Source of the DNA: a virus
Length of the DNA stretch: 50,124 bases
IMG/VR virus record: IMGVR_UViG_3300005581_000019
Location: 1 to 50,124 of that record
Strand: one strand, 5' to 3'
The translations under genes were made by a program, and so were the position numbers. This document shows positions 1 to 50,124 of the stretch, one piece after another. How positions within the stretch are numbered: position 1 is the stretch's first letter; each line of letters opens with the position of its first letter. The notes under the pieces were generated by a model that was given only the letters and a program-made list of their open reading frames with translations, was not told the origin of the DNA and did not search any database.

Positions 1-80
1 CTCCGCGAAATCAACCGCCCGCAAGATGGGCGCGTCTGCCAATGCGAGGACGCTCCATGCTGTGGGCATTATTCTCTCGG
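1..80. other. Hairpin-rich stretch at window edge
   Basis: No convincing gene covers these bases. A 5-bp hairpin is visible (GCGTC at 31-35 with GACGC at 50-54) and a second possible pairing is CCCGC/GCGGG-like around 18-32. This could be the 3' end of a structured leader that continues outside the window. An ATG at 42 extends the next gene's frame but would put coding sequence inside the hairpin. Confidence 0.3.
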
Positions 81-89
81 ATGAACATC

Positions 90-323
90 ATGAAACGTAA
101 AATCATCACCAAGAATCTGTATATCGACACCTCAATTCATGGAGGAAATAACATTTACGTCATGTCGACATCACGTCTGCTAAAAACATACACCTTGATC
201 GATATCGAGACAGGCACCGGTTACACCTCGCCACAAAAGACCAAAGCCAAAGCCTTTGGCGGTGATCGCGCCGACTTCGAGCGCTTCAGCAAGTTCAAAG
301 TGAATCTCAAACTCAAAGACTAA
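90..323 (+). CDS. Small hypothetical phage protein
   Basis: A 77-residue basic protein beginning MKRKIITK, rich in Lys, Thr and Tyr and ending KFKVNLKLKD. I do not recognise a family. In-frame ATGs at 42 and 81 are alternatives. I prefer 90 because the preceding codons look unlike the rest and fall near a hairpin. It is the first of the rightward early-type genes and is followed by a gene-free, hairpin-rich 173-nt stretch, so it may end its own transcription unit. No membrane segment or metal-binding motif is visible. Confidence 0.6.
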   Translation: MKRKIITKNLYIDTSIHGGNNIYVMSTSRLLKTYTLIDIETGTGYTSPQKTKAKAFGGDRADFERFSKFKVNLKLKD

Positions 324-496
324 TCCTTTCACTCCGCAGACCGTCGGAAAAAACGCCAAGGTTTCCGACGTCTCAGGCCGAGCCGTGACCAACGCGGGCG
401 GAGTGTCCCTTTCTCATAACGTGTGTCTGACGCGTCTTCATCCTGCCGGGTGGTAGGGCGGGGGCGCGTCTCTTTTTCATTTTAACCACATCAATC
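324..496 (+). promoter_or_regulatory. Structured intergenic region (nested hairpins)
   Basis: A gene-free stretch with a nested fold. ACTCCGC (331-337) pairs with GCGGAGT (398-404) and encloses a 9-bp hairpin, CGTCGGAAA (342-350) with TTTCCGACG (362-370). A third, terminator-like hairpin follows at 429-476. The order of closed multi-stem element, terminator and then gene resembles an attenuated leader, but I recognise no known riboswitch class in it. Stems were found by eye; no folding energy was calculated. Confidence 0.5.
429..476 (+). terminator. Probable intrinsic terminator
   Basis: GACGCG (429-434) pairs with CGCGTC (465-470), with a GC-rich interior, and is followed at once by TCTTTTT. 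That is the form of a Rho-independent terminator or attenuator. It lies 20 nt before the start at 497, so it would gate expression of the downstream genes. Confidence 0.55.
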
Positions 497-694
497 ATGA
501 ACAACCTCAAGCTTTATGTCTGGGAAGACGTTCTCAACGATTACACGTCAGGAATCGCCTTTGCCTTAGCGGAGTCGCCAGAACACGCCCGCGAGCTCAT
601 CAAAGAAAAAGGCTTGTTTCACATCGAACACCTCAACAGCGGGCCGCTGGTCGTCGACCAACCCGAAGGCTTTTACCTTTATGGAGGAGGCTAA
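497..694 (+). CDS. Small hypothetical phage protein (65 aa)
   Basis: An acidic 65-residue protein beginning MNNLKLYVWEDV and ending with a Gly-rich tail. The pattern of a short beta strand, then FALAESPEHARELI and then a second strand resembles small phage proteins of the 'VWEDVLxDYTSGIAFALAxSxxEAR' kind that are common in early regions. The function is unknown. It lies directly downstream of a terminator-like hairpin and 2 nt before the next ATG, so the two are probably co-translated. Confidence 0.7.
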   Translation: MNNLKLYVWEDVLNDYTSGIAFALAESPEHARELIKEKGLFHIEHLNSGPLVVDQPEGFYLYGGG

Positions 695-696
695 CC

Positions 697-810
697 ATGA
701 CCACCGAAGCAAAACAACGCGTCGATCTGCACTGGAAATGCCTGTTGCAGCGACCCTCCCACCTCATCTGGCACCTTCGCGGGATTGTCCGCGAGCTGTT
801 CAATCTTTAG
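697..810 (+). CDS. Very small hypothetical protein (37 aa)
   Basis: An ATG at 697 opens 37 codons, MTTEAKQRVDLHWKC onward, and ends at the TAG of 808-810. The stop codon lies inside the first copy of the 15-bp dyad repeat (806-820). The reading frame starts 2 nt after the previous stop and a GGAGGAGG run sits just upstream, a rare Shine-Dalgarno-like context here (although those bases also encode the previous gene's C-terminus). No family is recognised. It is below usual gene-calling length but its position between tightly packed genes supports it. Confidence 0.5.
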   Translation: MTTEAKQRVDLHWKCLLQRPSHLIWHLRGIVRELFNL

Positions 811-820
811 CCTGACTAAA
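806..820 (+). repeat. 15-bp dyad repeat, copy 1 (TTTAGCCTGACTAAA)
   Basis: An exact copy in the transcription-sense orientation. Its TAG is the stop of the gene at 697-810, and the next ATG follows 3 nt after the repeat. Confidence 0.9.
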
Positions 821-823
821 ATC

Positions 824-1015
824 ATGACAACTCCGAAAGACTGGCTGTGCCCGTGCGGCTCCGGCCTCGCATGGTGGCGCTTGTTTGACGCGTCAGGCAT
901 CTACTGCTGCCGCGTGTGCGCCGGATGCGAAACCAAGCAAAAAGCCAAATACCGGCCCGAGATTTTCACCGATTCAAATTACGAAACCAACGAACCCAAA
1001 GAACCCGAAGAATGA
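824..1015 (+). CDS. Small zinc-ribbon-like protein
   Basis: A 63-residue protein with cysteines spaced as C-P-C-G-S near residues 9-12 and C-C-R-V-C-A-G-C in the middle, which could bind a metal ion as a zinc ribbon. The C-terminus is acidic and rich in Pro and Glu. An in-frame extension to an upstream ATG at 785 would run through the dyad repeat, so 824, just after the repeat, is the natural start. It overlaps the next gene by 4 bp (ATGA). The partner or DNA target is unknown. Confidence 0.7.
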   Translation: MTTPKDWLCPCGSGLAWWRLFDASGIYCCRVCAGCETKQKAKYRPEIFTDSNYETNEPKEPEE

Positions 1016-1221
1016 AAAACCAATACGAATACTTCTTCCGCAATATGCCGGAAGCTTTAGAAGAGCTCAAAACATTAGGCATTTCATTCCAAGCAGTGGA
1101 TGTCGGCGAAGACGATTTATGGCCGGCCTTGATTCTACCGTCTGGAACTGCCTTGCTAATCATCGGCGACGACGAAGGTAACGGTCCCGGTAGCATCGAA
1201 CCCGTAACCTCAATCGAATGA
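1012..1221 (+). CDS. Small hypothetical acidic protein
   Basis: A 69-residue acidic protein (MKNQYEYFFRNM...) with an amphipathic helix rich in Glu and Leu followed by a beta-type segment, ALILPSGTALLIIGDDEG. No family is recognised. Translational coupling is suggested by the 4-bp overlaps with both neighbours. The start at 1012 is chosen for the ATGA junction; the same frame is open further upstream, but there it shadows the previous gene. Confidence 0.65.
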   Translation: MKNQYEYFFRNMPEALEELKTLGISFQAVDVGEDDLWPALILPSGTALLIIGDDEGNGPGSIEPVTSIE

Positions 1222-1307
1222 ATGCTCCAGACATCATGATATGGACTTTGGTAATTTCCTTAGTGGTCTTTTCAATCATCCTAATTTTCAGTCCAGACCC
1301 GGAATGA
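1218..1307 (+). CDS. Tiny single-pass membrane protein
   Basis: An ATG at 1218 overlaps the previous stop and opens 29 codons. Residues 7-25 (MIWTLVISLVVFSIILIF) form an unbroken hydrophobic segment that should span the membrane, with a short acidic tail, SPDPE. Tiny membrane proteins in such phage clusters can be holins, superinfection-exclusion factors or host-takeover peptides. Nothing here decides between these. It is translationally coupled to the next gene (ATGA overlap at 1304-1307). Confidence 0.55.
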   Translation: MNAPDIMIWTLVISLVVFSIILIFSPDPE

Positions 1308-1471
1308 GCACATCCTTTCTGATTGGCGTCATGTTCACCTGTACGGGCATGAGTTTGTTTATGGCACAGATAGCCACCGTCGAGCTTGCAAGAGCTTACA
1401 GAAGCCTCAAGAGCGCAATACACGAGCATTTTGGTCACGACACCAGTGTCTTCCCCGATCACGTCCAATGA
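1304..1471 (+). CDS. Small membrane protein (55 aa)
   Basis: Starting at the ATG that overlaps the previous stop, this gives 55 residues. Residues 4-24 are hydrophobic (FLIGVMFTCTGMSLFMAQIA) and are followed by an amphipathic helix containing Arg, Lys and His. The layout is one N-terminal anchor with a cytoplasmic or periplasmic tail. A start at 1241 in the same frame would overlap the tiny membrane gene and is less likely. The function is unknown; the run of membrane and lipoprotein genes here suggests an envelope-directed role. Confidence 0.6.
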   Translation: MSTSFLIGVMFTCTGMSLFMAQIATVELARAYRSLKSAIHEHFGHDTSVFPDHVQ

Positions 1472-1680
1472 AAACCGCTGTCAAAAAAAGATTTCCAGAA
1501 AACACAGGCTACCATCCAAAAACACGGTTGGAATGGTGGGGGACCATCATTGGAGACAACGCAAACGACAAATTCATGATCGCCGCCCCCACCCGCATCG
1601 AATGCGTCGCAGCTGCAAAAGCTTTTTGCCCTGAAGCAGTCGTCGATCACATCCAATCCATCACGATCATTAAACGATGA
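1468..1680 (+). CDS. Hypothetical protein (70 aa)
   Basis: A basic 70-residue protein beginning MKTAVKKRFPENTGY. The core reads as strand-helix-strand (GTIIGDNANDKFMIAAP then IECVAAAKAFCP then ITIIKR), a small alpha/beta fold. No family is recognised. It overlaps the upstream gene by 4 bp and the downstream lipoprotein gene by 4 bp, so it belongs to the same transcript. Confidence 0.65.
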   Translation: MKTAVKKRFPENTGYHPKTRLEWWGTIIGDNANDKFMIAAPTRIECVAAAKAFCPEAVVDHIQSITIIKR

Positions 1681-1808
1681 AATCAATCATCACCCTTCTC
1701 ATCATCCTCTCCGCGCTGCACGCGTGCCAATCAATCAGCGAGCGCTCCGCGCTAGGGGAAAAAAAGTCTCAGCAAAAAGAAACATCCAACCAAGAAACAA
1801 CCAAATAA
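1677..1808 (+). CDS. Small lipoprotein (lipobox LHAC)
   Basis: An ATG at 1677 (ATGA overlap) opens 43 codons. The N-terminus MKSIITLLIILSALHAC has a basic start, a hydrophobic core and a lipobox, Leu14-His15-Ala16-Cys17, so the mature protein would be a 27-residue hydrophilic lipopeptide anchored by Cys17. Phage lipoproteins of this size include Rz1-type spanins and superinfection-exclusion proteins. There is no overlapping Rz-like gene, so exclusion or another envelope role is as likely. The gene is short, but the signal is clear. Confidence 0.6.
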   Translation: MKSIITLLIILSALHACQSISERSALGEKKSQQKETSNQETTK

Positions 1809-1809
1809 A

Positions 1810-2265
1810 ATGAACACCGTTGAACCCGCCATCAGTCCAGACGAAGCTATCAAAGCACTCGAAAGCTTCATCAGCAGTTACACGCTCAACTCCATTCGAA
1901 CCCAGCTGTTCCAGCACGACCACCAAGACGAGAAGCGCAACTTCGAGGAAAAATACAACTGCTGGTGCTACTGGACCAACCGTCAGGAAAAAACCCTGAT
2001 CGCCAGCTCCAAAAGCTTTGACGACCGCGCAGCCGCGATGGCTTGGATCAAGGAAAAAGACTTGGGCGAACCCGAATTCAGCAAGTTTTCCTTCGCCACC
2101 AACAGCGGCGAGCCAAAGACCATGTGCACGCTCAAATGCGTCGGCGAGTTCGAAGGAGTTGATTTCGAGATTGAAGCCAACTACACCCGCGACGGGCTGC
2201 CCACGTCCAACTGCAAGGTAGTCGCCTCCACTAGCTACTCGGTGGTCTGCGAACTGAACGCATAA
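1810..2265 (+). CDS. Hypothetical protein (151 aa)
   Basis: An acidic 151-residue protein starting 1 nt after the lipoprotein stop. The first 60 residues look helical and the second half is rich in beta-type segments with four scattered cysteines (CTLKC, NCK, VVCEL). I recognise no family. There is no signal peptide or membrane segment, so it is probably cytoplasmic. A long opposite-strand frame across it (1735-2280) has atypical composition and is a shadow. Confidence 0.7.
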   Translation: MNTVEPAISPDEAIKALESFISSYTLNSIRTQLFQHDHQDEKRNFEEKYNCWCYWTNRQEKTLIASSKSFDDRAAAMAWIKEKDLGEPEFSKFSFATNSGEPKTMCTLKCVGEFEGVDFEIEANYTRDGLPTSNCKVVASTSYSVVCELNA

Positions 2266-2288
2266 TCCTCCACGGACCAAACAAGAAA

Positions 2289-2531
2289 ATGAAATGTTCC
2301 CGCTGCGGTCACACCGTCTCCAATATCACCTGCTACGTCTGTTGGCAGGAGCCTGACGAGGGAGACGACTGTTTCAGCCGGACCAAGTCGTTCTCGCTCG
2401 AAGACGAGGGGTTCCTTTACCTGCCACAATTTCCTGCAAGCCCGTCAGACCCCTCAACGGGACACGGACAGCCATCCACGTTTGGCAGGCTTGCAGGTCC
2501 ACTCCACACGCAAGAAACAGCACACCTATGA
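2289..2531 (+). CDS. Small zinc-ribbon protein
   Basis: An 80-residue protein opening with two CxxC pairs, CSRC (residues 3-6) and CYVC (15-18), spaced as a zinc ribbon. The rest is low in structure and rich in Pro, Ser and Gly. The metal-binding N-terminus is seen; any DNA- or RNA-binding role is inference. It overlaps the next gene by 4 bp. The composition of the tail is odd enough that the C-terminal boundary deserves some doubt. Confidence 0.55.
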   Translation: MKCSRCGHTVSNITCYVCWQEPDEGDDCFSRTKSFSLEDEGFLYLPQFPASPSDPSTGHGQPSTFGRLAGPLHTQETAHL

Positions 2532-2764
2532 ACCTCATCTGCAAAAACTCCATGAGTTCCACTGAAACACCGCTCAAAACTCACGAAGAAATCACCGAAG
2601 CCCTCCGAAAAATCCTCGTCAGCAACGACGTCAAGGAAGGGACGAAAAAAGCCCGAACCATCGAGTGCTCGTTCATCCAAGGGATGTGCGTGGCAGAACC
2701 TCGCTACGCCAAAAACGCCTACCTCGTCATCTCTCTGATGTCGGGACGCTCCATACTTAACTAA
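2528..2764 (+). CDS. Hypothetical protein (78 aa)
   Basis: A 78-residue protein with a helical middle (EEITEALRKILVSNDVKEG) and a mixed C-terminus. An internal ATG at residue 9 (MSSTETPL) is an alternative start, but the ATGA junction supports 2528. No motif is recognised. It lies within the run of small cytoplasmic proteins of unknown role. Confidence 0.6.
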   Translation: MNLICKNSMSSTETPLKTHEEITEALRKILVSNDVKEGTKKARTIECSFIQGMCVAEPRYAKNAYLVISLMSGRSILN

Positions 2765-2768
2765 GACC

Positions 2769-2999
2769 ATGCCGCTCAAATCAGGAGACCACGTCATGAC
2801 GCCAGACGGAGAAGGAGTCATCGAAGACTTCGAAATTCAACCGACAAGAAGTTCGAGAACGCCAACATACCACCTTCACAACGCGCCCAACACCCCGCTG
2901 CCGGGAGAGTACATCCGTTGCGGAGTAAGCGGTTGCCATCCCTACCTGAAGACGGCCTACTACCCGCTCGACGAAATCAGCCAAGACCCCCAGCTTTAA
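2769..2999 (+). CDS. Small protein with SH3/KOW-like start
   Basis: A 76-residue protein that begins MPLKSGDHVMTPDGEGVIEDF. The GDHVxTPxGEGxVxxF pattern is typical of short SH3-like or KOW-like beta barrels found in many small phage proteins. It has two cysteines (CGVSGC) and a Pro-rich end. The fold is inferred from pattern only and the function is unknown. It sits 4 nt after the previous gene. Confidence 0.65.
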   Translation: MPLKSGDHVMTPDGEGVIEDFEIQPTRSSRTPTYHLHNAPNTPLPGEYIRCGVSGCHPYLKTAYYPLDEISQDPQL

Positions 3000-3013
3000 T
3001 CCGCAAAAACAAC

Positions 3014-3811
3014 ATGTCACCCACCATCCTGAAAAATGCCCAAGCTGTCGAAACTGAACTGCGGGCCTTGGTCCTGCAAGAGCTCAATCTATACCAAATC
3101 GCAAGGACCCTTGATATCTCGCCCGCAACGGCCCGGCGCTACATGAGCCACCTAAAAATAAAGCCTTTCGAAAAACGAAAGAAACGCAACAACAAGCCCG
3201 ACCATCGAATCGAAGAAATGGTTAAAATGAGGAAAAACGGACAAACACTGGACGAAATAGGAACCTTCTTCAACATCACGCGGGAACGAGTGCGCCAAAT
3301 TCTCCAGAAACAATGTCCCGACTTCGTGTTTCCTATTCGAATAGTCAAAAGCCAAACCTGCAACCACTGCGGAGTGTCATACGTGCCATCCGGACCCGGA
3401 TCGCAGTTTTGCAATCAAAAGTGCATGGGAGTGGCAAGAAACCTCACTTTCAATCGAGACACCGCCATCAAGGTGATGCGCCAACGAGATCAAGGAAAGA
3501 AGTGGTCTGAAGTTGCCAATGAATTAGGACAAGGAGCATCGCATGTAGTGTTTCGCGCCCGCATCCAACGCTACAAACATTTTTTCAGCAGCACAGAACA
3601 AGAATTGTACTTTCCAACAAAAAACGAAAAACAGTTCAAAGCCAATAGCGCTAATGAATTAGAAGAAAATGAAACAAAAGTTAAAGGTCATGACTCTTTA
3701 ATTACCAAGATGTTGCTTCCTCTTTTTAACTTGATCCGTTTACCATCCCATGCTAAAAGCCCTGTTGAATCCAATCCACAGGGCACTGCTCACCGGAAAA
3801 GACAACCGTAA
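3014..3811 (+). CDS. Two-HTH, zinc-finger DNA-binding protein
   Basis: 265 residues from the ATG at 3014. Residues about 25-45 (YQIARTLDISPATARRYM) are a resolvase/LuxR-style helix-turn-helix, and 77-100 (TLDEIGTFFNITRERVRQIL) match a sigma-70 region-4-type helix-turn-helix. A zinc site follows, C116xxC119 ... C133xxxC137, and then another helical region (ATLIKVMRQ-like, SEVANELG) that may be a third HTH. The last 60 residues are AT-rich, low in complexity and look foreign. It is a good candidate for a phage regulator and for recognising the dyad repeats, but that link is inference. A strong terminator follows. Confidence 0.75.
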   Translation: MSPTILKNAQAVETELRALVLQELNLYQIARTLDISPATARRYMSHLKIKPFEKRKKRNNKPDHRIEEMVKMRKNGQTLDEIGTFFNITRERVRQILQKQCPDFVFPIRIVKSQTCNHCGVSYVPSGPGSQFCNQKCMGVARNLTFNRDTAIKVMRQRDQGKKWSEVANELGQGASHVVFRARIQRYKHFFSSTEQELYFPTKNEKQFKANSANELEENETKVKGHDSLITKMLLPLFNLIRLPSHAKSPVESNPQGTAHRKRQP

Positions 3812-3826
3812 CGTCAACTACCAAAC

Positions 3827-3865
3827 AAGACCCCGGACTAGGTGAAAACCCTGCCGGGGTCTTTT
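3827..3865 (+). terminator. Strong intrinsic terminator
   Basis: A perfect 10-bp stem, AAGACCCCGG (3827-3836) with CCGGGGTCTT (3854-3863), is followed by further T residues (TCTTTT). It ends the transcript carrying the HTH/zinc-finger gene, 13 nt before the next start. Confidence 0.8.
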
Positions 3866-3877
3866 GCGTCCACCGTC

Positions 3878-4336
3878 ATGAAAAATAAGCGCAAGTGGAC
3901 CAAGACCAGCCATTGGTCGTTTGACGAGAAGAAAGCGTCGAAGCCGACAAAGGTAAAGCGCCTCCGCAACGACCAGAAGCAGCCGGAGCTCGACGCCCAC
4001 ACGTTCGACGACTGGTCCGCCGCTGGCTACCGCATCTCCAAGGGGGCGAAGAGCCGCACGCGCAATCTCGACGGTGTCCCGTTGTTCGGTCTTGACCAAG
4101 TTTGGACGAACGACAAAAAAGCCCGTCCGCCTGTCTCAAAGCCTCCCACCCCGTCCGGCCCCACGTCATGTCCTCACGTCAAACCTTCACCGTCCAGCTG
4201 GTCTCAGCCCTCCGGGCTGGTGAAGGAAGTGTTGGCGAGGATGGAGGAGAAGAAGGAGGCGGAGGACGCGGCGCACATGCACATGCCTGAAAGCTTCGAA
4301 CCCAACGAAGACGACTACAAAGATTTACCTTACTGA
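3878..4336 (+). CDS. Basic, low-complexity hypothetical protein
   Basis: 152 residues from the ATG at 3878. A GTG at 3842 in frame lies inside the terminator and is rejected. The first half is strongly basic (KNKRKWTKTSHW, KKASKPTKVKRLR), the middle is rich in Pro and Ser, and the C-terminus is acidic (MEEKKEAEDAAH, EPNEDDYKDLPY). Such a charge-split, disordered protein may bind nucleic acid, but no family is recognised. The Pro/Ser stretch contains a 15-bp hairpin sequence (4206-4220) repeated at 8560-8574. Confidence 0.6.
   Translation: MKNKRKWTKTSHWSFDEKKASKPTKVKRLRNDQKQPELDAHTFDDWSAAGYRISKGAKSRTRNLDGVPLFGLDQVWTNDKKARPPVSKPPTPSGPTSCPHVKPSPSSWSQPSGLVKEVLARMEEKKEAEDAAHMHMPESFEPNEDDYKDLPY
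4206..4220 (+). repeat. 15-bp hairpin sequence, copy A
   Basis: AGCCCTCCGGGCTGG, identical to 8560-8574. AGCCC and GGGCT form a tight hairpin. Here it is inside a gene; at 8560 it lies between genes. Confidence 0.6.
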
Positions 4337-4337
4337 C

Positions 4338-4568
4338 ATGAAACAACCAATCCAAGTGCGCTTGATCTGCGGCGAGCGAAGCAACATCTTTCGCAAACTC
4401 TACATTGATCAGGTGGGCAATTTCAACCGTGTCGCCTGTCGTTACGCCGGAAAAACCTACATCGTCCACTCCGAAGCCGGAGACTTAGGAGACCCGTTCC
4501 GGGCGAACCCAAGTTACTTGGACCGTCTTTTCATCAAAACGTGGGAACCCTGCCAGTGGTCTCTTTAG
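4338..4568 (+). CDS. Hypothetical protein (76 aa)
   Basis: A 76-residue protein (MKQPIQVRLICGERSN...) with alternating beta-type stretches and several aromatic residues, probably a small beta-rich fold. No family is recognised. It begins 1 nt after the preceding stop. Its own stop codon, TAG at 4566-4568, is provided by a copy of the dyad repeat. Confidence 0.65.
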   Translation: MKQPIQVRLICGERSNIFRKLYIDQVGNFNRVACRYAGKTYIVHSEAGDLGDPFRANPSYLDRLFIKTWEPCQWSL

Positions 4569-4578
4569 CCTGACTAAA
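4564..4578 (+). repeat. 15-bp dyad repeat, copy 2 (TTTAGCCTGACTAAA)
   Basis: An exact copy. It supplies the TAG stop of the upstream gene and ends 2 nt before the ATG at 4581. Confidence 0.9.
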
Positions 4579-4580
4579 AC

Positions 4581-4862
4581 ATGAACCAAGAACTCTCCGA
4601 CGACAACGCAGGCTCCGCCGCCATCCGCTTGATTCTAGAACCTTATCACCAGCGCATCTACGAGCTGGAGGGCCGTCTCAACCACATCGAGCAGGCCTAC
4701 ATCCATTCAGACCGTCTCCGCACCGAATGCCAGCTCAAGCTAGAAACCCTCACGAAAGCCGCTGAGCGCGCCCGAGATGCTCGCGGGCGCTTCCACACCC
4801 AAATAGCATTTGAAGCGCTCATAAAGCTACTGCAAGAGCAAAAAAAGCCCCCCCAGCCATGA
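4581..4862 (+). CDS. Coiled-coil hypothetical protein
   Basis: A 93-residue protein that is almost wholly alpha-helical, with heptad-like Leu, Ile and Ala spacing from about residue 20 to 85 (YELEGRLNHIEQ, LKLETLTKAAERARD). It probably dimerises as a coiled coil. The role is unknown. Its 4-bp overlap with the XRE-sigma gene that follows couples their translation, so it may be a partner or modulator of that regulator (inference). Confidence 0.65.
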   Translation: MNQELSDDNAGSAAIRLILEPYHQRIYELEGRLNHIEQAYIHSDRLRTECQLKLETLTKAAERARDARGRFHTQIAFEALIKLLQEQKKPPQP

Positions 4863-5434
4863 AAGTAACGGCAATCACTCGATACAAACACGGAGAGCTT
4901 TACCGCCTTCTTCGAAAACTTGGTTGGAGTCAAAGCGAGCTTGCGCGAAAAACCGGTTACAGTGCCGGAGCCATTGGAAGGGTAATCAATCTTGAGTTCA
5001 GACCTTCCGTCGACTTTGCCAACAGCATCCAAAATGCCTTTGCTGAAGCCGGAGAATATTTCGATGTCCTAGAAGAATGGCCAGAAACATTTATCGGCAT
5101 CGGAAAAGGATCGAAAGTGGAACAGACCATGGATGTCCCAATGGAGTCGCTTTTAAGCTGTCATGAGGCTATGAATCTTCCCGCGCCAAATCCTTACGAG
5201 GATGAGAAGGAAGATGAATTCGGACAAGCAATCGACTCCCTCAAACCGCAGCAACAAATAGTGATTCGCGCTCTTTACTTTGAAAACAAAACTCCCGTCC
5301 AAGTCAAAAAGGAAACCAAAATGAGTCTCTCTAGGATTCTCCAGATCAGAGATGCCGCGCTACGTTCGCTACGTCATCCCTCAAGGATAAAGAAAATGGA
5401 AAGCTACTGGAATTCCAAATCCACCCAGCCATGA
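4859..5434 (+). CDS. XRE HTH fused to sigma-70 region-4-like domain
   Basis: 191 residues. Residues about 14-65 (ELYRLLRKLGWSQSELAR... AGAIGRVIN) are a Cro/CI-type XRE helix-turn-helix. Residues about 123-176 (AIDSLKPQQQIVIRALYF ... SLSRILQIRDAALRSLR) fit sigma-70 region 4, including the turn before the recognition helix. No sigma region 2 is present, so it cannot be a full sigma factor. It could bind DNA at an operator and contact RNA polymerase or a -35-like site. It is a prime candidate for recognising the dyad repeats. It is somewhat AT-richer than its neighbours, as often seen for acquired regulators. Confidence 0.75.
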   Translation: MKVTAITRYKHGELYRLLRKLGWSQSELARKTGYSAGAIGRVINLEFRPSVDFANSIQNAFAEAGEYFDVLEEWPETFIGIGKGSKVEQTMDVPMESLLSCHEAMNLPAPNPYEDEKEDEFGQAIDSLKPQQQIVIRALYFENKTPVQVKKETKMSLSRILQIRDAALRSLRHPSRIKKMESYWNSKSTQP

Positions 5435-5664
5435 GCGATCACTTCATCCGAGACGAACAAGGCCGCTGCCACACCATCATCACGATGCCCAACATCTACG
5501 AATACGGTGGATTCATTTTTGAGTTCCACCGTGCTTGCGGGCCGATGAAGCTGAAAAAAGACTGGAATCCAGCTGCCCGGGAAGGACGCAAGTTTTGGAA
5601 AACCATCGACGAATGGAGCAAGCTGACCGACAAGCAAAAAAAGAAAACCCTAATCTCGGAATGA
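5431..5664 (+). CDS. Hypothetical protein (77 aa)
   Basis: A 77-residue protein with a beta-rich first half (GGFIFEFHRACG) and a basic, helical C-terminus (DEWSKLTDKQKKKTLISE). No family is recognised. It is coupled by 4-bp overlaps to the regulator upstream and to the next gene. Confidence 0.65.
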   Translation: MSDHFIRDEQGRCHTIITMPNIYEYGGFIFEFHRACGPMKLKKDWNPAAREGRKFWKTIDEWSKLTDKQKKKTLISE

Positions 5665-5861
5665 ATCTCAAGACCCAACCCGCCCACATTGAGTGGACGC
5701 TCTACCTCAAGTCCGGTCCGGTCGAGATTTGGGAAGGCAAGCCTGCACGCGGCTCATGGACCCAATGGGAATGCCGCAACGTCAAAAGCGGCGAGACACG
5801 TCCCGTTGACAAAAACAACGTCCTTCAAACTTTCGACCAGATGACCAACAACCAAGAATGA
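5661..5861 (+). CDS. Hypothetical protein (66 aa)
   Basis: A 66-residue protein, beta-rich, with several Trp (IEWTLYLKSGPVEIW, GSWTQWECRN). It probably folds as a small beta sheet. The start at 5661 is set by the ATGA overlap; the frame is open further upstream only as a shadow of the previous gene. The function is unknown. Confidence 0.65.
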   Translation: MNLKTQPAHIEWTLYLKSGPVEIWEGKPARGSWTQWECRNVKSGETRPVDKNNVLQTFDQMTNNQE

Positions 5862-6187
5862 TGACCGTCACCGACCCCAGAGAACCCGTCTACCTCAAGA
5901 AAAACGGACGCTACGTAGCGTTCGCTTCGATGGAACAAGGCTTCGGCCGCTTCGACTCGTGGTGCGCCCCCGGCGTATGGCTGCACACCAAGGAGAAGGA
6001 CTGCACCCGGATGCACCTCATCTCGACCCTCGACGAGCTTCCATGCTCGGCGGCGAGGTTCGCATCGGCGATGAAGCACCAGAGCCAACTCACCGATCTC
6101 CTTCGTGACCACCGGACAATGTCCACCAACGACCTCAGCAAACTGATCCTCGAATGGATCGCAACCAAAACAGACCACCAACCATGA
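5858..6187 (+). CDS. Hypothetical protein (109 aa)
   Basis: A 109-residue protein that starts with a short beta domain (PVYLKKNGRYVAFASM) and ends with two helices. I see no catalytic or metal motif. Translational coupling with both neighbours through ATGA overlaps shows it is part of the same operon. Confidence 0.65.
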   Translation: MMTVTDPREPVYLKKNGRYVAFASMEQGFGRFDSWCAPGVWLHTKEKDCTRMHLISTLDELPCSAARFASAMKHQSQLTDLLRDHRTMSTNDLSKLILEWIATKTDHQP

Positions 6188-6660
6188 ACACAACCGTCCT
6201 TATTCCCACACACATCCAGAACACCGCTCCCAAGCCAACCAAAAGCCAGATTATCGAAGCATTAATGAACCGCGCCCGCAAGACGCACGGCCAAGCCGAA
6301 ACCCTGAAGGCATCCAAGCGCGACCAACTCGAAACCGAAGGCATCGCACTGGTGCTGGAAGCTTTTAAGAAAGCCAAGCCCACCAAGGAGGATGTCAGTC
6401 TAGCCCATTCATGGAAATGGGATCGACCGGCCACCGTAGAGGTGAAAGTCAATTCTCCTGCAATCCGGGCCATCCAGAAAAAGATCAACAATCTCAGCTC
6501 GTCCCGTTTCGATGAAGACGAAACCAAGAAGAAAATCCAAGAGGGGATGAAGGCCCCCAACCCACTGCTTGGCAACGACGCGGCGGAAGCGGCGCTCGAC
6601 CAGCTACTCGCCACCATCATGAACACCCCACGGGTGATCGACCAGACGATAGACGTCTAA
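6184..6660 (+). CDS. Helical hypothetical protein before structured RNA 1
   Basis: 158 residues from the ATG at 6184 (an ATG at 6154 in frame would invade the previous gene). It is mainly helical with many Lys and Glu (KPTKSQIIEALMNRARK, ETKKKIQEGMK) and a short beta stretch (PATVEVKV). It shows some similarity in pattern to nucleic-acid-binding or scaffold-like phage proteins, but no family is certain. It ends at the TAA right before the 531-nt hairpin-rich region, so this region could be its 3' end or a separate RNA. Confidence 0.65.
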   Translation: MNTTVLIPTHIQNTAPKPTKSQIIEALMNRARKTHGQAETLKASKRDQLETEGIALVLEAFKKAKPTKEDVSLAHSWKWDRPATVEVKVNSPAIRAIQKKINNLSSSRFDEDETKKKIQEGMKAPNPLLGNDAAEAALDQLLATIMNTPRVIDQTIDV

Positions 6661-7006
6661 AAAAGATTTCCTTCGACCGTTATAAGGTAAAACGGTCTGG
6701 TCGCAGGAAGCAACAAGCCTGCCGTTCAGCATGGGTCCGCCAGTCAGGTGCCATGTGGGCGATAGTCGTGACTGGTTCGCCCGCCGTGGGGCGTGTCAAA
6801 GTTCCACGGCATCCAATTTCTACTGCTCCAGCAGCGACCGTTCGCTACGGAAACTGTAAAGCATGGCTTACAACACTGGAGGAAGAAAGCCCCACAGCCC
6901 CTGTCTGGTAAATGCGGAAGCCCTTCTCGGGCGATCTATAGAAGGGATGAAATCAGAGACGAGAATACGGACAAACGCTTGTGCCACTTGAAGCACACGG
7001 GCAAGG

Positions 7007-7052
7007 ACGGAACCGCTGGGGCGTCACGCCAGCGTCGGAAACGGTAACCGAC
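7007..7052 (+). repeat. Two-hairpin RNA motif, copy 1
   Basis: GGAACCG is followed by a hairpin closed by CGCTGG/CCAGCG with GCGTCA in its loop region, and then by GTCGG (7034-7038)/CCGAC (7048-7052) with the 9-nt loop AAACGGTAA. The same order, with different stem bases but matching loops, appears at 10302-10345. Confidence 0.65.
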
Positions 7053-7172
7053 ACCTCAATGAAGCGGCGGAATAGCTTACCCAACGACGCCTGAATCATT
7101 CATGTCCTACGCTTGAAATCTTCGAAGACTATACAGCGTAATCCACGAAAAAAACAGGGCCGCTTCACCCCT

Positions 7173-7187
7173 TTCAGTCTGACCAAA
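7173..7187 (+). repeat. Degenerate dyad repeat just before a start
   Basis: TTCAGTCTGACCAAA differs from the exact repeat at three positions and lies 4 nt before the ATG at 7192, the same placement as the exact copies. Probably a decayed or variant copy. Confidence 0.5.
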
Positions 7188-7191
7188 CACC

Positions 7192-7518
7192 ATGAACACC
7201 CTCGAAAAAACACGTCACTTCCAACCCGACATCGCCATCACCGTGGATTGGAAATACGACCCGTCATTCGTCTGGGACGGGGACGGAGAAGATCCCAAAA
7301 ATGATCGGAATTACCCACAGCATCCACATAATGTTACTGTCACAGCGTCCATCATCCGCAAAGGTGTCCTCATCCAAGACAGCGTCTATCTCGGCGGCTG
7401 CTACGCGTTTTACAATGGCCCCTACGATGAGGAAGTTAACGGTTATCTCCCGCAAATGATCGACGACGCGATTCAATTTCTCGACTTGAAGCTCAAAGAA
7501 ACCATCATCGAACCATGA
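7192..7518 (+). CDS. Hypothetical protein (108 aa)
   Basis: A 108-residue acidic protein with an Asp-rich centre (DPSFVWDGDGEDPKND) and beta-type segments (HNVTVTASIIRKGVLIQDSV). It starts just after structured RNA 1 and a variant dyad repeat, and overlaps the nuclease gene by 4 bp, so it is probably an accessory of the recombination cassette or simply its first gene. No family is recognised. Confidence 0.65.
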   Translation: MNTLEKTRHFQPDIAITVDWKYDPSFVWDGDGEDPKNDRNYPQHPHNVTVTASIIRKGVLIQDSVYLGGCYAFYNGPYDEEVNGYLPQMIDDAIQFLDLKLKETIIEP

Positions 7519-8372
7519 AAGACATCTCCAAAGAACTCCACAGTTTCCCAAGCCCGTTCGCCCGCGCCATCACTCGCGACCATTACGACGGAGGTACGTC
7601 GATGTTCAGCGTCACCACCCTCATCTCCCCACCCCAGCGCACCTACCTCAAGACGCTGGGTGAGGAAATCCGCAGCCCTTACGGATCGTTCGCGGCGATG
7701 CTCGGCACGGCGATGCACCACATCATCGAGCAGAACATCGACGAGGCGGCCGGAGAGATCGCGGAGCGCCGTCTCTACACCGACATCACGGTGGGCGGCG
7801 AGTCCATCTCGGTGAGCGGCCAAATCGACCACTGGGAGAACCGCACGCTGTCAGATTACAAGCTGACAGGAGGCGTGCAGGACAAAATGAAGGACCCTCA
7901 CTTCCTCCAAGTCCAGATGAACGGCTATCTCGCCGAATGCAACGACATTCCCGTAGACTTTGTCAGCGTCATCTACGTGCAAAAAGACTGGAGCCACTTG
8001 CGGTCCACTTTCGACCCCACTTACCCGCAGACACCGTTCAAGGTGTATGTCCACCCCTTCGACCGCGAGCTGGCCGTCCGGACGTTCCAGACCACCACCA
8101 CCGACCACTGGAACGCCAAGCAGGGCAATCCCCGTCCCTGCACGCCGGACGAACAGTGGCGCAAGCCCACCACCTACGCGCTGATGAAGCCGGACGCCAA
8201 GCGGGCGTCTAAAGTGTGCGACACGCGCAGCGAGGCCCAAGAGCTCCTCAAGCCCGGCCAAATGATTGTCGAACGTCCCGGCGAAGCCACCTACTGCCTT
8301 CACTTCTGCGGGTTTGCCCACCTCTGCCCGCAGTTCAAGCGCGAGCAGATGTCCAACACACCCGACCAATGA
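7515..8372 (+). CDS. RecB/Cas4-like PD-(D/E)XK nuclease
   Basis: 285 residues. Motifs seen: GTAMHH (64-69) for the helix that carries the conserved His; SGQID with Asp105; and DYK (114-116), which together give the H...D...(D/E)xK order of RecB-family exonucleases. A cysteine set near the C-terminus, C261, C265 and C271, resembles the iron-sulfur ligands of Cas4/AddB nucleases. It should degrade double-stranded DNA ends and make single strands for the annealing protein encoded at 8812. The gene order nuclease, two small genes, ERF and ssDNA-binding candidates supports this. Confidence 0.85.
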   Translation: MKDISKELHSFPSPFARAITRDHYDGGTSMFSVTTLISPPQRTYLKTLGEEIRSPYGSFAAMLGTAMHHIIEQNIDEAAGEIAERRLYTDITVGGESISVSGQIDHWENRTLSDYKLTGGVQDKMKDPHFLQVQMNGYLAECNDIPVDFVSVIYVQKDWSHLRSTFDPTYPQTPFKVYVHPFDRELAVRTFQTTTTDHWNAKQGNPRPCTPDEQWRKPTTYALMKPDAKRASKVCDTRSEAQELLKPGQMIVERPGEATYCLHFCGFAHLCPQFKREQMSNTPDQ

Positions 8373-8560
8373 ACCCCACTGAAGAACAAATCGTCAACGC
8401 CATGACGGAATATGGTGGGTCGTTCGTGCAGGCTCTTGCCAACGCCTTCCGTAAAGCGGACGACGGCAACGCGGAGCGCATCCGGCTGGCCTTCCCCGAG
8501 ATCTGGACCATCTACACCAATTTAGCCCGGCTAAAATACGAACCCTACTCCAAAGATTGA
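8369..8560 (+). CDS. Small hypothetical protein (63 aa)
   Basis: A 63-residue protein starting at the ATGA overlap with the nuclease gene. It is mostly helical (VQALANAFRKADDG) and its C-terminus, LARLKYEPYSKD, is partly encoded by a symmetric copy of the dyad repeat (8521-8535). No family is recognised. The small size and position suggest an accessory of the recombination genes. Confidence 0.65.
   Translation: MNPTEEQIVNAMTEYGGSFVQALANAFRKADDGNAERIRLAFPEIWTIYTNLARLKYEPYSKD
8521..8535 (+). repeat. 15-bp dyad repeat, symmetric form (TTTAGCCCGGCTAAA)
   Basis: This copy lies inside a gene and is translated as part of LARLK. Its AGCCCGG (8524-8530) can also pair with CCGGGCT (8566-8572) downstream, an alternative to the hairpin at 8560. 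Confidence 0.85.
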
Positions 8561-8585
8561 GCCCTCCGGGCTGGAGACATTTTTG
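8560..8585 (+). terminator. Weak terminator or attenuator hairpin
   Basis: AGCCC (8560-8564) with GGGCT (8568-8572) forms a short hairpin, followed by GGAGACATTTTTGT. A similar hairpin-plus-CATTTTGT tail occurs after the dyad repeat at 13228. The stem is short, so termination would be partial. Confidence 0.45.
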
Positions 8586-8587
8586 TC

Positions 8588-8809
8588 ATGATTAAATCCC
8601 TACCGCAAAACATCCGCCGCGTGTTCGAAAAACACGGGCTTGAAGCCGACTCGCTGTCCTTTGACGACGCATCCCTTATTGTTGAATTCGACGATATTGA
8701 GGTGGCGTTCAAAGTCAGGGAAGCCATACTCGACCTTCACGCCTGCTGCCTCATCAACCGTGGCGGCAAGCCAGCACTACTCATCCACAACCTACTCGCC
8801 AACCAATAG
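8588..8809 (+). CDS. Small hypothetical protein (73 aa)
   Basis: A 73-residue acidic protein (MIKSLPQNIRRVFEKHG...) with a beta hairpin in the middle (SLIVEFDDIEVAFKV) and a helical end. It follows the attenuator-like hairpin and ends 2 nt before the ERF gene, so it is co-transcribed with it. The function is unknown. Confidence 0.65.
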   Translation: MIKSLPQNIRRVFEKHGLEADSLSFDDASLIVEFDDIEVAFKVREAILDLHACCLINRGGKPALLIHNLLANQ

Positions 8810-8811
8810 CC

Positions 8812-9420
8812 ATGTCCAAATCCAACATCAAACTGCAAGAAATCCAGTCGAACCTCAACGCTCCCAAGACGTTGGAAAACAAGTTCGGCGGATACAAATA
8901 CCGGTCCGCCGAATCCATCCTCGAAGCGCTCAAGCCACACCTTGAAAAACACCAAGCCACCCTCACTCTCAGTGACGAGATTGTGGAAGTGGGCGGACGT
9001 GTCTACGTCAAAGCCACCGCTACGTTCAGGACTGATGACCAGATCATCTCCACCACCGCGTTCGCTCGCGAAGCCGAAAGCAAAAAAGGTATGGACGACG
9101 CGCAGGTGACCGGAGCCTGTTCATCTTACGCCCGTAAATACGCTCTCAACGGCTTGTTCTGCATTGACGACACCAAGGATGCAGACGCCACTGAAACCCA
9201 CGGCAAGACGGAGCCGGTTTCCAAGCCCGCTCCGACCGCAGCCGCCAAGCCCACACCCAAGCCAGCCGATGACATGGTCAATACCATCGTCACCGTAATG
9301 CGCGCGCAAACCACTCTCAGCGATCTTGAGGCCAAGATGGACAAAGCCAAAGGGACTCCCTACGGCACCAATCCGCTGATCCTCGCCGCCTACACCGAAA
9401 CCAAAAACAACATAAAGTAA
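8812..9420 (+). CDS. ERF-family single-strand annealing protein
   Basis: 202 residues. The N-terminal part matches ERF-type recombinases: KFGGYKYRSAESILEALKP at about residues 23-41, then alternating strands (VEVGGRVYVKATATFRT), then VTGACSSYARKYALNGLF and a D-rich site (DDTKDAD). The C-terminal third is Pro/Ala/Lys-rich linker plus a short helix. ERF proteins anneal complementary single strands during phage recombination and circularisation. The upstream nuclease makes its substrate, and the following genes look like single-strand binders. Family assignment is firm from the pattern. Confidence 0.85.
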   Translation: MSKSNIKLQEIQSNLNAPKTLENKFGGYKYRSAESILEALKPHLEKHQATLTLSDEIVEVGGRVYVKATATFRTDDQIISTTAFAREAESKKGMDDAQVTGACSSYARKYALNGLFCIDDTKDADATETHGKTEPVSKPAPTAAAKPTPKPADDMVNTIVTVMRAQTTLSDLEAKMDKAKGTPYGTNPLILAAYTETKNNIK

Positions 9421-9704
9421 TGTCACAGACATATGAAATCAAAGGAGCCGTCAAATTTGTCGGCGAAATGGAAACCCTCGGAGCCAAAGGCTTCACCAAA
9501 CGCGAGCTCATCGTCACCACCCCCGACGAGAAATACCCGCAAGACCTCAAGATCGAGTTTGTCAAAGACAACTGCTCGAAGCTCGACGACATCAGCGTTG
9601 GCGACGAAGTCACAGTGGGTGTCAATCTCCGTGGCAGCGAATACAACGGCAAGTATTACGTCAGCCTGACCGGCTGGAAAATCGACAAGGGCGAACCTTT
9701 CTAA
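9420..9704 (+). CDS. DUF3127-like OB-fold protein
   Basis: A 94-residue protein with the DUF3127 layout: an opening strand (YEIKGAVKFVG), a basic loop with KRELIVTT, DEKYPQDLKIEF, then VGDEVTVGVNLRGSEYNGKYYVSLTGWKI. Members of this family are small, OB-like and found mostly in Bacteroidota and their phages. A role in single-strand DNA binding is inferred from the fold and from its position between ERF and another OB-like protein. Its ATG shares one base with the ERF stop. Confidence 0.8.
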   Translation: MSQTYEIKGAVKFVGEMETLGAKGFTKRELIVTTPDEKYPQDLKIEFVKDNCSKLDDISVGDEVTVGVNLRGSEYNGKYYVSLTGWKIDKGEPF

Positions 9705-9707
9705 GTC

Positions 9708-10178
9708 ATGGCAACACTCCATCAAGTCAGCACGGCCAAGGATGGAGAAAGCTTCACCGCCATCGGCGTTGTGGTTGTTCACAAGCAGTTCAACCCCAAG
9801 GTAGCGAAAAACGGCAAGCTGTTTTCCAGCGTCATCCTCAAGAGCGCGGGCACAGAAGTGTTCATGACCTTGTGGGAGGACGCTGCGAAATGGAAGCTTC
9901 CGATCAACACCGACATGATCCTGCGTGGCAAGTTCACAAAGAATCAATACAACGGCGCGGCCAGCCTCAAATGCGAGGAACTGGCCGTGCCGGAAAACGC
10001 AACGGAGTTCAAGCAAGATGAAATCCAAGGCGAGCCTGAAAAGCCAAAGATGAAGGACTGCCTCGACGCGGGTCTCAGAGCGGCGGACTACATGGTCCGC
10101 AAGGAACGTCCTGACCTCGCGTCAGCCGCCTTCACCTTCGCCGCCAACGCCTTCATGCAGGGCGTCCGCATGGAATAA
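9708..10178 (+). CDS. OB-like putative single-strand DNA-binding protein
   Basis: 156 residues. The first 100 resemble an OB fold: FTAIGVVVVHKQFN, then KLFSSVILKSAGTEVFMTLW, then DMILRGKFTKNQYNGAASLKCEEL. The C-terminal 45 residues are helical and end AFMQGVRME rather than with the acidic tip usual in bacterial SSB. It probably completes the nuclease-ERF-DUF3127 module as the single-strand binder, but this is inferred from fold pattern and location. The second structured region begins right after its stop. Confidence 0.6.
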   Translation: MATLHQVSTAKDGESFTAIGVVVVHKQFNPKVAKNGKLFSSVILKSAGTEVFMTLWEDAAKWKLPINTDMILRGKFTKNQYNGAASLKCEELAVPENATEFKQDEIQGEPEKPKMKDCLDAGLRAADYMVRKERPDLASAAFTFAANAFMQGVRME

Positions 10179-10301
10179 TTCTCCGCCCCCGGCGTTAACC
10201 GGTTGGGGGACAGATCCGGGGAAACACGGTTGACACATCGGAAAGACGGTGCCTTACGCATGAACTTTGGTCAGTAGTTGTATAGCTAAATCCCAAACCA
10301 T

Positions 10302-10345
10302 GGAACCGTCAGTAGCGTCAAGCTGACACCGGATACGGTAACCGG
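10302..10345 (+). repeat. Two-hairpin RNA motif, copy 2
   Basis: GGAACCG is followed by GTCAG/CTGAC with GCGTCA in the loop and then by CCGG (10329-10332)/CCGG (10342-10345) with loop ATACGGTAA. Compared with copy 1 the loops match (8 of 9 bases in the second) while the stem bases differ but still pair. Confidence 0.65.
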
Positions 10346-10538
10346 ACTCTTTTGAGCATGAGAAGCGCCTCGGCGTTAAGCGTAGAAAGCCGCCTCGCGA
10401 ACGGCCATGCTCACCCACTCTCCGGCGCGTGTGCGCAGAACCCATTCCAATCCTGTGGAACCGATAGCTAAGGGGCTTGCAGGATCACCGGGAATGTTCG
10501 TTCAAATGTCGGGAAACCGAGCGCGTCGGACCTCTTTC

Positions 10539-10553
10539 TTTAGCCTGACTAAA
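10539..10553 (+). repeat. 15-bp dyad repeat, copy (TTTAGCCTGACTAAA)
   Basis: An exact copy at the 3' edge of structured RNA 2, ending 4 nt before the ATG at 10558. Confidence 0.9.
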
Positions 10554-10557
10554 ACCA

Positions 10558-10821
10558 ATGAACACCCGCACCATCTACCTCATCTACGTCCGTCCCACAG
10601 GGTCGGAAACATGGACCCAGCACATGAAAGAATCGGGCGTCCCGTGGCGCTCCAGCAAACCGTCCACCGCCGACGAATACGCCGTCACCCTTGCCAACAG
10701 CAGCAAGTATTGCACCAAGGTGGTGGCAGTGAAGCTGCCGAAAGACCCGGACGACATCGACCATCCGAAATACGCAGTGCTCTCGGACGGAGACACTCTC
10801 TACGTCGCCAACCCGTTCTAG
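10558..10821 (+). CDS. Hypothetical protein (87 aa)
   Basis: An 87-residue protein with an alternating beta/alpha pattern (TIYLIYVRPTGSETW, TADEYAVTLANSS, TKVVAVKLP). No family is recognised. It is the first gene after structured RNA 2 and a dyad repeat, so it may be the gene whose expression those elements affect. The next gene begins 3 nt after its stop. Confidence 0.65.
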   Translation: MNTRTIYLIYVRPTGSETWTQHMKESGVPWRSSKPSTADEYAVTLANSSKYCTKVVAVKLPKDPDDIDHPKYAVLSDGDTLYVANPF

Positions 10822-10824
10822 GTC

Positions 10825-11139
10825 ATGACCTTTCTCGTCGATCCCGAGTCTGGCAACCGCAATGGTGACAACCTCACCTATTGTGAAGACGATGAATACG
10901 ACGAGAACGCCTGCTTCAACTGGGTGAACCACCCGGTGAGACAACTCTACGACAATCCCAAAACCCAATCCCATCCATCCAACTCCTACGACCATGAAGA
11001 TTCACCGTGGATTCCCTCCGAAACTGGATTGGATCAAAATCGAAGAAGCCGGAAAAATGATCAACATGACCACTCACGGCCACAGAATCAGCCTTGCACT
11101 CTCGAAGAATGGAAAGCAGCAACTGGTCGGATGGTTTGA
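10825..11139 (+). CDS. Hypothetical protein; 3' part overlaps next gene
   Basis: The ATG at 10825 gives a 104-residue frame. The first 58 residues look like a real acidic protein (CEDDEYDENACFNWVNHP). From about residue 57 the frame runs out of register through the better-looking gene at 10994-11197, and that part (SRKNDQHDHSRPQNQP) has shadow-like composition. Either the two genes truly overlap by 146 nt, or a lost stop or frameshift has extended this one. The functional part is probably only the N-terminal half. The function is unknown. Confidence 0.5.
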   Translation: MTFLVDPESGNRNGDNLTYCEDDEYDENACFNWVNHPVRQLYDNPKTQSHPSNSYDHEDSPWIPSETGLDQNRRSRKNDQHDHSRPQNQPCTLEEWKAATGRMV

Positions 11140-11197
11140 TTTCAAGACCATTTACGACGCGCTAATGACCATTGATCCAAACCAATCAAAATACTGA
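10994..11197 (+). CDS. Hypothetical protein (67 aa)
   Basis: A basic 67-residue protein (MKIHRGFPPKLDWIK...) with clear strand-turn-strand stretches (HRISLALSKNGKQQLVGWF) and a final helix. Its composition is more protein-like than the overlapping upstream frame, so it is accepted. No family is recognised. Its stop shares a base with the next ATG at 11197. Confidence 0.65.
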   Translation: MKIHRGFPPKLDWIKIEEAGKMINMTTHGHRISLALSKNGKQQLVGWFDFKTIYDALMTIDPNQSKY

Positions 11198-11346
11198 TGA
11201 AAAACTGGAGAGAACAAACCAAGCTTGAAATCCAATCGCTTCACCAGCAGTTGATCCAAGCTCAAAAAGACCGCGACTCAACATGGGTTGAGCATCTCAG
11301 GAATCAAATTTCAATGCTTCGAGCAATGCTTGAAGAAAACTCATGA
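11197..11346 (+). CDS. Small coiled-coil protein (49 aa)
   Basis: An ATG at 11197 (TGATG junction) opens 49 codons: MKNWREQTKLEIQSLHQQ onward, ending AMLEEN-Ser. It is helical throughout with Leu/Ile heptads and Gln-rich faces, so it is probably a short dimeric coiled coil. It overlaps the next gene by 4 bp. The function is unknown. Confidence 0.55.
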   Translation: MKNWREQTKLEIQSLHQQLIQAQKDRDSTWVEHLRNQISMLRAMLEENS

Positions 11347-11561
11347 AAACACCACTCGCTGAAATCACCGTCAAGTGCTCTGAATGTGGAGAAGAAACCC
11401 GCGCCGACGACGTAAACGCCGACAACGTGCGTTACCACACTGGAAATGGCCACATGGTTCGGTTCCCGTCAATCGGCCTTGGTCCGGCAGACATCACCAA
11501 ATTGAACGCAATGTATTTGCTTTGTGAATGTTGTCAGGAAGAAGCGGAGGAAAACTCATGA
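11343..11561 (+). CDS. Small zinc-binding protein
   Basis: A 72-residue protein with CSEC near residue 12 and CECC near residue 64, which together can form a four-cysteine zinc site. The intervening part is mixed alpha/beta with His residues. It is acidic at the C-terminus. Such small zinc proteins in phage early regions often target host proteins or bind nucleic acid, but nothing specific can be said. ATGA overlaps occur on both sides. Confidence 0.65.
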   Translation: MKTPLAEITVKCSECGEETRADDVNADNVRYHTGNGHMVRFPSIGLGPADITKLNAMYLLCECCQEEAEENS

Positions 11562-11812
11562 ACACCTCATCCAAACCCCATCCTTTATGTGACATGGAAA
11601 AACCGTGGGGTGTCATCCGTTTCATCCACAAAGGTTCCGAACGGGAGTTTTACACCATGATCAACACAATGACAGGCGACAGGATGACCGCTTTTGACAA
11701 CGACCCTCCAAGCATCAACGATCCCGTGAAATGGATCAAATCGGTTTTCCGCGACATCCACAAAAGATCCGACAAGGTATTGAACCAACAAGGAACAAAA
11801 CACTTCAAATGA
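11558..11812 (+). CDS. Hypothetical protein (84 aa)
   Basis: 84 residues from the ATG at 11558. The centre has WGVIRFIHKGSEREFYTMIN, a beta-hairpin-like stretch, and the rest is helical and basic toward the end. No family is recognised. An in-frame ATG at 11528 would lie inside the upstream gene and is rejected. Confidence 0.6.
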   Translation: MNTSSKPHPLCDMEKPWGVIRFIHKGSEREFYTMINTMTGDRMTAFDNDPPSINDPVKWIKSVFRDIHKRSDKVLNQQGTKHFK

Positions 11813-11994
11813 AAAACCACATGCTCGATGTCGCGTTCATCGTTGAGGGACCATGGGATGAAATAGAAGACATCCCCGTTGAACACCTCCTTCTCGGAAT
11901 GCAAGAACGGCTGTCCTACCTAATGAGAGCCCATTTACTCAAAACCGAAGACATCACCGAAGCTTTTGGCTGGTGCGACTCTTACGACGTATGA
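11809..11994 (+). CDS. Hypothetical protein (61 aa)
   Basis: An acidic 61-residue protein (MKNHMLDVAFIVEGPW...) with one strand followed by two helices (IPVEHLLLGMQERLSYLMRAH). ATGA overlaps couple it to both neighbours. No motif is recognised. Confidence 0.6.
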   Translation: MKNHMLDVAFIVEGPWDEIEDIPVEHLLLGMQERLSYLMRAHLLKTEDITEAFGWCDSYDV

Positions 11995-12248
11995 ACACCA
12001 TCCTTGAAGAAGTATTCCTCCATTCCGACGTGCGGGGCGGCTATTCCGTCGGCTTCCAGACATACGGCGCTGGAGACGTCGGAGACAGGATTGGCTACAT
12101 AGTGAAGCACCAACATCTAGGACACGTCCTAGGCGTCACGGAGGGACTCAATACGCCGTATCTCTCGCCTTCGCACTTGAAGACCATCGCCAAGCGGCTA
12201 CAAACCCTCAATGAGCGCCAAGAAAAAGCCCGTCAAACGCCGAACTGA
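11991..12248 (+). CDS. Hypothetical protein (85 aa)
   Basis: An 85-residue protein with a Gly-rich beta-type first half (GGYSVGFQTYGAGDVGDRIGYIV) and a basic helical C-terminus (HLKTIAKRLQTLNERQEKARQ). Its 3' end overlaps the start of the interrupted HNH gene at 12211 by 38 bp. The function is unknown. Confidence 0.6.
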   Translation: MNTILEEVFLHSDVRGGYSVGFQTYGAGDVGDRIGYIVKHQHLGHVLGVTEGLNTPYLSPSHLKTIAKRLQTLNERQEKARQTPN

Positions 12249-12303
12249 CATCACCCGTCCTCGAAACGGTGGACAATGGTCAGAAGCGATAATACAGGCT
12301 TGA
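12211..12303 (+). pseudogene. 5' fragment of interrupted HNH nuclease gene
   Basis: The ATG at 12211 starts MSAKKKPVKRRTDITRPRNG-GQWSEA and then runs into foreign sequence and stops at 12303. The same peptide, RPYNGGQWTRARM, reappears in frame before the HNH nuclease remainder at 12868-13232. Joining the two at the shared GGACAATGG gives an open 141-codon gene. So this is exon-like or a broken 5' end, separated from the rest by a 596-bp insertion. Confidence 0.65.
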
Positions 12304-12866
12304 CTGGAGCGAAGCTGTTCTTTACATCATTCAAATGATCACCAATGAAATCGCATCCATTTATTTCTCATACAATCCGGAATCAGGAGTGATTACAAGG
12401 ATTGCTCCAACGATCCGGAAAAATGGAAGGTCTCATTCACAAGGAATAGGACAGCCATGCGAAGCCATAATGAATAATGGATATTTATACACATCCATAT
12501 CCCATGAAGGGAGAAAATGGAGAATCCTTGCTCATCGTTTAGCGTGGTTACTCCATTATGGAGTTCATCCTGAAAATCAAGTTGATCACATCAACGGAAA
12601 ACGCGACGATAATAGAGTCTCAAACTTAAGAGCCGCAACCAACAGAGAAAATCAATGCAATCGGCACAAAAAAGTAGGCATGAGTAAAGATTTGCCAATC
12701 GGAGTCTACAGAATCACTCGAAAAGGAAGACCCGGAATCTGGTATGCAGTTCACCTAGAAATCAATGGACAAAGAAAAAGCACTTCAAAAAGATGCCTCC
12801 AAGCCGCGATTGAAACACGCAAAGACTGGGAAAAGAAATACTTCAATCGAGAGGCCGTATAATGGA
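12271..12866 (+). mobile_element. HNH-bearing insertion flanked by 9-bp direct repeats
   Basis: The 9-mer GGACAATGG occurs at 12271-12279 and again at 12867-12875, exactly 596 bp apart. Between them lies an AT-richer segment carrying a complete HNH homing-endonuclease gene. Removing one repeat plus the insertion restores an HNH nuclease frame. The unit behaves as a homing-endonuclease insertion; a self-splicing intron is not excluded but only about 90 nt lies outside the gene. Confidence 0.6.
12335..12862 (+). CDS. HNH homing endonuclease with AP2-like domain
   Basis: 175 residues. The HNH_3-type core is clear: HRLAW with His67, then DHINGKRDDN (Asp84, His85, Asn93), then LRAATNRENQ. Residues about 119-160 (LPIGVYRITRKGRPGIWYAV ... 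NGQRKSTSKRCLQAA) fit the AP2-like DNA-binding domain common in free-standing phage homing endonucleases. It should cut DNA lacking the insertion, promoting its own spread. Its base composition is AT-richer than its neighbours, a mark of transfer. It sits inside another HNH gene. Confidence 0.85.
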   Translation: MITNEIASIYFSYNPESGVITRIAPTIRKNGRSHSQGIGQPCEAIMNNGYLYTSISHEGRKWRILAHRLAWLLHYGVHPENQVDHINGKRDDNRVSNLRAATNRENQCNRHKKVGMSKDLPIGVYRITRKGRPGIWYAVHLEINGQRKSTSKRCLQAAIETRKDWEKKYFNREAV

Positions 12867-12887
12867 GGACAATGGACTCGCGCCAGA

Positions 12888-13232
12888 ATGACCTCCTTCA
12901 TTAAAAGCGCCTTGCGAGGAGCCCGCTGGCCACAAAAATACGAGTGCATCAAGGCGGCGTTCGTCGAACACGGGATCAATCCGGCCACCGGCCACAAGTG
13001 CAAGCTGCACAAATGCCCAGAATGCCAAGGGTTGTTCCCGCAAAACATGATGCACGCCGACCACATTGTTCCCGTCGTTGGACCGGAAGGTTTCAAAACA
13101 TGGGACCTGTTCATCGAGCGGTTGTTTTGCGAAGCAGACGGCTTCCGCGCCCTCTGCAAACCCTGTCACAACCTCCAAACCTCAAAGGAACGCGCCGGAC
13201 GCACCTTCGAAAAGCTCCTCTTTCCCCTTTAG
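12888..13232 (+). CDS. HNH nuclease, 3' part of interrupted gene
   Basis: The frame is open from upstream of 12867; the first in-frame ATG is at 12888 and gives 114 residues. Features: FIKSALRGARWPQKYECI, a zinc knuckle KCPEC, then HADHIVPVVG (the HNH His pair), FIERLFCEAD and LCKPCHN. This is the phage HNH family that normally begins with an NGG(R/Q)WTxAR segment, which here lies just upstream at 12865-12887, split from the true start at 12211. It may be expressed as a shortened protein, as a spliced 141-residue protein, or be inactive. Its TAG stop is supplied by a dyad repeat. Confidence 0.65.
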   Translation: MTSFIKSALRGARWPQKYECIKAAFVEHGINPATGHKCKLHKCPECQGLFPQNMMHADHIVPVVGPEGFKTWDLFIERLFCEADGFRALCKPCHNLQTSKERAGRTFEKLLFPL

Positions 13233-13242
13233 CCCGGCTAAA
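13228..13242 (+). repeat. 15-bp dyad repeat, symmetric form (TTTAGCCCGGCTAAA)
   Basis: It provides the TAG stop (13230-13232) of the HNH gene. AGCCCG at 13231-13236 can pair with CGGGCT at 13249-13254. Confidence 0.85.
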
Positions 13243-13271
13243 GCCTTTCGGGCTTGGAACCATTTTGTATT
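13231..13271 (+). terminator. Weak terminator or attenuator hairpin
   Basis: Two competing stems are possible, AGCCCG (13231-13236)/CGGGCT (13249-13254) or AAGCC (13241-13245)/GGCTT (13251-13255), followed by GGAACCATTTTGT. The layout copies that at 8521-8585: a symmetric dyad, then a GC hairpin, then a CATTTTGT tail. Confidence 0.4.
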
Positions 13272-13310
13272 CTCAGAACACCAACCAACAACCAATAGAA
13301 GACCAACAAT

Positions 13311-14318
13311 ATGCCAGCAGGAATCACTGAAAGAGACAAACAAGTGGGAAAGAGCCAAGCATGGCACGGACTCACCATCATCGAAGACGGACCGATCACC
13401 CGTGAGATCGCTCATCCGTTCGAAATCATCGAGTCTCCCATCTACTACAAGACCACGGCCACCGACGTGTTCGGGATCAACCACGACACCTTCATTGAAA
13501 GCCCCACTTTCAAGCAGTTGCTCGCCTCCGACGACTTTTTGCCGGTTGGAGACCCTTATGCCGATTCATACAACCCGTCCTCCATCGCGACGTTCTGGGA
13601 AATCCTTCGCAAAGGCTTGGGCGACACGCCATACGAAGTGGTGTCGGCAGGCACGGTTGACAACCGCTGCAAGGTGTTCGCCTCCATCAAGGTGAGCGAC
13701 GGCTTCCGCATCGGCGACCGAGAGTTCAAGGACTTCATCACCCTGCTCGACTCCTACGACAAGAGCACCAGCCTGCAAGCCCGCTACAGCAACGTCTGCG
13801 TGGTCTGCGCCAACACCTTCGCCGCCGTGATGAACGACGGCAACACCATCGGCAAAGCCAAGCACACAGCGATGATCGAGATGAACATCGGACGCCTCAT
13901 CGACGCCATCGACGCGTTCGTCGGCACCAGCGCCGCCTTCCAAGCGATGCTCACCGAAGCCTACCTCAAGCCGTGCAGCCGCGACGAAGCCCGCGCATGG
14001 ATTACGGGCATTGAAACCCGCAACTCCGACCGTATCACCAACGGCATGCTGCAGAAAACCGCCCGCATCGTCGAATTGTTCGACGCTGGCAAAGGCAACG
14101 AAGGCCGCAACCGTCTGGACGCGTTCTCCGCCATGACCGACTTCCACAGCAACGAGTCGACCAACCGCAAAGGCCACAACGCCCAGTTCTACACCAGCGA
14201 GTTTGGTTCGTCCGCGCAGGTCAAGAGCATGGTAGCCCGCAGCTTCGCCAACGAATGGGACGCCAACGTCCGTCGCGGCGAACGGATGCTGGACAAGGAC
14301 GTCGCCCTCACCGCCTAA
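13311..14318 (+). CDS. DUF932 phage/plasmid-like protein
   Basis: 335 residues, matching the DUF932 family in length and layout: an N-terminal VGKSQAWHGLTI and HPFEIIESPIYYK, a middle strand set (RCKVFASIKVSDGFRI ... FKDFITLLDSYDKS) and the conserved ARYSNVCVVCANTFAAVM with two Cys, then a helical C-terminus (GRNRLDAFSAMTDFHS). The family is frequent in phages and plasmids near replication and recombination genes. Its biochemical role is unknown. Starting at 13311 after a 78-nt gap with an attenuator-like hairpin, it is one of the better conserved genes here. Confidence 0.85.
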   Translation: MPAGITERDKQVGKSQAWHGLTIIEDGPITREIAHPFEIIESPIYYKTTATDVFGINHDTFIESPTFKQLLASDDFLPVGDPYADSYNPSSIATFWEILRKGLGDTPYEVVSAGTVDNRCKVFASIKVSDGFRIGDREFKDFITLLDSYDKSTSLQARYSNVCVVCANTFAAVMNDGNTIGKAKHTAMIEMNIGRLIDAIDAFVGTSAAFQAMLTEAYLKPCSRDEARAWITGIETRNSDRITNGMLQKTARIVELFDAGKGNEGRNRLDAFSAMTDFHSNESTNRKGHNAQFYTSEFGSSAQVKSMVARSFANEWDANVRRGERMLDKDVALTA

Positions 14319-14322
14319 TCTT

Positions 14323-14634
14323 ATGAAAGCCACCATCAACTCACTCACCTACAACACCGACACCGCTGACGAGATTGCCTCAGACAGTGGCGGCGGCTAC
14401 TGCAATGACTTCCGTCACTGGGAAGAAACCCTCTACCGGACTCAAAAAGGAAACTACTTCCTGCATGGAACCGGTGGAGCAATGTCAAAATACGCTGAAA
14501 AATACGGAAACTCCTACGGCAGCGGCAGCGGCATCGTCCCGCTCGGCGAAACAGAAGCCTTGGAGTGGTGCGAAGAGCACGACTGTCAGTTGACCATTGA
14601 CGAACATTTCACCCATCTGACTGAAGAAGCATGA
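14323..14634 (+). CDS. Hypothetical protein (103 aa)
   Basis: A 103-residue acidic protein with a Gly/Ser-rich stretch (YGNSYGSGSGIVPLGE) and the sequence EETLYRTQKGNYFLHGTG. The pattern 'YRTxxGxxFLxGxGG' recurs in small phage proteins of unknown function. ATGA overlap links it to the following gene. No active site is visible. Confidence 0.7.
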   Translation: MKATINSLTYNTDTADEIASDSGGGYCNDFRHWEETLYRTQKGNYFLHGTGGAMSKYAEKYGNSYGSGSGIVPLGETEALEWCEEHDCQLTIDEHFTHLTEEA

Positions 14635-14996
14635 ACAAACCAACCATACCACCCTACGGATTCGGCGACGCTCTTCACCGGGTGCGTATGAAAATCATAG
14701 ACTATCAGGACTGCTTCGATGAAAGCACCGAGCAATACCAACAAAACGAAAAGCTGCTAAAGATCATCGACGCCGCCTGCGCCCCCAAGGCCAAGGCTCC
14801 CCGAGGACTCATCGCGCTGGTCTTCATGGGAAATCCAGCAGACAACTTCTTCATTGAATACGCCCCGGAAGATCATCCCGAAAAATGGATTGGGCGTTTC
14901 GTCAACAGCGTCGAAGAGGTTGAATTTGTCGAAGTGTTCCAACGCGGCGAGCCCCACGCCTACTGGTCCAACCCCAACTCCAACCCTGAATCATGA
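14631..14996 (+). CDS. Hypothetical protein (121 aa)
   Basis: 121 residues, with a helical first part (YQQNEKLLKIIDAACAP) and a beta-rich second part (GLIALVFMGNPADNFFIEYA, VEEVEFVEVFQRGEPH). No family is recognised. It is coupled by 4-bp overlaps on both sides. Confidence 0.65.
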   Translation: MNKPTIPPYGFGDALHRVRMKIIDYQDCFDESTEQYQQNEKLLKIIDAACAPKAKAPRGLIALVFMGNPADNFFIEYAPEDHPEKWIGRFVNSVEEVEFVEVFQRGEPHAYWSNPNSNPES

Positions 14997-15238
14997 AGAA
15001 ATACGAAGCCGTAAGGCACGCCGAAGACTGTGTCACCCTGCTTTCCGACCGCAAGGAAGGGGGCTGGGGGTTTAGGTTCAGGGAGACGCCCGAATCGCCG
15101 TGGCACACTTCTCCGGGGTTTCCACGAGTGGAGGCGCTGCAAGTGCGGCGCGAGCACCTGATCCGCCATGCAAGACGCCTCCTTGGCAAGTCCGAGGAGT
15201 ATAAGGAAAGAAAGAAAGACTGGACCTCCCACCTATGA
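14993..15238 (+). CDS. Small basic hypothetical protein (81 aa)
   Basis: A basic 81-residue protein (MKKYEAVRHAEDC...) with a beta pair (GGWGFRFRETP) and a strongly basic C-terminal helix (REHLIRHARRLLGKSEEYKERKK). It could bind nucleic acid, but no motif confirms it. ATGA overlaps occur on both sides. Confidence 0.6.
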   Translation: MKKYEAVRHAEDCVTLLSDRKEGGWGFRFRETPESPWHTSPGFPRVEALQVRREHLIRHARRLLGKSEEYKERKKDWTSHL

Positions 15239-15504
15239 ACACTCACACCCCCGGACCTTGGATTCGCAAGGGAGACTGGATTCACGGAACGCCAGAAAGC
15301 GGAGCCTCACAGGGGATCGCGCAGATTTTGGGAAACTGCGGATGCACTGAGACAACCGAAGCTAACGCCCGCCTGATCGCCGCCGCACCCGAAATGCTCA
15401 GCTATCTTCAGTGGATAGAACGAGTAGCCCATGATTCCAAAAAATGGGCTTTACGGAATCTGGCTCGCGAAGCCATCGCCAAAGCCACCGGACAAACTCC
15501 TTGA
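15235..15504 (+). CDS. Conserved small phage protein (NARLIAAAPEML type)
   Basis: An 89-residue protein of a widely seen phage family: HTPGPWIRKGDWIHG at the start, ANARLIAAAPEML in the middle and a short helix at the end. Members are found in many tailed phages of diverse hosts. The role is unknown. It ends 13 nt before a dyad repeat and is therefore the last gene of its coupled group. Confidence 0.75.
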   Translation: MNTHTPGPWIRKGDWIHGTPESGASQGIAQILGNCGCTETTEANARLIAAAPEMLSYLQWIERVAHDSKKWALRNLAREAIAKATGQTP

Positions 15505-15517
15505 CACCTGTTCACCC

Positions 15518-15532
15518 TTTAGCCTGACTAAA
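15518..15532 (+). repeat. 15-bp dyad repeat, copy (TTTAGCCTGACTAAA)
   Basis: An exact copy between genes, ending 5 nt before the ATG at 15538. Confidence 0.9.
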
Positions 15533-15537
15533 CACTC

Positions 15538-16653
15538 ATGACCACACCACACACCGTCTATTACAACGAAGCCCCCGTCGACCAGTCCGACTACCCCTCC
15601 CTCGCCGAGAAGTTCAAAATCCCCTATGAAGTGGTGTTTCGCTGCGTCGAAGCGCTGGAAAAAACCGGAGACATTCCAGTGATGGCCTTTTCAGGTCCCA
15701 CCAGAGAGCGCGTGAAGGCTTTGGCGTTGTCTTTGAGCACTGAGTCGCCGAAAGTCGCGCAAGACGCGCCACAAGAGCCAGCGGAAGCCCTTGCGGAGCC
15801 ACCTGTGGAGATTGTCTACAACTCTACCATGGAAGACACAATTTTCGAGGAATCCGAAGCCGCCCAAGCAGTTTCCCTCATCCCTTCACGCGACGATGAC
15901 AACGAGTTCGACCCGGAAGAAACCACCGAGCGCGACGAGATTGTCGAGCATGCGGCCCACGGCCTAATGGCGGCGTTCTCCGATTCCGACGGTTGTTTCA
16001 TCATTTCTGATGATGGCTGTTGCCGGATCAATCCTGACAAGCCGCCAACGCTCCAACACTCACTGGTCGTTGTCGCCAACGTCCTCAAACTGAAAGACCT
16101 TGGCACCGCAGTGGATGACAAAAGCTCGTGGATGCTCGGCTCGATCATTTCCTCGCTGGAAGAGTTTCACGGTGAAAACTTCTCAGTGTCGCAGGTGTGC
16201 GACTCCACCACCAAAGCTTACAACACGGTTGTCACTGCCGTCGGTGTGTTCAACGCGTTCAAGCTGAAGCGTTACAAGCTGTCGTTCTCGTCGCACAAGG
16301 AAGCCCACTACGCCAAAATCCCCGACTCCCACAAAAAGCTCATCCTCCACAAAGCGGAAACCTACAAAGTGGGGCCAAAGTCGATCCGGGCGCTGTGCTC
16401 CATCGCCAAAACCATGGAGGACGACACCACCATCCGCAACATCCGCAGCCAAAAGCAAGCGCTCGACCTCATCGCCGCCTACAAAGAAGCCAAAGTCACC
16501 TACATCGTCTATGACGAAGGCGAATGGACGCGGGTGAACGGACTGGCCGGTGAGCCACCTGAAGGCAAGATTGTTCTCAACACCAAAGAGTGGACCGCGC
16601 AGGCCGGAAACCAAATCCTTCCCATCGCCAAGCGCAGCACCCTCAAGTCATGA
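15538..16653 (+). CDS. Putative replication or partition-associated protein
   Basis: 371 residues. The first 150 are acidic and partly disordered (SRDDDNEFDPEETTERDE). A central helical part (SWMLGSIISSLEEFHG ... FKLKRYKLSFSSHKEAHYAK ... DSHKKLILHKAETY) resembles the LSFxHHxEVAYA segment of some plasmid/phage replication or ParB-like HTH proteins. This is pattern memory only, not a firm assignment. A C-terminal region is mixed alpha/beta. It lies three genes before the primase-helicase. The next gene overlaps it by 4 bp. Confidence 0.6.
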   Translation: MTTPHTVYYNEAPVDQSDYPSLAEKFKIPYEVVFRCVEALEKTGDIPVMAFSGPTRERVKALALSLSTESPKVAQDAPQEPAEALAEPPVEIVYNSTMEDTIFEESEAAQAVSLIPSRDDDNEFDPEETTERDEIVEHAAHGLMAAFSDSDGCFIISDDGCCRINPDKPPTLQHSLVVVANVLKLKDLGTAVDDKSSWMLGSIISSLEEFHGENFSVSQVCDSTTKAYNTVVTAVGVFNAFKLKRYKLSFSSHKEAHYAKIPDSHKKLILHKAETYKVGPKSIRALCSIAKTMEDDTTIRNIRSQKQALDLIAAYKEAKVTYIVYDEGEWTRVNGLAGEPPEGKIVLNTKEWTAQAGNQILPIAKRSTLKS

Positions 16654-17006
16654 CCGAACCCCTCATCCCCCCCGAAAAAGACATCACTCCGCTGGTCAAA
16701 TACTTCAAGAAAACCAACGAAGTAACCGGAGCCATTCAGAAAGACATCAGCATCGCCCTGCTTCGCGACCCCGCCATGCAGAAAAAAGTGTCGGACCAGT
16801 TGAAGATGTCGGAAAACGACGCGCAGCTGGAAACCGACAAGGTAGTGAAAGCGTTCATCGACGAAATGCCGAAAGCAACGCTAAACGGATACAACCTGTT
16901 CAGCAAGGTGTTCGCCATGCACGCCAACATTACAGGCGATCCGACCATGCACGACGTCTTTGACGAGGTGAACCAACAGGTGTTCGCTGAGATGAAAGAC
17001 TACTGA
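16650..17006 (+). CDS. Helical hypothetical protein (118 aa)
   Basis: 118 residues from the ATG at 16650, strongly helical (ALLRDPAMQKKVSDQLKM, VVKAFIDEMPKATLNGYNLF). No family is recognised. It ends before a hairpin (17018-17038) and a dyad repeat, so it closes its coupled group with the 371-residue protein. Confidence 0.6.
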   Translation: MTEPLIPPEKDITPLVKYFKKTNEVTGAIQKDISIALLRDPAMQKKVSDQLKMSENDAQLETDKVVKAFIDEMPKATLNGYNLFSKVFAMHANITGDPTMHDVFDEVNQQVFAEMKDY

Positions 17007-17017
17007 ACAACCAGCTC

Positions 17018-17038
17018 ACGGACGCCTGAGCGTTCCGT
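17018..17038 (+). terminator. Hairpin, possible weak terminator
   Basis: ACGGACGC pairs with GCGTTCCGT around a CTGA loop with one bulged base. There is no T run, so intrinsic termination is doubtful; it may protect the 3' end of the transcript. Confidence 0.4.
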
Positions 17039-17057
17039 GCAGCGTTCTGTTCAAAAC

Positions 17058-17072
17058 TTTAGCCTGACTAAA
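17058..17072 (+). repeat. 15-bp dyad repeat, copy (TTTAGCCTGACTAAA)
   Basis: An exact copy, ending 3 nt before the ATG at 17076. Confidence 0.9.
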
Positions 17073-17075
17073 CCT

Positions 17076-17693
17076 ATGGAAACCATGACAGACACACCAG
17101 AAACAGACCAAGCCGAGTGCGAGTCAATAGCGGCATACATCGAGAGCTACGGGCCGGACGCCGTGTTCCCGTGCGACGGCTACGACCACGCCCGCAAGCT
17201 GGAACGCGAGCGGGACGAGGCGCGGGAACACGTTGCCAACTTGGAAGTATCTCTGACCGCTGCGATCCGTTCGGCAAACATGTGCCAAGATGAAGCCGAG
17301 AAAGCGACCGCTGGGAAAGAAAGACTGGAACGCGAGCGCGATGATGCACGGTCGGATTTAGAATTTCGGCGTGACCTCTATAAGCTCCAGTCTGAGCGTT
17401 TAGAAGGAATCGAACGCGAGCTCGGCATCTCGACACGAACGCTCGGCGAAGTCAGGGAGATACTGTGTGATGCCCTGCCGAACGAGAATCAGTTGACGAG
17501 TTTCATGGCTGCTACGCTCGTCAAAGAGCGCGACGAGGCTTGGGTGCTTGCGGACAGGCTGGCTGCATTGCTGCAACGAACCCGCGACTACTGTGGAGGG
17601 CAAATAGTTGACCCAGAGTGCGGCTGCTTCGACTGCGAATACCTGCGTCCAATTGACGAAGCACTCGCTGCATGGAAGGAGGCGCGGAAGTGA
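17076..17693 (+). CDS. Coiled-coil phage protein (ARKLERERDEAR type)
   Basis: 205 residues from 17076 (a second ATG at 17085 is possible). A long coiled coil from about residue 40 to 140 (ARKLERERDEAREH, KERLERERDDARSDLEF) is followed by a C-terminal cysteine-rich part (CGGQ...ECGCFDCEYL) that could bind zinc. Proteins with this ARKLERERDEAR pattern are common in phage and metagenomic sequences, with unknown role. It overlaps the next gene at a GTGA junction. Confidence 0.7.
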   Translation: METMTDTPETDQAECESIAAYIESYGPDAVFPCDGYDHARKLERERDEAREHVANLEVSLTAAIRSANMCQDEAEKATAGKERLERERDDARSDLEFRRDLYKLQSERLEGIERELGISTRTLGEVREILCDALPNENQLTSFMAATLVKERDEAWVLADRLAALLQRTRDYCGGQIVDPECGCFDCEYLRPIDEALAAWKEARK

Positions 17694-18025
17694 ATCCTGA
17701 ACAACAACGAATCGCCATCGCGGAGGCTTGCGGGTGGGTCCGTGAATACTCCGACGTCCCTACGTGGGATACCTCCCTCAACAGTTACAAACCCGTTCGC
17801 ACCATGCTTTTCAGGCGGAAGGAAAAGTGCTTTCGTGCGGAGAACCTACCCAACTACCTCAACGACCTCAACGCCATGCACGAGGCTGAGCAGGTTATTC
17901 GTAAAAGTGCTGACCGCGTAGATTCCTACCTTGATCAACTTGACGGCGCAATGAGCGGCGTTCACGCAACCGCAGCCCAACGCGCAGAAGCATTTTTGAA
18001 AACACTGAACCTATGGAAACCATAA
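17690..18025 (+). CDS. Hypothetical protein, GTG start
   Basis: The GTG at 17690 overlaps the previous stop (GTGA); an ATG at 17672 would lie deeper in the upstream gene. It gives 111 residues beginning NPEQQRIAIAEACGW after the initiator. The EQQRIAIAEACGW start occurs in many small phage proteins of unknown function. The rest is helical with basic patches (RRKEKCFRAENLP). Function unknown. Confidence 0.65.
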   Translation: MNPEQQRIAIAEACGWVREYSDVPTWDTSLNSYKPVRTMLFRRKEKCFRAENLPNYLNDLNAMHEAEQVIRKSADRVDSYLDQLDGAMSGVHATAAQRAEAFLKTLNLWKP

Positions 18026-18363
18026 CTCCACTCACCGAATACACAAAGAACCAATACCGGTTCAACCTCGTCCAGCGCAAAGCCAACTGCGCCATTTTCG
18101 CGGGAACCAAGCCCGGAGTCAGAGCCGTCAACTACGAGGTGGTCAGACTGCTTATCACCCCGTCAGGCTCCCGCGTCGTTCACAATCCCAAGACCAACAC
18201 CGACACCCCAATCCACTGGGACGCCCATGAGCGCCTACCGGGCGACCGCGAATGGGGAAAGAACGGCTTCACCTGCACCACCCTCGAAACCTCCATCGAC
18301 AAACTCAACACCCTCATCCAACAATCACCCACACATGAACCAACGCGACCAACAATTCTTTGA
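18013..18363 (+). CDS. Hypothetical protein (116 aa)
   Basis: 116 residues, mixed fold, with beta-type stretches (YRFNLVQRKANCAIFAG, YEVVRLLITPSGSRVV). It overlaps the upstream gene by 13 bp and the primase-helicase gene by 29 bp, so all three are on one message. The C-terminal end (PTHEPTRPTIL) is likely just read-through of the overlap. No family is recognised. Confidence 0.6.
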   Translation: METITPLTEYTKNQYRFNLVQRKANCAIFAGTKPGVRAVNYEVVRLLITPSGSRVVHNPKTNTDTPIHWDAHERLPGDREWGKNGFTCTTLETSIDKLNTLIQQSPTHEPTRPTIL

Positions 18364-20188
18364 CCTTCAAGCCATCCGCGACGCCCTTTCCGGGCGCATC
18401 GACGAATTCTGCCTCAACCTGTTTCCGGAAGCCAAGCGCGAGAGCGCCTGCTACATGATCGGCGGCATCGACGGCAGCAAGGGACGCCGGATGATGGTGA
18501 GCACCCGCGCCAACAACCCCGGCTACTACCTCGACTTCTCCGACCCCTCGATCAAGGGCGGACCTTGGCGGCTGGTCTCGCTGGTCAAGGGCATCACCCT
18601 CAAAGAAGGAATTGCTTGGTTAGCCAAGTTCTGCAACGTGCCTCCCATCCAAAGCTTCGGCACCATCAGCCAAGCTAAAGACCCCGAGGCTCTGGCCCGG
18701 ACGATGAAGCCGCTGTCAACCACATCCATCGAGTTTGCCGCAGCTCGCGGAATCACCGAAGAAACTCTGCGCAAATATGGCGTCGCCACCGATGTCCGCG
18801 ACGGGATTTTGTTTCCCTACTACGACGCGTTCGGCAACTTGGGAATGACCAAGCACTGGGGTCACAAGTTGAAAGCTGACGGCAAAAAAGACACTTGGGT
18901 GAGTTCCGACCCTGTCATCTCCATTTTCGGCAAGGATGTCTGCGACCCCGAGACCGGTCTTCAACGACTCGTCATCTGCGAAGGCGAGTGGGACGCAATG
19001 GCGTGTTGGCAGGCTGGCATTCCCGCAGTGTCCATTCCGATGGGCGCGTCCAACATGAACTGGATTACGGAAGACTACCAATACTTGTCCCACTTCGACG
19101 AGATCGTGTTGTTGTTCGACAACGACGAGCCCGGCAAGAAAGGAGCCCGCGAGGCTTCCGCACGACTAGGCAGCGACCGTTGCCTGACCGTCCGCCTGCC
19201 GCTCAAGGATGCCAACGACATGCTTCGCGCCGGACGCGGGGCGGAAATCCTCAAGTGCATCGAAAGCACCACGCGGGAGCCGATGGCCGAGATCGCCGAC
19301 CCCCATTCGATGAAGGAGACCGTCCGGTCTTACATGAAGGGCGAGCACCTTTCGGACGGCGACGCGTTCTTCCTGCCCAACTTCGACCTCACGTTCCGCA
19401 AGCACGAGATGACGCTGTGGTTCGGGTTCTCGTCTCACGGAAAGTCACAAGCCGTTCAGAACCAAGTGGCGTCGTTGATGGGTCAAGGCAAAGTGACCTG
19501 CGTCGCCTCGTTCGAGCAGCCACCAGAAATGACCCTGTCCCAAATCCTCCTCAACTTCACCGCCTATCCCAACCTGCCGTTCCACGAGGAGTTTGACCCT
19601 GCCTACGCTTACATGGCCAAGAACGTGTTCATGTATAAGGCGCGGAAACGGGCCGACCCGAAGCACCTCATCCAAACCTTCATCCACGCCCACAAACGCT
19701 ACGGCATTGACACCTTCGTCATCGACAACGTCATGACCATGGACATTGACCGTGGCGACAACACCGCGCAGGCCGAAGCGGCCGATTTAGTGCGTGTCTT
19801 CGTGGCTGAATACCCGGTCCACGTCCACGTCGTCGCCCACCCCCGCAAGCCCCCGGAAAACACCGGCAAAGTTCCGGGCATGGCGGAGATCCGTGGCGCG
19901 TCCGAATGGGGCGACATCCCGAACAACGTCATCGCCATCTGGCGTGACATGCCAAAGGCAGAAAAGATTGCGGAAATGGAAGACCAAGGGTCGGAGCAGT
20001 CGGAGATCGACCAGTTCTGGGCGTCCACCCCGTGCGGCAAGATTGTGGTCAGGAAACAACGGGCAACCGGCAACCTGCCGATGGCGTCGTTCTACTTCCA
20101 CAAGCCCACCATGCGCTTCATGAACCGGATCGGCAAGCCGTCGGCGATGTTCAGCGAGCAGCCGTGGATTTCACCGGAAACCAAATGA
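18335..20188 (+). CDS. DNA primase-helicase (TOPRIM plus RecA fold)
   Basis: 617 residues from the ATG at 18335 (the open frame extends upstream to 18227, inside the preceding gene). TOPRIM primase motifs: EGEWD (216-220) and DNDEPG (262-267). Helicase motifs: Walker A GFSSHGKS (364-371), Walker B-like IDTFVIDNVMTMD (about 455-468), then VVAHPRKP (about 499) and EIRGASEWGD, fitting DnaB/gp4-type RecA folds. The N-terminal zinc finger of T7 gp4 is not evident, as in Twinkle-like forms. It should unwind DNA and prime lagging strands at the phage fork. No DNA polymerase is seen in the window, so this phage may carry it elsewhere. Confidence 0.9.
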   Translation: MNQRDQQFFDLQAIRDALSGRIDEFCLNLFPEAKRESACYMIGGIDGSKGRRMMVSTRANNPGYYLDFSDPSIKGGPWRLVSLVKGITLKEGIAWLAKFCNVPPIQSFGTISQAKDPEALARTMKPLSTTSIEFAAARGITEETLRKYGVATDVRDGILFPYYDAFGNLGMTKHWGHKLKADGKKDTWVSSDPVISIFGKDVCDPETGLQRLVICEGEWDAMACWQAGIPAVSIPMGASNMNWITEDYQYLSHFDEIVLLFDNDEPGKKGAREASARLGSDRCLTVRLPLKDANDMLRAGRGAEILKCIESTTREPMAEIADPHSMKETVRSYMKGEHLSDGDAFFLPNFDLTFRKHEMTLWFGFSSHGKSQAVQNQVASLMGQGKVTCVASFEQPPEMTLSQILLNFTAYPNLPFHEEFDPAYAYMAKNVFMYKARKRADPKHLIQTFIHAHKRYGIDTFVIDNVMTMDIDRGDNTAQAEAADLVRVFVAEYPVHVHVVAHPRKPPENTGKVPGMAEIRGASEWGDIPNNVIAIWRDMPKAEKIAEMEDQGSEQSEIDQFWASTPCGKIVVRKQRATGNLPMASFYFHKPTMRFMNRIGKPSAMFSEQPWISPETK

Positions 20189-20436
20189 CCCCCATCGACC
20201 AAACCCGCGAGCTTCTCCAAGATTTGAACCACCAGTTTCCCAACGGGGTCACCACCATCAGTCCATGCCGCAACGGCTGCGGCGAACCGGCGCGTGGCGG
20301 AAAAGAGTGTCCGGACTGCCTGACCCTTCGTCTTGGGAAGTTGGTTGGAGAAGACCTCGCCCGCCGCCACCTCGTGGCAATGAAAGTTTACAAGTCGCTC
20401 CACAACAAGATCATTTCAATCGCACAAACCAAATGA
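20185..20436 (+). CDS. Small zinc-binding protein
   Basis: 83 residues from the ATG at 20185. Cysteines CRNGC and CPDC, about 12 residues apart, form a likely zinc site in the middle; the C-terminus is a basic helix (RRHLVAMKVYKSLHNKI). Its position directly after the primase-helicase hints at a replication accessory, but nothing else supports it. ATGA overlaps on both sides. Confidence 0.65.
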   Translation: MTPIDQTRELLQDLNHQFPNGVTTISPCRNGCGEPARGGKECPDCLTLRLGKLVGEDLARRHLVAMKVYKSLHNKIISIAQTK

Positions 20437-20645
20437 ACAACCCGCTCAGCACTCAAGTCGACGGCAACCATTACAAAGACCACGTCATCCAGCCGGTGGA
20501 ATACTGCCAGAAAAACCAACTGAATTTCTGTGAATCATCAGTCATCAAATACGTCACCCGACACCGCGAAAAAAACGGACGCAAAGACATTGAAAAAGCC
20601 ATCCACTTCCTCCAACTCCTCATCCAACTCGAATACGAACCATGA
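20433..20645 (+). CDS. DUF3310 family protein
   Basis: 70 residues that match DUF3310: HYKDHVIQPVEYC, then SSVIKYVTRHREKNGRKDIEKA and a final helix IHFLQLLIQLE. Proteins of this type are abundant in tailed phages, often near replication genes and sometimes fused to nucleotide-metabolism domains. Their biochemical role is unsettled. The match in both motif and length is good. It overlaps the next gene by 4 bp. Confidence 0.85.
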   Translation: MNNPLSTQVDGNHYKDHVIQPVEYCQKNQLNFCESSVIKYVTRHREKNGRKDIEKAIHFLQLLIQLEYEP

Positions 20646-21136
20646 AATCCAAGACACACCACATGGCGGAAGCCATCACCGCAGCCCTCGGCCCCATCTT
20701 TCACGCCAATCCGGACTACAAAACCATCACTGAAGCCATTGCGCTGACCGTAGCGCGTGTCGCCCAGTCCACCCCGGACAAAGGCAACGAGGAAGAAGAG
20801 CTTGAAATCATCATGCAAATCGCAGCCAATGCCCTCAACGTATTCCTCAATGAAGAGCAAGCCATCCAAGAAGCCAAAGCCAAGGTCTTGGCTAAAGGAG
20901 TTGACGGATTTGCAGAGATGTGTGGACCCGTCAACGGGCTCGCCGCCATCAACGGAGGAGTGTCTCCCGAAGCCTGCGCGAAAGCCGAAGAGTTTGCAGG
21001 ACAAGACCATCCCGAAGAAAGCTGGTCGAACAGCCCCATCCACCAAGAAATCGCCCGGTTTGAACAAGAAAATCCAAATGTCGGTCCAGACGGCGACCCC
21101 GGATACAACCCGGACGGACCAAGAGCTTATTTATGA
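20642..21136 (+). CDS. Acidic helical hypothetical protein
   Basis: 164 residues, acidic, mostly helical in the first 90 (MAEAITAALGPIF, EEELEIIMQIAANALNVFL) and low in complexity at the end (ENPNVGPDGDPGYNPDG). No family is recognised. The next gene probably starts inside it at 21078, giving a 59-bp overlap in another frame. Confidence 0.6.
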   Translation: MKSKTHHMAEAITAALGPIFHANPDYKTITEAIALTVARVAQSTPDKGNEEEELEIIMQIAANALNVFLNEEQAIQEAKAKVLAKGVDGFAEMCGPVNGLAAINGGVSPEACAKAEEFAGQDHPEESWSNSPIHQEIARFEQENPNVGPDGDPGYNPDGPRAYL

Positions 21137-21524
21137 ACGCCCCAAGGCACCAAGGAAGCGTCGGAAGCCGTCGCTCGTCAGTGTGTCAAGGAAGGGTCTC
21201 CTCGTGGCCTACAGGCAGGCCGGGGAAGCAATACCGGCTGGTCCTCAATGTCCGAAGTGCGGGCTACCGGTCCATGCGGGAGAACGACACCACCCCGCAG
21301 GTCGCCGCAAAGCCGCCTTTCTCTTCACCGCCATGGTCCACAAAACCTGCCACGACTGGATTCACGCCAACCCCAAAGACGCCGAAGCCGTCGGCCTCCT
21401 GTGGTCCGGTCGCAACTCCAAAACCCTCACCCTCGCCGCAGCAACTGAGCTGGTGGTAAGACAACGGTTTCCCGCCATGTATTCCATTGACATCCTGAAA
21501 ACCTTTAGCCTGACTAAACCATGA
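21078..21524 (+). CDS. HNH-like zinc protein
   Basis: 148 residues from the ATG at 21078; the open frame extends back to 20757 but that part shadows the upstream gene. The protein-like core is CPKCGLPVHAGERHHPAGRR, then FLFTAMVHKTCHDWIHANPKD. The order CxxC, HH, H-x-x-C-H and H fits a compact HNH/His-Me nuclease or zinc-binding module. The N-terminus is basic (RPKAPRKRRKPS). Its last residues, TFSLTKP, are encoded by the dyad repeat, and its TGA overlaps the next ATG. Confidence 0.65.
   Translation: MSVQTATPDTTRTDQELIYERPKAPRKRRKPSLVSVSRKGLLVAYRQAGEAIPAGPQCPKCGLPVHAGERHHPAGRRKAAFLFTAMVHKTCHDWIHANPKDAEAVGLLWSGRNSKTLTLAAATELVVRQRFPAMYSIDILKTFSLTKP
21504..21518 (+). repeat. 15-bp dyad repeat, copy (TTTAGCCTGACTAAA)
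   Basis: An exact copy, translated at the end of the HNH-like gene (as FSLTK), ending 2 nt before the ATG at 21521. Confidence 0.9.
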
Positions 21525-22024
21525 AAACACCTGAAGAATGGATGTCTGAATACGAACGCATGCAGATCAACTACTTTGAGAATTTTGACGAATTCATCGA
21601 AGCCATCCAGCAAGACGCGCTCTCGGACCCAATGGCGCAAACCCTCGACCAACACGAGCTTGAACTGGTGAAGGACATCGCAGACAACCTCCAATACCAG
21701 CTCGAAGTCAGAACCGCAGAGCTTTGGGAGATGCGAGAGAAGTGGCTGGAGGCCCGTAAGCACCTCCGCGCCGCCAACAAAGGGGCCGAACGCAACGCCC
21801 GGGCTCTTGAAATTTCCGTTACCCGTTACTGGGACCTCATCCATCGCGACAACCAGATTAAAGAGCGCGACGAACACAAACACAAAACAGTGGTATGGAA
21901 CTGGCTGCTCATGTCAGACGATGAATACCGACTGAAGTGCGGCAAGCTGTCGTCCCAAGACCTCCGAAACATCCGAGCCGTGCTCAAAGCCATGCTCGGC
22001 ACCTCTCTCATCAAACACCTGTAA
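21521..22024 (+). CDS. Helical hypothetical protein (167 aa)
   Basis: 167 residues, nearly all helical, acidic at the N-terminus (MKTPEEWMSEYERM) and with coiled-coil-like stretches (LELVKDIADNLQYQLEVRTA, REKWLEARKHLRAANKGAE). No catalytic motif. It starts directly after a dyad repeat, so it opens a new coupled group. The function is unknown. Confidence 0.65.
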   Translation: MKTPEEWMSEYERMQINYFENFDEFIEAIQQDALSDPMAQTLDQHELELVKDIADNLQYQLEVRTAELWEMREKWLEARKHLRAANKGAERNARALEISVTRYWDLIHRDNQIKERDEHKHKTVVWNWLLMSDDEYRLKCGKLSSQDLRNIRAVLKAMLGTSLIKHL

Positions 22025-22036
22025 ACCACCACAATA

Positions 22037-22465
22037 ATGCGTCCAACTTACGAAAAGCAAAATGACCGGGTAAATCAATTCGATGTCGCCAAGTCCTACC
22101 TAAAAAAAGGATATGAGATTGAAGAGATGCCTCCGTTCTTTGGCTTTGATGTGGGTTTTTCCATGAACAAAGAATTGAAAGCTGTGGCGGAAATCAAATG
22201 CCGAACCCACAAGCACGGGACATTTCCAACCTACATGATCTCTGCGGAAAAATACAACAAGCTCTGCGTGTTTTCCCAATACAGCAAGATCGTGACACTG
22301 TTGATCGTGAGATGGTCGTGCGGAACAATCGGGCACGTCTCCCTACCAACTGATGCCTCGTTCTTCATAGGAGGACGAAATGACCGCAACGACCCAAAAG
22401 ACAAGGAGATCGTCGCTCACATCCCAATCCACAAATTCACCATCAAAAATCAATCACACCAATAA
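22037..22465 (+). CDS. PD-(D/E)XK nuclease-like protein
   Basis: 142 residues. The motif order FDVGFSMNKELKAVAEIKCR gives Asp38, Glu52 and Lys54 of a PD-(D/E)XK nuclease core, followed by a strand and helix (TYMISAEKYNKLCVF). Small nucleases of this type in phages include resolvases and restriction-like enzymes; which it is cannot be told from sequence alone. Its codon use is less GC-rich than its neighbours, suggesting later acquisition. It stands 12 nt after the previous gene. Confidence 0.7.
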   Translation: MRPTYEKQNDRVNQFDVAKSYLKKGYEIEEMPPFFGFDVGFSMNKELKAVAEIKCRTHKHGTFPTYMISAEKYNKLCVFSQYSKIVTLLIVRWSCGTIGHVSLPTDASFFIGGRNDRNDPKDKEIVAHIPIHKFTIKNQSHQ

Positions 22466-22467
22466 CC

Positions 22468-22938
22468 ATGCCATTCCAACACGCCATCGAACGTCTCGAA
22501 ACCGACGAGCAAGCCATCCGGATTTTTGCCGCCATGCCGCAAGGACCTGACAACGGAGACCAGCTTCGCCGTGCCGACGAAATCGCCAACGCAATCACCT
22601 TCCTCAAGGTGGCCAACCTCGGAGGCATGTCAGCTCTCGTCTCGCTGGTTCGCCAGTGGGGCGTTGACCGGAACATCACCGGCCCCAGCGCCAAGGCCAC
22701 CGTCCACACCCAATTCGAGAAACTCCGCGAGGAGTTTCTGGAGCTTGAGGACGCCATCTCCCGCGAGGATCAGCACGAGCTCATCGACGCGGTGGGTGAT
22801 ATGACGGTGGTGCTCATCTTGTTGTCTGAGCTGGCAGGAGTGAGGTTCGAGACCTGTCTTGTCGCCGCGTTCGAAGAGATCAAAGATCGCAAAGGTTCCA
22901 TGATTGATGGATGCTTCGTGAAACAACCTTTAGCCTGA
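22468..22938 (+). CDS. MazG-like nucleotide pyrophosphohydrolase
   Basis: 156 residues. The MazG/all-alpha NTP-PPase metal-binding pattern is present: REEFLELE (Glu88, Glu89, Glu92) and then HELIDAVGD (Glu104, Asp107), matching EExxE...ExxD. The C-terminus (FEEIKDRKGSMIDG) is also typical. Such phage enzymes hydrolyse NTPs or dNTPs, clean damaged nucleotides or act on alarmone pathways. The last residues, PLA, and the TGA stop are encoded within a copy of the dyad repeat. Confidence 0.8.
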   Translation: MPFQHAIERLETDEQAIRIFAAMPQGPDNGDQLRRADEIANAITFLKVANLGGMSALVSLVRQWGVDRNITGPSAKATVHTQFEKLREEFLELEDAISREDQHELIDAVGDMTVVLILLSELAGVRFETCLVAAFEEIKDRKGSMIDGCFVKQPLA

Positions 22939-22943
22939 CTAAA
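22929..22943 (+). repeat. 15-bp dyad repeat, copy (TTTAGCCTGACTAAA)
   Basis: An exact copy; its internal TGA (22936-22938) is the stop of the MazG-like gene. The next ATG is 19 nt further on. Confidence 0.9.
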
Positions 22944-22962
22944 CCAAACCAACCAACCAAAC

Positions 22963-23478
22963 ATGAGCGCCAAGAAAACCGCCAAGAAGAAACCCGCCGC
23001 CAAGAAGGCCGCGAAGAAAGCCGCGAAAGTGATGGCCGACGTGATGGACTCCATCATCGAAACCGTCGAACCTGCTTCCATCCCCGTCCACGAAGTGTTC
23101 GAAGAAGACGACTACAACGAGTTTGCTCCCATAGCAGCCCCAAAAGGCTGGGCGTCCACTCCGGAAGAAGCGTCTTCGGATCGAGAAATGCAAGGAATCA
23201 TCGCGCCGCCGGAAACGCCAAAACCTGACCCCGTAGCCACCCCCTCAACACCTTCTGACAAGCCCGTCAAAGCACCCATCGTGAAACCAAGTCCAGAAAC
23301 ATCCATTGATGAGCTCACGAGCGACGCCGTAATCATCCAACGACTCATCAACGGCATCAACCACCTGTATGGAATCGCCCGCCTGACCAAAGGAATCCGT
23401 GGACCTCAACCAGAAGCCCTCGTCCGCATCCAAAGCAACATCCTCGCCGCCAAGGACCTCATCGCCCGCTTGTCATGA
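22963..23478 (+). CDS. Histone H1-like basic-tail protein
   Basis: 171 residues. Residues 1-28 (SAKKTAKKKPAAKKAAKKAAK) are almost only Lys and Ala, as in bacterial histone H1-like tails that wrap DNA. A Pro/Ser/Thr-rich acidic middle follows and then a helical C-terminus (IIQRLINGINHLYGIARLTKG ... LVRIQSNILAAKDLIARL) that may form an oligomer. The tail should bind DNA nonspecifically; the target of the C-terminal part is unknown. Transcribed after a dyad repeat. Confidence 0.7.
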   Translation: MSAKKTAKKKPAAKKAAKKAAKVMADVMDSIIETVEPASIPVHEVFEEDDYNEFAPIAAPKGWASTPEEASSDREMQGIIAPPETPKPDPVATPSTPSDKPVKAPIVKPSPETSIDELTSDAVIIQRLINGINHLYGIARLTKGIRGPQPEALVRIQSNILAAKDLIARLS

Positions 23479-23564
23479 CCCCAACTGAAATCTCGCTCTG
23501 CATGAGCTTCTTCTCCATCGGCGTCAGCGTCACCTTCATTGTCATGGTTTTCACCAAAATGTAA
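23475..23564 (+). CDS. Tiny membrane protein (29 aa)
   Basis: An ATG at 23475 (ATGA overlap) opens 29 codons. Residues 8-27 (LCMSFFSIGVSVTFIVMVFT) are a membrane segment. Its stop shares its last base with the next ATG at 23564. A holin-like or regulatory peptide role is possible; nothing proves it. Confidence 0.5.
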   Translation: MTPTEISLCMSFFSIGVSVTFIVMVFTKM

Positions 23565-23851
23565 TGAACCGACCCAAGCACCGCAAAAACAAACGCCTGC
23601 TCGAACTGCTGGGCTGCGACCCCCATGAGCCGGTGCCCACCTTCGAGGAAGCCCGCGACTCGGTCCCCCGGGAAAAACTCCCCGAACGAATCATCTGCCC
23701 CGCCTCCGGCAAGCACTCGTTCCCCTCCCAAAGCACCGCCCGCCAAGCCGCCACCAACCGGATGAAAAAAGGCTCGGGAACCGGCGCGGTCAGACAGTAT
23801 CTCTGCCCCGACTGCTCGATGTGGCACCTCTCGTCCTCCTTCCACCGATAA
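23564..23851 (+). CDS. Small zinc-finger protein
   Basis: 95 residues. A basic N-terminus (MNRPKHRKNKRLLELLGC) is followed by ICPASGKHSFPSQSTARQ and YLCPDCSMWHLSS. The CP...H...C-P-x-C-x-x-W-H arrangement is a known type of small phage zinc finger, also seen near replication genes. The function is unproven. It ends 2 nt before a dyad repeat. Confidence 0.7.
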   Translation: MNRPKHRKNKRLLELLGCDPHEPVPTFEEARDSVPREKLPERIICPASGKHSFPSQSTARQAATNRMKKGSGTGAVRQYLCPDCSMWHLSSSFHR

Positions 23852-23853
23852 CC

Positions 23854-23868
23854 TTTAGCCTGACTAAA
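23854..23868 (+). repeat. 15-bp dyad repeat, copy (TTTAGCCTGACTAAA)
   Basis: An exact copy ending 1 nt before the ATG at 23870, the closest spacing to a start in the rightward block. Confidence 0.9.
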
Positions 23869-23869
23869 C

Positions 23870-24235
23870 ATGATCAAGAAAATCACCATGTGGATGACCA
23901 CCGACGGTCAGCTGCACGAAGAAAAAGACTCAGCGAAGGCGCGGCAGAAGCGTCTCGACGACGTGCGGGCCATCAACGAGAAGATCAAAGCCGGAGAGAT
24001 GCTCGGGCCGTTGTTCGGCGGCTTCTTCCACGACCAATACACCATCCTTGACAGCGTCAACACCGACACTCCCATCGTCCTGAGCCACCTGTCCCAATAC
24101 CAATACCACGTCGAGGAGCTGCTCGCGGACGGACGCGTCGTCTTAAGGCTCAAGCATTACAACGAGGAGTCGGTCACTATGAGCAAGACCGAGCTCTGCT
24201 TCCGAATGAGACACCCCGCCAACCAACCGACATGA
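23870..24235 (+). CDS. Hypothetical protein (121 aa)
   Basis: 121 residues, helical in the first third (KARQKRLDDVRAINEKIKAG) and beta-rich in the last (VEELLADGRVVLRLKHYN). It starts 1 nt after the last dyad repeat of the rightward block. No family is recognised. Confidence 0.65.
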   Translation: MIKKITMWMTTDGQLHEEKDSAKARQKRLDDVRAINEKIKAGEMLGPLFGGFFHDQYTILDSVNTDTPIVLSHLSQYQYHVEELLADGRVVLRLKHYNEESVTMSKTELCFRMRHPANQPT

Positions 24236-24489
24236 AAACAGACTTCACCTGCACCACCCTCCACTACAAAACCGAGGATGTCGCCACCCTCAAGACCATC
24301 CTCGAATGCAACAACCGGCGGATCAGCGCCGCCCTGAGCATCGCGATCAACACTCTGTTCCTGAGTATCCCCAAGCAACTCAGAGCCGTCTTCATCGTCG
24401 AGAAGTGTGAGGACATTATTTCCGGCAAACCCGAACCTGAAGGGCCGGAAGTCAAGGAATTCACCTTCACCCGACATTTCACATCTTGA
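24232..24489 (+). CDS. Hypothetical protein (85 aa)
   Basis: 85 residues with a helical centre (ALSIAINTLFLSIPKQLRAVF) that is hydrophobic but too mixed for a membrane anchor, and a Pro/Glu-rich C-terminus. It overlaps its neighbours by 4 bp each. No family is recognised. Confidence 0.6.
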   Translation: MKTDFTCTTLHYKTEDVATLKTILECNNRRISAALSIAINTLFLSIPKQLRAVFIVEKCEDIISGKPEPEGPEVKEFTFTRHFTS

Positions 24490-24647
24490 AAAAAGAACTA
24501 CAAGAAGCTGCATTCACCCGTGAGATCGAGAAACGCATTGATCAGCTAGCAACCGAGTTCGACCTGTCCTATTCGTTCGTCGTGGGGGCCCTCAGCCTGA
24601 TCCTCCACGGGATCAAGGCTGAGTATTTTGAGGACAATGAAGATTAG
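24486..24647 (+). CDS. Last rightward gene, TTG start (53 aa)
   Basis: A TTG at 24486 overlaps the previous stop and opens 53 codons (LKKELQEAAFTREIEK..., the first residue being Met in practice). The product is helical and acidic, with ATEFDLSYSFVVGALSLILH in the middle. Its TAG at 24645-24647 overlaps the end of the giant leftward gene. No ATG is available, so expression relies on TTG. Confidence 0.5.
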   Translation: MKKELQEAAFTREIEKRIDQLATEFDLSYSFVVGALSLILHGIKAEYFEDNED

Positions 24648-27600
24648 TAGCTTTCCCTTTTCTCTTCTTTGACCGGCTTTCTAAGAACAGATTTGAAGTG
24701 ACCGCGAGCGTCTCGCATAAATGGAGCCAGCTCAGTCAGCGCATACATCGCCGAATTGCTTGCAGAGCTCATCCGGTTGCTGGCCGCTTCATCCGTCATG
24801 TTGTATTCGGCAAGAAGCTTCATCGCTGAGCTCATGTCGTAAACCGCGCTGGTCGCCGCCGTGACACCCATCGCGTTCTCGAAAGCCCCCGCTTCGTATT
24901 GACGAGCCATGACACCATCGTCGTCGAAGTAGAAACGAGACTTCTCAAGCATCTCGTCATTTCCTGTGATTCCACGATAGCCATTCGTGACCATCGTCAC
25001 AATGCTTTCCGCAGCGTCGTTGGTAATGAACTTTTCAAGCAAGTTGCTCACCGGAGAGTAACCCGCCGCAACTCCACCGACAGGAATCATCGTCGCGCTC
25101 TCTAGCAAAGTTTTGTTGAAAATCTCGGCAAGAGCAGAAGCAAACGCTGCGTCAGGTTCCAAATCGGACCTAAACAACTCGCGTTCTTTTCCAACCGCTA
25201 CAATCTTCAGGAAGTTGGCGACAGCGTTTCCATCCTCCGAAGGAGCAAGAATGTTGTTCGCCATCTCCTGCGCGTGGATCACCGCCTCGTCCTCGTCGTC
25301 TCCCATAAAGACCCGTGCGATCACCCAAGAAACGATTGAAACTGCAACCTTCCACTTCAAGATGGGGAACAAGGCGTTCTGGACAAATGTCGCAACGACG
25401 TTCTCCAGCGCCTCTTTGTGAGTGGCTTCGTCGATCACCTCGATCTTTTTGAATCCTGCCTTGCGAAGCAGCGGGTTGATGGCTTGCGGGAATTGCACGG
25501 ACATGTTGCTTGCCGTGGAAGACGTGTGGTTCGAGAACAACGTCAACGCCTTCCAAAGCGCCGAAACAAACGGGCTGTGGTCTCTGGATTGGAACATCCA
25601 AGCCTTGTTGCTGTGGTCCGACTGGCCGAACATCTCGTTCACTTTGAGACGTGAATTGACAATGTCCATGTCCTGAAGACTGACGTTTCCTTTGAACAAC
25701 TCGTTCTCGTCGGTGACGTTCGTATGGTCCATCAACTCGGCAATGAACACGGACGTTGCCAAAGCTCGTTCCATCTTTCCAATCGTAAAGTCCAAAGCGT
25801 CTTCACCAACCTTTTCGTAAGTGCGGATTGCTTTGCCAAGAGTGTTTTTGACCACCTTGCTGCCATAACGCTTTTGACCACGCGTCACATCGCGCAGCAC
25901 TTCGCGCCCATCCAGCGAGCGGTAATAAACCATGACGTCGTTGTCCATGACCAGTTGGCGGGCTTTCTCCCTGAACTTGGAGTCGGTCAAATACTTCGCC
26001 ACCAGCCTGAAGTAGTTCTTCACCATCCCCGGTTTGCCCACCGCCAGCTTGCCAAGAGTGTAGCCAATGGATGGTCCTACCGATTGGTCGGTGATTTGTT
26101 GGACGGAAGCCAAGCTGCGGACGATGAACGCCGAGCTCAGGAACCTGAGCGTTTCAGATCCCCCGGTATTTACGGCTCCAGTTTGGAAGTCATTCCTAAT
26201 CGCCACTTCAAGCTCGTTGGCGACAAACGCCAAGGCCGTGGTGGCTGCGACGATGTTTTGTTTGTGCTCGTGCTCAGCCTCGCGCAACTCACGATTTGGA
26301 AGCAACGGATCTGGTTTTTGAGCTTCAAGAATGGCAAGCATCCCGCTGTCTTCAATGTTCAACTGCCCGCTGACGTCCTTTACTTTGCCAATCGAACGAC
26401 GCAGCACCTCGTAAGTTGGAGTGACGTTCAGGCGGTAGATGGCGTCGTCAACCAGCGACTGCGGAGCGGACAAGCCGTTCACCGAAATCGGACGGAACAC
26501 GCTCTTGTCGTCAAACAACCGGGAAGAATGACCAATCCCACCGAAAAACGACGCCTCGTCAAACGAGACAATGTCCATCGGGTCGGAAACGTATTCGCCT
26601 TGGCGGATGTCTTCCTTGCCAGCCGGGTTGCCCGCGTAGGCAATGCTCATCGGGACCGACGAGTAGGTGGTCTTGTAAGCGTTGAGCTTCTTGTCCCGCC
26701 ACTTGCTGCTGGTGGCAAAGTCGTCAGCGCTCTCCGGCTTGGAAAGCATTGCCTGCGTGAAGTGCATGGCGCTGTCGATGTCTCCAAGGACGTCACCAAT
26801 GGTCTTGGCGTAGTGATCAACCGCTGCTTCCTTGCCGCTTGAGACATTCTTTCTCAGCGTCGCCTTGATCTTCTCAACCTCAGCGCGAGCCTCAACATCA
26901 TCGGTGAAAGTGGCGTTGACTTTCGCGGAAGTGAGGATGGAGCGCATCTTTTCCGTCAACTCCCGGTCGCGGATCAAATCAAGATGCCCTGCATTCCAGT
27001 AGCGTGAAATGTCGTTCTTGCCGTAGTAGTCGTCTTGCGCTTGGGCAAACTCATCGTATTGAGCAAAGCCGGTCTTGGCCTGCTTAATCCACTCGTTAAA
27101 CGCCTTCGCGTAAGTGAGACCGTGTGCGTTGACCAGCCCGTCTAGAAGCGCGATGAAGTAGCCAATCGACTGGTCCTGCGCGTTGTGACCCACCTGCTTG
27201 GCCGCTTGGGCAATTTCCTCCTGTGCCACCTTCTTGCTTCGCTCGTAACCGTGACGACCGCTTTTGCCGTCAATCCCACGGTCAAGAAGCGTCCGCAAGT
27301 GAATCGCCGCCTGACGCCCAGCACGAGTCTTTTGGAAGCGCTTCTTCATCCGTGCGTCGTGGTGATCCAAATACTCCATGAAGAACAAAGACGTCTTGGA
27401 GTTGTGGATGGTCATTGAGGTGGTGAGACGCTGAAGGATCAGGTCCGTCTCCACCTCCATGAACACCTTCGAGAAAATCTCCTCGGTCTTGAACCCAATC
27501 ATGTTGTCCACATCCCATCCGGCTCCCCACTGCTTGGCCGCAGCAATATTGGTAAACGAACGACCGTCATTCTCGCTGATGCTTTCAAGGAACGCCTTTA

Positions 27601-30600
27601 CGGCCTTCTTCGTGTCATCGCTCAACACTCCGGCGGAGTCGTTGTAGGCCATGACAATCCCTTCGATCTTGTGGATGGCACCGGCAAGAGCCGCTTGGGA
27701 GACGCGGCGAGACATATCCACCTTCTTCGTCCCGTCCGCTTTCATGTCGTTGCGGATGCCGTCGAGAAACACCTGCATCTTGCGGGTGAACTCATTGGAG
27801 AATGTCTTGGCAGCTTGATCCTTGGTCAGCGTCTTGCCTTTAGTCAGGCTAAACTCGTCCGAATTGAAACTCTCGCCCTTGATCCCATCCATGGTGTCCA
27901 TGAAGTAGGAATGGTCGTCGGCTGCAATAGCCAGAGCGTGCGAAGCTATGTGCCCTAAAACCGTGTTGGAATTGCGCTTGGTCACCCTACTAGGGAAAGA
28001 CCTCATAAGCTGCTCACGGGCCGTTGTGGCCACCATGATGACGTCCTGCCCTTCCTGACTGAACAACGAGCCAATCTTCTCCGACCGCTCCTTCATGCTC
28101 TTGGGCATGTTGAGGATGGTGAGACGGGTTTGCTGGTTGGGGGTGAGCAGTTGGAACTCAGCGCTCGCAGGGTCCACCAGCATCGCAACGTGCTCCGCTT
28201 CAAGACCGCGCATCATCGCTTGCTCCGCATCCGACCTCGCTTGTCCCATGTTGTCCCTCAAAACCACCTCCTCCACCTCGGTCATTTTGATCGCTTGGCG
28301 AATCACCTTGAGTGGGTTGAAGTTTTGGAAGTTGTCTTGGGTGTTGCGGGCGATCTTGTAGTTGTCGTCGATGTGGTCTTTGGAAAGGTTGGTCAACGCG
28401 TTGAGGACCGCCGTCTCCTTGATGTAGTGCTCTTTTCTACGAGCCTTGATCTCCGCGTCGGCCATCGACTCATCCGAAGATAGGTCATTCCATTTCGTCT
28501 TGTCACCACCTACGGTGTTGGTTCCGTCAGCGTTCTTGCTCTCCGTAAATTCAGGCGTGAGGAAGAGATGGAAGCCAATGGTGCGTGAAACAGGCTCAAC
28601 CCCCTCCGACACCAACACATCCCCCTTTGTCACCCGACCCACACCAATGTCCCCCTTGAAGAACGACTGCCCGACGTAGGAGCCACCGGTGTAGTTCTCA
28701 ACCTTGGAAAGTTCTGCGTTCACCGCACGGAGGTCTTTCTCCACCCGTGCGATTTGACGGTCCAAGACGCGAAGCTTTCCAGCCAAGACCACCGACTCCG
28801 CCTTGGCGAGTTCGGCGTTCTCCCTGCTCATCGCGTTGCTCATCACATCCACGCTGAGCTTCTTGCCGTTGCGCTTGCCGTTCTTGTCGGGAAGAGCGCT
28901 CTCGGTTCCGGCCCAATACTTCCTGACGTTCTCGGCGTTGAGGACAACAGCCTCGGCACGGGTTGTCTTTAGCCCGGCTAAAACCTCCTCGAAGCGGGCC
29001 TTGTTGTCTTCATGGCTCTTCACCAAAGCGCGGGCTTCACGCTCGGCAATCTCCATGGCGTTGCGCGGAAGCGCCACCTTCAGGTCGGCGATCAACTGGT
29101 CATTGACCACCACGTCCAATTCCTGATGACCAAACTTCATGTCTGCCATCGAATCGTTCGGCTGGTTGTGAGTCTTGTTCTCAGCCGCCTTGGCAAGCAA
29201 CGCGTTCTTGATCGACAGCGTCATTTGCTCTTCAACCATCGCCTCAACACTTCCCGTGTTGTAGAGAAGTCCGGCGTTGATCCGCTTGATCCGTGTCCCG
29301 TAAAACCCGGAGGTCAGACGCGTGCGCCCGTTCGCGTTCGGCATGGTCAGCGTCAGAGCCGATCCGACGTAGATGCGTGCCACCTTTTGCATCCGGGTCA
29401 ATTCCTTGGCCGGGCCAGTCGACTTGTCCTCCTTGGAGTTGGTCTTAATGACAGGACTGGAAAGCATTTGAAGCTCCTTGTTGTTTTTGTCAGTGTAAAC
29501 CCGCTTCCCTTGGTCCCTTAAAATCTCATTCGTGCTGCGACCTTTGCCGTCAGCGCGGGTGCGGAGCTCATCCAAGAACGCGTCGCTCTCCACTCCGTTG
29601 AATTGTTTGCCAGCAAGGACGATGGAAGCAAGGGCGTTGTAGAGGAGGTTGTCGCTCCTGTCGTTCTGGCTGAAGTCGGCTTGAGACATGACGGTCCGGG
29701 CCTTGTTCTCTTCCTCTCCAATCTCATTCATTTCCCGTTGGAATTCATCCAGCTCGGTATTATCGAACAATCCTGAAAGCTCATCATTCCTTTCCGTGGC
29801 ATCATCAATCTCGATCATTGCGTCCGGGCTGGACGTGCTCGCATTTTCCTCGTCCATTTCATCCTCTTCAGAATCGACAGGTTCCTCTTCAACCTCGTAA
29901 ATAGAGTTTTCGGTTTCATCACCAAAGCGGCCCGGATCATCCAGCTTGCTTTGACGGATCGACCAGATGGCTTTCATCAGGTCGTCCTGAATCTGGACTG
30001 GAAGCGTGGTTTCCAGCTTATCCTCCCTCGTCTTGAACGACTCGTCCAAGAACGTCTTGGCTTTGTCATCTGTAAGGAACGCGGAGATGGTGATGATGGC
30101 GTCCGCCGTGGCAGGCTCAATGTCAGGAAAAGACAGGCTTCTTGAGACAATGTCAAAGTCGGCGCGAATCGCCGCCATCCTGTCCAAAGCATCCAAGACT
30201 TGCGACTTGTTTGCGACAAACGTCCGTTTGCCCGGCTGTGAGCGGCGTGTGATCACACGACCCTCAACCACTGCCACCGGCTTTAGCTCAGTATCAATCT
30301 TTAAGGCCAGTTCAATCAACGTCGTCTTCACCGAGGGGTCGTTCTCCGCCGAGATGGAAAGCAGCTGGGAAATGACACTACGGGCTTTGTCTTTGGAGAC
30401 ATAGGGTCCGTTCTGGTTCAACGGAAGAATGACAACGTTTGGCGTGGCGGGTGTCTTGGCCTTCTTGTCAGCGGGTTTGCCTTTGAAGATTTGAACGCCC
30501 AAACTCTGCAGTCCATTGCGGTTGGCGACGTCCGACTGGATGTGGGCGACAATCGTCCGACCGGCAAGGTTGTCCACAAGATGGTCGATGATCGCATTGC

Positions 30601-33600
30601 CTGTCCCGTGTCCCATTCCAAGACGGGAGTCCTTGAACCAGAAGTTCTCACTCACCATCGACTCCTTGATGGCCGCTGTGATGCGCTCCGACTCTTCAGG
30701 GCTGACGAACGGGTTGCCGTTCTTGATCGCCTCATACGCCACGGCGACATCGTCTTGGTTCTTGAACCGGTCCGCTTCCACCACCTCGCGCTCAAACTTC
30801 ATCTTGAATTCAAGCAGGTCCATGATGAACCGCTCGGAATCCGTGAAGCGATAGCCGTTGGTCTCGGACATCTTGTTGCCGTATTCGCTGAGGAACGCCG
30901 TGTAAATCTGCCCGTGCATTTCGTCGTTGGTGTGACCCACGGCAGGGAATAGGCCTTTCAACCCTCTCTTCACCAGCTCTTCCGTCATCGCGCCATTGAA
31001 CGCGTTGAACAACTCGCGGTTGACCGCTTTCTGATCATACGGGTTGGCTTCGTTGAAATCCAAGTCCTCGTTCATCCGATCTTCCATTTCGCGGATGTCG
31101 TTGTCGCTGATGCGTGGGACATCGAGACCCGTGGCCGGATCAGTGACCATGCCGCCAAATGATCTCATGCCTGTCGGATTCAACGCTTCCCTACGCTCGC
31201 GCTCGGCAATCACCTGCTCGGCATTGAACCAGCCAGCATGACGCTCGGCACGCATGACGTCGAAGTGGAACTGCTGGCCGTCGGCAGACGAGCGACCGTT
31301 CGGTCCGTTGCTTCCAATGAACATCGCCGCAGACGTCACGCTCATCGCACGGTTGACCGCAGGACGACCAAAGGCACGCTCCGCGCTCTCACTCGGGGTT
31401 GACGCCCGACCTTCGTTGTAGGTGTCGTTGTAGCCCTCCATGGTAGGTGAGCTGGCGTTCATGAAGGAGTTGGCGACACGAGGATCGTCAGGGCTTCCAG
31501 AGAAATCGTTTGGATTGATCACCTCATCCGTGGAGCGAAGTTGGCCATCTGATCCGGGTTTCACCCTCACGTAAGGCATCCGGCCCTCTCCATAGCTGCT
31601 CCGGTTGATGCTGTCGTAAAGCTCGGACGCCCACGTCGATCCGTAGATGTAATTCCGGTCTTCTTCAAAATACTTCAACGTCCACGCCAACCGGTTCACA
31701 ACCCGAGCGTCCGACGTCATCTCCTTGAGCTTCAGGAACGCCTTGTTGTCCGGCTCGAAGGCGGGGTCGCGCTGGTAGCGGTTGCCTTCGTATTCCACGT
31801 TTCTGTGCCACTTGTCGTTCTGGAACGCCTTCAGAGACTTCTTCAGCAGCTTGACGCCACGAGTCGCGTTCCTGAATCCCCACGGAAGGAATTGGCTCCC
31901 CTGTCCGCTGACGATTGTATTGTAGAGCTTGTTGTTGATGTCGGCCACCTTCATGGTCGAAATCTTAATCAAGTTCCCATTCTCCAGCTCAAAAAAGTCC
32001 ATGAAGTCCACCTTGTCGGAAGGCATCTGGAACACCCCGTTCACGTTGTATTTCGACTTGGTCTTGTAGTGCTGCTTGAGGTCGTTCATCACCACCCTCA
32101 TTTCGTTCTGAAGGTAGGAGTCCAAGCCTCCGGTCATCTCAAACGATGTCTCGCCCGTCAGGCTGTTCCTTGTTTCCTGAAGCTTTCCAAACAACCCTTG
32201 AAGCATCGGAGTCATCCGGCCTGCAAAGCTTTGCTCGCCACCCACGGTGTCCGTGATCCGGCCTTCATACTTGCTCTTGATCTTGGCGGTCCATGAATTG
32301 ATCCCCTGATACGCCTTGAGCAGAGCCAAGATGGACCCCGACTTGTCGGACTTGCTCAGCGCGTGCTTTGCGGAGCCAAACTCCTCGCCGTCAAAATCAG
32401 GGAACGCCGAGTCCAACGACTCAAACTCCTCCTGATCGTTGTCGTTGACCTCTTTGTTGAAAAGGAAACCGCCCGTTCTTTCGTAGTCGCTGGCGCTGGT
32501 TCCAATCTCAAGCTTTCCAAGCTGGGAACTGACCCAGTAATTCAGGAACAGGTTCTTGCCCACGAAGTCGGCGTTCGACTCCATCGTTTGTTGGTAAATC
32601 TCAAGACCAGCGTTCCAGTCCTCTTGCTCTTGCGTCAGAGTTTTCCCGGCCTTTGGCCATACCGCTTTGGCTCCGTAACTGTAAACGCTCTCGCCAGCCA
32701 TCAGTCCCTTGAAGACATCATCCGACCCATAAGCGTGCTCCAACGTATCAGACAAGCTCTTGAACTCAAGCGAGCCAGCCTCACCCGTCGGGACGTTCAA
32801 GTCCGCCAAGTTGATCCCGAAGTCCTCGCTGCTCTTCCAAAACTCACCGACGGAACGGTTTTTGACGAATTGGATGGAATCGTTGTAGTCGTCAACGGCT
32901 TGCTGAAACTCCATGTATTCCCTGTAAACCGCTTGGGCCTTGGCGCGGGCTTCAGGGTCTTGGTTCTCGTCACGCTCAAAGACGTTGTCCTGACGCTTAT
33001 GGCTGATTTCCTTCTTCTTTTGAGAAGCGTCAAACTTTTCTTGAGAATAAGCACGGAGCTTTTCAATCATCTCCGTCATCTCCGCCACCTTGGACTCCTG
33101 TTCCTTTAGTCGGGCTAAAGAGTCAACCACTGGTCCTGAGAAGGTTTTCGCAAACCGCTCGTGCAAATCACCGGTAATGTAGTTCTCGGAGACAAGGAGG
33201 GATTGGAGAATAGACGTCTTGTAAGACTCAAGAGCCGCCGCAAATTCTTCTGGATTGGCCCGTTCAAGACGCTCACGTGGAGACCACTCAACAGACTGAT
33301 CCACACTTGCAACCAAGGGAGACAACGCGATATTTGTCTGATCGGTGGACTTGCTTGGTCGCTTGAGATTTCCAACCGGGCGAGCAACGTCGTCAATCTC
33401 AAGATTCGTGGAGACCTTGTATTTGCCGGGCTTGAGATTCTTCCTGAATCCAACGCTGGTCAAACGTCCCCACTTCAAGAGCTCTTTGATTGACGCCGAG
33501 CCACTGACCTTGGTGTCGATGTCTTGAACGGCACGAATGGCGTGAGCATATGCCTCGTTTGCCGTGCGGTTCATCTCGTCCACCGCAAGACCTCTGGCTT

Positions 33601-36600
33601 CCATCAAAGGAGTCAAAGGGCGCGTTGAAGATTCCTCCGCAGGCATCCCGTCCAGAATGGTGCGCCACAGCAACATGCGCTTCGCAGCGTTGGCCTCCTT
33701 GCGTTGGGTTGGGGACAGGTCGGGGTTGTTGTCGTCGCGGATGGTGTCGAACAAATCAAGTGGATTGAAGGACAGGCTGTCCCGTCTCATCTCCATGACC
33801 TGTTGCTTCATGAAGGCCACCGTCATCGCCTGCTGGTAAGCCGGTGCCTTCCCACCCTTGTCATTCAGGTCGAACAAAAACCCTTCCACCTGCTCCATCT
33901 CCTCATCAGTCAAGGTCTTGTATTCCGCAATGTGAGCCTTGATCCGTGGATGGAGATCCAGCGTCATGGTCTCGTGGTCGACGACCAAGGACTGACTGAG
34001 GTTCATGTGACCAAACTGCCTGCTGATCGAGCGCAGCTTCATCGCGGTCTTCGACTGGAGACGGGCAATCTTCCCGACCTCCTCCTTGAATGCCTTCTCG
34101 TAAACATCACGACGACGTTCCGCCTCCTTGGTCGCCTCGTCATAGCCGTAGTCCACGTCTCCTTGAATGCCCTCATTCCGGTAAGCCCGGTTCATGCTTG
34201 CCAACATTTCACGCGCCTGTGGCGGCAGGGTGCCTGTCTGCCACTTCATCCAGAGAATGTTCCTGACCCGTTCGGCATAGCGGCGGATCATGTGTCCAAT
34301 GACGCGCAGAGGACTTTTGGAGAGGCTTCCTTGCGTCTCGTTGGCCTTGTCAAAGGCGTCCCCGTAAATGGCGTCCTGAAGCTGGCGGGAGAGAGCTGTA
34401 TCGCGCTCCGTGGTCGTCCCCTTGGTCGCCATCTGGTGAAGCTTGCGGATCAGCTCCGTTGCCACCGTATAGGTGATTTCCAGTTCTTTGGCGTCCGCTC
34501 CCACCGAATCATCCATGTCCGCATCGTCAATTGACGCGTCGAGCGGCCTACCATTGGTTCCAGTCGGAAAGCGCTCTTTCAACGTTTCTTTCAAAAGACG
34601 GGTGAACTCATGGTCCGATCCGTCTTTGTTCTTAGGCAGGTCGAGAATAGCTTTGTAAAACGACCGAAGTTCGTCGGCGGAGAAAATCTTGAATCCAATC
34701 AAGTGGGTGAGCTCTTCGTCAATCCATGCTGAAATAACCCGAGCGGCATCCATCCCGAGCAGCGTGTTGGACGCGGAATCGTTGGTGTTGGCTGTCCGGT
34801 AAATCTTGGCGAGCTGCACAGCCATCTTGGCGTAGTCCACCTTGATCGTGCCATACTCGGTTGAATCGACGTTTGGCTCAGCGTAAAGGAAGCTGTCACC
34901 GCTCATCTCCTCCTTGACGACCTTGAAGGTCTTCTTCGGAGACACCACCTTCATCACCTTGGCGAACAGCTTCTCCATGTTCTCTGGAGTGATGTCTCCT
35001 TTGGCAATGCTCTTGAAGTGTTTCTGAACCTCCTTGGCAACGTTAGCAAGCAAGGAGCGGGTGTATTTGTTTCCTTGGTTTATCAGACCTTTGTCGGTGA
35101 TGAGGTCGCCAGCAGCTTCGGCAGTGGTTTTCTTGGAGAACTCCCAACGTCCATTTACCACATTCGTCACCTGAAGAAACTCGTCAGGCTTGCCCTCAAT
35201 CGCCACCACCTCGCCAATCGACAATGACAGCGAGCTGCCAGTAGGCGGACGGTAGCTGTAAACAACCTCCTTGGTTTCCGAGACGTCCATCGTCCAGTTG
35301 CCGCCAATCGAGTCGTCACCTCCCTTGATCAACTCCGGGTCGGCGACGTAAACCACATCCTGATAAACCGTCGAAGCCGCATTGTCCGCTGTCTTGTCCT
35401 GCGTCTTCAGGGCGTCGGCTTTGGAATGGCCAGCAAGACGGGCCTGCATGGACTTGATGGCGACAGAACGAGTGCCGCCCCCCTTGGACAACTCATTGTC
35501 AATCGCTTCGTCGGTGACGTAGGTTTTGCCGTTCTTGGCGACGGGTTTGAAGACGCCGTTGTCATGGATGTAGTTCGGATCGTTTTCACCCAATGGCGGA
35601 AGCCCGCGCTGGATGTCGCTTCCAAGCTTGTTGCGGACCACCTCCCGGTCGTTGTTGGTAGGTGTGGCTGGAGCTGCCGGGGTGGATTCCTCGGCAGCTC
35701 CTTCGTTCAGCAGCCCTTGCCTTTTGGCTTCGACATCGGCATCGGCTTTCCTTTTGGCATCGGTTTCGCTTTGGTTTTCATCGGTTGGTGGTGTTGGTTT
35801 CTTGGTTTCTTCCGCCGGAGTGGCGGAAGGAGTTGGGCCGGTCGTCGGGGCGTCGGGTGAATTCGTTTCTTTTCTCGCGGTTTTGAGTTTTGTGACCTTG
35901 CCCCCGAATATCGTGAGAACCGTTCTTGGTGCATGACTACCTCCAGTTGCAAACTTCCCGTCACCAATACTCCACCATACCACGCCTTGCTCGTCGATGA
36001 TTTCTTCAGCCTGCGAAGCCTGTTCTAGTATCTGTGCTTCGAACGATTTCCGCTTTTTACTTAGTTCCACCGCCGCCTGTTCACGGGTAAGGCCTTCCGC
36101 CATTCGCTTTTTGGTATATTCGCGGCCGTCTTTCAGCTCATTGGGTAATTGTGGGACAGCATCCCCGATATTTAATGGCGTTTGTGGCGTGGCGGAGGGA
36201 GCTTCTTTAACCGGGCTAACTTCAGATGGAGATAAGTCAATTTCGTTGTCGCTCAGCCCTTCACTAGATGCCACAGCGCCTGCGCTTGATGTCTTGAGAG
36301 ATGCGCCAGCACTTGCAGCTTCGCCACCGCTGTTTCCTTCGGCATCTCGAACATCGGCCAAATCTTCTTCGCCGGTAACGGTGATTTCTGCATCAGTTGT
36401 TGGATTTGCTCCATCTTGTTCGGACCATTCATCGTGGTAGGTTGTGTCGTTTGCATTGGTTGAAAATTTATCTGACCATCGTTTGGCCATGCTGGCGTCT
36501 TTCGGCTTGATCACCTGCTTCACCGTTCTGAGCGCGGTGGCGGCTTGAGGCGGACTGAGATACTCGGTAGTGACGGTGCCGTCTGGATTGACCGTTTCCT

Positions 36601-39190
36601 TCTTGGCGGCGACGTAGGTGGCCAAGCTCCGTCCTTCCCCGGACGGGACAGACATCGGAGTGATGGTGACGTTGTTGGCAATCTTCAATGGCGTCGCACC
36701 TTCGGTCGGGACCATGGCGATATCCGCCCGCCATTTCTTGCCAGTGGGGGCGGTGATGCTGGAAGAACTCAAGACATCGCCAAGTGTGCCCACTGGAGGG
36801 GGTGTTGCTGCGACTCCCTGTGCCGCAGGAGGCTCTTGAATTGGATTGGTGGCACTTGGTGCCGCAGGTGGCGTCGTGGTGGCAGACGTGGGCTCTGGTG
36901 CCACGGAAGGGATTGGAGCTGTTGTGGGCGTTACAGCGCCAACGAAGTCCGCGTTGATCGACTGGCCGCGTGCTAGAGCCAACAACGCCTTTGACTTCTG
37001 CTCCACCGACACCTTGTCGTCTGGCATCGCAATGTATTCCGCCATGTTCTTGGCTCCTGACGCAGTGCCCTTGAACTCGTATTGGTCCAAACTCTGGAAA
37101 GTTTCCACCTTGGTCTTTAGCTGGTCCCACGCGGCCTTCTGGATGTCGTAGCCCTCGCTTTTGCCGAAGGTTCCCTTGGCATCCATCACCGTCCCGGACG
37201 CATCCCCCATCGCACCACCCACCGCACCCAAGATACCGGCCTTGACGTATTCCTTCCACTTGGTGCCGATGTTGCCCCAAACGTCTTCGGTCCACGTCTT
37301 GGAGTCGTCGAGCATCGAGCTGATGACGTCGGAGATGATCTCGTCAGAGGACTCCTCCACCGCTTCAGCGCCCATGTTGCCGAGCACTCCAACACCTTTC
37401 AAACCAAGCTGTTTGGCGGACGTGTTCATCACGCCTTTCAGATCCTTGGCGAACTGCGTGCGAAGAGAGGCTCCCGCATCACCACCCAAGTCGGAGATGG
37501 TTTTCTGGACGGCCTCCATGCTCTCACGAGTGAGGGCCTTGTTCTTGAGATTCTGGATGAACCCACCACCCACTGCGCCATCACCCATCCCGAACGCCTT
37601 GCCCATACCGGGGGCGACACGGTTCATGACACTGGTGGCGATGAACGCACTGAGACCGTCTGACGTCGCTTCGATGTTCGCCGCCTTTAACGCCTTCTCG
37701 CGGTCGCCGTGAAGGTTCATCTCTTGGTTGAACGTCTTGCCGAAGCTAGTACCTGACGCCTGAAGCGAGCCAAGCCACACCTCCGGATCGGTGCCAATAG
37801 ATTTTAGCCCGGCTAAAGTCTTTTCCCCGAGAGTGCGTGTTCCGGCAGCGGCAGCGGCTTCGGTCTTGGCGACCGTGGACAGCAGGACACCCGCCTCGTT
37901 GACCGCATAACGACTCGCGCCCGCAGCCCCAACCTTGGTCAAACCCTTGCCCGCCAACGCGCCCATCCCACCCATCGCGACGAACGAGCCAATCTGTCCG
38001 GTGAGCTCGGTCAAGTCGCGGCGATTGATGTCAACGCCAAACAACTCGAACGCCTTACCATTGGAGTAAGCACCCGCCGTGTCTTCGGCCAAACCTCCCC
38101 AAGCTTCCGCAGGCGACGTGTAGTTGCCCGCAGACGCCAGCCACAAGGCACCAGTCCCCGTCGCCATCATCGCGTCGCGGAACGTCGCCGCGATCTCGGA
38201 GCCGACGCCGTAGGAGTCCTTGTCCATCCGGTCCTTGTTGGCCTTCAAAAACTCGTAGCCACTGGCTCCGGGCTTCTTCATCGCCTCCATGAACTCGTCC
38301 CGCAGCGGAGAGCTCACGATGGAGCCCAAGACGCCCGCGTCCGCCGCAGCGAACTGGTTGACCGTCTTGCCGATGTTCTCCTCCACCTTCGAACGGTAGT
38401 CGATGAGCATCATCTTCTTGTCCGCAGCGGAAAGGTCCAAACCGTTGATGGCGGCTTCCATCTTGTCGATTTGGTTGAAATTCTTCGGGTTCATCACATA
38501 CTGATCCCTGACCTTACCAATCATCACCTCGTCACCCAACGACGACGGGTCAAAGGTGCGCTTCGCCGACTCGGCGTAGAACGCTTTCTCCATCTCCTTG
38601 TTCTCAGGATCAAGGTGGGCCTCGCCGTTCTTCACCTCGGCGTTGGCGAAGTCGGTGTATTCCTTGTAGGTTAAAGACGGGGACTCCCCCTCCTTGGTGA
38701 TCTTCTGCCTCTCTTGGATGTAAGCTCCCATGTCCGAGAACCGGTCGGGCTGCTTCTCTCTCTTCTGTGTGAGAATGTTTTCAAGAGCAGGGTTGACCTC
38801 CCACTCCCGAGTTTCAGGGTTGCGTCTCACGCCACCACCCGGCAATGAAGCCGCCACTTCCAAATACTCTTTAGCCCGGCTAAAACGTTCCTTGCCATCC
38901 TCCGTCAATCCTCCAGCAGTATTGAACATGGGGACCTCAGCCTCCACCTCCTCGGAGACACCCGCATCGTTTTTGCGCCGAACCAGCCCTTTGATTTTTT
39001 TGGTCTTGTCCGCTTCTTCAGTTGTCGCCCAATCCAAAAACCCTTCCCCTGCCGTGGCTTTTTGATCCAAGCTGTCAATGTATTGAGCCGAAAGGAGGTA
39101 GTCGTTCAAAGAGGACGTCAACTCGTTCTGCACCGGAGAGTCGGTGGGAAAAAGAGACTCGTCGCCGGTGTTCAGATTGTTGAAATCCAT
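24644..39190 (-). CDS. Giant internal-virion/polyvalent-type protein (4848 aa)
   Basis: One uninterrupted frame of 4848 codons, the last gene of the leftward block. Residues about 1-380 are helical. About 380-720 are Gly/Ala-rich with amphipathic or membrane-active stretches (QIGSFVAMGGMGALAGKG, VKAGILGAVGGAMG). About 750-1250 hold Pro/Ser/Thr/Gln-rich linkers. A WIDEELTHLIGFK segment near residue 1500 recalls a metallopeptidase-like EExxH site in related giant phage proteins. The rest is long helical domains, ending near 4200-4848 with SLASVQQITDQS, FVQNALFPILKWKVAVSIV and PVGGVAAGYSP. Size, order and flanking virion genes suit ejected internal proteins of podoviruses. I saw no RNA polymerase or lysozyme motif. 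Five clear dyad repeats lie inside it. Confidence 0.7.
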   Translation of the reverse strand: MDFNNLNTGDESLFPTDSPVQNELTSSLNDYLLSAQYIDSLDQKATAGEGFLDWATTEEADKTKKIKGLVRRKNDAGVSEEVEAEVPMFNTAGGLTEDGKERFSRAKEYLEVAASLPGGGVRRNPETREWEVNPALENILTQKREKQPDRFSDMGAYIQERQKITKEGESPSLTYKEYTDFANAEVKNGEAHLDPENKEMEKAFYAESAKRTFDPSSLGDEVMIGKVRDQYVMNPKNFNQIDKMEAAINGLDLSAADKKMMLIDYRSKVEENIGKTVNQFAAADAGVLGSIVSSPLRDEFMEAMKKPGASGYEFLKANKDRMDKDSYGVGSEIAATFRDAMMATGTGALWLASAGNYTSPAEAWGGLAEDTAGAYSNGKAFELFGVDINRRDLTELTGQIGSFVAMGGMGALAGKGLTKVGAAGASRYAVNEAGVLLSTVAKTEAAAAAGTRTLGEKTLAGLKSIGTDPEVWLGSLQASGTSFGKTFNQEMNLHGDREKALKAANIEATSDGLSAFIATSVMNRVAPGMGKAFGMGDGAVGGGFIQNLKNKALTRESMEAVQKTISDLGGDAGASLRTQFAKDLKGVMNTSAKQLGLKGVGVLGNMGAEAVEESSDEIISDVISSMLDDSKTWTEDVWGNIGTKWKEYVKAGILGAVGGAMGDASGTVMDAKGTFGKSEGYDIQKAAWDQLKTKVETFQSLDQYEFKGTASGAKNMAEYIAMPDDKVSVEQKSKALLALARGQSINADFVGAVTPTTAPIPSVAPEPTSATTTPPAAPSATNPIQEPPAAQGVAATPPPVGTLGDVLSSSSITAPTGKKWRADIAMVPTEGATPLKIANNVTITPMSVPSGEGRSLATYVAAKKETVNPDGTVTTEYLSPPQAATALRTVKQVIKPKDASMAKRWSDKFSTNANDTTYHDEWSEQDGANPTTDAEITVTGEEDLADVRDAEGNSGGEAASAGASLKTSSAGAVASSEGLSDNEIDLSPSEVSPVKEAPSATPQTPLNIGDAVPQLPNELKDGREYTKKRMAEGLTREQAAVELSKKRKSFEAQILEQASQAEEIIDEQGVVWWSIGDGKFATGGSHAPRTVLTIFGGKVTKLKTARKETNSPDAPTTGPTPSATPAEETKKPTPPTDENQSETDAKRKADADVEAKRQGLLNEGAAEESTPAAPATPTNNDREVVRNKLGSDIQRGLPPLGENDPNYIHDNGVFKPVAKNGKTYVTDEAIDNELSKGGGTRSVAIKSMQARLAGHSKADALKTQDKTADNAASTVYQDVVYVADPELIKGGDDSIGGNWTMDVSETKEVVYSYRPPTGSSLSLSIGEVVAIEGKPDEFLQVTNVVNGRWEFSKKTTAEAAGDLITDKGLINQGNKYTRSLLANVAKEVQKHFKSIAKGDITPENMEKLFAKVMKVVSPKKTFKVVKEEMSGDSFLYAEPNVDSTEYGTIKVDYAKMAVQLAKIYRTANTNDSASNTLLGMDAARVISAWIDEELTHLIGFKIFSADELRSFYKAILDLPKNKDGSDHEFTRLLKETLKERFPTGTNGRPLDASIDDADMDDSVGADAKELEITYTVATELIRKLHQMATKGTTTERDTALSRQLQDAIYGDAFDKANETQGSLSKSPLRVIGHMIRRYAERVRNILWMKWQTGTLPPQAREMLASMNRAYRNEGIQGDVDYGYDEATKEAERRRDVYEKAFKEEVGKIARLQSKTAMKLRSISRQFGHMNLSQSLVVDHETMTLDLHPRIKAHIAEYKTLTDEEMEQVEGFLFDLNDKGGKAPAYQQAMTVAFMKQQVMEMRRDSLSFNPLDLFDTIRDDNNPDLSPTQRKEANAAKRMLLWRTILDGMPAEESSTRPLTPLMEARGLAVDEMNRTANEAYAHAIRAVQDIDTKVSGSASIKELLKWGRLTSVGFRKNLKPGKYKVSTNLEIDDVARPVGNLKRPSKSTDQTNIALSPLVASVDQSVEWSPRERLERANPEEFAAALESYKTSILQSLLVSENYITGDLHERFAKTFSGPVVDSLARLKEQESKVAEMTEMIEKLRAYSQEKFDASQKKKEISHKRQDNVFERDENQDPEARAKAQAVYREYMEFQQAVDDYNDSIQFVKNRSVGEFWKSSEDFGINLADLNVPTGEAGSLEFKSLSDTLEHAYGSDDVFKGLMAGESVYSYGAKAVWPKAGKTLTQEQEDWNAGLEIYQQTMESNADFVGKNLFLNYWVSSQLGKLEIGTSASDYERTGGFLFNKEVNDNDQEEFESLDSAFPDFDGEEFGSAKHALSKSDKSGSILALLKAYQGINSWTAKIKSKYEGRITDTVGGEQSFAGRMTPMLQGLFGKLQETRNSLTGETSFEMTGGLDSYLQNEMRVVMNDLKQHYKTKSKYNVNGVFQMPSDKVDFMDFFELENGNLIKISTMKVADINNKLYNTIVSGQGSQFLPWGFRNATRGVKLLKKSLKAFQNDKWHRNVEYEGNRYQRDPAFEPDNKAFLKLKEMTSDARVVNRLAWTLKYFEEDRNYIYGSTWASELYDSINRSSYGEGRMPYVRVKPGSDGQLRSTDEVINPNDFSGSPDDPRVANSFMNASSPTMEGYNDTYNEGRASTPSESAERAFGRPAVNRAMSVTSAAMFIGSNGPNGRSSADGQQFHFDVMRAERHAGWFNAEQVIAERERREALNPTGMRSFGGMVTDPATGLDVPRISDNDIREMEDRMNEDLDFNEANPYDQKAVNRELFNAFNGAMTEELVKRGLKGLFPAVGHTNDEMHGQIYTAFLSEYGNKMSETNGYRFTDSERFIMDLLEFKMKFEREVVEADRFKNQDDVAVAYEAIKNGNPFVSPEESERITAAIKESMVSENFWFKDSRLGMGHGTGNAIIDHLVDNLAGRTIVAHIQSDVANRNGLQSLGVQIFKGKPADKKAKTPATPNVVILPLNQNGPYVSKDKARSVISQLLSISAENDPSVKTTLIELALKIDTELKPVAVVEGRVITRRSQPGKRTFVANKSQVLDALDRMAAIRADFDIVSRSLSFPDIEPATADAIITISAFLTDDKAKTFLDESFKTREDKLETTLPVQIQDDLMKAIWSIRQSKLDDPGRFGDETENSIYEVEEEPVDSEEDEMDEENASTSSPDAMIEIDDATERNDELSGLFDNTELDEFQREMNEIGEEENKARTVMSQADFSQNDRSDNLLYNALASIVLAGKQFNGVESDAFLDELRTRADGKGRSTNEILRDQGKRVYTDKNNKELQMLSSPVIKTNSKEDKSTGPAKELTRMQKVARIYVGSALTLTMPNANGRTRLTSGFYGTRIKRINAGLLYNTGSVEAMVEEQMTLSIKNALLAKAAENKTHNQPNDSMADMKFGHQELDVVVNDQLIADLKVALPRNAMEIAEREARALVKSHEDNKARFEEVLAGLKTTRAEAVVLNAENVRKYWAGTESALPDKNGKRNGKKLSVDVMSNAMSRENAELAKAESVVLAGKLRVLDRQIARVEKDLRAVNAELSKVENYTGGSYVGQSFFKGDIGVGRVTKGDVLVSEGVEPVSRTIGFHLFLTPEFTESKNADGTNTVGGDKTKWNDLSSDESMADAEIKARRKEHYIKETAVLNALTNLSKDHIDDNYKIARNTQDNFQNFNPLKVIRQAIKMTEVEEVVLRDNMGQARSDAEQAMMRGLEAEHVAMLVDPASAEFQLLTPNQQTRLTILNMPKSMKERSEKIGSLFSQEGQDVIMVATTAREQLMRSFPSRVTKRNSNTVLGHIASHALAIAADDHSYFMDTMDGIKGESFNSDEFSLTKGKTLTKDQAAKTFSNEFTRKMQVFLDGIRNDMKADGTKKVDMSRRVSQAALAGAIHKIEGIVMAYNDSAGVLSDDTKKAVKAFLESISENDGRSFTNIAAAKQWGAGWDVDNMIGFKTEEIFSKVFMEVETDLILQRLTTSMTIHNSKTSLFFMEYLDHHDARMKKRFQKTRAGRQAAIHLRTLLDRGIDGKSGRHGYERSKKVAQEEIAQAAKQVGHNAQDQSIGYFIALLDGLVNAHGLTYAKAFNEWIKQAKTGFAQYDEFAQAQDDYYGKNDISRYWNAGHLDLIRDRELTEKMRSILTSAKVNATFTDDVEARAEVEKIKATLRKNVSSGKEAAVDHYAKTIGDVLGDIDSAMHFTQAMLSKPESADDFATSSKWRDKKLNAYKTTYSSVPMSIAYAGNPAGKEDIRQGEYVSDPMDIVSFDEASFFGGIGHSSRLFDDKSVFRPISVNGLSAPQSLVDDAIYRLNVTPTYEVLRRSIGKVKDVSGQLNIEDSGMLAILEAQKPDPLLPNRELREAEHEHKQNIVAATTALAFVANELEVAIRNDFQTGAVNTGGSETLRFLSSAFIVRSLASVQQITDQSVGPSIGYTLGKLAVGKPGMVKNYFRLVAKYLTDSKFREKARQLVMDNDVMVYYRSLDGREVLRDVTRGQKRYGSKVVKNTLGKAIRTYEKVGEDALDFTIGKMERALATSVFIAELMDHTNVTDENELFKGNVSLQDMDIVNSRLKVNEMFGQSDHSNKAWMFQSRDHSPFVSALWKALTLFSNHTSSTASNMSVQFPQAINPLLRKAGFKKIEVIDEATHKEALENVVATFVQNALFPILKWKVAVSIVSWVIARVFMGDDEDEAVIHAQEMANNILAPSEDGNAVANFLKIVAVGKERELFRSDLEPDAAFASALAEIFNKTLLESATMIPVGGVAAGYSPVSNLLEKFITNDAAESIVTMVTNGYRGITGNDEMLEKSRFYFDDDGVMARQYEAGAFENAMGVTAATSAVYDMSSAMKLLAEYNMTDEAASNRMSSASNSAMYALTELAPFMRDARGHFKSVLRKPVKEEKRESY
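27839..27853 (-). repeat. 15-bp dyad repeat inside giant gene (TTTAGCCTGACTAAA)
   Basis: An exact copy of the gene-junction form on the coding strand, read as FSLTK (residue about 3780). It is the only junction-type copy wholly buried inside a gene rather than at a gene boundary. Confidence 0.85.
28968..28982 (-). repeat. 15-bp dyad repeat, symmetric form, inside giant gene
   Basis: TTTAGCCCGGCTAAA on the + strand; on the coding strand it is read as LAGLK (residue about 3403). Confidence 0.85.
33105..33119 (-). repeat. 15-bp dyad repeat variant inside giant gene
   Basis: TTTAGTCGGGCTAAA on the + strand, read as LARLK (residue about 2024) in the coding direction. It is intermediate between the two main forms. 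Confidence 0.8.
36206..36220 (-). repeat. Degenerate dyad repeat inside giant gene
   Basis: TTTAACCGGGCTAAC differs from the variant at three positions; read as part of VSPVKEA. It may be a decayed copy or chance. Confidence 0.3.
37803..37817 (-). repeat. 15-bp dyad repeat, symmetric form, inside giant gene
   Basis: TTTAGCCCGGCTAAA on the + strand, read as LAGLK near residue 458, within the Ala/Gly-rich region. Confidence 0.85.
38870..38884 (-). repeat. 15-bp dyad repeat, symmetric form, inside giant gene
   Basis: TTTAGCCCGGCTAAA on the + strand, read as FSRAK near residue 102. This is a different frame from the LAGLK copies. Confidence 0.85.
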
Positions 39191-39208
39191 AGGGGTGTGT
39201 TGAAAATA

Positions 39209-40543
39209 TTATTTGCGGGTTTTGTCGAATCCAGTGGATGAGGTTTTCAGGGTTTTCTCGGCAGCGGATCTGACCTTGTCCGCTTTTGCGCTGATCGCTT
39301 CAGGTGACCCCGTGAGGTTTTTCGGGTCCTTGTAGAAATCAATCATGATTTGCTTGATCGCTGAGTTGGCCTTCTCTTCTTTTTCTTGCTGGAACCTTTG
39401 GCGGGCCAGCTGGGAATCCCCCTCGCGATCCCCGATCTGACTGTTCGTGTTGCTTGCGGCAAGATCTGCTTTTTTCCTTTCGCGTTCAAGCTCATCCTCT
39501 TTTTGGCGGGCACTAAAGTCCATCCAATCCTTGTCGATCCGGCCAACCAGCGGACGCATGTGCGCGTTCATCTCGGCCATCTTCACCTTGAACGCATCTT
39601 TGGTTGCCGGGTCTTTCATGTCCAAACGCTCCGATGCAATCTTAAGGAGATTGTCCGAAAGTGCCTTGCGGGTGGAGGTGGCTTGATAAAGGGACGCGTG
39701 AGCTTTCACGGCAGACTCAATCGCCTTGTCTTCAGGAGATCCTTCAGGAGCCACGTTGCGAGCGTTACCATATTGGATTTCAATCTCCTCTGGAGAAAGA
39801 TCATTACTTAGGTTCACTCCCTTGCCTTTGAGGCCGTTGATGATGGGTTGGATCTGGTCGATGATCTTCTTGTTGTATTTTTCAAGATTGGACGCCTTGC
39901 CCAATCCCTCAACCATCATGCCCATCTGCCTGACATCCGAAGCCATGTCGGGATCATTGCCGTAATGCTGGCCCCATCCAGCCAGCTGGACCGAGAGATC
40001 ATGATGGTCATCGCTGATTTGACCGGACAGCTGGTAAAGGTTGTTCACCGAGTTGGAATCGACATCATCTTGTAAAATCTTGTTCTGGCTCGAGAGGAGA
40101 CGTCCTGACGACAACGCGTTATCCATATTTAAACTAGCAAGCTCTTTCCTTTTAGGTTCATTGGCATCCCACTCGTCCATGGCGGTTGACTCCGCTTTCA
40201 TCTTCCTTGCTTTGTGCGTAGATTCCGAAGCGTTGGTCAGGGCGTCTGCCGCCTCCTTGATCCGCTTGTTGCCGGGATTGCGCATCTGAAGCTGGGCGAG
40301 CACCTTGGCGTTGCCCTCGTAGTCGTCAGGAGCAATCCCCATCTTCCTGTATTCCTCGTCGAACGCGTCAAACTGCTGGGATTCTTTCTCCTCCTTGGCC
40401 GCGTCTCGCTTCATCTTGTCAATCCCAAGCGCTCCAGATTCATTCCCTTGTCGCAACCTAATCAGGTTCTCTACCGCCATGCTTTCGGGCAGGACGTTAA
40501 AAGCGGAGACCGCTGTGTCGTAATCGGAGGAAGAGTAGGGCAT
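39209..40543 (-). CDS. Coiled-coil internal virion candidate (444 aa)
   Basis: 444 residues, almost wholly helical and highly charged (KRDAAKEEKESQQFDAFDEEY, EDELERERKKADLAASN), predicted long coiled coils. There is no signal peptide. It lies between the 543-aa protein and the giant protein, so it is probably a partner in the same internal or ejected structure (inference). It starts 7 nt downstream of a dyad repeat in the correct orientation. Confidence 0.65.
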   Translation of the reverse strand: MPYSSSDYDTAVSAFNVLPESMAVENLIRLRQGNESGALGIDKMKRDAAKEEKESQQFDAFDEEYRKMGIAPDDYEGNAKVLAQLQMRNPGNKRIKEAADALTNASESTHKARKMKAESTAMDEWDANEPKRKELASLNMDNALSSGRLLSSQNKILQDDVDSNSVNNLYQLSGQISDDHHDLSVQLAGWGQHYGNDPDMASDVRQMGMMVEGLGKASNLEKYNKKIIDQIQPIINGLKGKGVNLSNDLSPEEIEIQYGNARNVAPEGSPEDKAIESAVKAHASLYQATSTRKALSDNLLKIASERLDMKDPATKDAFKVKMAEMNAHMRPLVGRIDKDWMDFSARQKEDELERERKKADLAASNTNSQIGDREGDSQLARQRFQQEKEEKANSAIKQIMIDFYKDPKNLTGSPEAISAKADKVRSAAEKTLKTSSTGFDKTRK

Positions 40544-40550
40544 GGGCGTG

Positions 40551-40565
40551 TTTAGTCAGGCTAAA
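40551..40565 (-). repeat. 15-bp dyad repeat at leftward gene start (TTTAGCCTGACTAAA)
   Basis: An exact copy when read in the direction of the leftward genes, ending 7 nt before the ATG at 40543. On the + strand it reads TTTAGTCAGGCTAAA. Confidence 0.9.
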
Positions 40566-40569
40566 GTTA

Positions 40570-42201
40570 TCAGGCGTATCTCTGAAGGAAGTTGGATCGT
40601 TCACGGACTTCGTTGATCGGGGCTTGGTAGGCAGCGGCCCGCTGCTGGAGCTTGTTGTCTATGGAGGCTTGGTCGGGTGATCTTGCCTCTTTTTTAAGGG
40701 AATCGTTGGTTTTGCTTATGATACGATTTCCAGTAACACCAGTAGCCATGTCATCGTAAGTATGCTCTTTTGATCCATACTCAAGATTTTGAGCGACTCC
40801 GTCGAGGTAAGCGATCCTGCTTTTTCGAGATTCCTGTTCTTTGTCTGCAATCTCAATCTCAGTTTTCCTGTATTCAGCGGACTGTCTTGATGTTTCTTCC
40901 TTTTCGATTTGTTCTGGAGACTTGGCTGAAGGAGACTTGATCTTATCCGCCAAAGCCTTCATGGCGTTGATATTCTCATCGCCAAGACTGGGGAATTTTT
41001 CAGAAAAGCTTCTTCGGCTTTCCTCAAGACGTGATTTCTCCGCTTCTTCTGGGGTTGGCTCCTTAGCGGAAAGCGTCGGCATCCGGCTGTCCGTCTGCGG
41101 CTCCGCCAGCTGATCATTGGAGGCTTGATACAGGGGGTCGATGGAGTCGCCTTTGCCTGTGTTCTTCGACAAAGACGCAACACCTTTGTCAATCTGCTTG
41201 AGCATCTGATCCTTGGTTATTCCAAGGCTTTCCCCATAAGCATAAAGCTCGTCGTTTGGAGTTCCAGAAAGATGTTCTTCAGGGTTTTTTCGGTTTTTGT
41301 CCACTGGTGCGCGGCCAAGTTCGAGCAAATCTTTACCGAGCTTCTGTCTCTTGAAAACATTCGCCTGCTCTTCAATCGCGTTCTTGCGCTTCGTCTCCCA
41401 CTCCATTGGTGCTGGCTTGCCCTTTCCCGCCCCACCCTGTGCCACAGGAGGCGTCGTAGCGGGGACCGGGGCACCTTGTCCCACAGGCTCGCTCGGAGCG
41501 CTCACAAGGCCATTCTCGTCCGTCGTCGGAGGAGTAATCCTAGTCCCGCCCGCAGGCGCAGCTGGATAACCATCTACGCGAGTGCCAACCTCCCCAGTGG
41601 ATGCACCGTCGCGTTCGGGGATGTAGTTTAAATTTGAGCGAGGCTGGGCGCTGCCGGGACCGTATTTATCGGTGTTCGTAGCGCTTATGGACGGCTTTGC
41701 GTTTGAAGTTGGAGTATCAGCTTGTGATGTTCCCAGCTTTGAATTCCCTCCGTCAGCGGTGGACGTTCCAATTTTCGAATTCGTTCCACCATCAGCCGTA
41801 GCGACACCAACATTCTTGTTTACAGCGTCAGCCTGACCGGCAACCACATCGGCTGAATTCTGTTTGCCTTGGAGCCGTAGGCCCTCTTTCGTGAAGTTGT
41901 CCGCCGTTTGACTGTCTTGATTCCGGTTTTGTTCCGCGTCCCTTATTCCGCGACCGTTGATATATCCCGGCGTGTCTCTTCGATTTTGCTGCTCTTTGGC
42001 CGCCGCAATTCTCACGGATGCTGGCTGGCTGGAATCGCGCATCGTCTTCGACAGCATCCGGTCAGAAGCAGCCTGATCCATCCTGTCTGCTTTTGCCGCC
42101 CGCTCACCAGCGCTTGGGGCCGCCATGCTATACTTCCTGCTTCCCGTTGGCTTATCCAGCGAGGAGGTTCCGTTCATTCGTCTTCCGTCTCCGAGTCCCA
42201 T
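40570..42201 (-). CDS. Low-complexity virion-associated protein (543 aa)
   Basis: 543 residues. The first 130 are basic and Ala/Arg-rich. About 130-165 hold a triple short repeat of the type TADGG-NSK-(I/L)GTS. About 190-270 are Pro/Gly/Thr-rich (GGTRITPPTTDEN, PVPATTPPVAQGG). The C-terminal half is helical and charged (EEHLSGTPNDELYAYGESLG, EQIEKEETSRQSAEYRK). It is probably disordered in part. The position next to the coiled-coil and giant proteins suggests an internal virion or scaffold-like role. No family is recognised. The ATG follows a dyad repeat by 2 nt. Confidence 0.6.
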   Translation of the reverse strand: MGLGDGRRMNGTSSLDKPTGSRKYSMAAPSAGERAAKADRMDQAASDRMLSKTMRDSSQPASVRIAAAKEQQNRRDTPGYINGRGIRDAEQNRNQDSQTADNFTKEGLRLQGKQNSADVVAGQADAVNKNVGVATADGGTNSKIGTSTADGGNSKLGTSQADTPTSNAKPSISATNTDKYGPGSAQPRSNLNYIPERDGASTGEVGTRVDGYPAAPAGGTRITPPTTDENGLVSAPSEPVGQGAPVPATTPPVAQGGAGKGKPAPMEWETKRKNAIEEQANVFKRQKLGKDLLELGRAPVDKNRKNPEEHLSGTPNDELYAYGESLGITKDQMLKQIDKGVASLSKNTGKGDSIDPLYQASNDQLAEPQTDSRMPTLSAKEPTPEEAEKSRLEESRRSFSEKFPSLGDENINAMKALADKIKSPSAKSPEQIEKEETSRQSAEYRKTEIEIADKEQESRKSRIAYLDGVAQNLEYGSKEHTYDDMATGVTGNRIISKTNDSLKKEARSPDQASIDNKLQQRAAAYQAPINEVRERSNFLQRYA

Positions 42202-42203
42202 AT

Positions 42204-42218
42204 TTTAGTCAGGCTAAA
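42204..42218 (-). repeat. 15-bp dyad repeat at leftward gene start (TTTAGCCTGACTAAA)
   Basis: An exact copy in the leftward sense, ending 2 nt before the ATG at 42201 and 3 nt after the previous gene's stop. Confidence 0.9.
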
Positions 42219-42220
42219 GG

Positions 42221-42877
42221 TTAATTGAATTGGCGCGGCTTTCTCCGCAGGCTGGAATCCATCCCCAGATTGAACTTCTTGGGACCGTGCACCTGTCTCT
42301 CCGACAGCTTGATGAACTGGTCAAAGCTCTGCCAATGGCCCATCGCTTCGGCGTCGTTGCCGACCACCTCCGCGCACACGGCCCGGATGGCACATTTAAG
42401 CGCCCCGGAGCTCTCGACGGGGATGACGGAGTCCTCGCTCAACACAGGGGCTTCCAGCTTCATCAGGACGTAGTAAGGACCGCCCGTGGGAGCAAACCCC
42501 AGCGGCATCCGGTATTTGCGGACCAGAACCTCGTCCACCTCCACCGTCCCCATGTCCACCACCGACAGGTCGCCGCCGTTCACCCCGTTCTTGAACAGGA
42601 TGGTCTGGTCCATGATCGACCAGCCTCGCGACTGGTTCCTGAACCCCACCATCCCGTTGTAAGTTTGCTCGTTGAAATGGAGGAAGTATTCCACCAGATC
42701 GGCGTCGTAGATGAAATCCTCGTCTGCCAGCTCCACCTGCACCGTCGTCCCCGGCCAGCGGCCCATCTCATACACCCGGTCCACCGCCTCTTGGATCGCG
42801 TCCTCGATGCTGATGTCCGTGGTGACAAGAGAGCCAAAACGGACAGCAGCTTCGGAGAATGTCATGAGCTTCGCCAT
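42221..42877 (-). CDS. Possible head-tail connector or tail component (218 aa)
   Basis: 218 residues. The N-terminus MTFSEAAVRFGSLV and DAIQEAVDRVYEMGRWPGTTVQVEL resemble small connector or neck proteins in which an early helix carries 'A(V/I)xRxYxxGRWxG'. The middle is beta-rich with acidic and aromatic residues. This is pattern-based inference, not a proven family. It lies downstream of a terminator, so it heads a unit with its own promoter, which I could not locate with certainty in 42880-42935. Confidence 0.55.
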   Translation of the reverse strand: MAKLMTFSEAAVRFGSLVTTDISIEDAIQEAVDRVYEMGRWPGTTVQVELADEDFIYDADLVEYFLHFNEQTYNGMVGFRNQSRGWSIMDQTILFKNGVNGGDLSVVDMGTVEVDEVLVRKYRMPLGFAPTGGPYYVLMKLEAPVLSEDSVIPVESSGALKCAIRAVCAEVVGNDAEAMGHWQSFDQFIKLSERQVHGPKKFNLGMDSSLRRKPRQFN

Positions 42878-42931
42878 ATTTTTTGATTATGCTGATTGTA
42901 AGGAAAGATTCAAGAACCGATTCATGCAAAT

Positions 42932-42966
42932 AAAAGGAACCCGCCGCCTTGAAGACGACGGGTCCC
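42932..42966 (-). terminator. Intrinsic terminator (leftward)
   Basis: On the leftward strand GGACCCGTCG pairs with CGGCGGGTTCC around TCTTCAAGG and is followed by TTTTATTT. It ends transcription of the 199-aa gene and probably the upstream surface-protein genes. Confidence 0.7.
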
Positions 42967-42977
42967 GAAAAACCGAA

Positions 42978-43577
42978 TCACTCGTCGGTGACCTCGACGG
43001 CGCTGGCGGTGGTGACAACGGTCACAAAATAAGAACGGGTGATCACCCCGGTGTTGTCGTCAATGCTGGAACTGCGGGTGATCGTCAGTTTGGATGAACG
43101 GTCCCCGACAGCGAGACCGGTGTAGCGCCAGTAGAGCATCTCCATGATGCCGAAGACCACCTTGCGCCAGTCGCCCACGGTGGATGCGGTGGCCTCGGTG
43201 TCCGTCACTTCGTCGAGCAAGCCCATAACTTGGCAGGTGTTGGCGGCGGTCCCCCCAACAGTGATTGCCAGCGTGTCGCCGCCACGGGTGGCAGACAGGG
43301 TGATCGTGTCCGTGGTGGGTGTGGTTTTTACGTAGTAATCCGTAGACTCGGAAATCCCGGTCGGCAAAGCAGGGGTTGTCCCCGCCAATGAAAAGCGGAC
43401 CCGGTCCCCGACGATGAGCCCGTGATCGGCGGCGAACAGGAGGATGTCATCGGTCGCGCACGAAACCGTGGTGCCGGTAGTGGTTCCTGCTGCTGTGTTG
43501 GTTTTCAGGCTGATCGCGCTGGAGGCGAGGGAGTAGGATTTGCCGAAGAAGGCAAGCGGTGATTTGGAATAGGCCAT
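42978..43577 (-). CDS. Virion surface protein candidate with beta domain
   Basis: 199 residues. After a short N-terminal part, the region near 40-110 (DHGLIVGDRVRFSLAGT, ESTDYYVKTTPTTDTITLS) matches the 'HGLxxGDxVxFxxTG...YYVxxxxTxDTFTxS' beta module found in very many phage structural proteins. The C-terminal half is beta-rich. It is probably a tail or capsid-decoration component. The exact role is unknown. A terminator follows it. Confidence 0.7.
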   Translation of the reverse strand: MAYSKSPLAFFGKSYSLASSAISLKTNTAAGTTTGTTVSCATDDILLFAADHGLIVGDRVRFSLAGTTPALPTGISESTDYYVKTTPTTDTITLSATRGGDTLAITVGGTAANTCQVMGLLDEVTDTEATASTVGDWRKVVFGIMEMLYWRYTGLAVGDRSSKLTITRSSSIDDNTGVITRSYFVTVVTTASAVEVTDE

Positions 43578-43648
43578 GGTCGTATTTGGTTGTTGGTTGT
43601 TGGTTGGATGCGTGAGAGTTATAGGGTTTTAGTGGAGCTGAGACAAGC
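43578..43648. other. Short intergenic hairpin region
   Basis: On the leftward strand GAGCT...AGCTC (near 43636-43652) can form a 5-bp hairpin after the 634-aa gene. The remainder has a GTTGGTTGTTGGTTG repeat-like run just before the 199-aa gene. Confidence 0.35.
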
Positions 43649-45553
43649 TCATTCAGGCGTTAAGCGATAACCCACCACCTTCACCCCCGTGCCCGGAGCT
43701 GGGGTCGGTAAATTTGTGAAGGCCACCATCGGGATAGTGGCATCCGACCCTCTTGTTGGGACGGGCAGTTTGGTCCATGTTTGAGAAATAACCTTTGCCC
43801 CGGCTCCGGAAGCCGAATCGCACCGTACATAAAAGCCGCCACCTGCCCCATCATGTTTTCCGGAATAAGTTGTAGATATGTTGGTGTTGCTTGGAGTTGG
43901 AGTTGTACCGCCGGAGGGTTTATAAAAGTAGGGCTTATAGTCGCTGGGGGTCCAGTCAATTCCACCAGCAACCGCTTTGTATTTTGAGGCGACAGGTTCA
44001 AGGGGGTCGCTTGAGGTGTCTGAGTATTCCTCCATCACTTCAAGGCTAAATCTACCGCTTACACTCGTCGCTCCACAGCTGGGCTTCTCGCCATCGGCCT
44101 TGATCCCTAAGTTTGCCACGGTGGTCTTTACTCGGTAGGTAGACTCCGAAGTCTTAAACCCAGAATGCCCCCAAGTATTTCCTTCACGGTATCGGGTATA
44201 GGCTAGCGCCACGACATTGAATCCCGGGGTGCTTGAGACGATTCCATCTTTAACAACGACCCACTCCCACTTAATCACCGTGGTTCCGGGTGTGAGTCCG
44301 GGTTTTTCTACCGCAGTCCAGCGTTCAATCTTTGGAACGGAAACTTGCGCACCCATCATGCCATCCGGATTAGTAGCTGGAAATCTATACTTCACCTGCA
44401 AAGTAGACGAATCTGTTGTGACAGCCGTCCGACTAATAATGTCACGCCCCGTAAAATAATCAGTTGCCCGCACTTCAAGTGTGAGCCTCAACTTGGTGCC
44501 ATCAATGGATATGAAAACAACTTCATGGCCCCGCCCGTCGCCGTTGTAATATGGCGATGCGTGATTGCCAGCCAGCTTGGGGGCCTTATTGAGTACGGTG
44601 TCGTTGCCGAAAAGACCCCAATCATCCACGTATTTTTTATTATTCGGCACGCGGTTTGAAAGGACCGTATTCCAAGACCCGGTATTATACATTTCATACC
44701 CCGCGGACACATAGCCCGAGCCGCCGTATTCACCTTTTTTCATCAAGGCGGGGATTAACTGTTGGGTTTCAATCAAGACATGCACAGAGTATTTACCGTC
44801 CCAGAACTCGTATTCACTCTCGCCACTTGGGACGGTCTTTGAGAAATTTGGGTACGAGTCGCCATAACTATAATCACAAACGCAAACTGCGCCACCACTT
44901 TTGGTTGATTCAGTATGATATGCCATGGAGATTGCGGTATTCCCCACTTTGGAGTTCCCGCTCAAGGCGCTCCACGCGGAAAGAACCGGCACAAGATTCT
45001 CGGTGGTGACCGGCTCGCTAAGCCCGACGCTGTGGGTAAAACCAACTGTGCTGCCTTCTGTCTCTGGTGGTTCTGGAGGAATCCAAGTCTTGAATACGAC
45101 CGAAGATTCGGTCTGGGCGTGGGCCGTCCCGAATACATGATTACCCCCGCCGAGATAGCGGTAGTTATCCCCCGTATGGTTTTCCTTGATTTCTATTACT
45201 CCGTTTGATTTAACATTATAACTGTAGTTTTCATTATAGGTATAGTTCTTTACTACCCGTTCTAGGGAGCCATCATCCTGAATTTCCCACGACCATGCCT
45301 GCCAATCCGTCCGGCTCTTGGAATAAATATTTTCACCGCATATTACAGTTCTTATACCCGGTGTTTGTAGAGCGTTTGAGTACGTAAATTGGCTGAAATT
45401 GATTGCGCCTAAACCGAGTGCGGTAGCCCTCGTGGCGGGCAAGGACTGCCGTGTCTCCCCAAGAGTTAGCGGGTAAACGTAACCATACGAACTCCCCCCT
45501 CCATGGGTATACACCGGGACAACCAAGTCGTTGTGTGTAAGTTCGTAAAACAT
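43649..45553 (-). CDS. Tail fibre/receptor-binding candidate (634 aa)
   Basis: 634 residues, beta-rich, with many Tyr, Gly, Ser and Thr (KNYTYNENYSYNVKSN, YMMAGY-like patterns) and few charged helices. Codon use is clearly less GC-rich than the rest of the late block, as expected for a host-range gene that changes by exchange. No catalytic motif was identified. It sits between two other surface-type genes and shares one base with the gene upstream. Receptor binding is inference. Confidence 0.6.
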   Translation of the reverse strand: MFYELTHNDLVVPVYTHGGGSSYGYVYPLTLGETRQSLPATRATALGLGAINFSQFTYSNALQTPGIRTVICGENIYSKSRTDWQAWSWEIQDDGSLERVVKNYTYNENYSYNVKSNGVIEIKENHTGDNYRYLGGGNHVFGTAHAQTESSVVFKTWIPPEPPETEGSTVGFTHSVGLSEPVTTENLVPVLSAWSALSGNSKVGNTAISMAYHTESTKSGGAVCVCDYSYGDSYPNFSKTVPSGESEYEFWDGKYSVHVLIETQQLIPALMKKGEYGGSGYVSAGYEMYNTGSWNTVLSNRVPNNKKYVDDWGLFGNDTVLNKAPKLAGNHASPYYNGDGRGHEVVFISIDGTKLRLTLEVRATDYFTGRDIISRTAVTTDSSTLQVKYRFPATNPDGMMGAQVSVPKIERWTAVEKPGLTPGTTVIKWEWVVVKDGIVSSTPGFNVVALAYTRYREGNTWGHSGFKTSESTYRVKTTVANLGIKADGEKPSCGATSVSGRFSLEVMEEYSDTSSDPLEPVASKYKAVAGGIDWTPSDYKPYFYKPSGGTTPTPSNTNISTTYSGKHDGAGGGFYVRCDSASGAGAKVISQTWTKLPVPTRGSDATIPMVAFTNLPTPAPGTGVKVVGYRLTPE

Positions 45554-46269
45554 TAGACGCGGTGGTGGGACAATAATTTTGTGAGTATCACATCCCCGGC
45601 AGACCCACCAGCAATGTTTGAAACGTGCTCCGTCACCATAACACTGCCGTAATTCGGGTTGATATAAAACGATCCTTCGGTAGACACGTAAACCGAACCC
45701 AAACTGAACACATAAAATTCAGGTCGTTCACCACCCGCCATCCACTCTGGAGTCTCATGGGCATCCCAATTGGACGCTTGGAGTATCTTAAAGTTGGTTA
45801 CCGCAAGGGATTTCTTGGGCCCAAAAAAGACCTTAGCAAAAAAATAACTATTGCGACTCGTACCCAAGCCTACGTCAAAGTGTTCGTCCCAATTGTCCGC
45901 TATGGCGTTGTTAACGGTCCCCCATGTTACATAAATCCTTACTGTGTTTTTGGGGGATTCACCCGGATCAGGAATGTAGGCGGGGCGAGATGCTGTAAGC
46001 TCAAGGGGATTCTTCTTTTGACCCTTGCGGTCCGGAGTGAGGGTGATCTTGAGCTCGGTCTTGTTGCGGAGATACGGCTCCGGGGTCGCGTAGGCTCCGA
46101 TCTTGGCAGGGACATAGTTACTGCCTTGGCCGGGGCCGAAGAAAGAGTTGGGGTTGCGCGGACCAGTGTCCCACGGGTCGCGGGTAATCGGCGTGCCCCT
46201 GCTCCCGGTCCCTCTGCCCGCGCCAGCGGTAGCCGCATCATTCACCGTGCCTGTGTCCTTGAGTCCCAT
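45553..46269 (-). CDS. Virion surface protein candidate (238 aa)
   Basis: 238 residues. The first 45 are Gly/Arg/Thr-rich (AGAGRGTGSRGTPITRD), probably a linker; the rest is beta-rich with several aromatic residues (NSYFFAKVFFGPK, FYVFSLGSVYVSTEG). Like its neighbour it is AT-richer in its second half. It shares one base with each neighbouring gene, so translation is coupled. The function is unknown, probably tail-associated. Confidence 0.6.
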   Translation of the reverse strand: MGLKDTGTVNDAATAGAGRGTGSRGTPITRDPWDTGPRNPNSFFGPGQGSNYVPAKIGAYATPEPYLRNKTELKITLTPDRKGQKKNPLELTASRPAYIPDPGESPKNTVRIYVTWGTVNNAIADNWDEHFDVGLGTSRNSYFFAKVFFGPKKSLAVTNFKILQASNWDAHETPEWMAGGERPEFYVFSLGSVYVSTEGSFYINPNYGSVMVTEHVSNIAGGSAGDVILTKLLSHHRV

Positions 46270-49200
46270 CAGTCTTTATATTTGACTTGGATTTCCTTGA
46301 CCAGATAGCCGTCCTCAAACGGGTCGATCTGGATCGCGTAGTTCTGCCATCCTTTTGGTATTTCAGGAGGCTCGGTGGCTGGAATGTTTGTGAAAGTATT
46401 AGGGAGCTTTTGGAGCGAAACGTAGTCCGGGTCGTTGGTCCCGATGATGTCGACTAACGTCATTTGTCGGTGCAGGGTCTCGCCGATGGACACCTGATAC
46501 TGGATGCCGTCGTAGTCGATTCGCTTGGTCTTGAAGAGCAGTTGTTTGAATTTTTCCGCCTTAGCGGCGTCTCTGGTGAAATACTCCGTGATCTTGGCCG
46601 GGAACAGACCGCTGTAGCCTTCCTCGATGTCGGCGCGGATGCAGATCTTGTCGCGGACGGGGCCTTCGCTGTTCGGCTTGCGCTTGATCGGCTCACGGAG
46701 AATCGCTTTGAGCACGCTCGGCGTCTGCGCGTTGATCACCGAGTAGTAAATTACCGTTCTATTCGGCTCAACTTTTCGCACCGTTTTCTCAAACACCCGC
46801 TCCGTCCCTTGGGCGAACACCAGCCGGGTTTGGGAATTGGGTTCGGACGCTTCAGAACTCTTGGTAAAACTGGTGGTTTCGGTAACCGTGTAAGTAGGAG
46901 TGGTTTTTTTCGCCGACTGGAAAGATCTTTCAAGCGGCTTGACCGTCGGGGTCTCATTGAGGTAGACGCTGCCGCCGGGGCCGGAATAAACTTGGCGGCT
47001 TTTTCCGTTCGAGCCTGCACTAGAGCTTTTAGAGTAAGTCCCTTTCCATGTGATTGATCCCCACGAGTTGGCATCAATTTCCTCGGTGCTACCTTCAGGT
47101 TGTAGAGTAGCGTTCTCATTGAGGAACACCGTGGTGTCGCCGACACGGGCGACCTGACGTGATTTCTGCCCTCCGGAAGAGGTGGCGTAAGTCCCGTCCC
47201 ACGTGATTGACCCCCATGCGTTGGGGTCAATCTCCTTGGTGCCGCCGCTAACCTTGAGGGCGGCCGTTTCGTTGAAAAACACCTGCTCGACGCCGTTGCT
47301 CCACACTTGACGCGAGCGGGTGCCGCTGGTGGTTTTGGCGTAGGTCCCGTTCCACTCGATCTGGCCCCATTGCTGGGAATCCACATCCTTGCCGGTGCCG
47401 GAGGTGGTCGCCGTGGTTGTCGTGGTCTCATAAACCGTTGTCTGCCCGTCATTGTAAACGAGGTTGACTGATCCGCCGGAAGGCGCTTTGTCGCTGGTGG
47501 TGTAATCGGTGGTGCTTTTAATCGAGCCCCACTGCTGGGCGTTGGTCTCGATTCCTTTCAGCCCGGGCTTGGCTGTCGAGGTGACCTCGTTGATCTCGAA
47601 GACCTTCACGTCACCATCGTCGTAGATCTTGTTGGAAGCGCCTGTCTTGGTGTTGACGGTGTTGCTCGTGTCGTAGCGTTTGGCGGTCTTGATTGTGACG
47701 TATGGCTTCTCATCTTTCTCCTGACCAGCTTCGCCCGGCTTGGCCACGGCGGTGACTTCATTCACCTCGTAGACTTGGACCTTGCCGTCGTTAAAGACGA
47801 TATTGGCCGAGCCCGTTTTGGTCGCCACATCTGCGTTAGGTGAGTAGCGTTTCTTGGTCTCGATCTTTACGAACGGCTTCTCGTCCTTTTCGGTTCCAGC
47901 AGGGCCGGAGCGTGCGGTCGCGGTATCGACCTTTTTTTCATACACCGTGGTGGACCCGTCGTCGTAGATCTTGTTGGTGCTGCCGACCTCTCCCGTGCCA
48001 AGCGTTCCGGTGTTCTGGTATGTGGCCGTGGACGTGATCGAGACAAATGGCTTGGTCTGCTGCTCCACGCCCGCCGAGCCGAATCGCCCGGTGGATGTCA
48101 CCTCGCTGACTTCGTAGATCTGGGTGGCCCCGTCGTTGAAGACCACGTTGGCGCTGCCAGTGAGCGTGCTGATGTTAGCCGTGGTGCTGAACCGCTTGGC
48201 GGTTTTGATGGTGACGAACGGCTTGGTGTCCTTCTCCTCCCCGGAAGGACCGGGGCGGGCGGTGGCGATCTCCGCCGTGTTCTCGTAAATCTTGCTGCCG
48301 TTCGGAGCTTCATAGACCAGTTTGGCCGAACCGTTGCCGGAAGCCGGGACCACGGGCGCGGTGCCGGGGGTCATCTTAGAAGTGATCTTGACGAATGGCT
48401 TCTGCTCCACGGCCTCGTCCACCGATGAGGTGTTGAGGGTGAAGCTCTGGCTGACCACCGTCTCCTCGGCGCGGTCGGGCGTTTCCTTCTGGTAGCTCTT
48501 GGCGACTTCGTCACCGGACAGAGACGGCGTGATTGGAATCGCGCTTGCCGCAATCTTGCGGGTGGTCTTGGTCCGGGTCAGGTCCTTGCGGTAGCGCGGC
48601 GGCGGAGTGTCCGCGCCTTCCTTGCTGACCTCCTTGTTGATGGGGTCAGACCAGCCACCCTTGGCGGTCTTGGTCTGCTTGACGCTCTTGCCGTTGCCAA
48701 TGGGCTCGACCATGGAAGAGATGACGTTGAACCCTGAATCGGCGGGGGTGCCGTCATTTACCAGAACCTCAGACACCGACTTGGTGACAATCTCTCCATA
48801 CTCCTCGCCTTCGAGCGGGATGAGGTTTTCGGCAATCGTTTCGGTGATGGTCCGCTTCTCGTAGCGGTAGTCGTTGACCTTTTCGTGCTCGATGACGGTT
48901 TGTGGCGAGACGGGGCTGGCCGGATCTGGAATGTCGTCCACGTTTACCGCAGCCAACGCGACCTGCTCGGTGGTCACCGAGGTGACGGTCTGGCCGCGAT
49001 ATTTCTGCGGGGTCAGGTTGTCCGTGCCCTTGGACTTCTTCTGCTTGTTCGGCCAGCCGTCCACGGTTGCGTCCGACGTGTCGCGCTTCTTCGCGGTGGA
49101 GGTTTGGCGAACACTCTTGCCGTTGCCAATCGGGTCCACCGTGCTCTGGGAAACGTTCACGCTCTTGTCCGCGCTCGTTCCGTCCAGCACAAGGTCTTCC

Positions 49201-49727
49201 GAGGTGGCGAGCAACGTGCCGTCGGGGGCGAACTGCTGGCCCTCCAAGGCGGCGGAGTTCTCGGCAATGGTCTCGGTGACCTCGCTGAGCACTGCCTTGC
49301 CCGTGTTCGGGGTCTGGGTGACGACCGAGGACACAAGGTCGCCTGCAAGCGCCGTGGGCGCGGTGCCGGGGTCCACCTCCTGCTCGGTCTTGACCACCAC
49401 GGTCTGGCTCCGGTATTTCTGCGGAGTGAGGTTGTCCTTGGATTTGGAAGTGGTCGTCCAAGCGGGGCCATCCAGCTTCTGGAAAATCCAGTAATGGTCC
49501 TTGCCACCCTTGTCAGCTGGCTCAATGGAGACCAGCGTGTAGCCCGCGTATTTCGCCGTGTCTTTCGCCGCCAGACCAATCTCGGTGATGGCTGTTCCAA
49601 ACGGCTTGTCGGGAAACTTGGACGCCAGCGTCGGGTCCATTCTGACGATGACCTCGTAGTGTCCCGCAGACGGTTCCAGCACCTTCATGATGCGCGGAGT
49701 GCTGAACGGTGGGTCTGGAACTGCCAT
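46269..49727 (-). CDS. Large repetitive fibre-like protein (1152 aa)
   Basis: 1152 residues. The N-terminal third contains three related blocks of about 110 residues (LTPQKYRxQTV ... EPIGNGKSVKQTKTAK). Residues about 430-930 hold about nine tandem beta repeats of 50-58 residues, first of the type KPFVTIKTAKRY...VYEVNEVT and later QWGSIxWxGTY...VFxNETA. The C-terminus (RVFEKTVRKVEPNRTVIYYS, GWQNYAIQID) differs and may be the tip or base. It is probably a long tail fibre or spike shaft. Repeat number may vary between relatives. Confidence 0.7.
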   Translation of the reverse strand: MAVPDPPFSTPRIMKVLEPSAGHYEVIVRMDPTLASKFPDKPFGTAITEIGLAAKDTAKYAGYTLVSIEPADKGGKDHYWIFQKLDGPAWTTTSKSKDNLTPQKYRSQTVVVKTEQEVDPGTAPTALAGDLVSSVVTQTPNTGKAVLSEVTETIAENSAALEGQQFAPDGTLLATSEDLVLDGTSADKSVNVSQSTVDPIGNGKSVRQTSTAKKRDTSDATVDGWPNKQKKSKGTDNLTPQKYRGQTVTSVTTEQVALAAVNVDDIPDPASPVSPQTVIEHEKVNDYRYEKRTITETIAENLIPLEGEEYGEIVTKSVSEVLVNDGTPADSGFNVISSMVEPIGNGKSVKQTKTAKGGWSDPINKEVSKEGADTPPPRYRKDLTRTKTTRKIAASAIPITPSLSGDEVAKSYQKETPDRAEETVVSQSFTLNTSSVDEAVEQKPFVKITSKMTPGTAPVVPASGNGSAKLVYEAPNGSKIYENTAEIATARPGPSGEEKDTKPFVTIKTAKRFSTTANISTLTGSANVVFNDGATQIYEVSEVTSTGRFGSAGVEQQTKPFVSITSTATYQNTGTLGTGEVGSTNKIYDDGSTTVYEKKVDTATARSGPAGTEKDEKPFVKIETKKRYSPNADVATKTGSANIVFNDGKVQVYEVNEVTAVAKPGEAGQEKDEKPYVTIKTAKRYDTSNTVNTKTGASNKIYDDGDVKVFEINEVTSTAKPGLKGIETNAQQWGSIKSTTDYTTSDKAPSGGSVNLVYNDGQTTVYETTTTTATTSGTGKDVDSQQWGQIEWNGTYAKTTSGTRSRQVWSNGVEQVFFNETAALKVSGGTKEIDPNAWGSITWDGTYATSSGGQKSRQVARVGDTTVFLNENATLQPEGSTEEIDANSWGSITWKGTYSKSSSAGSNGKSRQVYSGPGGSVYLNETPTVKPLERSFQSAKKTTPTYTVTETTSFTKSSEASEPNSQTRLVFAQGTERVFEKTVRKVEPNRTVIYYSVINAQTPSVLKAILREPIKRKPNSEGPVRDKICIRADIEEGYSGLFPAKITEYFTRDAAKAEKFKQLLFKTKRIDYDGIQYQVSIGETLHRQMTLVDIIGTNDPDYVSLQKLPNTFTNIPATEPPEIPKGWQNYAIQIDPFEDGYLVKEIQVKYKD

Positions 49728-49761
49728 GGCTTTAGTTACATTGAAAGTAAGGAGAAGTCAA

Positions 49762-50124
49762 TCAGTTGATCGGACCTTCGATGAGAATAAAAGAGAACCT
49801 CTTTAGCCCGGCTAAATGAAGTGTCTCGTTGAGGGTGCGGCGAAAATCACCCCATTGTTCGGGAGGTAGGGTGCAGCAGCCTTCAGAGGAGGTGCCGTTA
49901 ACCCCGCCCAGATGAAGGTTGATCCCGAACTCTCCAGACTCAGTCATGGCAACCGTGCCGTCTTTTTTGATGCGCTCGACGGTGACTAGATCAGGCCCCT
50001 GTCCAAACGCCTGATACCTGCCCCGGTGAATGAGTGGCTTGAACCACCAGCAGCCGGGTTTGAGGCGAGCCATGAATTTGCCCGCGCCCGCGTTCCACCC
50101 GTATCTGGAAGGGTCGGTGTTGCC
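49762..50124 (-). CDS. Wall-active/lysis-like protein, 5' end cut off
   Basis: The frame is open from the window edge: visible codons before the Met at 50073 read GNTDPSRYGWNAGAGKF, which is in keeping with the rest, so the true start is outside. The C-terminus has GINLHLGG (His54 from that Met) and TSSEGCC (Cys66/67), an arrangement of His, Ser/Thr and Cys like L,D-transpeptidase or YkuD-type wall enzymes and related phage lysis proteins. This is a pattern match, not proof. A dyad repeat lies inside it, read as LAGLK. Confidence 0.55.
   Translation of the reverse strand, partial: GNTDPSRYGWNAGAGKFMARLKPGCWWFKPLIHRGRYQAFGQGPDLVTVERIKKDGTVAMTESGEFGINLHLGGVNGTSSEGCCTLPPEQWGDFRRTLNETLHLAGLKRFSFILIEGPIN
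49802..49816 (-). repeat. 15-bp dyad repeat, symmetric form, in wall-active gene
   Basis: TTTAGCCCGGCTAAA on the + strand, read as LAGLK near the C-terminus of the lysis-like gene. Confidence 0.85.

Follow-up and report, generated by a model that had tools for sequence, protein, structure and literature searches.

The virus record analysed here, complete at 50,124 bases (the window), encodes a protein of 191 residues in which a DNA-reading domain of the repressor type is joined to part of a sigma factor; it belongs to a divergent family of phage regulators that is so far uncharacterised. We propose that this protein is an accessory phage transcription regulator, HTH-plus-sigma-like in build, that its sigma-4 part faces the transcription machinery, and that it is independent of the dyad repeats scattered through the same genome. 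We give this reading a probability of about 0.45. The domain structure of the protein and the comparison of its locus among related phages support a preliminary description of this DNA in part, and clearly separate the protein from two partners that had been proposed for it.

Domain structure of the fusion protein

The gene and the parts of its product are as follows.

4859-5434, + strand: XRE / sigma-70 region 4 fusion protein, 191 aa (Pfam, relatives, AlphaFold model)
4895-5047, + strand: XRE (HTH_3) domain, residues 13-63 (Pfam HTH_3, high-pLDDT helices)
5048-5179, + strand: linker, residues 64-107 (family alignments, pLDDT)
5180-5416, + strand: sigma-70 region 4-like domain, residues 108-186 (Pfam Sigma70_r4, structural alignment)

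Both domains score above the Pfam gathering thresholds. HTH_3 matches residues 15-61 (E 5e-7, 30.1 bits against a gathering score of 23), and Sigma70_r4 matches residues 124-173 (E 8e-9, 35.3 bits against a gathering score of 24.1). No Pfam match to sigma region 2 or 3 was found in the 191 residues; the XRE domain stands in the place of region 2, the part that recognises the -10 element and binds core polymerase. The protein is an XRE (HTH_3) and sigma-70 region 4 fusion and not a whole sigma-70 factor. Among the sequences of solved structures, its best match is region 4 of RpoD (E 6e-4, residues 119-183). The PHROG families divide in the same way, the C-terminal half matching a sigma factor family (phrog_351) and the N-terminal half matching repressors and regulators (phrog_3 and phrog_8), with no PHROG family spanning the whole protein. 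The Pfam matches include no DnaA family at the N-terminus and, up to E 1, no DUF6456, the family associated with the C-terminal part of GafA and GafYZ (discussed below).

The AlphaFold model, built from 17 sequences, has a mean pLDDT of 73.8 and a pTM of 0.38. Helices are placed at high pLDDT at residues 13-21, 25-32, 36-43 and 51-63 of the XRE unit and within residues 114-188 of the sigma-4 unit, and residues 79-92 of the linker fall below 50. The low pTM indicates two units whose mutual arrangement is not predicted to be fixed. The predicted sigma-4 unit aligns with residues 524-613 of E. coli sigma70 (Z about 10, rmsd about 2-3 A) and shares 20-29% identity with primary sigma factors in structural alignment. 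Because Pfam, the solved-structure match, the AlphaFold model and the sigma70 alignment agree, we consider the domain reading correct. The preliminary description had recognised a Cro/CI-type HTH at the N-terminus and a sigma region 4 without region 2 at the C-terminus, and had suggested structure prediction as a check; the Pfam scores, the fold match and the predicted pair of helical units around a low-confidence linker all agree with it.

A divergent family of phage proteins

Twelve near-full-length relatives were recovered, 11 in virus records and one on a contig of a Verrucomicrobiota bin, at 34-52% identity to the window protein. All of them begin with MK[IV]TA[IV]T[RK], one from a GTG codon, and this conserved start makes the start codon of the window gene credible. 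The linker motifs (G)EYxDVLxEWPExF and QTxxV are kept in the family, so that the order in the relatives is XRE, then the xDVLxEWPExF and QTxxV stretch (partly relaxed in loci L077-L081), then the sigma-4 domain; this layout is preserved in 13 sequences. In L002, L036 and L038 both domains exceed the Pfam cut-off, as they do in the window protein. The recognition helix of the XRE domain differs among the relatives. A marine sister group (L043 and 34 viral loci, L083-L116) shows the same domain order at similar length and is 20-26% identical to the window protein; its N-terminus aligns as XRE-like but falls below the Pfam cut-off for HTH_3. Judged from these alignments, the fusion is a true phage protein family spread across diverse phages.

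A profile search of 387 Verrucomicrobiota genomes returned, among the matches listed, only G027 and, more distantly, G384 as matches extending beyond region 4; nearly all the others listed are region 4 of the host RpoD. No full-length relative was found among the INPHARED phages, where the six matches inspected are full-length sigma factors or unannotated records, and a search of a literature library found no XRE and sigma region 4 fusions in phages.

The genes that surround the fusion vary from locus to locus. Exonuclease, RecT and integrase genes lie near it in L036, L079, L080 and L038, a DnaB-like helicase gene in L002, and a major head protein gene upstream of it in L082. In L076 the gene for the terminase small subunit lies one ORF downstream, a position that is a frequent seat of phage late regulators. 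No partner gene is constant across the fusion-bearing loci compared, which fits a stand-alone regulator.

The fusion gene occupies a variable cassette

The locus in the window comprises the following elements.

4564-4578, + strand: dyad TTTAGCCTGACTAAA, also present in fusion-less relatives; ORF 4581 starts 2 nt after it
4581-4862, + strand: coiled-coil-like ORF upstream of the fusion, with an ATGA overlap with it; present in fusion-less relatives
4837-4847, + strand: 11-bp direct repeat AGCAAAAAAAG, copy 1 (read in the sequence)
4837-5632, no strand assigned: variable cassette of 796 bp that spans the fusion and the larger part of ORF 5431-5664; L118 has a clean empty site, and L117 and L119 carry different content here
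5431-5664, + strand: downstream ORF, with an ATGA overlap with the fusion
5633-5643, + strand: 11-bp direct repeat AGCAAAAAAAG, copy 2 (read in the sequence)

Three close relatives of the window phage lack the fusion. In two of them, G001 (73.9 kb, 27 dyads) and G003 (37.8 kb, 18 dyads), the flanks are 84-90% identical to the window at the nucleotide level and the dyad before the coiled-coil gene is kept, and an unrelated gene of 71 aa, also joined by ATGA overlaps, sits in the place of the fusion. In the third, G009 (L118), which likewise retains the dyad and the coiled-coil gene, the window flanks align gapless across a single copy of AGCAAAAAAAG, with the 796 bp missing. In L118 the last residues of the coiled-coil frame are KKKTLISE, as they are in ORF 5431 of the window. 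For this reason the empty locus seems to have arisen by deletion from an arrangement like that of the window; recombination between the AGCAAAAAAAG repeats that flank the cassette is the likely path. ORF 5431-5664 itself has no match among the other loci compared. The GC3 of the fusion (0.46) is the lowest of the 37 genes of at least 90 aa, whose mean is 0.67. With an empty or replaced locus in the relatives and the lowest GC3, the fusion is, on these comparisons, dispensable cargo in a variable slot.

The coupling of the fusion to ORF 4581-4862, proposed in the preliminary description, is visible in the sequence as a 4-bp ATGA overlap. The further suggestion that the coiled-coil protein works as its partner did not hold. 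The three fusion-less relatives keep that gene, and it was found near the fusion in none of the other fusion-bearing loci, which rules out an obligate partnership. Since close relatives keep it without the fusion, the alignments identify the coiled-coil gene as a backbone gene.

The fusion and the dyad repeats do not travel together

The dyad TTTAGYCNGRCTAAA occurs exactly 18 times in the window, and 20 times with up to 2 mismatches, where 0.3 would be expected by chance. The fusion had been proposed as a possible dedicated reader of these sites, which could form with them a self-contained regulatory system. Their presence in one genome is consistent with this, as is the dyad that stands 2 nt ahead of the coupled gene pair, but the distribution of the two elements is against it. 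A scan of viral contigs recovered 32 stretches in 23 records with 124 dyads (several of these records hold a single copy, possibly by chance), and the fusion is present in 0 of these 23 other dyad-bearing records. In the converse direction, the relaxed dyad TTTAG-N5-CTAAA is present in 0 of the 11 fusion-bearing virus records (about 369 kb), a narrower motif in 0 of 4 fusion-bearing records or genomes, one of them 4.9 Mb long, and TTTAGYCNGRCTAAA is absent from the Verrucomicrobiota genome that carries the fusion. The converse direction carries a caveat, as the recognition helix varies and the relatives could read other sites. The search from dyad to fusion is free of that objection because several dyad records are closely related to the window phage, with genes 80-100% identical. 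Moreover, relatives with nearly identical flanks have the dyad before the coiled-coil gene and no fusion. This failure of co-occurrence in both directions, together with the empty locus, leads us to reject the dedicated reader, now a very improbable reading. The presence of a regulator and a repeat in the same genome is not evidence that they are paired; here, relatives separate the two cleanly. The dispersed stoperators of cluster A mycobacteriophages resemble the window dyads in being many sites spread over a genome, but those are bound by the phage repressor (PMC9283540), whereas the fusion does not co-occur with the dyads.

The sigma-4 surface of the window protein

Positions in region 4 are numbered here on what we take to be the E. 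coli RpoD sequence. We compared the family at 16 residues listed for -35 contact and six listed for core binding in E. coli RpoD (PMC4943231). The window fusion keeps 3 of the 16 (R586, Q589 and R596) and 1 of the 6 (L598). Its close relatives keep 5-11 and 3-5, respectively, the sister group 12-13 and 4-5, and the RpoD proteins shown from Verrucomicrobiota, the host phylum, 14 and 5. The sigma-4 domain of the window protein is the most changed of the family, and it retains the LRxLRHPSR helix motif. R562 and F/Y563 are kept by all close relatives, and ALRxLR by nearly all, which we count in favour of the regulator reading.

With so few -35 and core positions kept, it is improbable that the window copy reads an ordinary -35 element. 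Whether it contacts polymerase is uncertain. Contact, if any, would have to rest on other parts of the domain, such as the retained LRxLRHPSR helix, and has probably been weakened or shifted to another site.

Possible functions of the fusion protein

The regulator reading is based on two predicted folded domains, on a family found in diverse phages, and on the placement of the gene, which lies within an early operon as a dispensable cassette. The XRE part, probably as a dimer, would pick phage (or host) promoters; the sigma-4 part would dock on RNA polymerase near the beta flap, or on the host sigma factor; and docking would shift the output of polymerase at the promoters so chosen. Alternatively, the sigma-4 part may serve as a second DNA-binding unit. 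Promoter and terminator scans near the fusion gene stayed at chance level, and no palindrome that could be its own operator was found near the starts of the relatives in the four stretches scanned.

A more specific form of the docking idea is one-protein sigma appropriation, in which the sigma-4 module would replace host region 4 on the flap, the XRE domain would supply a new promoter specificity, and the cassette would be exchanged among phages to rewire transcription. We consider this form unlikely. Its closest mechanistic analogy, and that of docking in general, is sigma appropriation by MotA and AsiA of phage T4 (PMC6755090), the likeness being a possible way of working in which a sigma-4-like module would sit at the flap and a separate DNA-binding module would choose the promoter; T4 uses two proteins, and neither has sequence similarity to the fusion. 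If the sigma piece does dock on polymerase, one small protein would carry out the task that T4 divides between two.

The closest characterised parallel in architecture is GafA and its split form GafYZ, phage-derived regulators of gene transfer agents that pair an N-terminal DNA-binding HTH with a C-terminal sigma-like HTH and lack region 2 (PMC6363796, PMC9638019, PMC11150451). GafA of Rhodobacter capsulatus activates transcription directly, and its central region binds the omega subunit (PMC6363796, PMC9638019). However, the N-terminus of GafA resembles the DNA-binding domain of DnaA, whereas that of the fusion is an HTH_3 of the Cro/CI type, and the Pfam matches revealed no homology to GafA; the likeness is at most one of outline. 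With region 4 of RpoD/SigA the fusion shares the fold and the LRxLRHPSR helix, but it lacks regions 1-3, and the -35 and core positions are mostly changed in the window copy.

It is because the window copy has lost most of these contact positions that we hold the docking reading to the probability given above and leave an appreciable, smaller chance that the protein works as a roadblock or repressor. DNA binding would then be the only use of its two HTH units, the sigma-4 part having turned into a second DNA-binding or dimerisation unit with no polymerase contact, and the resemblance of the N-terminal half to phage repressors and regulators (phrog_3, phrog_8) would fit as well. Yet the LRxLRHPSR helix of the window copy and the R562/F563 pair of its relatives exceed what a generic HTH needs; this account seems to us rather unlikely. 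It is also conceivable, if improbable, that the gene is a decaying passenger with little function left in the window phage: it has the lowest GC3 and the most changed sigma-4 domain of its family, and close relatives do without it. Against decay stand an intact frame of 191 aa, intact overlaps with both neighbours, and an alignment to the relatives that covers almost the entire protein and preserves the family motifs. Less probable again is an antiterminator like GafZ or Q, which would load at a promoter and ride polymerase through terminators. GafZ of Caulobacter offers a precedent, as it has a sigma-like HTH, binds a palindrome between the -10 and -35 elements and acts in antitermination (PMC11150451), and the sigma-4 part of the fusion has a weak PHROG match to a Q-like antitermination family. 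That match (E 0.24) is not significant, however, and the scan near the gene found neither a terminator nor a loading site. The regulator reading, with the sigma-4 part facing the transcription machinery, is the one we prefer.

Other features of the window

ORF 3014-3811 has two HTH-like matches (one of them Sigma70_r4-like), a Cys-rich stretch and low GC3, and copies 55% identical to it are present in G001 and G003. It was considered as a general alternative reader of the dyads and rejected, being present in 2 of the 23 dyad records, many of which are fragments. The dyad as a general repeat of Verrucomicrobiota was likewise dismissed, with one copy in 288 genomes.

In the stretch 6661-7190, some 500 bases lack any plausible gene; this stretch is partly conserved in G001 (about 80%), has no Rfam match and folds little better than its shuffles (z -1.2). 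On the minus strand, 24644-39190 is a single open frame of 4848 aa, stretches of which match dyad-bearing relatives at 24-33%.

There look to be two kinds of dyad site in these phages, of which the CCTGA class appears to be a start-associated element. Dyads with a CCTGA core lie at 806, 4564, 10539, 15518, 17058, 21504, 22929 and 23854 (+ strand) and at 40551 and 42204 (minus-strand genes), and 10 of 11 in the window are 1-7 nt (once 19) 5' of an ATG on the coding strand. The tendency extends to the dyads of this class in the dyad-bearing loci, where a start lies within 45 nt on the coding-sense strand in 53 of 69 cases, compared with 23 of 69 for the opposite strand. The CCCGG/CCGGG class shows no link to gene starts.

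Follow-up and report, generated by a model that had tools for sequence, protein, structure and literature searches.

The window analysed here is the whole 50,124-base record of one virus (IMGVR_UViG_3300005581_000019). An upstream ORF ends at position 6660 and the ATG of the next gene lies at 7192; by the ORF list, the 531-nt gene-free gap to which an earlier note had drawn attention (6661–7191) is real. Just two ORFs of at least 60 aa touch it, one of 84 aa starting with GTG (6793–7047) and one starting with TTG (7113–7304). No sigma-70-like promoter was found between 6100 and 7600, and there are no tRNA genes in the window. The following features lie beside or downstream of the gap.

7171–7187, + strand: degenerate copy of the pre-start motif CTTTAGCCTGACTAAA, just before the ATG at 7192, read against the repeat families of the window
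7192 (start): gene of 108 aa, between the RNA described below and the exonuclease gene
7515–8372: exonuclease (PHROG 2139), behind the 108-aa gene
8812–9420: ERF-type annealing protein, behind the exonuclease
9420–9704: DUF3127/single-strand-binding protein, after the ERF-type gene
10179–10357, + strand: sister RNA locus, with a P8–P9 hairpin pair (10302–10344) in common with the first locus

The near-palindrome CTTTAGCCTGACTAAA / CTTTAGCCCGGCTAAA recurs in the window (805, 4563, 8520, 10538, 13221, 15517, 17057, 21503, 22928, 23850, 28967, 37796, 38869, 42197 and 49795), many copies lying directly before start codons, and may serve this phage as an operator, a promoter or a translation leader. 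Nearly one third of the window is taken up by one 4848-aa ORF on the − strand (24644–39190).

Relatives and the conserved core

Cross-phage sequence comparison supports the earlier proposal that the gap holds a large noncoding RNA. The RNA, at about 6814–7167, was recovered from five phage contigs, which between them carry four distinct versions: that of the window, those of L005 and L088, and one common to L003 and L004. L003 and L004 are different contigs (84,920 and 52,037 bases) that are identical across 1,301 displayed bases. L003/L004 were retrieved by a translated-frame search used as a DNA probe, and L005 and L088 by pattern scans. L005 is closely related to the window, with the RNA in the same place and the same 108-aa gene next. 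L088, which carries ERF- and DUF3127-like genes, is a distant relative; there the RNA follows a 155-aa ORF, the apparent counterpart of window 9708–10178, and so occupies a different position from that in the window. In L003, whose record has no match to the window ERF protein, the RNA lies within an array of 20 tRNA genes, RNA and tRNAs all on one strand, while the L005 and L088 loci have no tRNA genes. Four homologous versions, with a conserved core and kept hairpins, thus occur beside differing genomic neighbours.

A covariance model built from the window, L003 and L005 (R1) recovered L088, which had no part in it, with 73 bits (E 6.8e-16, 97 sources searched). A second model, R2, covers the conserved 5′ domain and matches 5/6 phage records, from whose own sequences it was largely built. 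Within this domain lies a 75-nt ultraconserved core.

6814–6925, + strand: conserved 5′ domain, covered by R2, in 5/6 phage records
6817–6891, + strand: 75-nt ultraconserved core; identity 74/75 in L003, 74/75 in L005 and 63/73 aligned positions in L088

Window and L005 agree at 149/208 positions in the 3′ half of the RNA and at 258/326 (79%) in the next gene, and their ERF proteins share 66% identity; for window and L088 the ERF figure is only 31%, yet the core matches at 63/73. The core is accordingly slower-evolving than its measured neighbours. As a protein, the 84-aa frame at 6793–7047 was rejected: a stop follows 13 conserved-core codons in L088, and its start codon was not seen in L003 or L005.

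All members came from eight scans of viral contigs (L003/L004, the same contigs as L006/L007, then L005 and L088). The remaining stretches were non-members: 12/15 in one scan, with R1 silent; 4/7 in a second, by R1; 87/91 in the scan that yielded L088 (76 R1-silent, L151–L161 judged by eye outside the R1 search); and 16/20 in a further scan (R2 at most 14.5 bits; L173 and L168 were viewed and read as coding). A genome scan gave R1 matches in 0/50 stretches, with a scan pattern that would miss L088-like versions. R2 had no match in genomes sampled from the phyla represented by the genomes that hold L036 (Opitutia, 0/387), L031 (Phocaeicola, 0/395), L048 (Polynucleobacter, 0/398) and L046 (Pirellulaceae, 0/392), under stricter filters with which a null shows little. 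With the gap as query, phage and plasmid collections returned nothing, or 27–46 nt matches taken as chance; the sister locus and the L003 and L088 RNAs likewise drew nothing from the phage collection, or 27–46 nt matches at chance level.

The surroundings of the relatives hold further elements. The L003 tRNA array contains a GIY-YIG ORF (3002–3652) and a second noncoding element in two copies (1153–1304 and 3962–4103, 78% identical). A 34-nt element, CATAACGGGG..CCCCGAGATTCCACAA, is common to L002, a close relative described below, and L003 (11826–11859 and 4332–4365 respectively, 88% identity); its surroundings are longer, stem-flanked and tRNA-like, a possible further RNA family of these two phages. 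L088 has a short tRNA-like stub at 4123–4165 (mascRNA-menRNA, 24.2 bits, under the gathering threshold of 42.5) and, after the RNA, a long gene-poor stretch (4690–5195) with a hairpin and a T run at its end, perhaps another RNA.

Helices and folding energy

Helices were assessed by folding anchored segments singly against mononucleotide shuffles, and double changes were read from a hand-made alignment of four sequences. P8 and P9 were compared among the window, L005, L088 and the sister locus, L003 not being aligned there.

6826–6831 / 6876–6881, + strand: P1, candidate, CTCCAG/CTGGAG, predicted in the window, L003 and L005 folds and not in the L088 fold
6833–6846, + strand: P2 hairpin, AGCGA/TCGCT, rewritten in L088 yet kept
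6865–6869 / 6887–6891, + strand: P3pk, GGCTT/AAGCC, in L088 with a double change from T-A to C-G and with one pair broken
6892–6897 / 6903–6908, + strand: P4 hairpin with a central mismatch, double changes at two pairs
6920–6932, + strand: P5 hairpin, GCCC/GGGC, present in 4/4 as three different sequences
7014–7034, + strand: P8 hairpin, CGCTGG/CCAGCG, three double-change pairs
7034–7052, + strand: P9 hairpin, GTCGG/CCGAC, 9-nt loop, one double change
7060–7167, + strand: terminal domain, closed by TGAAGCGGC (7060–7068) and GCCGCTTCA (7159–7167)

For P5, 0/1000 shuffles did as well over all sequences combined, and double changes occur at three pairs. For P2 the combined p was 0.007; of the four sequences behind this value, three are almost the same. 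The fold energy of P4 was not significant (0.22), and its pair 4 is non-standard in 3/4 sequences and its pair 6 in 2/4. P1 is invariant, so its pairing is neither supported nor refuted; together with P3pk it would form a pseudoknot, and the predicted core fold is possibly pseudoknotted. The stability of the core fold was no greater than that of shuffles (0.34; mononucleotide). Several candidates were discarded: P3 as a simple hairpin (TGTAA/TTACA) occurs in three versions and fails to form in L088, a long-range pairing between the core and roughly 7015–7022 (window and L005 folds) lacks its partner in L088, and a likeness noticed by eye between the core and two parts of 16S, the 530 loop and ACTGGAGGAAG, was not significant.

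Towards the 3′ end sequence diverges while hairpins persist via compensatory changes. Beyond P5 the window and L003 cannot be aligned by score (143/300 shuffles as good), and aligning the 3′ halves with MAFFT gave too poor a result for use. The terminal closing stem measures 9 bp in the window (7/500 shuffles do as well) and 11 bp in L003, in the same place and of unrelated sequence (7/500); that of L005, at 8 bp, is equalled by 128/500 shuffles and hence proves nothing alone. L088 appears to be without the terminal domain, and its P9 runs into seven T.

An ordinary folding energy, which the earlier note had proposed as grounds for giving up the RNA, is what the whole + strand shows: z was −0.86, with 18/100 shuffles equally good, compared with z −2.66 (1/100) for the better-folding − strand. 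Since whole-region energy is ordinary, folding alone would reject the RNA; it was rescued by sequence comparison, in which conservation reveals a functional element. The claim of stem density fared unevenly. Counting perfect Watson-Crick stems with loops of 3–30 nt against 300 dinucleotide shuffles, the gap has 19 stems of at least 5 bp (shuffle mean 11.0; 19 reached in 6/300) and four of at least 7 bp (1/300), so the number does stand above shuffles; 4/94 tiles of 531 nt along the window likewise reach 19. The excess, however, sits in 6661–6813 (9 stems against 2.2 expected, 0/300), the remainder (6814–7172) having 10 against 6.2 in shuffles (29/300).

6661–6813, + strand: 5′ strong-hairpin block, with 7-bp stems 6675–6681/6691–6697, 6740–6746/6769–6775 and 6783–6789/6804–6810

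This block is also very stable (6661–6815, z −3.19, 1/200 shuffles), whereas 6816–7172 and its counterparts in the relatives fold no better than shuffles (z +0.77, −1.07, −0.99 and −0.82). The block is missing from L005, and BLAST found it in 0/6 other sequences searched. Energy and stem excess both sit here, so energy flags the unconserved 5′ block, which is perhaps a separate, window-specific element.

Comparison with known RNA families

Rfam gave no match at the gathering threshold across the whole window and nothing credible up to E 10 within 6500–7400, in agreement with the earlier impression that nothing there resembles a riboswitch or RNase P. Within 6500–7400 no family of group I or II introns or of known self-cleaving ribozymes was listed up to E 10. 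The best match, rpsB sRNA on the − strand, reached 16.9 bits against a gathering threshold of 40 and was taken as chance. GOLLD and ROOL gave no match up to E 1 in L003 and L005 or up to E 10 in L088 4100–5250. The element is thus a conserved structured phage RNA whose family has no match in Rfam.

The best reading of its context is a resemblance to GOLLD and ROOL, RNAs that form homo-oligomeric cages, in a different family. Like GOLLD, it is a phage-encoded, structured, long ncRNA of unknown function. GOLLD often lies near phage tRNA islands; of the versions here, that of L003/L004 sits in an array of 20 tRNA genes, and the window, L005 and L088 loci have no tRNA gene. GOLLD is described as having a conserved 3′ region and a variable other end (PMC12286853); on that description the conserved end here is the opposite one, the 5′. 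The RNA is also shorter, about 350 nt compared with more than 800, and lacks a match to the GOLLD model. ROOL, too, is encoded by phages, an ornate RNA that is in many cases found close to tRNA islands (PMC12286853), but no ROOL model matches and the conserved sequence differs.

The sister locus and ribosomal RNA

A second gene-free stretch occupies 10179–10557. Its P8–P9 pair aligns with that of the first locus with a score of 39 (best of 300 shuffles 34; 0/300), and 10231–10357 is 78% identical to L088 4566–4688, the 3′ half of the L088 RNA. The core is missing from it, R2 giving one match in the whole window record. As the sister locus has the 3′ hairpins without the core, core and 3′ domains combine differently.

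The equivalent of 10179–10557 in relatives (L191 595–765, a sequence from the L005 record, and L002 11440–11610) carries other modules. Each has 20 nt identical to E. coli 23S 1059–1078, the site known as the GTPase-associated centre, followed by an insert and then by a far strand, GGCGTAACAGCACACCGAC, aligned by eye to 23S AGCGTAATAGCTCACTGG. The Smith-Waterman score of 40 lay above the highest values among shuffles, 29 and 26 (0/60 each). This module is not in the window. A 20-nt piece of L191 is, in addition, 90% identical to 16S 1080–1099 (1/60 shuffles as good); the 16S-like stretch lies at L191 905–945, with similar pieces at window 10503–10532 and L002 11755–11791. An HNH-like ORF (L002 10687–11346) lies inside the noncoding sister locus.

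Leaders that mimic rRNA are known from ribosomal-protein operons, and the relatives' module, with its 20 nt of the 23S GTPase-associated centre and the far strand, resembles them in this; a ribosomal-protein gene was, however, not seen beside the module, and the gap RNA has no significant rRNA similarity. In comparisons of 6661–7191 with E. coli rRNA, 11/60 (16S) and 16/60 (23S) shuffles were as good. The rRNA link is therefore context, and not evidence on the gap RNA. Literature searches on phage mimics of rRNA, on mimics of the GTPase centre and on rRNA-like RNAs of phages brought up no paper that, by its title and the opening of its abstract, treats such an RNA.

Interpretation

The earlier note had suggested control of the recombination genes that follow, or action in trans on the host. 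The former is disfavoured: the 108-aa gene intervenes, and the RNA does not keep to a single downstream gene. In the close relative L002 the 108-aa gene and the exonuclease are present but not preceded by such an RNA; an RNA-ligase gene (6637–7299; PF09414, E 3.8e-12) stands where the window and L005 carry the RNA. In L088 and L003 the RNA precedes other sequence. These placings weaken the case for a leader and favour a trans-acting RNA located at an accessory hot spot, so that trans action would be the better reading. The ligase was considered as a companion of the RNA and set aside, being present in 3/6 records and missing from those of the window, L005 and L088.

On balance, we consider it somewhat probable that 6814–7167 encodes a structured ncRNA of about 350 nt from a new family, one that is expressed together with the early genes and works in trans. 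We infer that it is transcribed, from the + strand, and that it has a partner; any link to translation would be of the same conditional kind. Such an RNA would consist of a fixed 5′ domain holding the 75-nt core and a variable, swappable 3′ part (P5, P8, P9 and the terminal domain). The core would dock on a single, highly conserved partner, which is most probably a protein or RNA belonging to the host machinery for translation or RNA processing, and the 3′ modules may tune or extend what the core-docked RNA binds. Several observations favour a new RNA: the core is kept at 74/75 in a record without the window's ERF gene, L088 was found by a model free of L088, P5 is kept in 4/4, double changes occur in P3pk, P4, P5, P8 and P9, the closing stem is replaced yet retained in L003, the 3′ hairpins are common to a second locus, and the versions lie in different genomic places. 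That it is RNA is further supported by its lying on the same strand as the 20 L003 tRNA genes and by the T run after L088 P9. Against this stand the ordinary + strand energies, the better fold of the − strand, the four sequences aligned by hand, the lack of a sigma-70-like promoter, and the part after P5 that cannot be aligned between window and L003.

A selfish or recently exchanged RNA module, homing or ribozyme-like, would explain why modules vary in combination and place, would fit the HNH ORF inside the L002 sister locus and the GIY-YIG ORF in the L003 array, and would make the identity of L003 and window a matter of recent transfer rather than constraint. It seems rather unlikely, since the core is conserved vertically too (74/75 between window and L005, with the next gene at 79%) and holds at 63/73 in L088 despite ERF proteins 31% identical, and since Rfam offered no intron or ribozyme match. 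The same conserved block, in a noncoding gap adjoining recombination genes, might instead act as DNA, as an origin or a packaging or recombination site; kept palindromes would serve DNA too, and the − strand folds better. We regard this as unlikely, because L002, possibly a fragmentary record, is without the block, which would then not be essential for replication in close kin, and because the fixed co-orientation with the L003 tRNA genes and the T run after P9 in L088 speak for a transcript.

A cis-acting leader, controlling how the 108-aa gene at 7192 or the exonuclease and ERF genes are translated or transcribed, is distinctly unlikely: the RNA does stand directly before 7192 in the window and L005, with the pre-start motif right after it, but L002 keeps gene and exonuclease without the RNA, which in L088 and L003 is elsewhere. 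A decayed gene or chance spacer would account for the whole-region z of −0.86 and for the unconserved 6661–6813, yet is highly improbable given a core at 74/75 in an unrelated phage record and the recovery of L088 at E 6.8e-16; judged by sequence conservation, this reading is refuted for the core.

Returning to a trans-acting RNA of a new family, a near-identical core in otherwise unrelated phages suggests a precise job during infection. A 75-nt core so nearly identical amid divergence is among the more constrained phage noncoding elements that could be expected, and offers a short, testable bait toward its partner. As a speculation that we hold to be rather improbable, phages might carry shuffling RNA modules in which an ultraconserved docking domain, swappable 3′ domains and, at sister loci, imitations of rRNA sites are together decoys for host factors or defence enzymes that bind or cut the translation machinery. 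If the rRNA imitation in the relatives' sister locus belongs to the same system, phages would be using mimicry of ribosome RNA, and the system would give a handle on why large structured RNAs of unknown function, GOLLD and ROOL among them, reside in phage tRNA arrays.

Follow-up and report, generated by a model that had tools for sequence, protein, structure and literature searches.

A Pseudoknotted Two-Hairpin RNA Motif Shared by Diverse Phages and Its Possible Role as a Portable Domain of Non-Coding RNAs

Comparison with Known Phage RNAs

Among the closest described systems is the put RNA of phage HK022, a short RNA of two stem-loops, which occurs in two copies per phage and has no dedicated protein; its structure includes an A-G pair as well as an RNA triplex, and the paper nowhere uses the term pseudoknot (PMC9378689). 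The put sites (putL and putR) are located upstream of terminators and act in cis, through the beta' zinc-binding domain of RNA polymerase, to suppress termination. Other structured RNAs of phages include the DUF3800 RNA motifs (Rfam RF02967 DUF3800-VII and its siblings), which occur in phage and prophage DNA; GOLLD and ROOL, which are untranslated RNAs with pseudoknots, often near tRNA islands; and the boxB hairpins of the lambda type.

Here, we analyzed a stretch of viral DNA of 50,124 nt (IMG/VR record IMGVR_UViG_3300005581_000019), hereafter called the window, which contains two copies (a and b) of a two-hairpin RNA motif. Like put, the motif is a short phage RNA of two stem-loops that occurs twice per genome and upstream of terminators. 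However, one or three copies are present in some phages, the fold contains an ACC-GGU pseudoknot where put has the triplex and the A-G pair at the junction, and some copies are situated inside larger RNAs. Regarding homology to putL/putR, covariance model R2 gave a best match of 11.5 bits (E 0.4) on the HK022 genome, within a structural gene and at about the level of chance. The DUF3800 motifs differ in fold and sequence; no DUF3800 model matches the motif, and the DUF3800-VII model matches 70 nt upstream of it rather than the motif itself. In comparison with GOLLD and ROOL, the motif is much smaller and modular, and their Rfam models gave no match in the window or in the homologues scanned; the tRNA neighborhood, a trait of these RNAs, was seen in loci L149 and L147, while the window itself contains no tRNA. 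Unlike lambda-type boxB, the motif has a second hairpin and a pseudoknot, and neither an N-type protein nor boxA was identified for it.

A comparison with Rfam had been suggested in an earlier sequence-only reading of this DNA, which named a match to a known family of other function as evidence against its interpretation. At the gathering threshold, Rfam 15 gave no match anywhere in the window, nor at the motif in those homologues that were scanned; in the stretches tried with a limit of E = 5, the motif again had none. No tRNA or tmRNA was called at the motif by ARAGORN or Rfam. No description of it was found in the literature searched, and a mention outside of Rfam is possible in the Weinberg 2017 survey (224 candidate RNAs), which lies beyond that search. 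The motif is a structured RNA family without an Rfam 15 entry, common to very different phage genomes and found in association with tRNA arrays and with other phage RNAs that lack an explanation.

Organization of the Motif in the Window

The sequence-only reading claimed that the same order, GGAACCG followed by a first (SL1) and a second (SL2) hairpin, occurs twice with stems that differ and still pair, and this was confirmed (Table 1). The position of GGAACCG, which begins at 7009 and 10302, shifts the start of the first copy from the 7007 given there to 7009. The stems and loops stood as described, except that G7034 had been counted in both CCAGCG and GTCGG of copy a; in the consensus, it is an unpaired linker. 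Copies a and b are located in long, untranslated intergenic gaps (6661-7191 and 10179-10557, respectively), and ACGGTAACC occurs twice in the window versus 0.15 expected. Single-sequence folding of the motif was unremarkable (z-scores from -1.9 to +0.2), and the whole gaps gave z-scores of -0.9 to -1.0. Because the folding of single sequences says little, the case rests on comparative evidence.

Table 1. Coordinates of the motif copies and the surrounding RNA elements in the window.
Feature	Position	Strand	Remarks
Domain I of RNA a	6861..6954	+	Three hairpins, one loop pseudoknot
Domain I, hairpin 1	6865-6869 / 6887-6891	+	GGCTT/AAGCC
Domain I, hairpin 2	Loop 6898-6901; partner 6944-6947	+	CCCC loop can pair with GGGA as a pseudoknot
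Copy a of the two-hairpin motif	7009..7052	+	R1 score 62.9 bits; belongs to the R1 training set
Copy a, pseudoknot 5' arm	7012..7014	+	ACC; pairs with GGT 7043-7045 in the SL2 loop; basis: compensatory change in L134a
Copy a, SL1	7015-7019/7029-7033	+	Loop GGCGTCACG
Copy a, linker	7034	+	G, one unpaired base
Copy a, SL2	7035-7038/7048-7051	+	Loop AAACGGTAA
RNA b	10225..10347	+	Stem-loop CATC-GGAAAGAC-GGTG, then GCCTTACGCA, variable hairpin, motif
Copy b of the two-hairpin motif	10302..10345	+	R1 score 74.2 bits; belongs to the R1 training set
Copy b, pseudoknot 5' arm	10305..10307	+	ACC; pairs with GGT 10337-10339; basis: compensatory change in L134b (row hand-placed)
Copy b, SL1	10308-10312/10323-10327	+	Loop TAGCGTCAAG
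Copy b, linker	10328	+	A, between SL1 and SL2
Copy b, SL2	10329-10332/10342-10345	+	Loop ATACGGTAA

Homologues and Covariation

Covariance model R1 was trained on 11 copies, including both copies of the window, and recovered copies outside of its training set (L118, L007 and L134, the last from a close relative of the window phage). There were 26 model matches, 23 of them distinct, and further near-identical copies; together, they come from about 20 virus records and one Stutzerimonas genome. Phages selected by relatedness of the Erf protein yielded more copies, some having two or three. In the pattern scans, the stem letters were left free. The first, exact pattern with fixed loops gave 28 matches, which by a rough estimate is about the chance number, and only L007 and L012 were real; a looser pattern, used after R1, extended the motif to Pseudomonas-group phages, a Stutzerimonas chromosome (prophage locus L159) and tRNA-array phages. 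The first pattern search of genome contigs gave zero matches, and 32 loci were obtained with a looser one; L159 was the only strong match among the loci rescored. With R2, one strong match was found among 399 genomes from the family of G018, namely G018 itself, along with three further matches near E 0.005, a number not above that expected by chance; 98 relatives gave none beyond G018. Locus L209, found in the last scan, was rejected as a copy, as it has no such hairpins.

With the stem letters free in the patterns, the covariation of the stems did not arise from the search, whereas the conservation of the loop letters did so in part. In the 11-copy set, eight of the nine stem pairs have both bases substituted without loss of pairing; eight of nine likewise change on both sides in the 26 model-fitted copies, in which both hairpins are paired in almost all cells. 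In the 23 distinct copies, 99.3% of the cells are paired over 12 pairs, those of the pseudoknot among them, and the covariation is 0.60 versus 0.19 after shuffling; slid partners reached no more than 0.12. A tree of the copies, which is rough and built from 49 columns, shows 23 same-branch compensatory changes versus 4.8 expected, the null maximum being 10 in 2000 draws. These counts use the model-fitted alignment A4, which leans towards the structure; the MAFFT alignment A3 misplaced the SL1 gap. An alternative helix (CGUGU/AUACG) competes in the folding of the Pseudomonas-group copies. Judging from these sequence comparisons, it is near certain that the structure is real and consists of a 5-bp SL1, one unpaired nucleotide, a 4-5-bp SL2 and the ACC-GGU pseudoknot. 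A search by covariance model, as proposed in the sequence-only reading, yielded further covarying homologues. They lend strong support to the view taken there that the conserved loops and covarying stems mark a functional RNA domain.

The GGAACCG element is conserved because its ACC, located just 5' of SL1, pairs with the GGU of the SL2 loop, forming the pseudoknot. One pseudoknot pair, C-G, is replaced by U-A in L134a and by A-U in L134b (p = 0.016 for the pair changed in L134, with the L134b row placed by hand). Such compensation is limited to these two copies, and one mismatched edge pair is present in L083/L033. The pattern scan demanded ACCG and ACGGTAA, so the conservation of the pseudoknot letters in the pattern-found copies is partly by construction; two scans with two letters free per side showed CC/GG in every real copy, which is neutral on pairing. 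Neither the pseudoknot nor the larger RNA that includes copy a had been noticed in the sequence-only reading. A pseudoknot defined in this way allows a direct test by compensatory mutations, which opens the function of the motif to immediate attack.

The letters C, G, A and G of the first loop and G, T and A of the second are invariant across distant copies, and no pairing accounts for the conserved letters of the SL1 loop (consensus RRCGUMANG). This loop can be read as a GUMAN pentaloop closed by C-G, similar to GNRA loops and to the loop of boxB. A tRNA-elbow arrangement, with SL1 as the T-loop and SL2 as the D-loop, was considered and dropped: the loop-loop pairing shows no covariation, whereas ACC-GGU covaries.

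Larger RNAs around the Two Copies

Upstream of copy a lies domain I (about 95 nt), with 80% identity to L118 over about 100 nt. It was aligned in L134, L034, L035 and L033 and is also present in L110. The arms of its pseudoknot vary yet pair (CCAG/CTGG, CAAG/CTTG, CGCA/TGCG, CCCG/CGGG), with 26 of 28 cells paired and three of four positions in the window itself. They pair in all seven copies, the letters differing in most, and the arm permutation gave 2/5040, a figure that flatters the case, since the arms were picked by eye. A resemblance of domain I to RNase P was rejected, as it had no support from Rfam. RNA b does not contain domain I and has its own upstream hairpin instead. It is homologous in L118, L110, L012, L034, L035, L033, L083 and L007; in L030 and L135, which are close relatives, the whole unit is absent and an unrelated filler of about 33 nt takes its place.

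A third similar-looking hairpin, GACCGTT-ATAAGGTAA-AACGGTC (6675-6697), precedes RNA a, and the element containing it is shared with L036 (75% identity over 6661-6811). Further untranslated elements that look structured and are conserved in close relatives were found in the window (10350-10557), L030 (1940-2125) and L134 (5874-6176); their long closing stems end in ACC, e.g., GAGCATG...CATGCTCACC and CCGGCGCG...CGCGTCGGACC. Stretches of 730-1370 nt with no evident gene are located in L110 (4480-5850), where repeated units are spaced by TTTTCCAAA, and in L012 (4365-5090). Both contain a tRNA-like T-arm, GGAGGTTCGAATCCTCC, which was not called by ARAGORN.

Genomic Context and Possible Roles

The sequence-only reading hinted at a link with the recombination cassette, and both copies of the window do adjoin DNA recombination genes, as would be expected of a single-stranded DNA structure or a DNA site for protein binding instead of an RNA. 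However, the cassette proved not to be a constant neighbor. Among the relatives of the window phage, some have the motif near recombination genes and others at a distance of kilobases (in L083, it lies about 4 kb upstream of Erf; in L118, a second copy is located 4 kb further on), and the Pseudomonas-group and tRNA-array phages likewise depart from this setting. The DNA reading is also opposed by the G-U pairs that occur within the stems, by the single orientation of most copies relative to nearby genes (124 ORFs in the same direction versus 46 in the opposite one) and by the association with tRNA arrays and terminators, and we consider it barely credible.

Several copies overlap no ORF of at least 60 codons. 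The motif is often located upstream of a gene start and has conserved loops and variable stems, which would suit a riboswitch-like cis-regulatory leader of the downstream gene. However, no constant downstream gene was found among the copies compared, where small orphan genes, tRNAs or the holin or terminase region follow, and a terminator separates the motif from the gene in several Pseudomonas-group loci. This already disfavored explanation is very improbable.

In L149, a stand-alone motif follows a promoter-like TTGACA-17 nt-TATAAC and lies 4 nt before tRNA-Thr, leading it and a second tRNA-like gene. In L147, the motif is found 5 nt before a four-tRNA array, and a weak second copy follows the last tRNA, before a terminator; a tRNA is also located beside the motif in L155. 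In six Pseudomonas-group loci, an intrinsic terminator follows the motif after 7-29 nt; in the loci examined, holin or terminase genes are located further downstream. In L159 and L145, both Pseudomonas-group loci, a DUF3800-VII RNA precedes the motif by about 70 nt. The motif can be repeated up to three times within one untranslated stretch of 660 nt, and L034 has three copies in one stretch.

A conserved phage RNA module, ATGAATGCGCAGGCTGATGCGC...GCCGGAGATCAGCACCGGCCATCTGCA, was observed in L147, L189-L192 and Pseudomonas-group loci; it had no Rfam match at the gathering threshold in the loci scanned, which were those other than L189-L192. The named phages AH02, Erwinia 59, Aurca01 and Jeremy were rejected as carriers of the motif: a neighboring RNA module is present in them, and the motif is absent.

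The main rival explanation, suggested by layout, is a cis-acting antiterminator of the HK022 put kind, in which the nascent two-hairpin RNA would bind the transcribing RNA polymerase and allow it to read through terminators and through untranslated stretches, tRNA arrays for example. It is consistent with the outline shared with put, with the place of the L149 motif between a promoter-like sequence and a tRNA operon, and with the Pseudomonas-group copies just before terminators and upstream of holin or terminase genes. However, the match to the HK022 genome does not exceed chance, the fold differs from that of put, the tandem copies of L034 and the weak copy ending the L147 array would be odd for an antiterminator, and no terminator-like hairpin is found within 120 nt after copies a and b. 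We regard this explanation as possible but doubtful. It is rather unlikely that the motif represents a widespread second class of antiterminator RNA, pseudoknotted and unrelated to put, acting on RNA polymerase with no dedicated protein and, in phages of unrelated hosts, carrying transcription across non-coding RNA clusters, tRNA arrays and the terminators that precede late genes. If the motif does act on RNA polymerase, protein-free RNA antitermination would not be an HK022 curiosity.

The motif borders RNA units on their 5' or 3' side, being found just before terminators or 4-5 nt ahead of tRNAs, and this placement could also indicate an end or processing element, whose pseudoknot would shield RNA ends from exonucleases or guide cleavage between the motif and the following tRNA. 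The internal, repeated copies of L034 and L110 are not at ends, however, and this role seems improbable.

Based on the settings taken together, a portable domain of phage non-coding RNAs fits best; the put-like explanation leaves the tandem and end copies unexplained. The terminator-proximal copies fit an independent RNA because an intrinsic terminator is the usual 3' end of such an RNA. We give roughly even chances to the proposal, drawn from sequence comparison, that the motif is a self-folding domain presenting a conserved loop to a putative partner. The motif would be transcribed as part of a phage non-coding RNA and, being compact, would fold by itself. The pseudoknot would lock both hairpins side by side and expose the SL1 loop, on whose surface a protein or another RNA may dock as the partner. 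The domain stands alone in short leaders, forms the end of larger RNAs, of about 230 nt where domain I is included, or occurs in repeats, and the RNAs would be expressed from untranslated RNA clusters alongside phage tRNAs and other structured RNAs. Most likely, the motif would act as the partner-binding module of RNAs that presumably function in trans.

Other Features of the Window

The palindrome TTTAGYC-N-GRCTAAA has 18 copies in the window with zero mismatches, versus 0 expected (positions 806, 4564, 8521, 10539, 13228, 15518, 17058, 21504, 22929, 23854, 27839, 28968, 33105, 37803, 38870, 40551, 42204 and 49802). Among the copies read in context, several are located just before a gene start, and those at 8521 and 13228 are not. 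It looks like a phage-wide operator or an RNA hairpin, and similar 16-nt palindrome forms are present in L007 and L034. In addition, an open reading frame of 4848 codons on the minus strand (24644-39190) occupies about 29% of the window.
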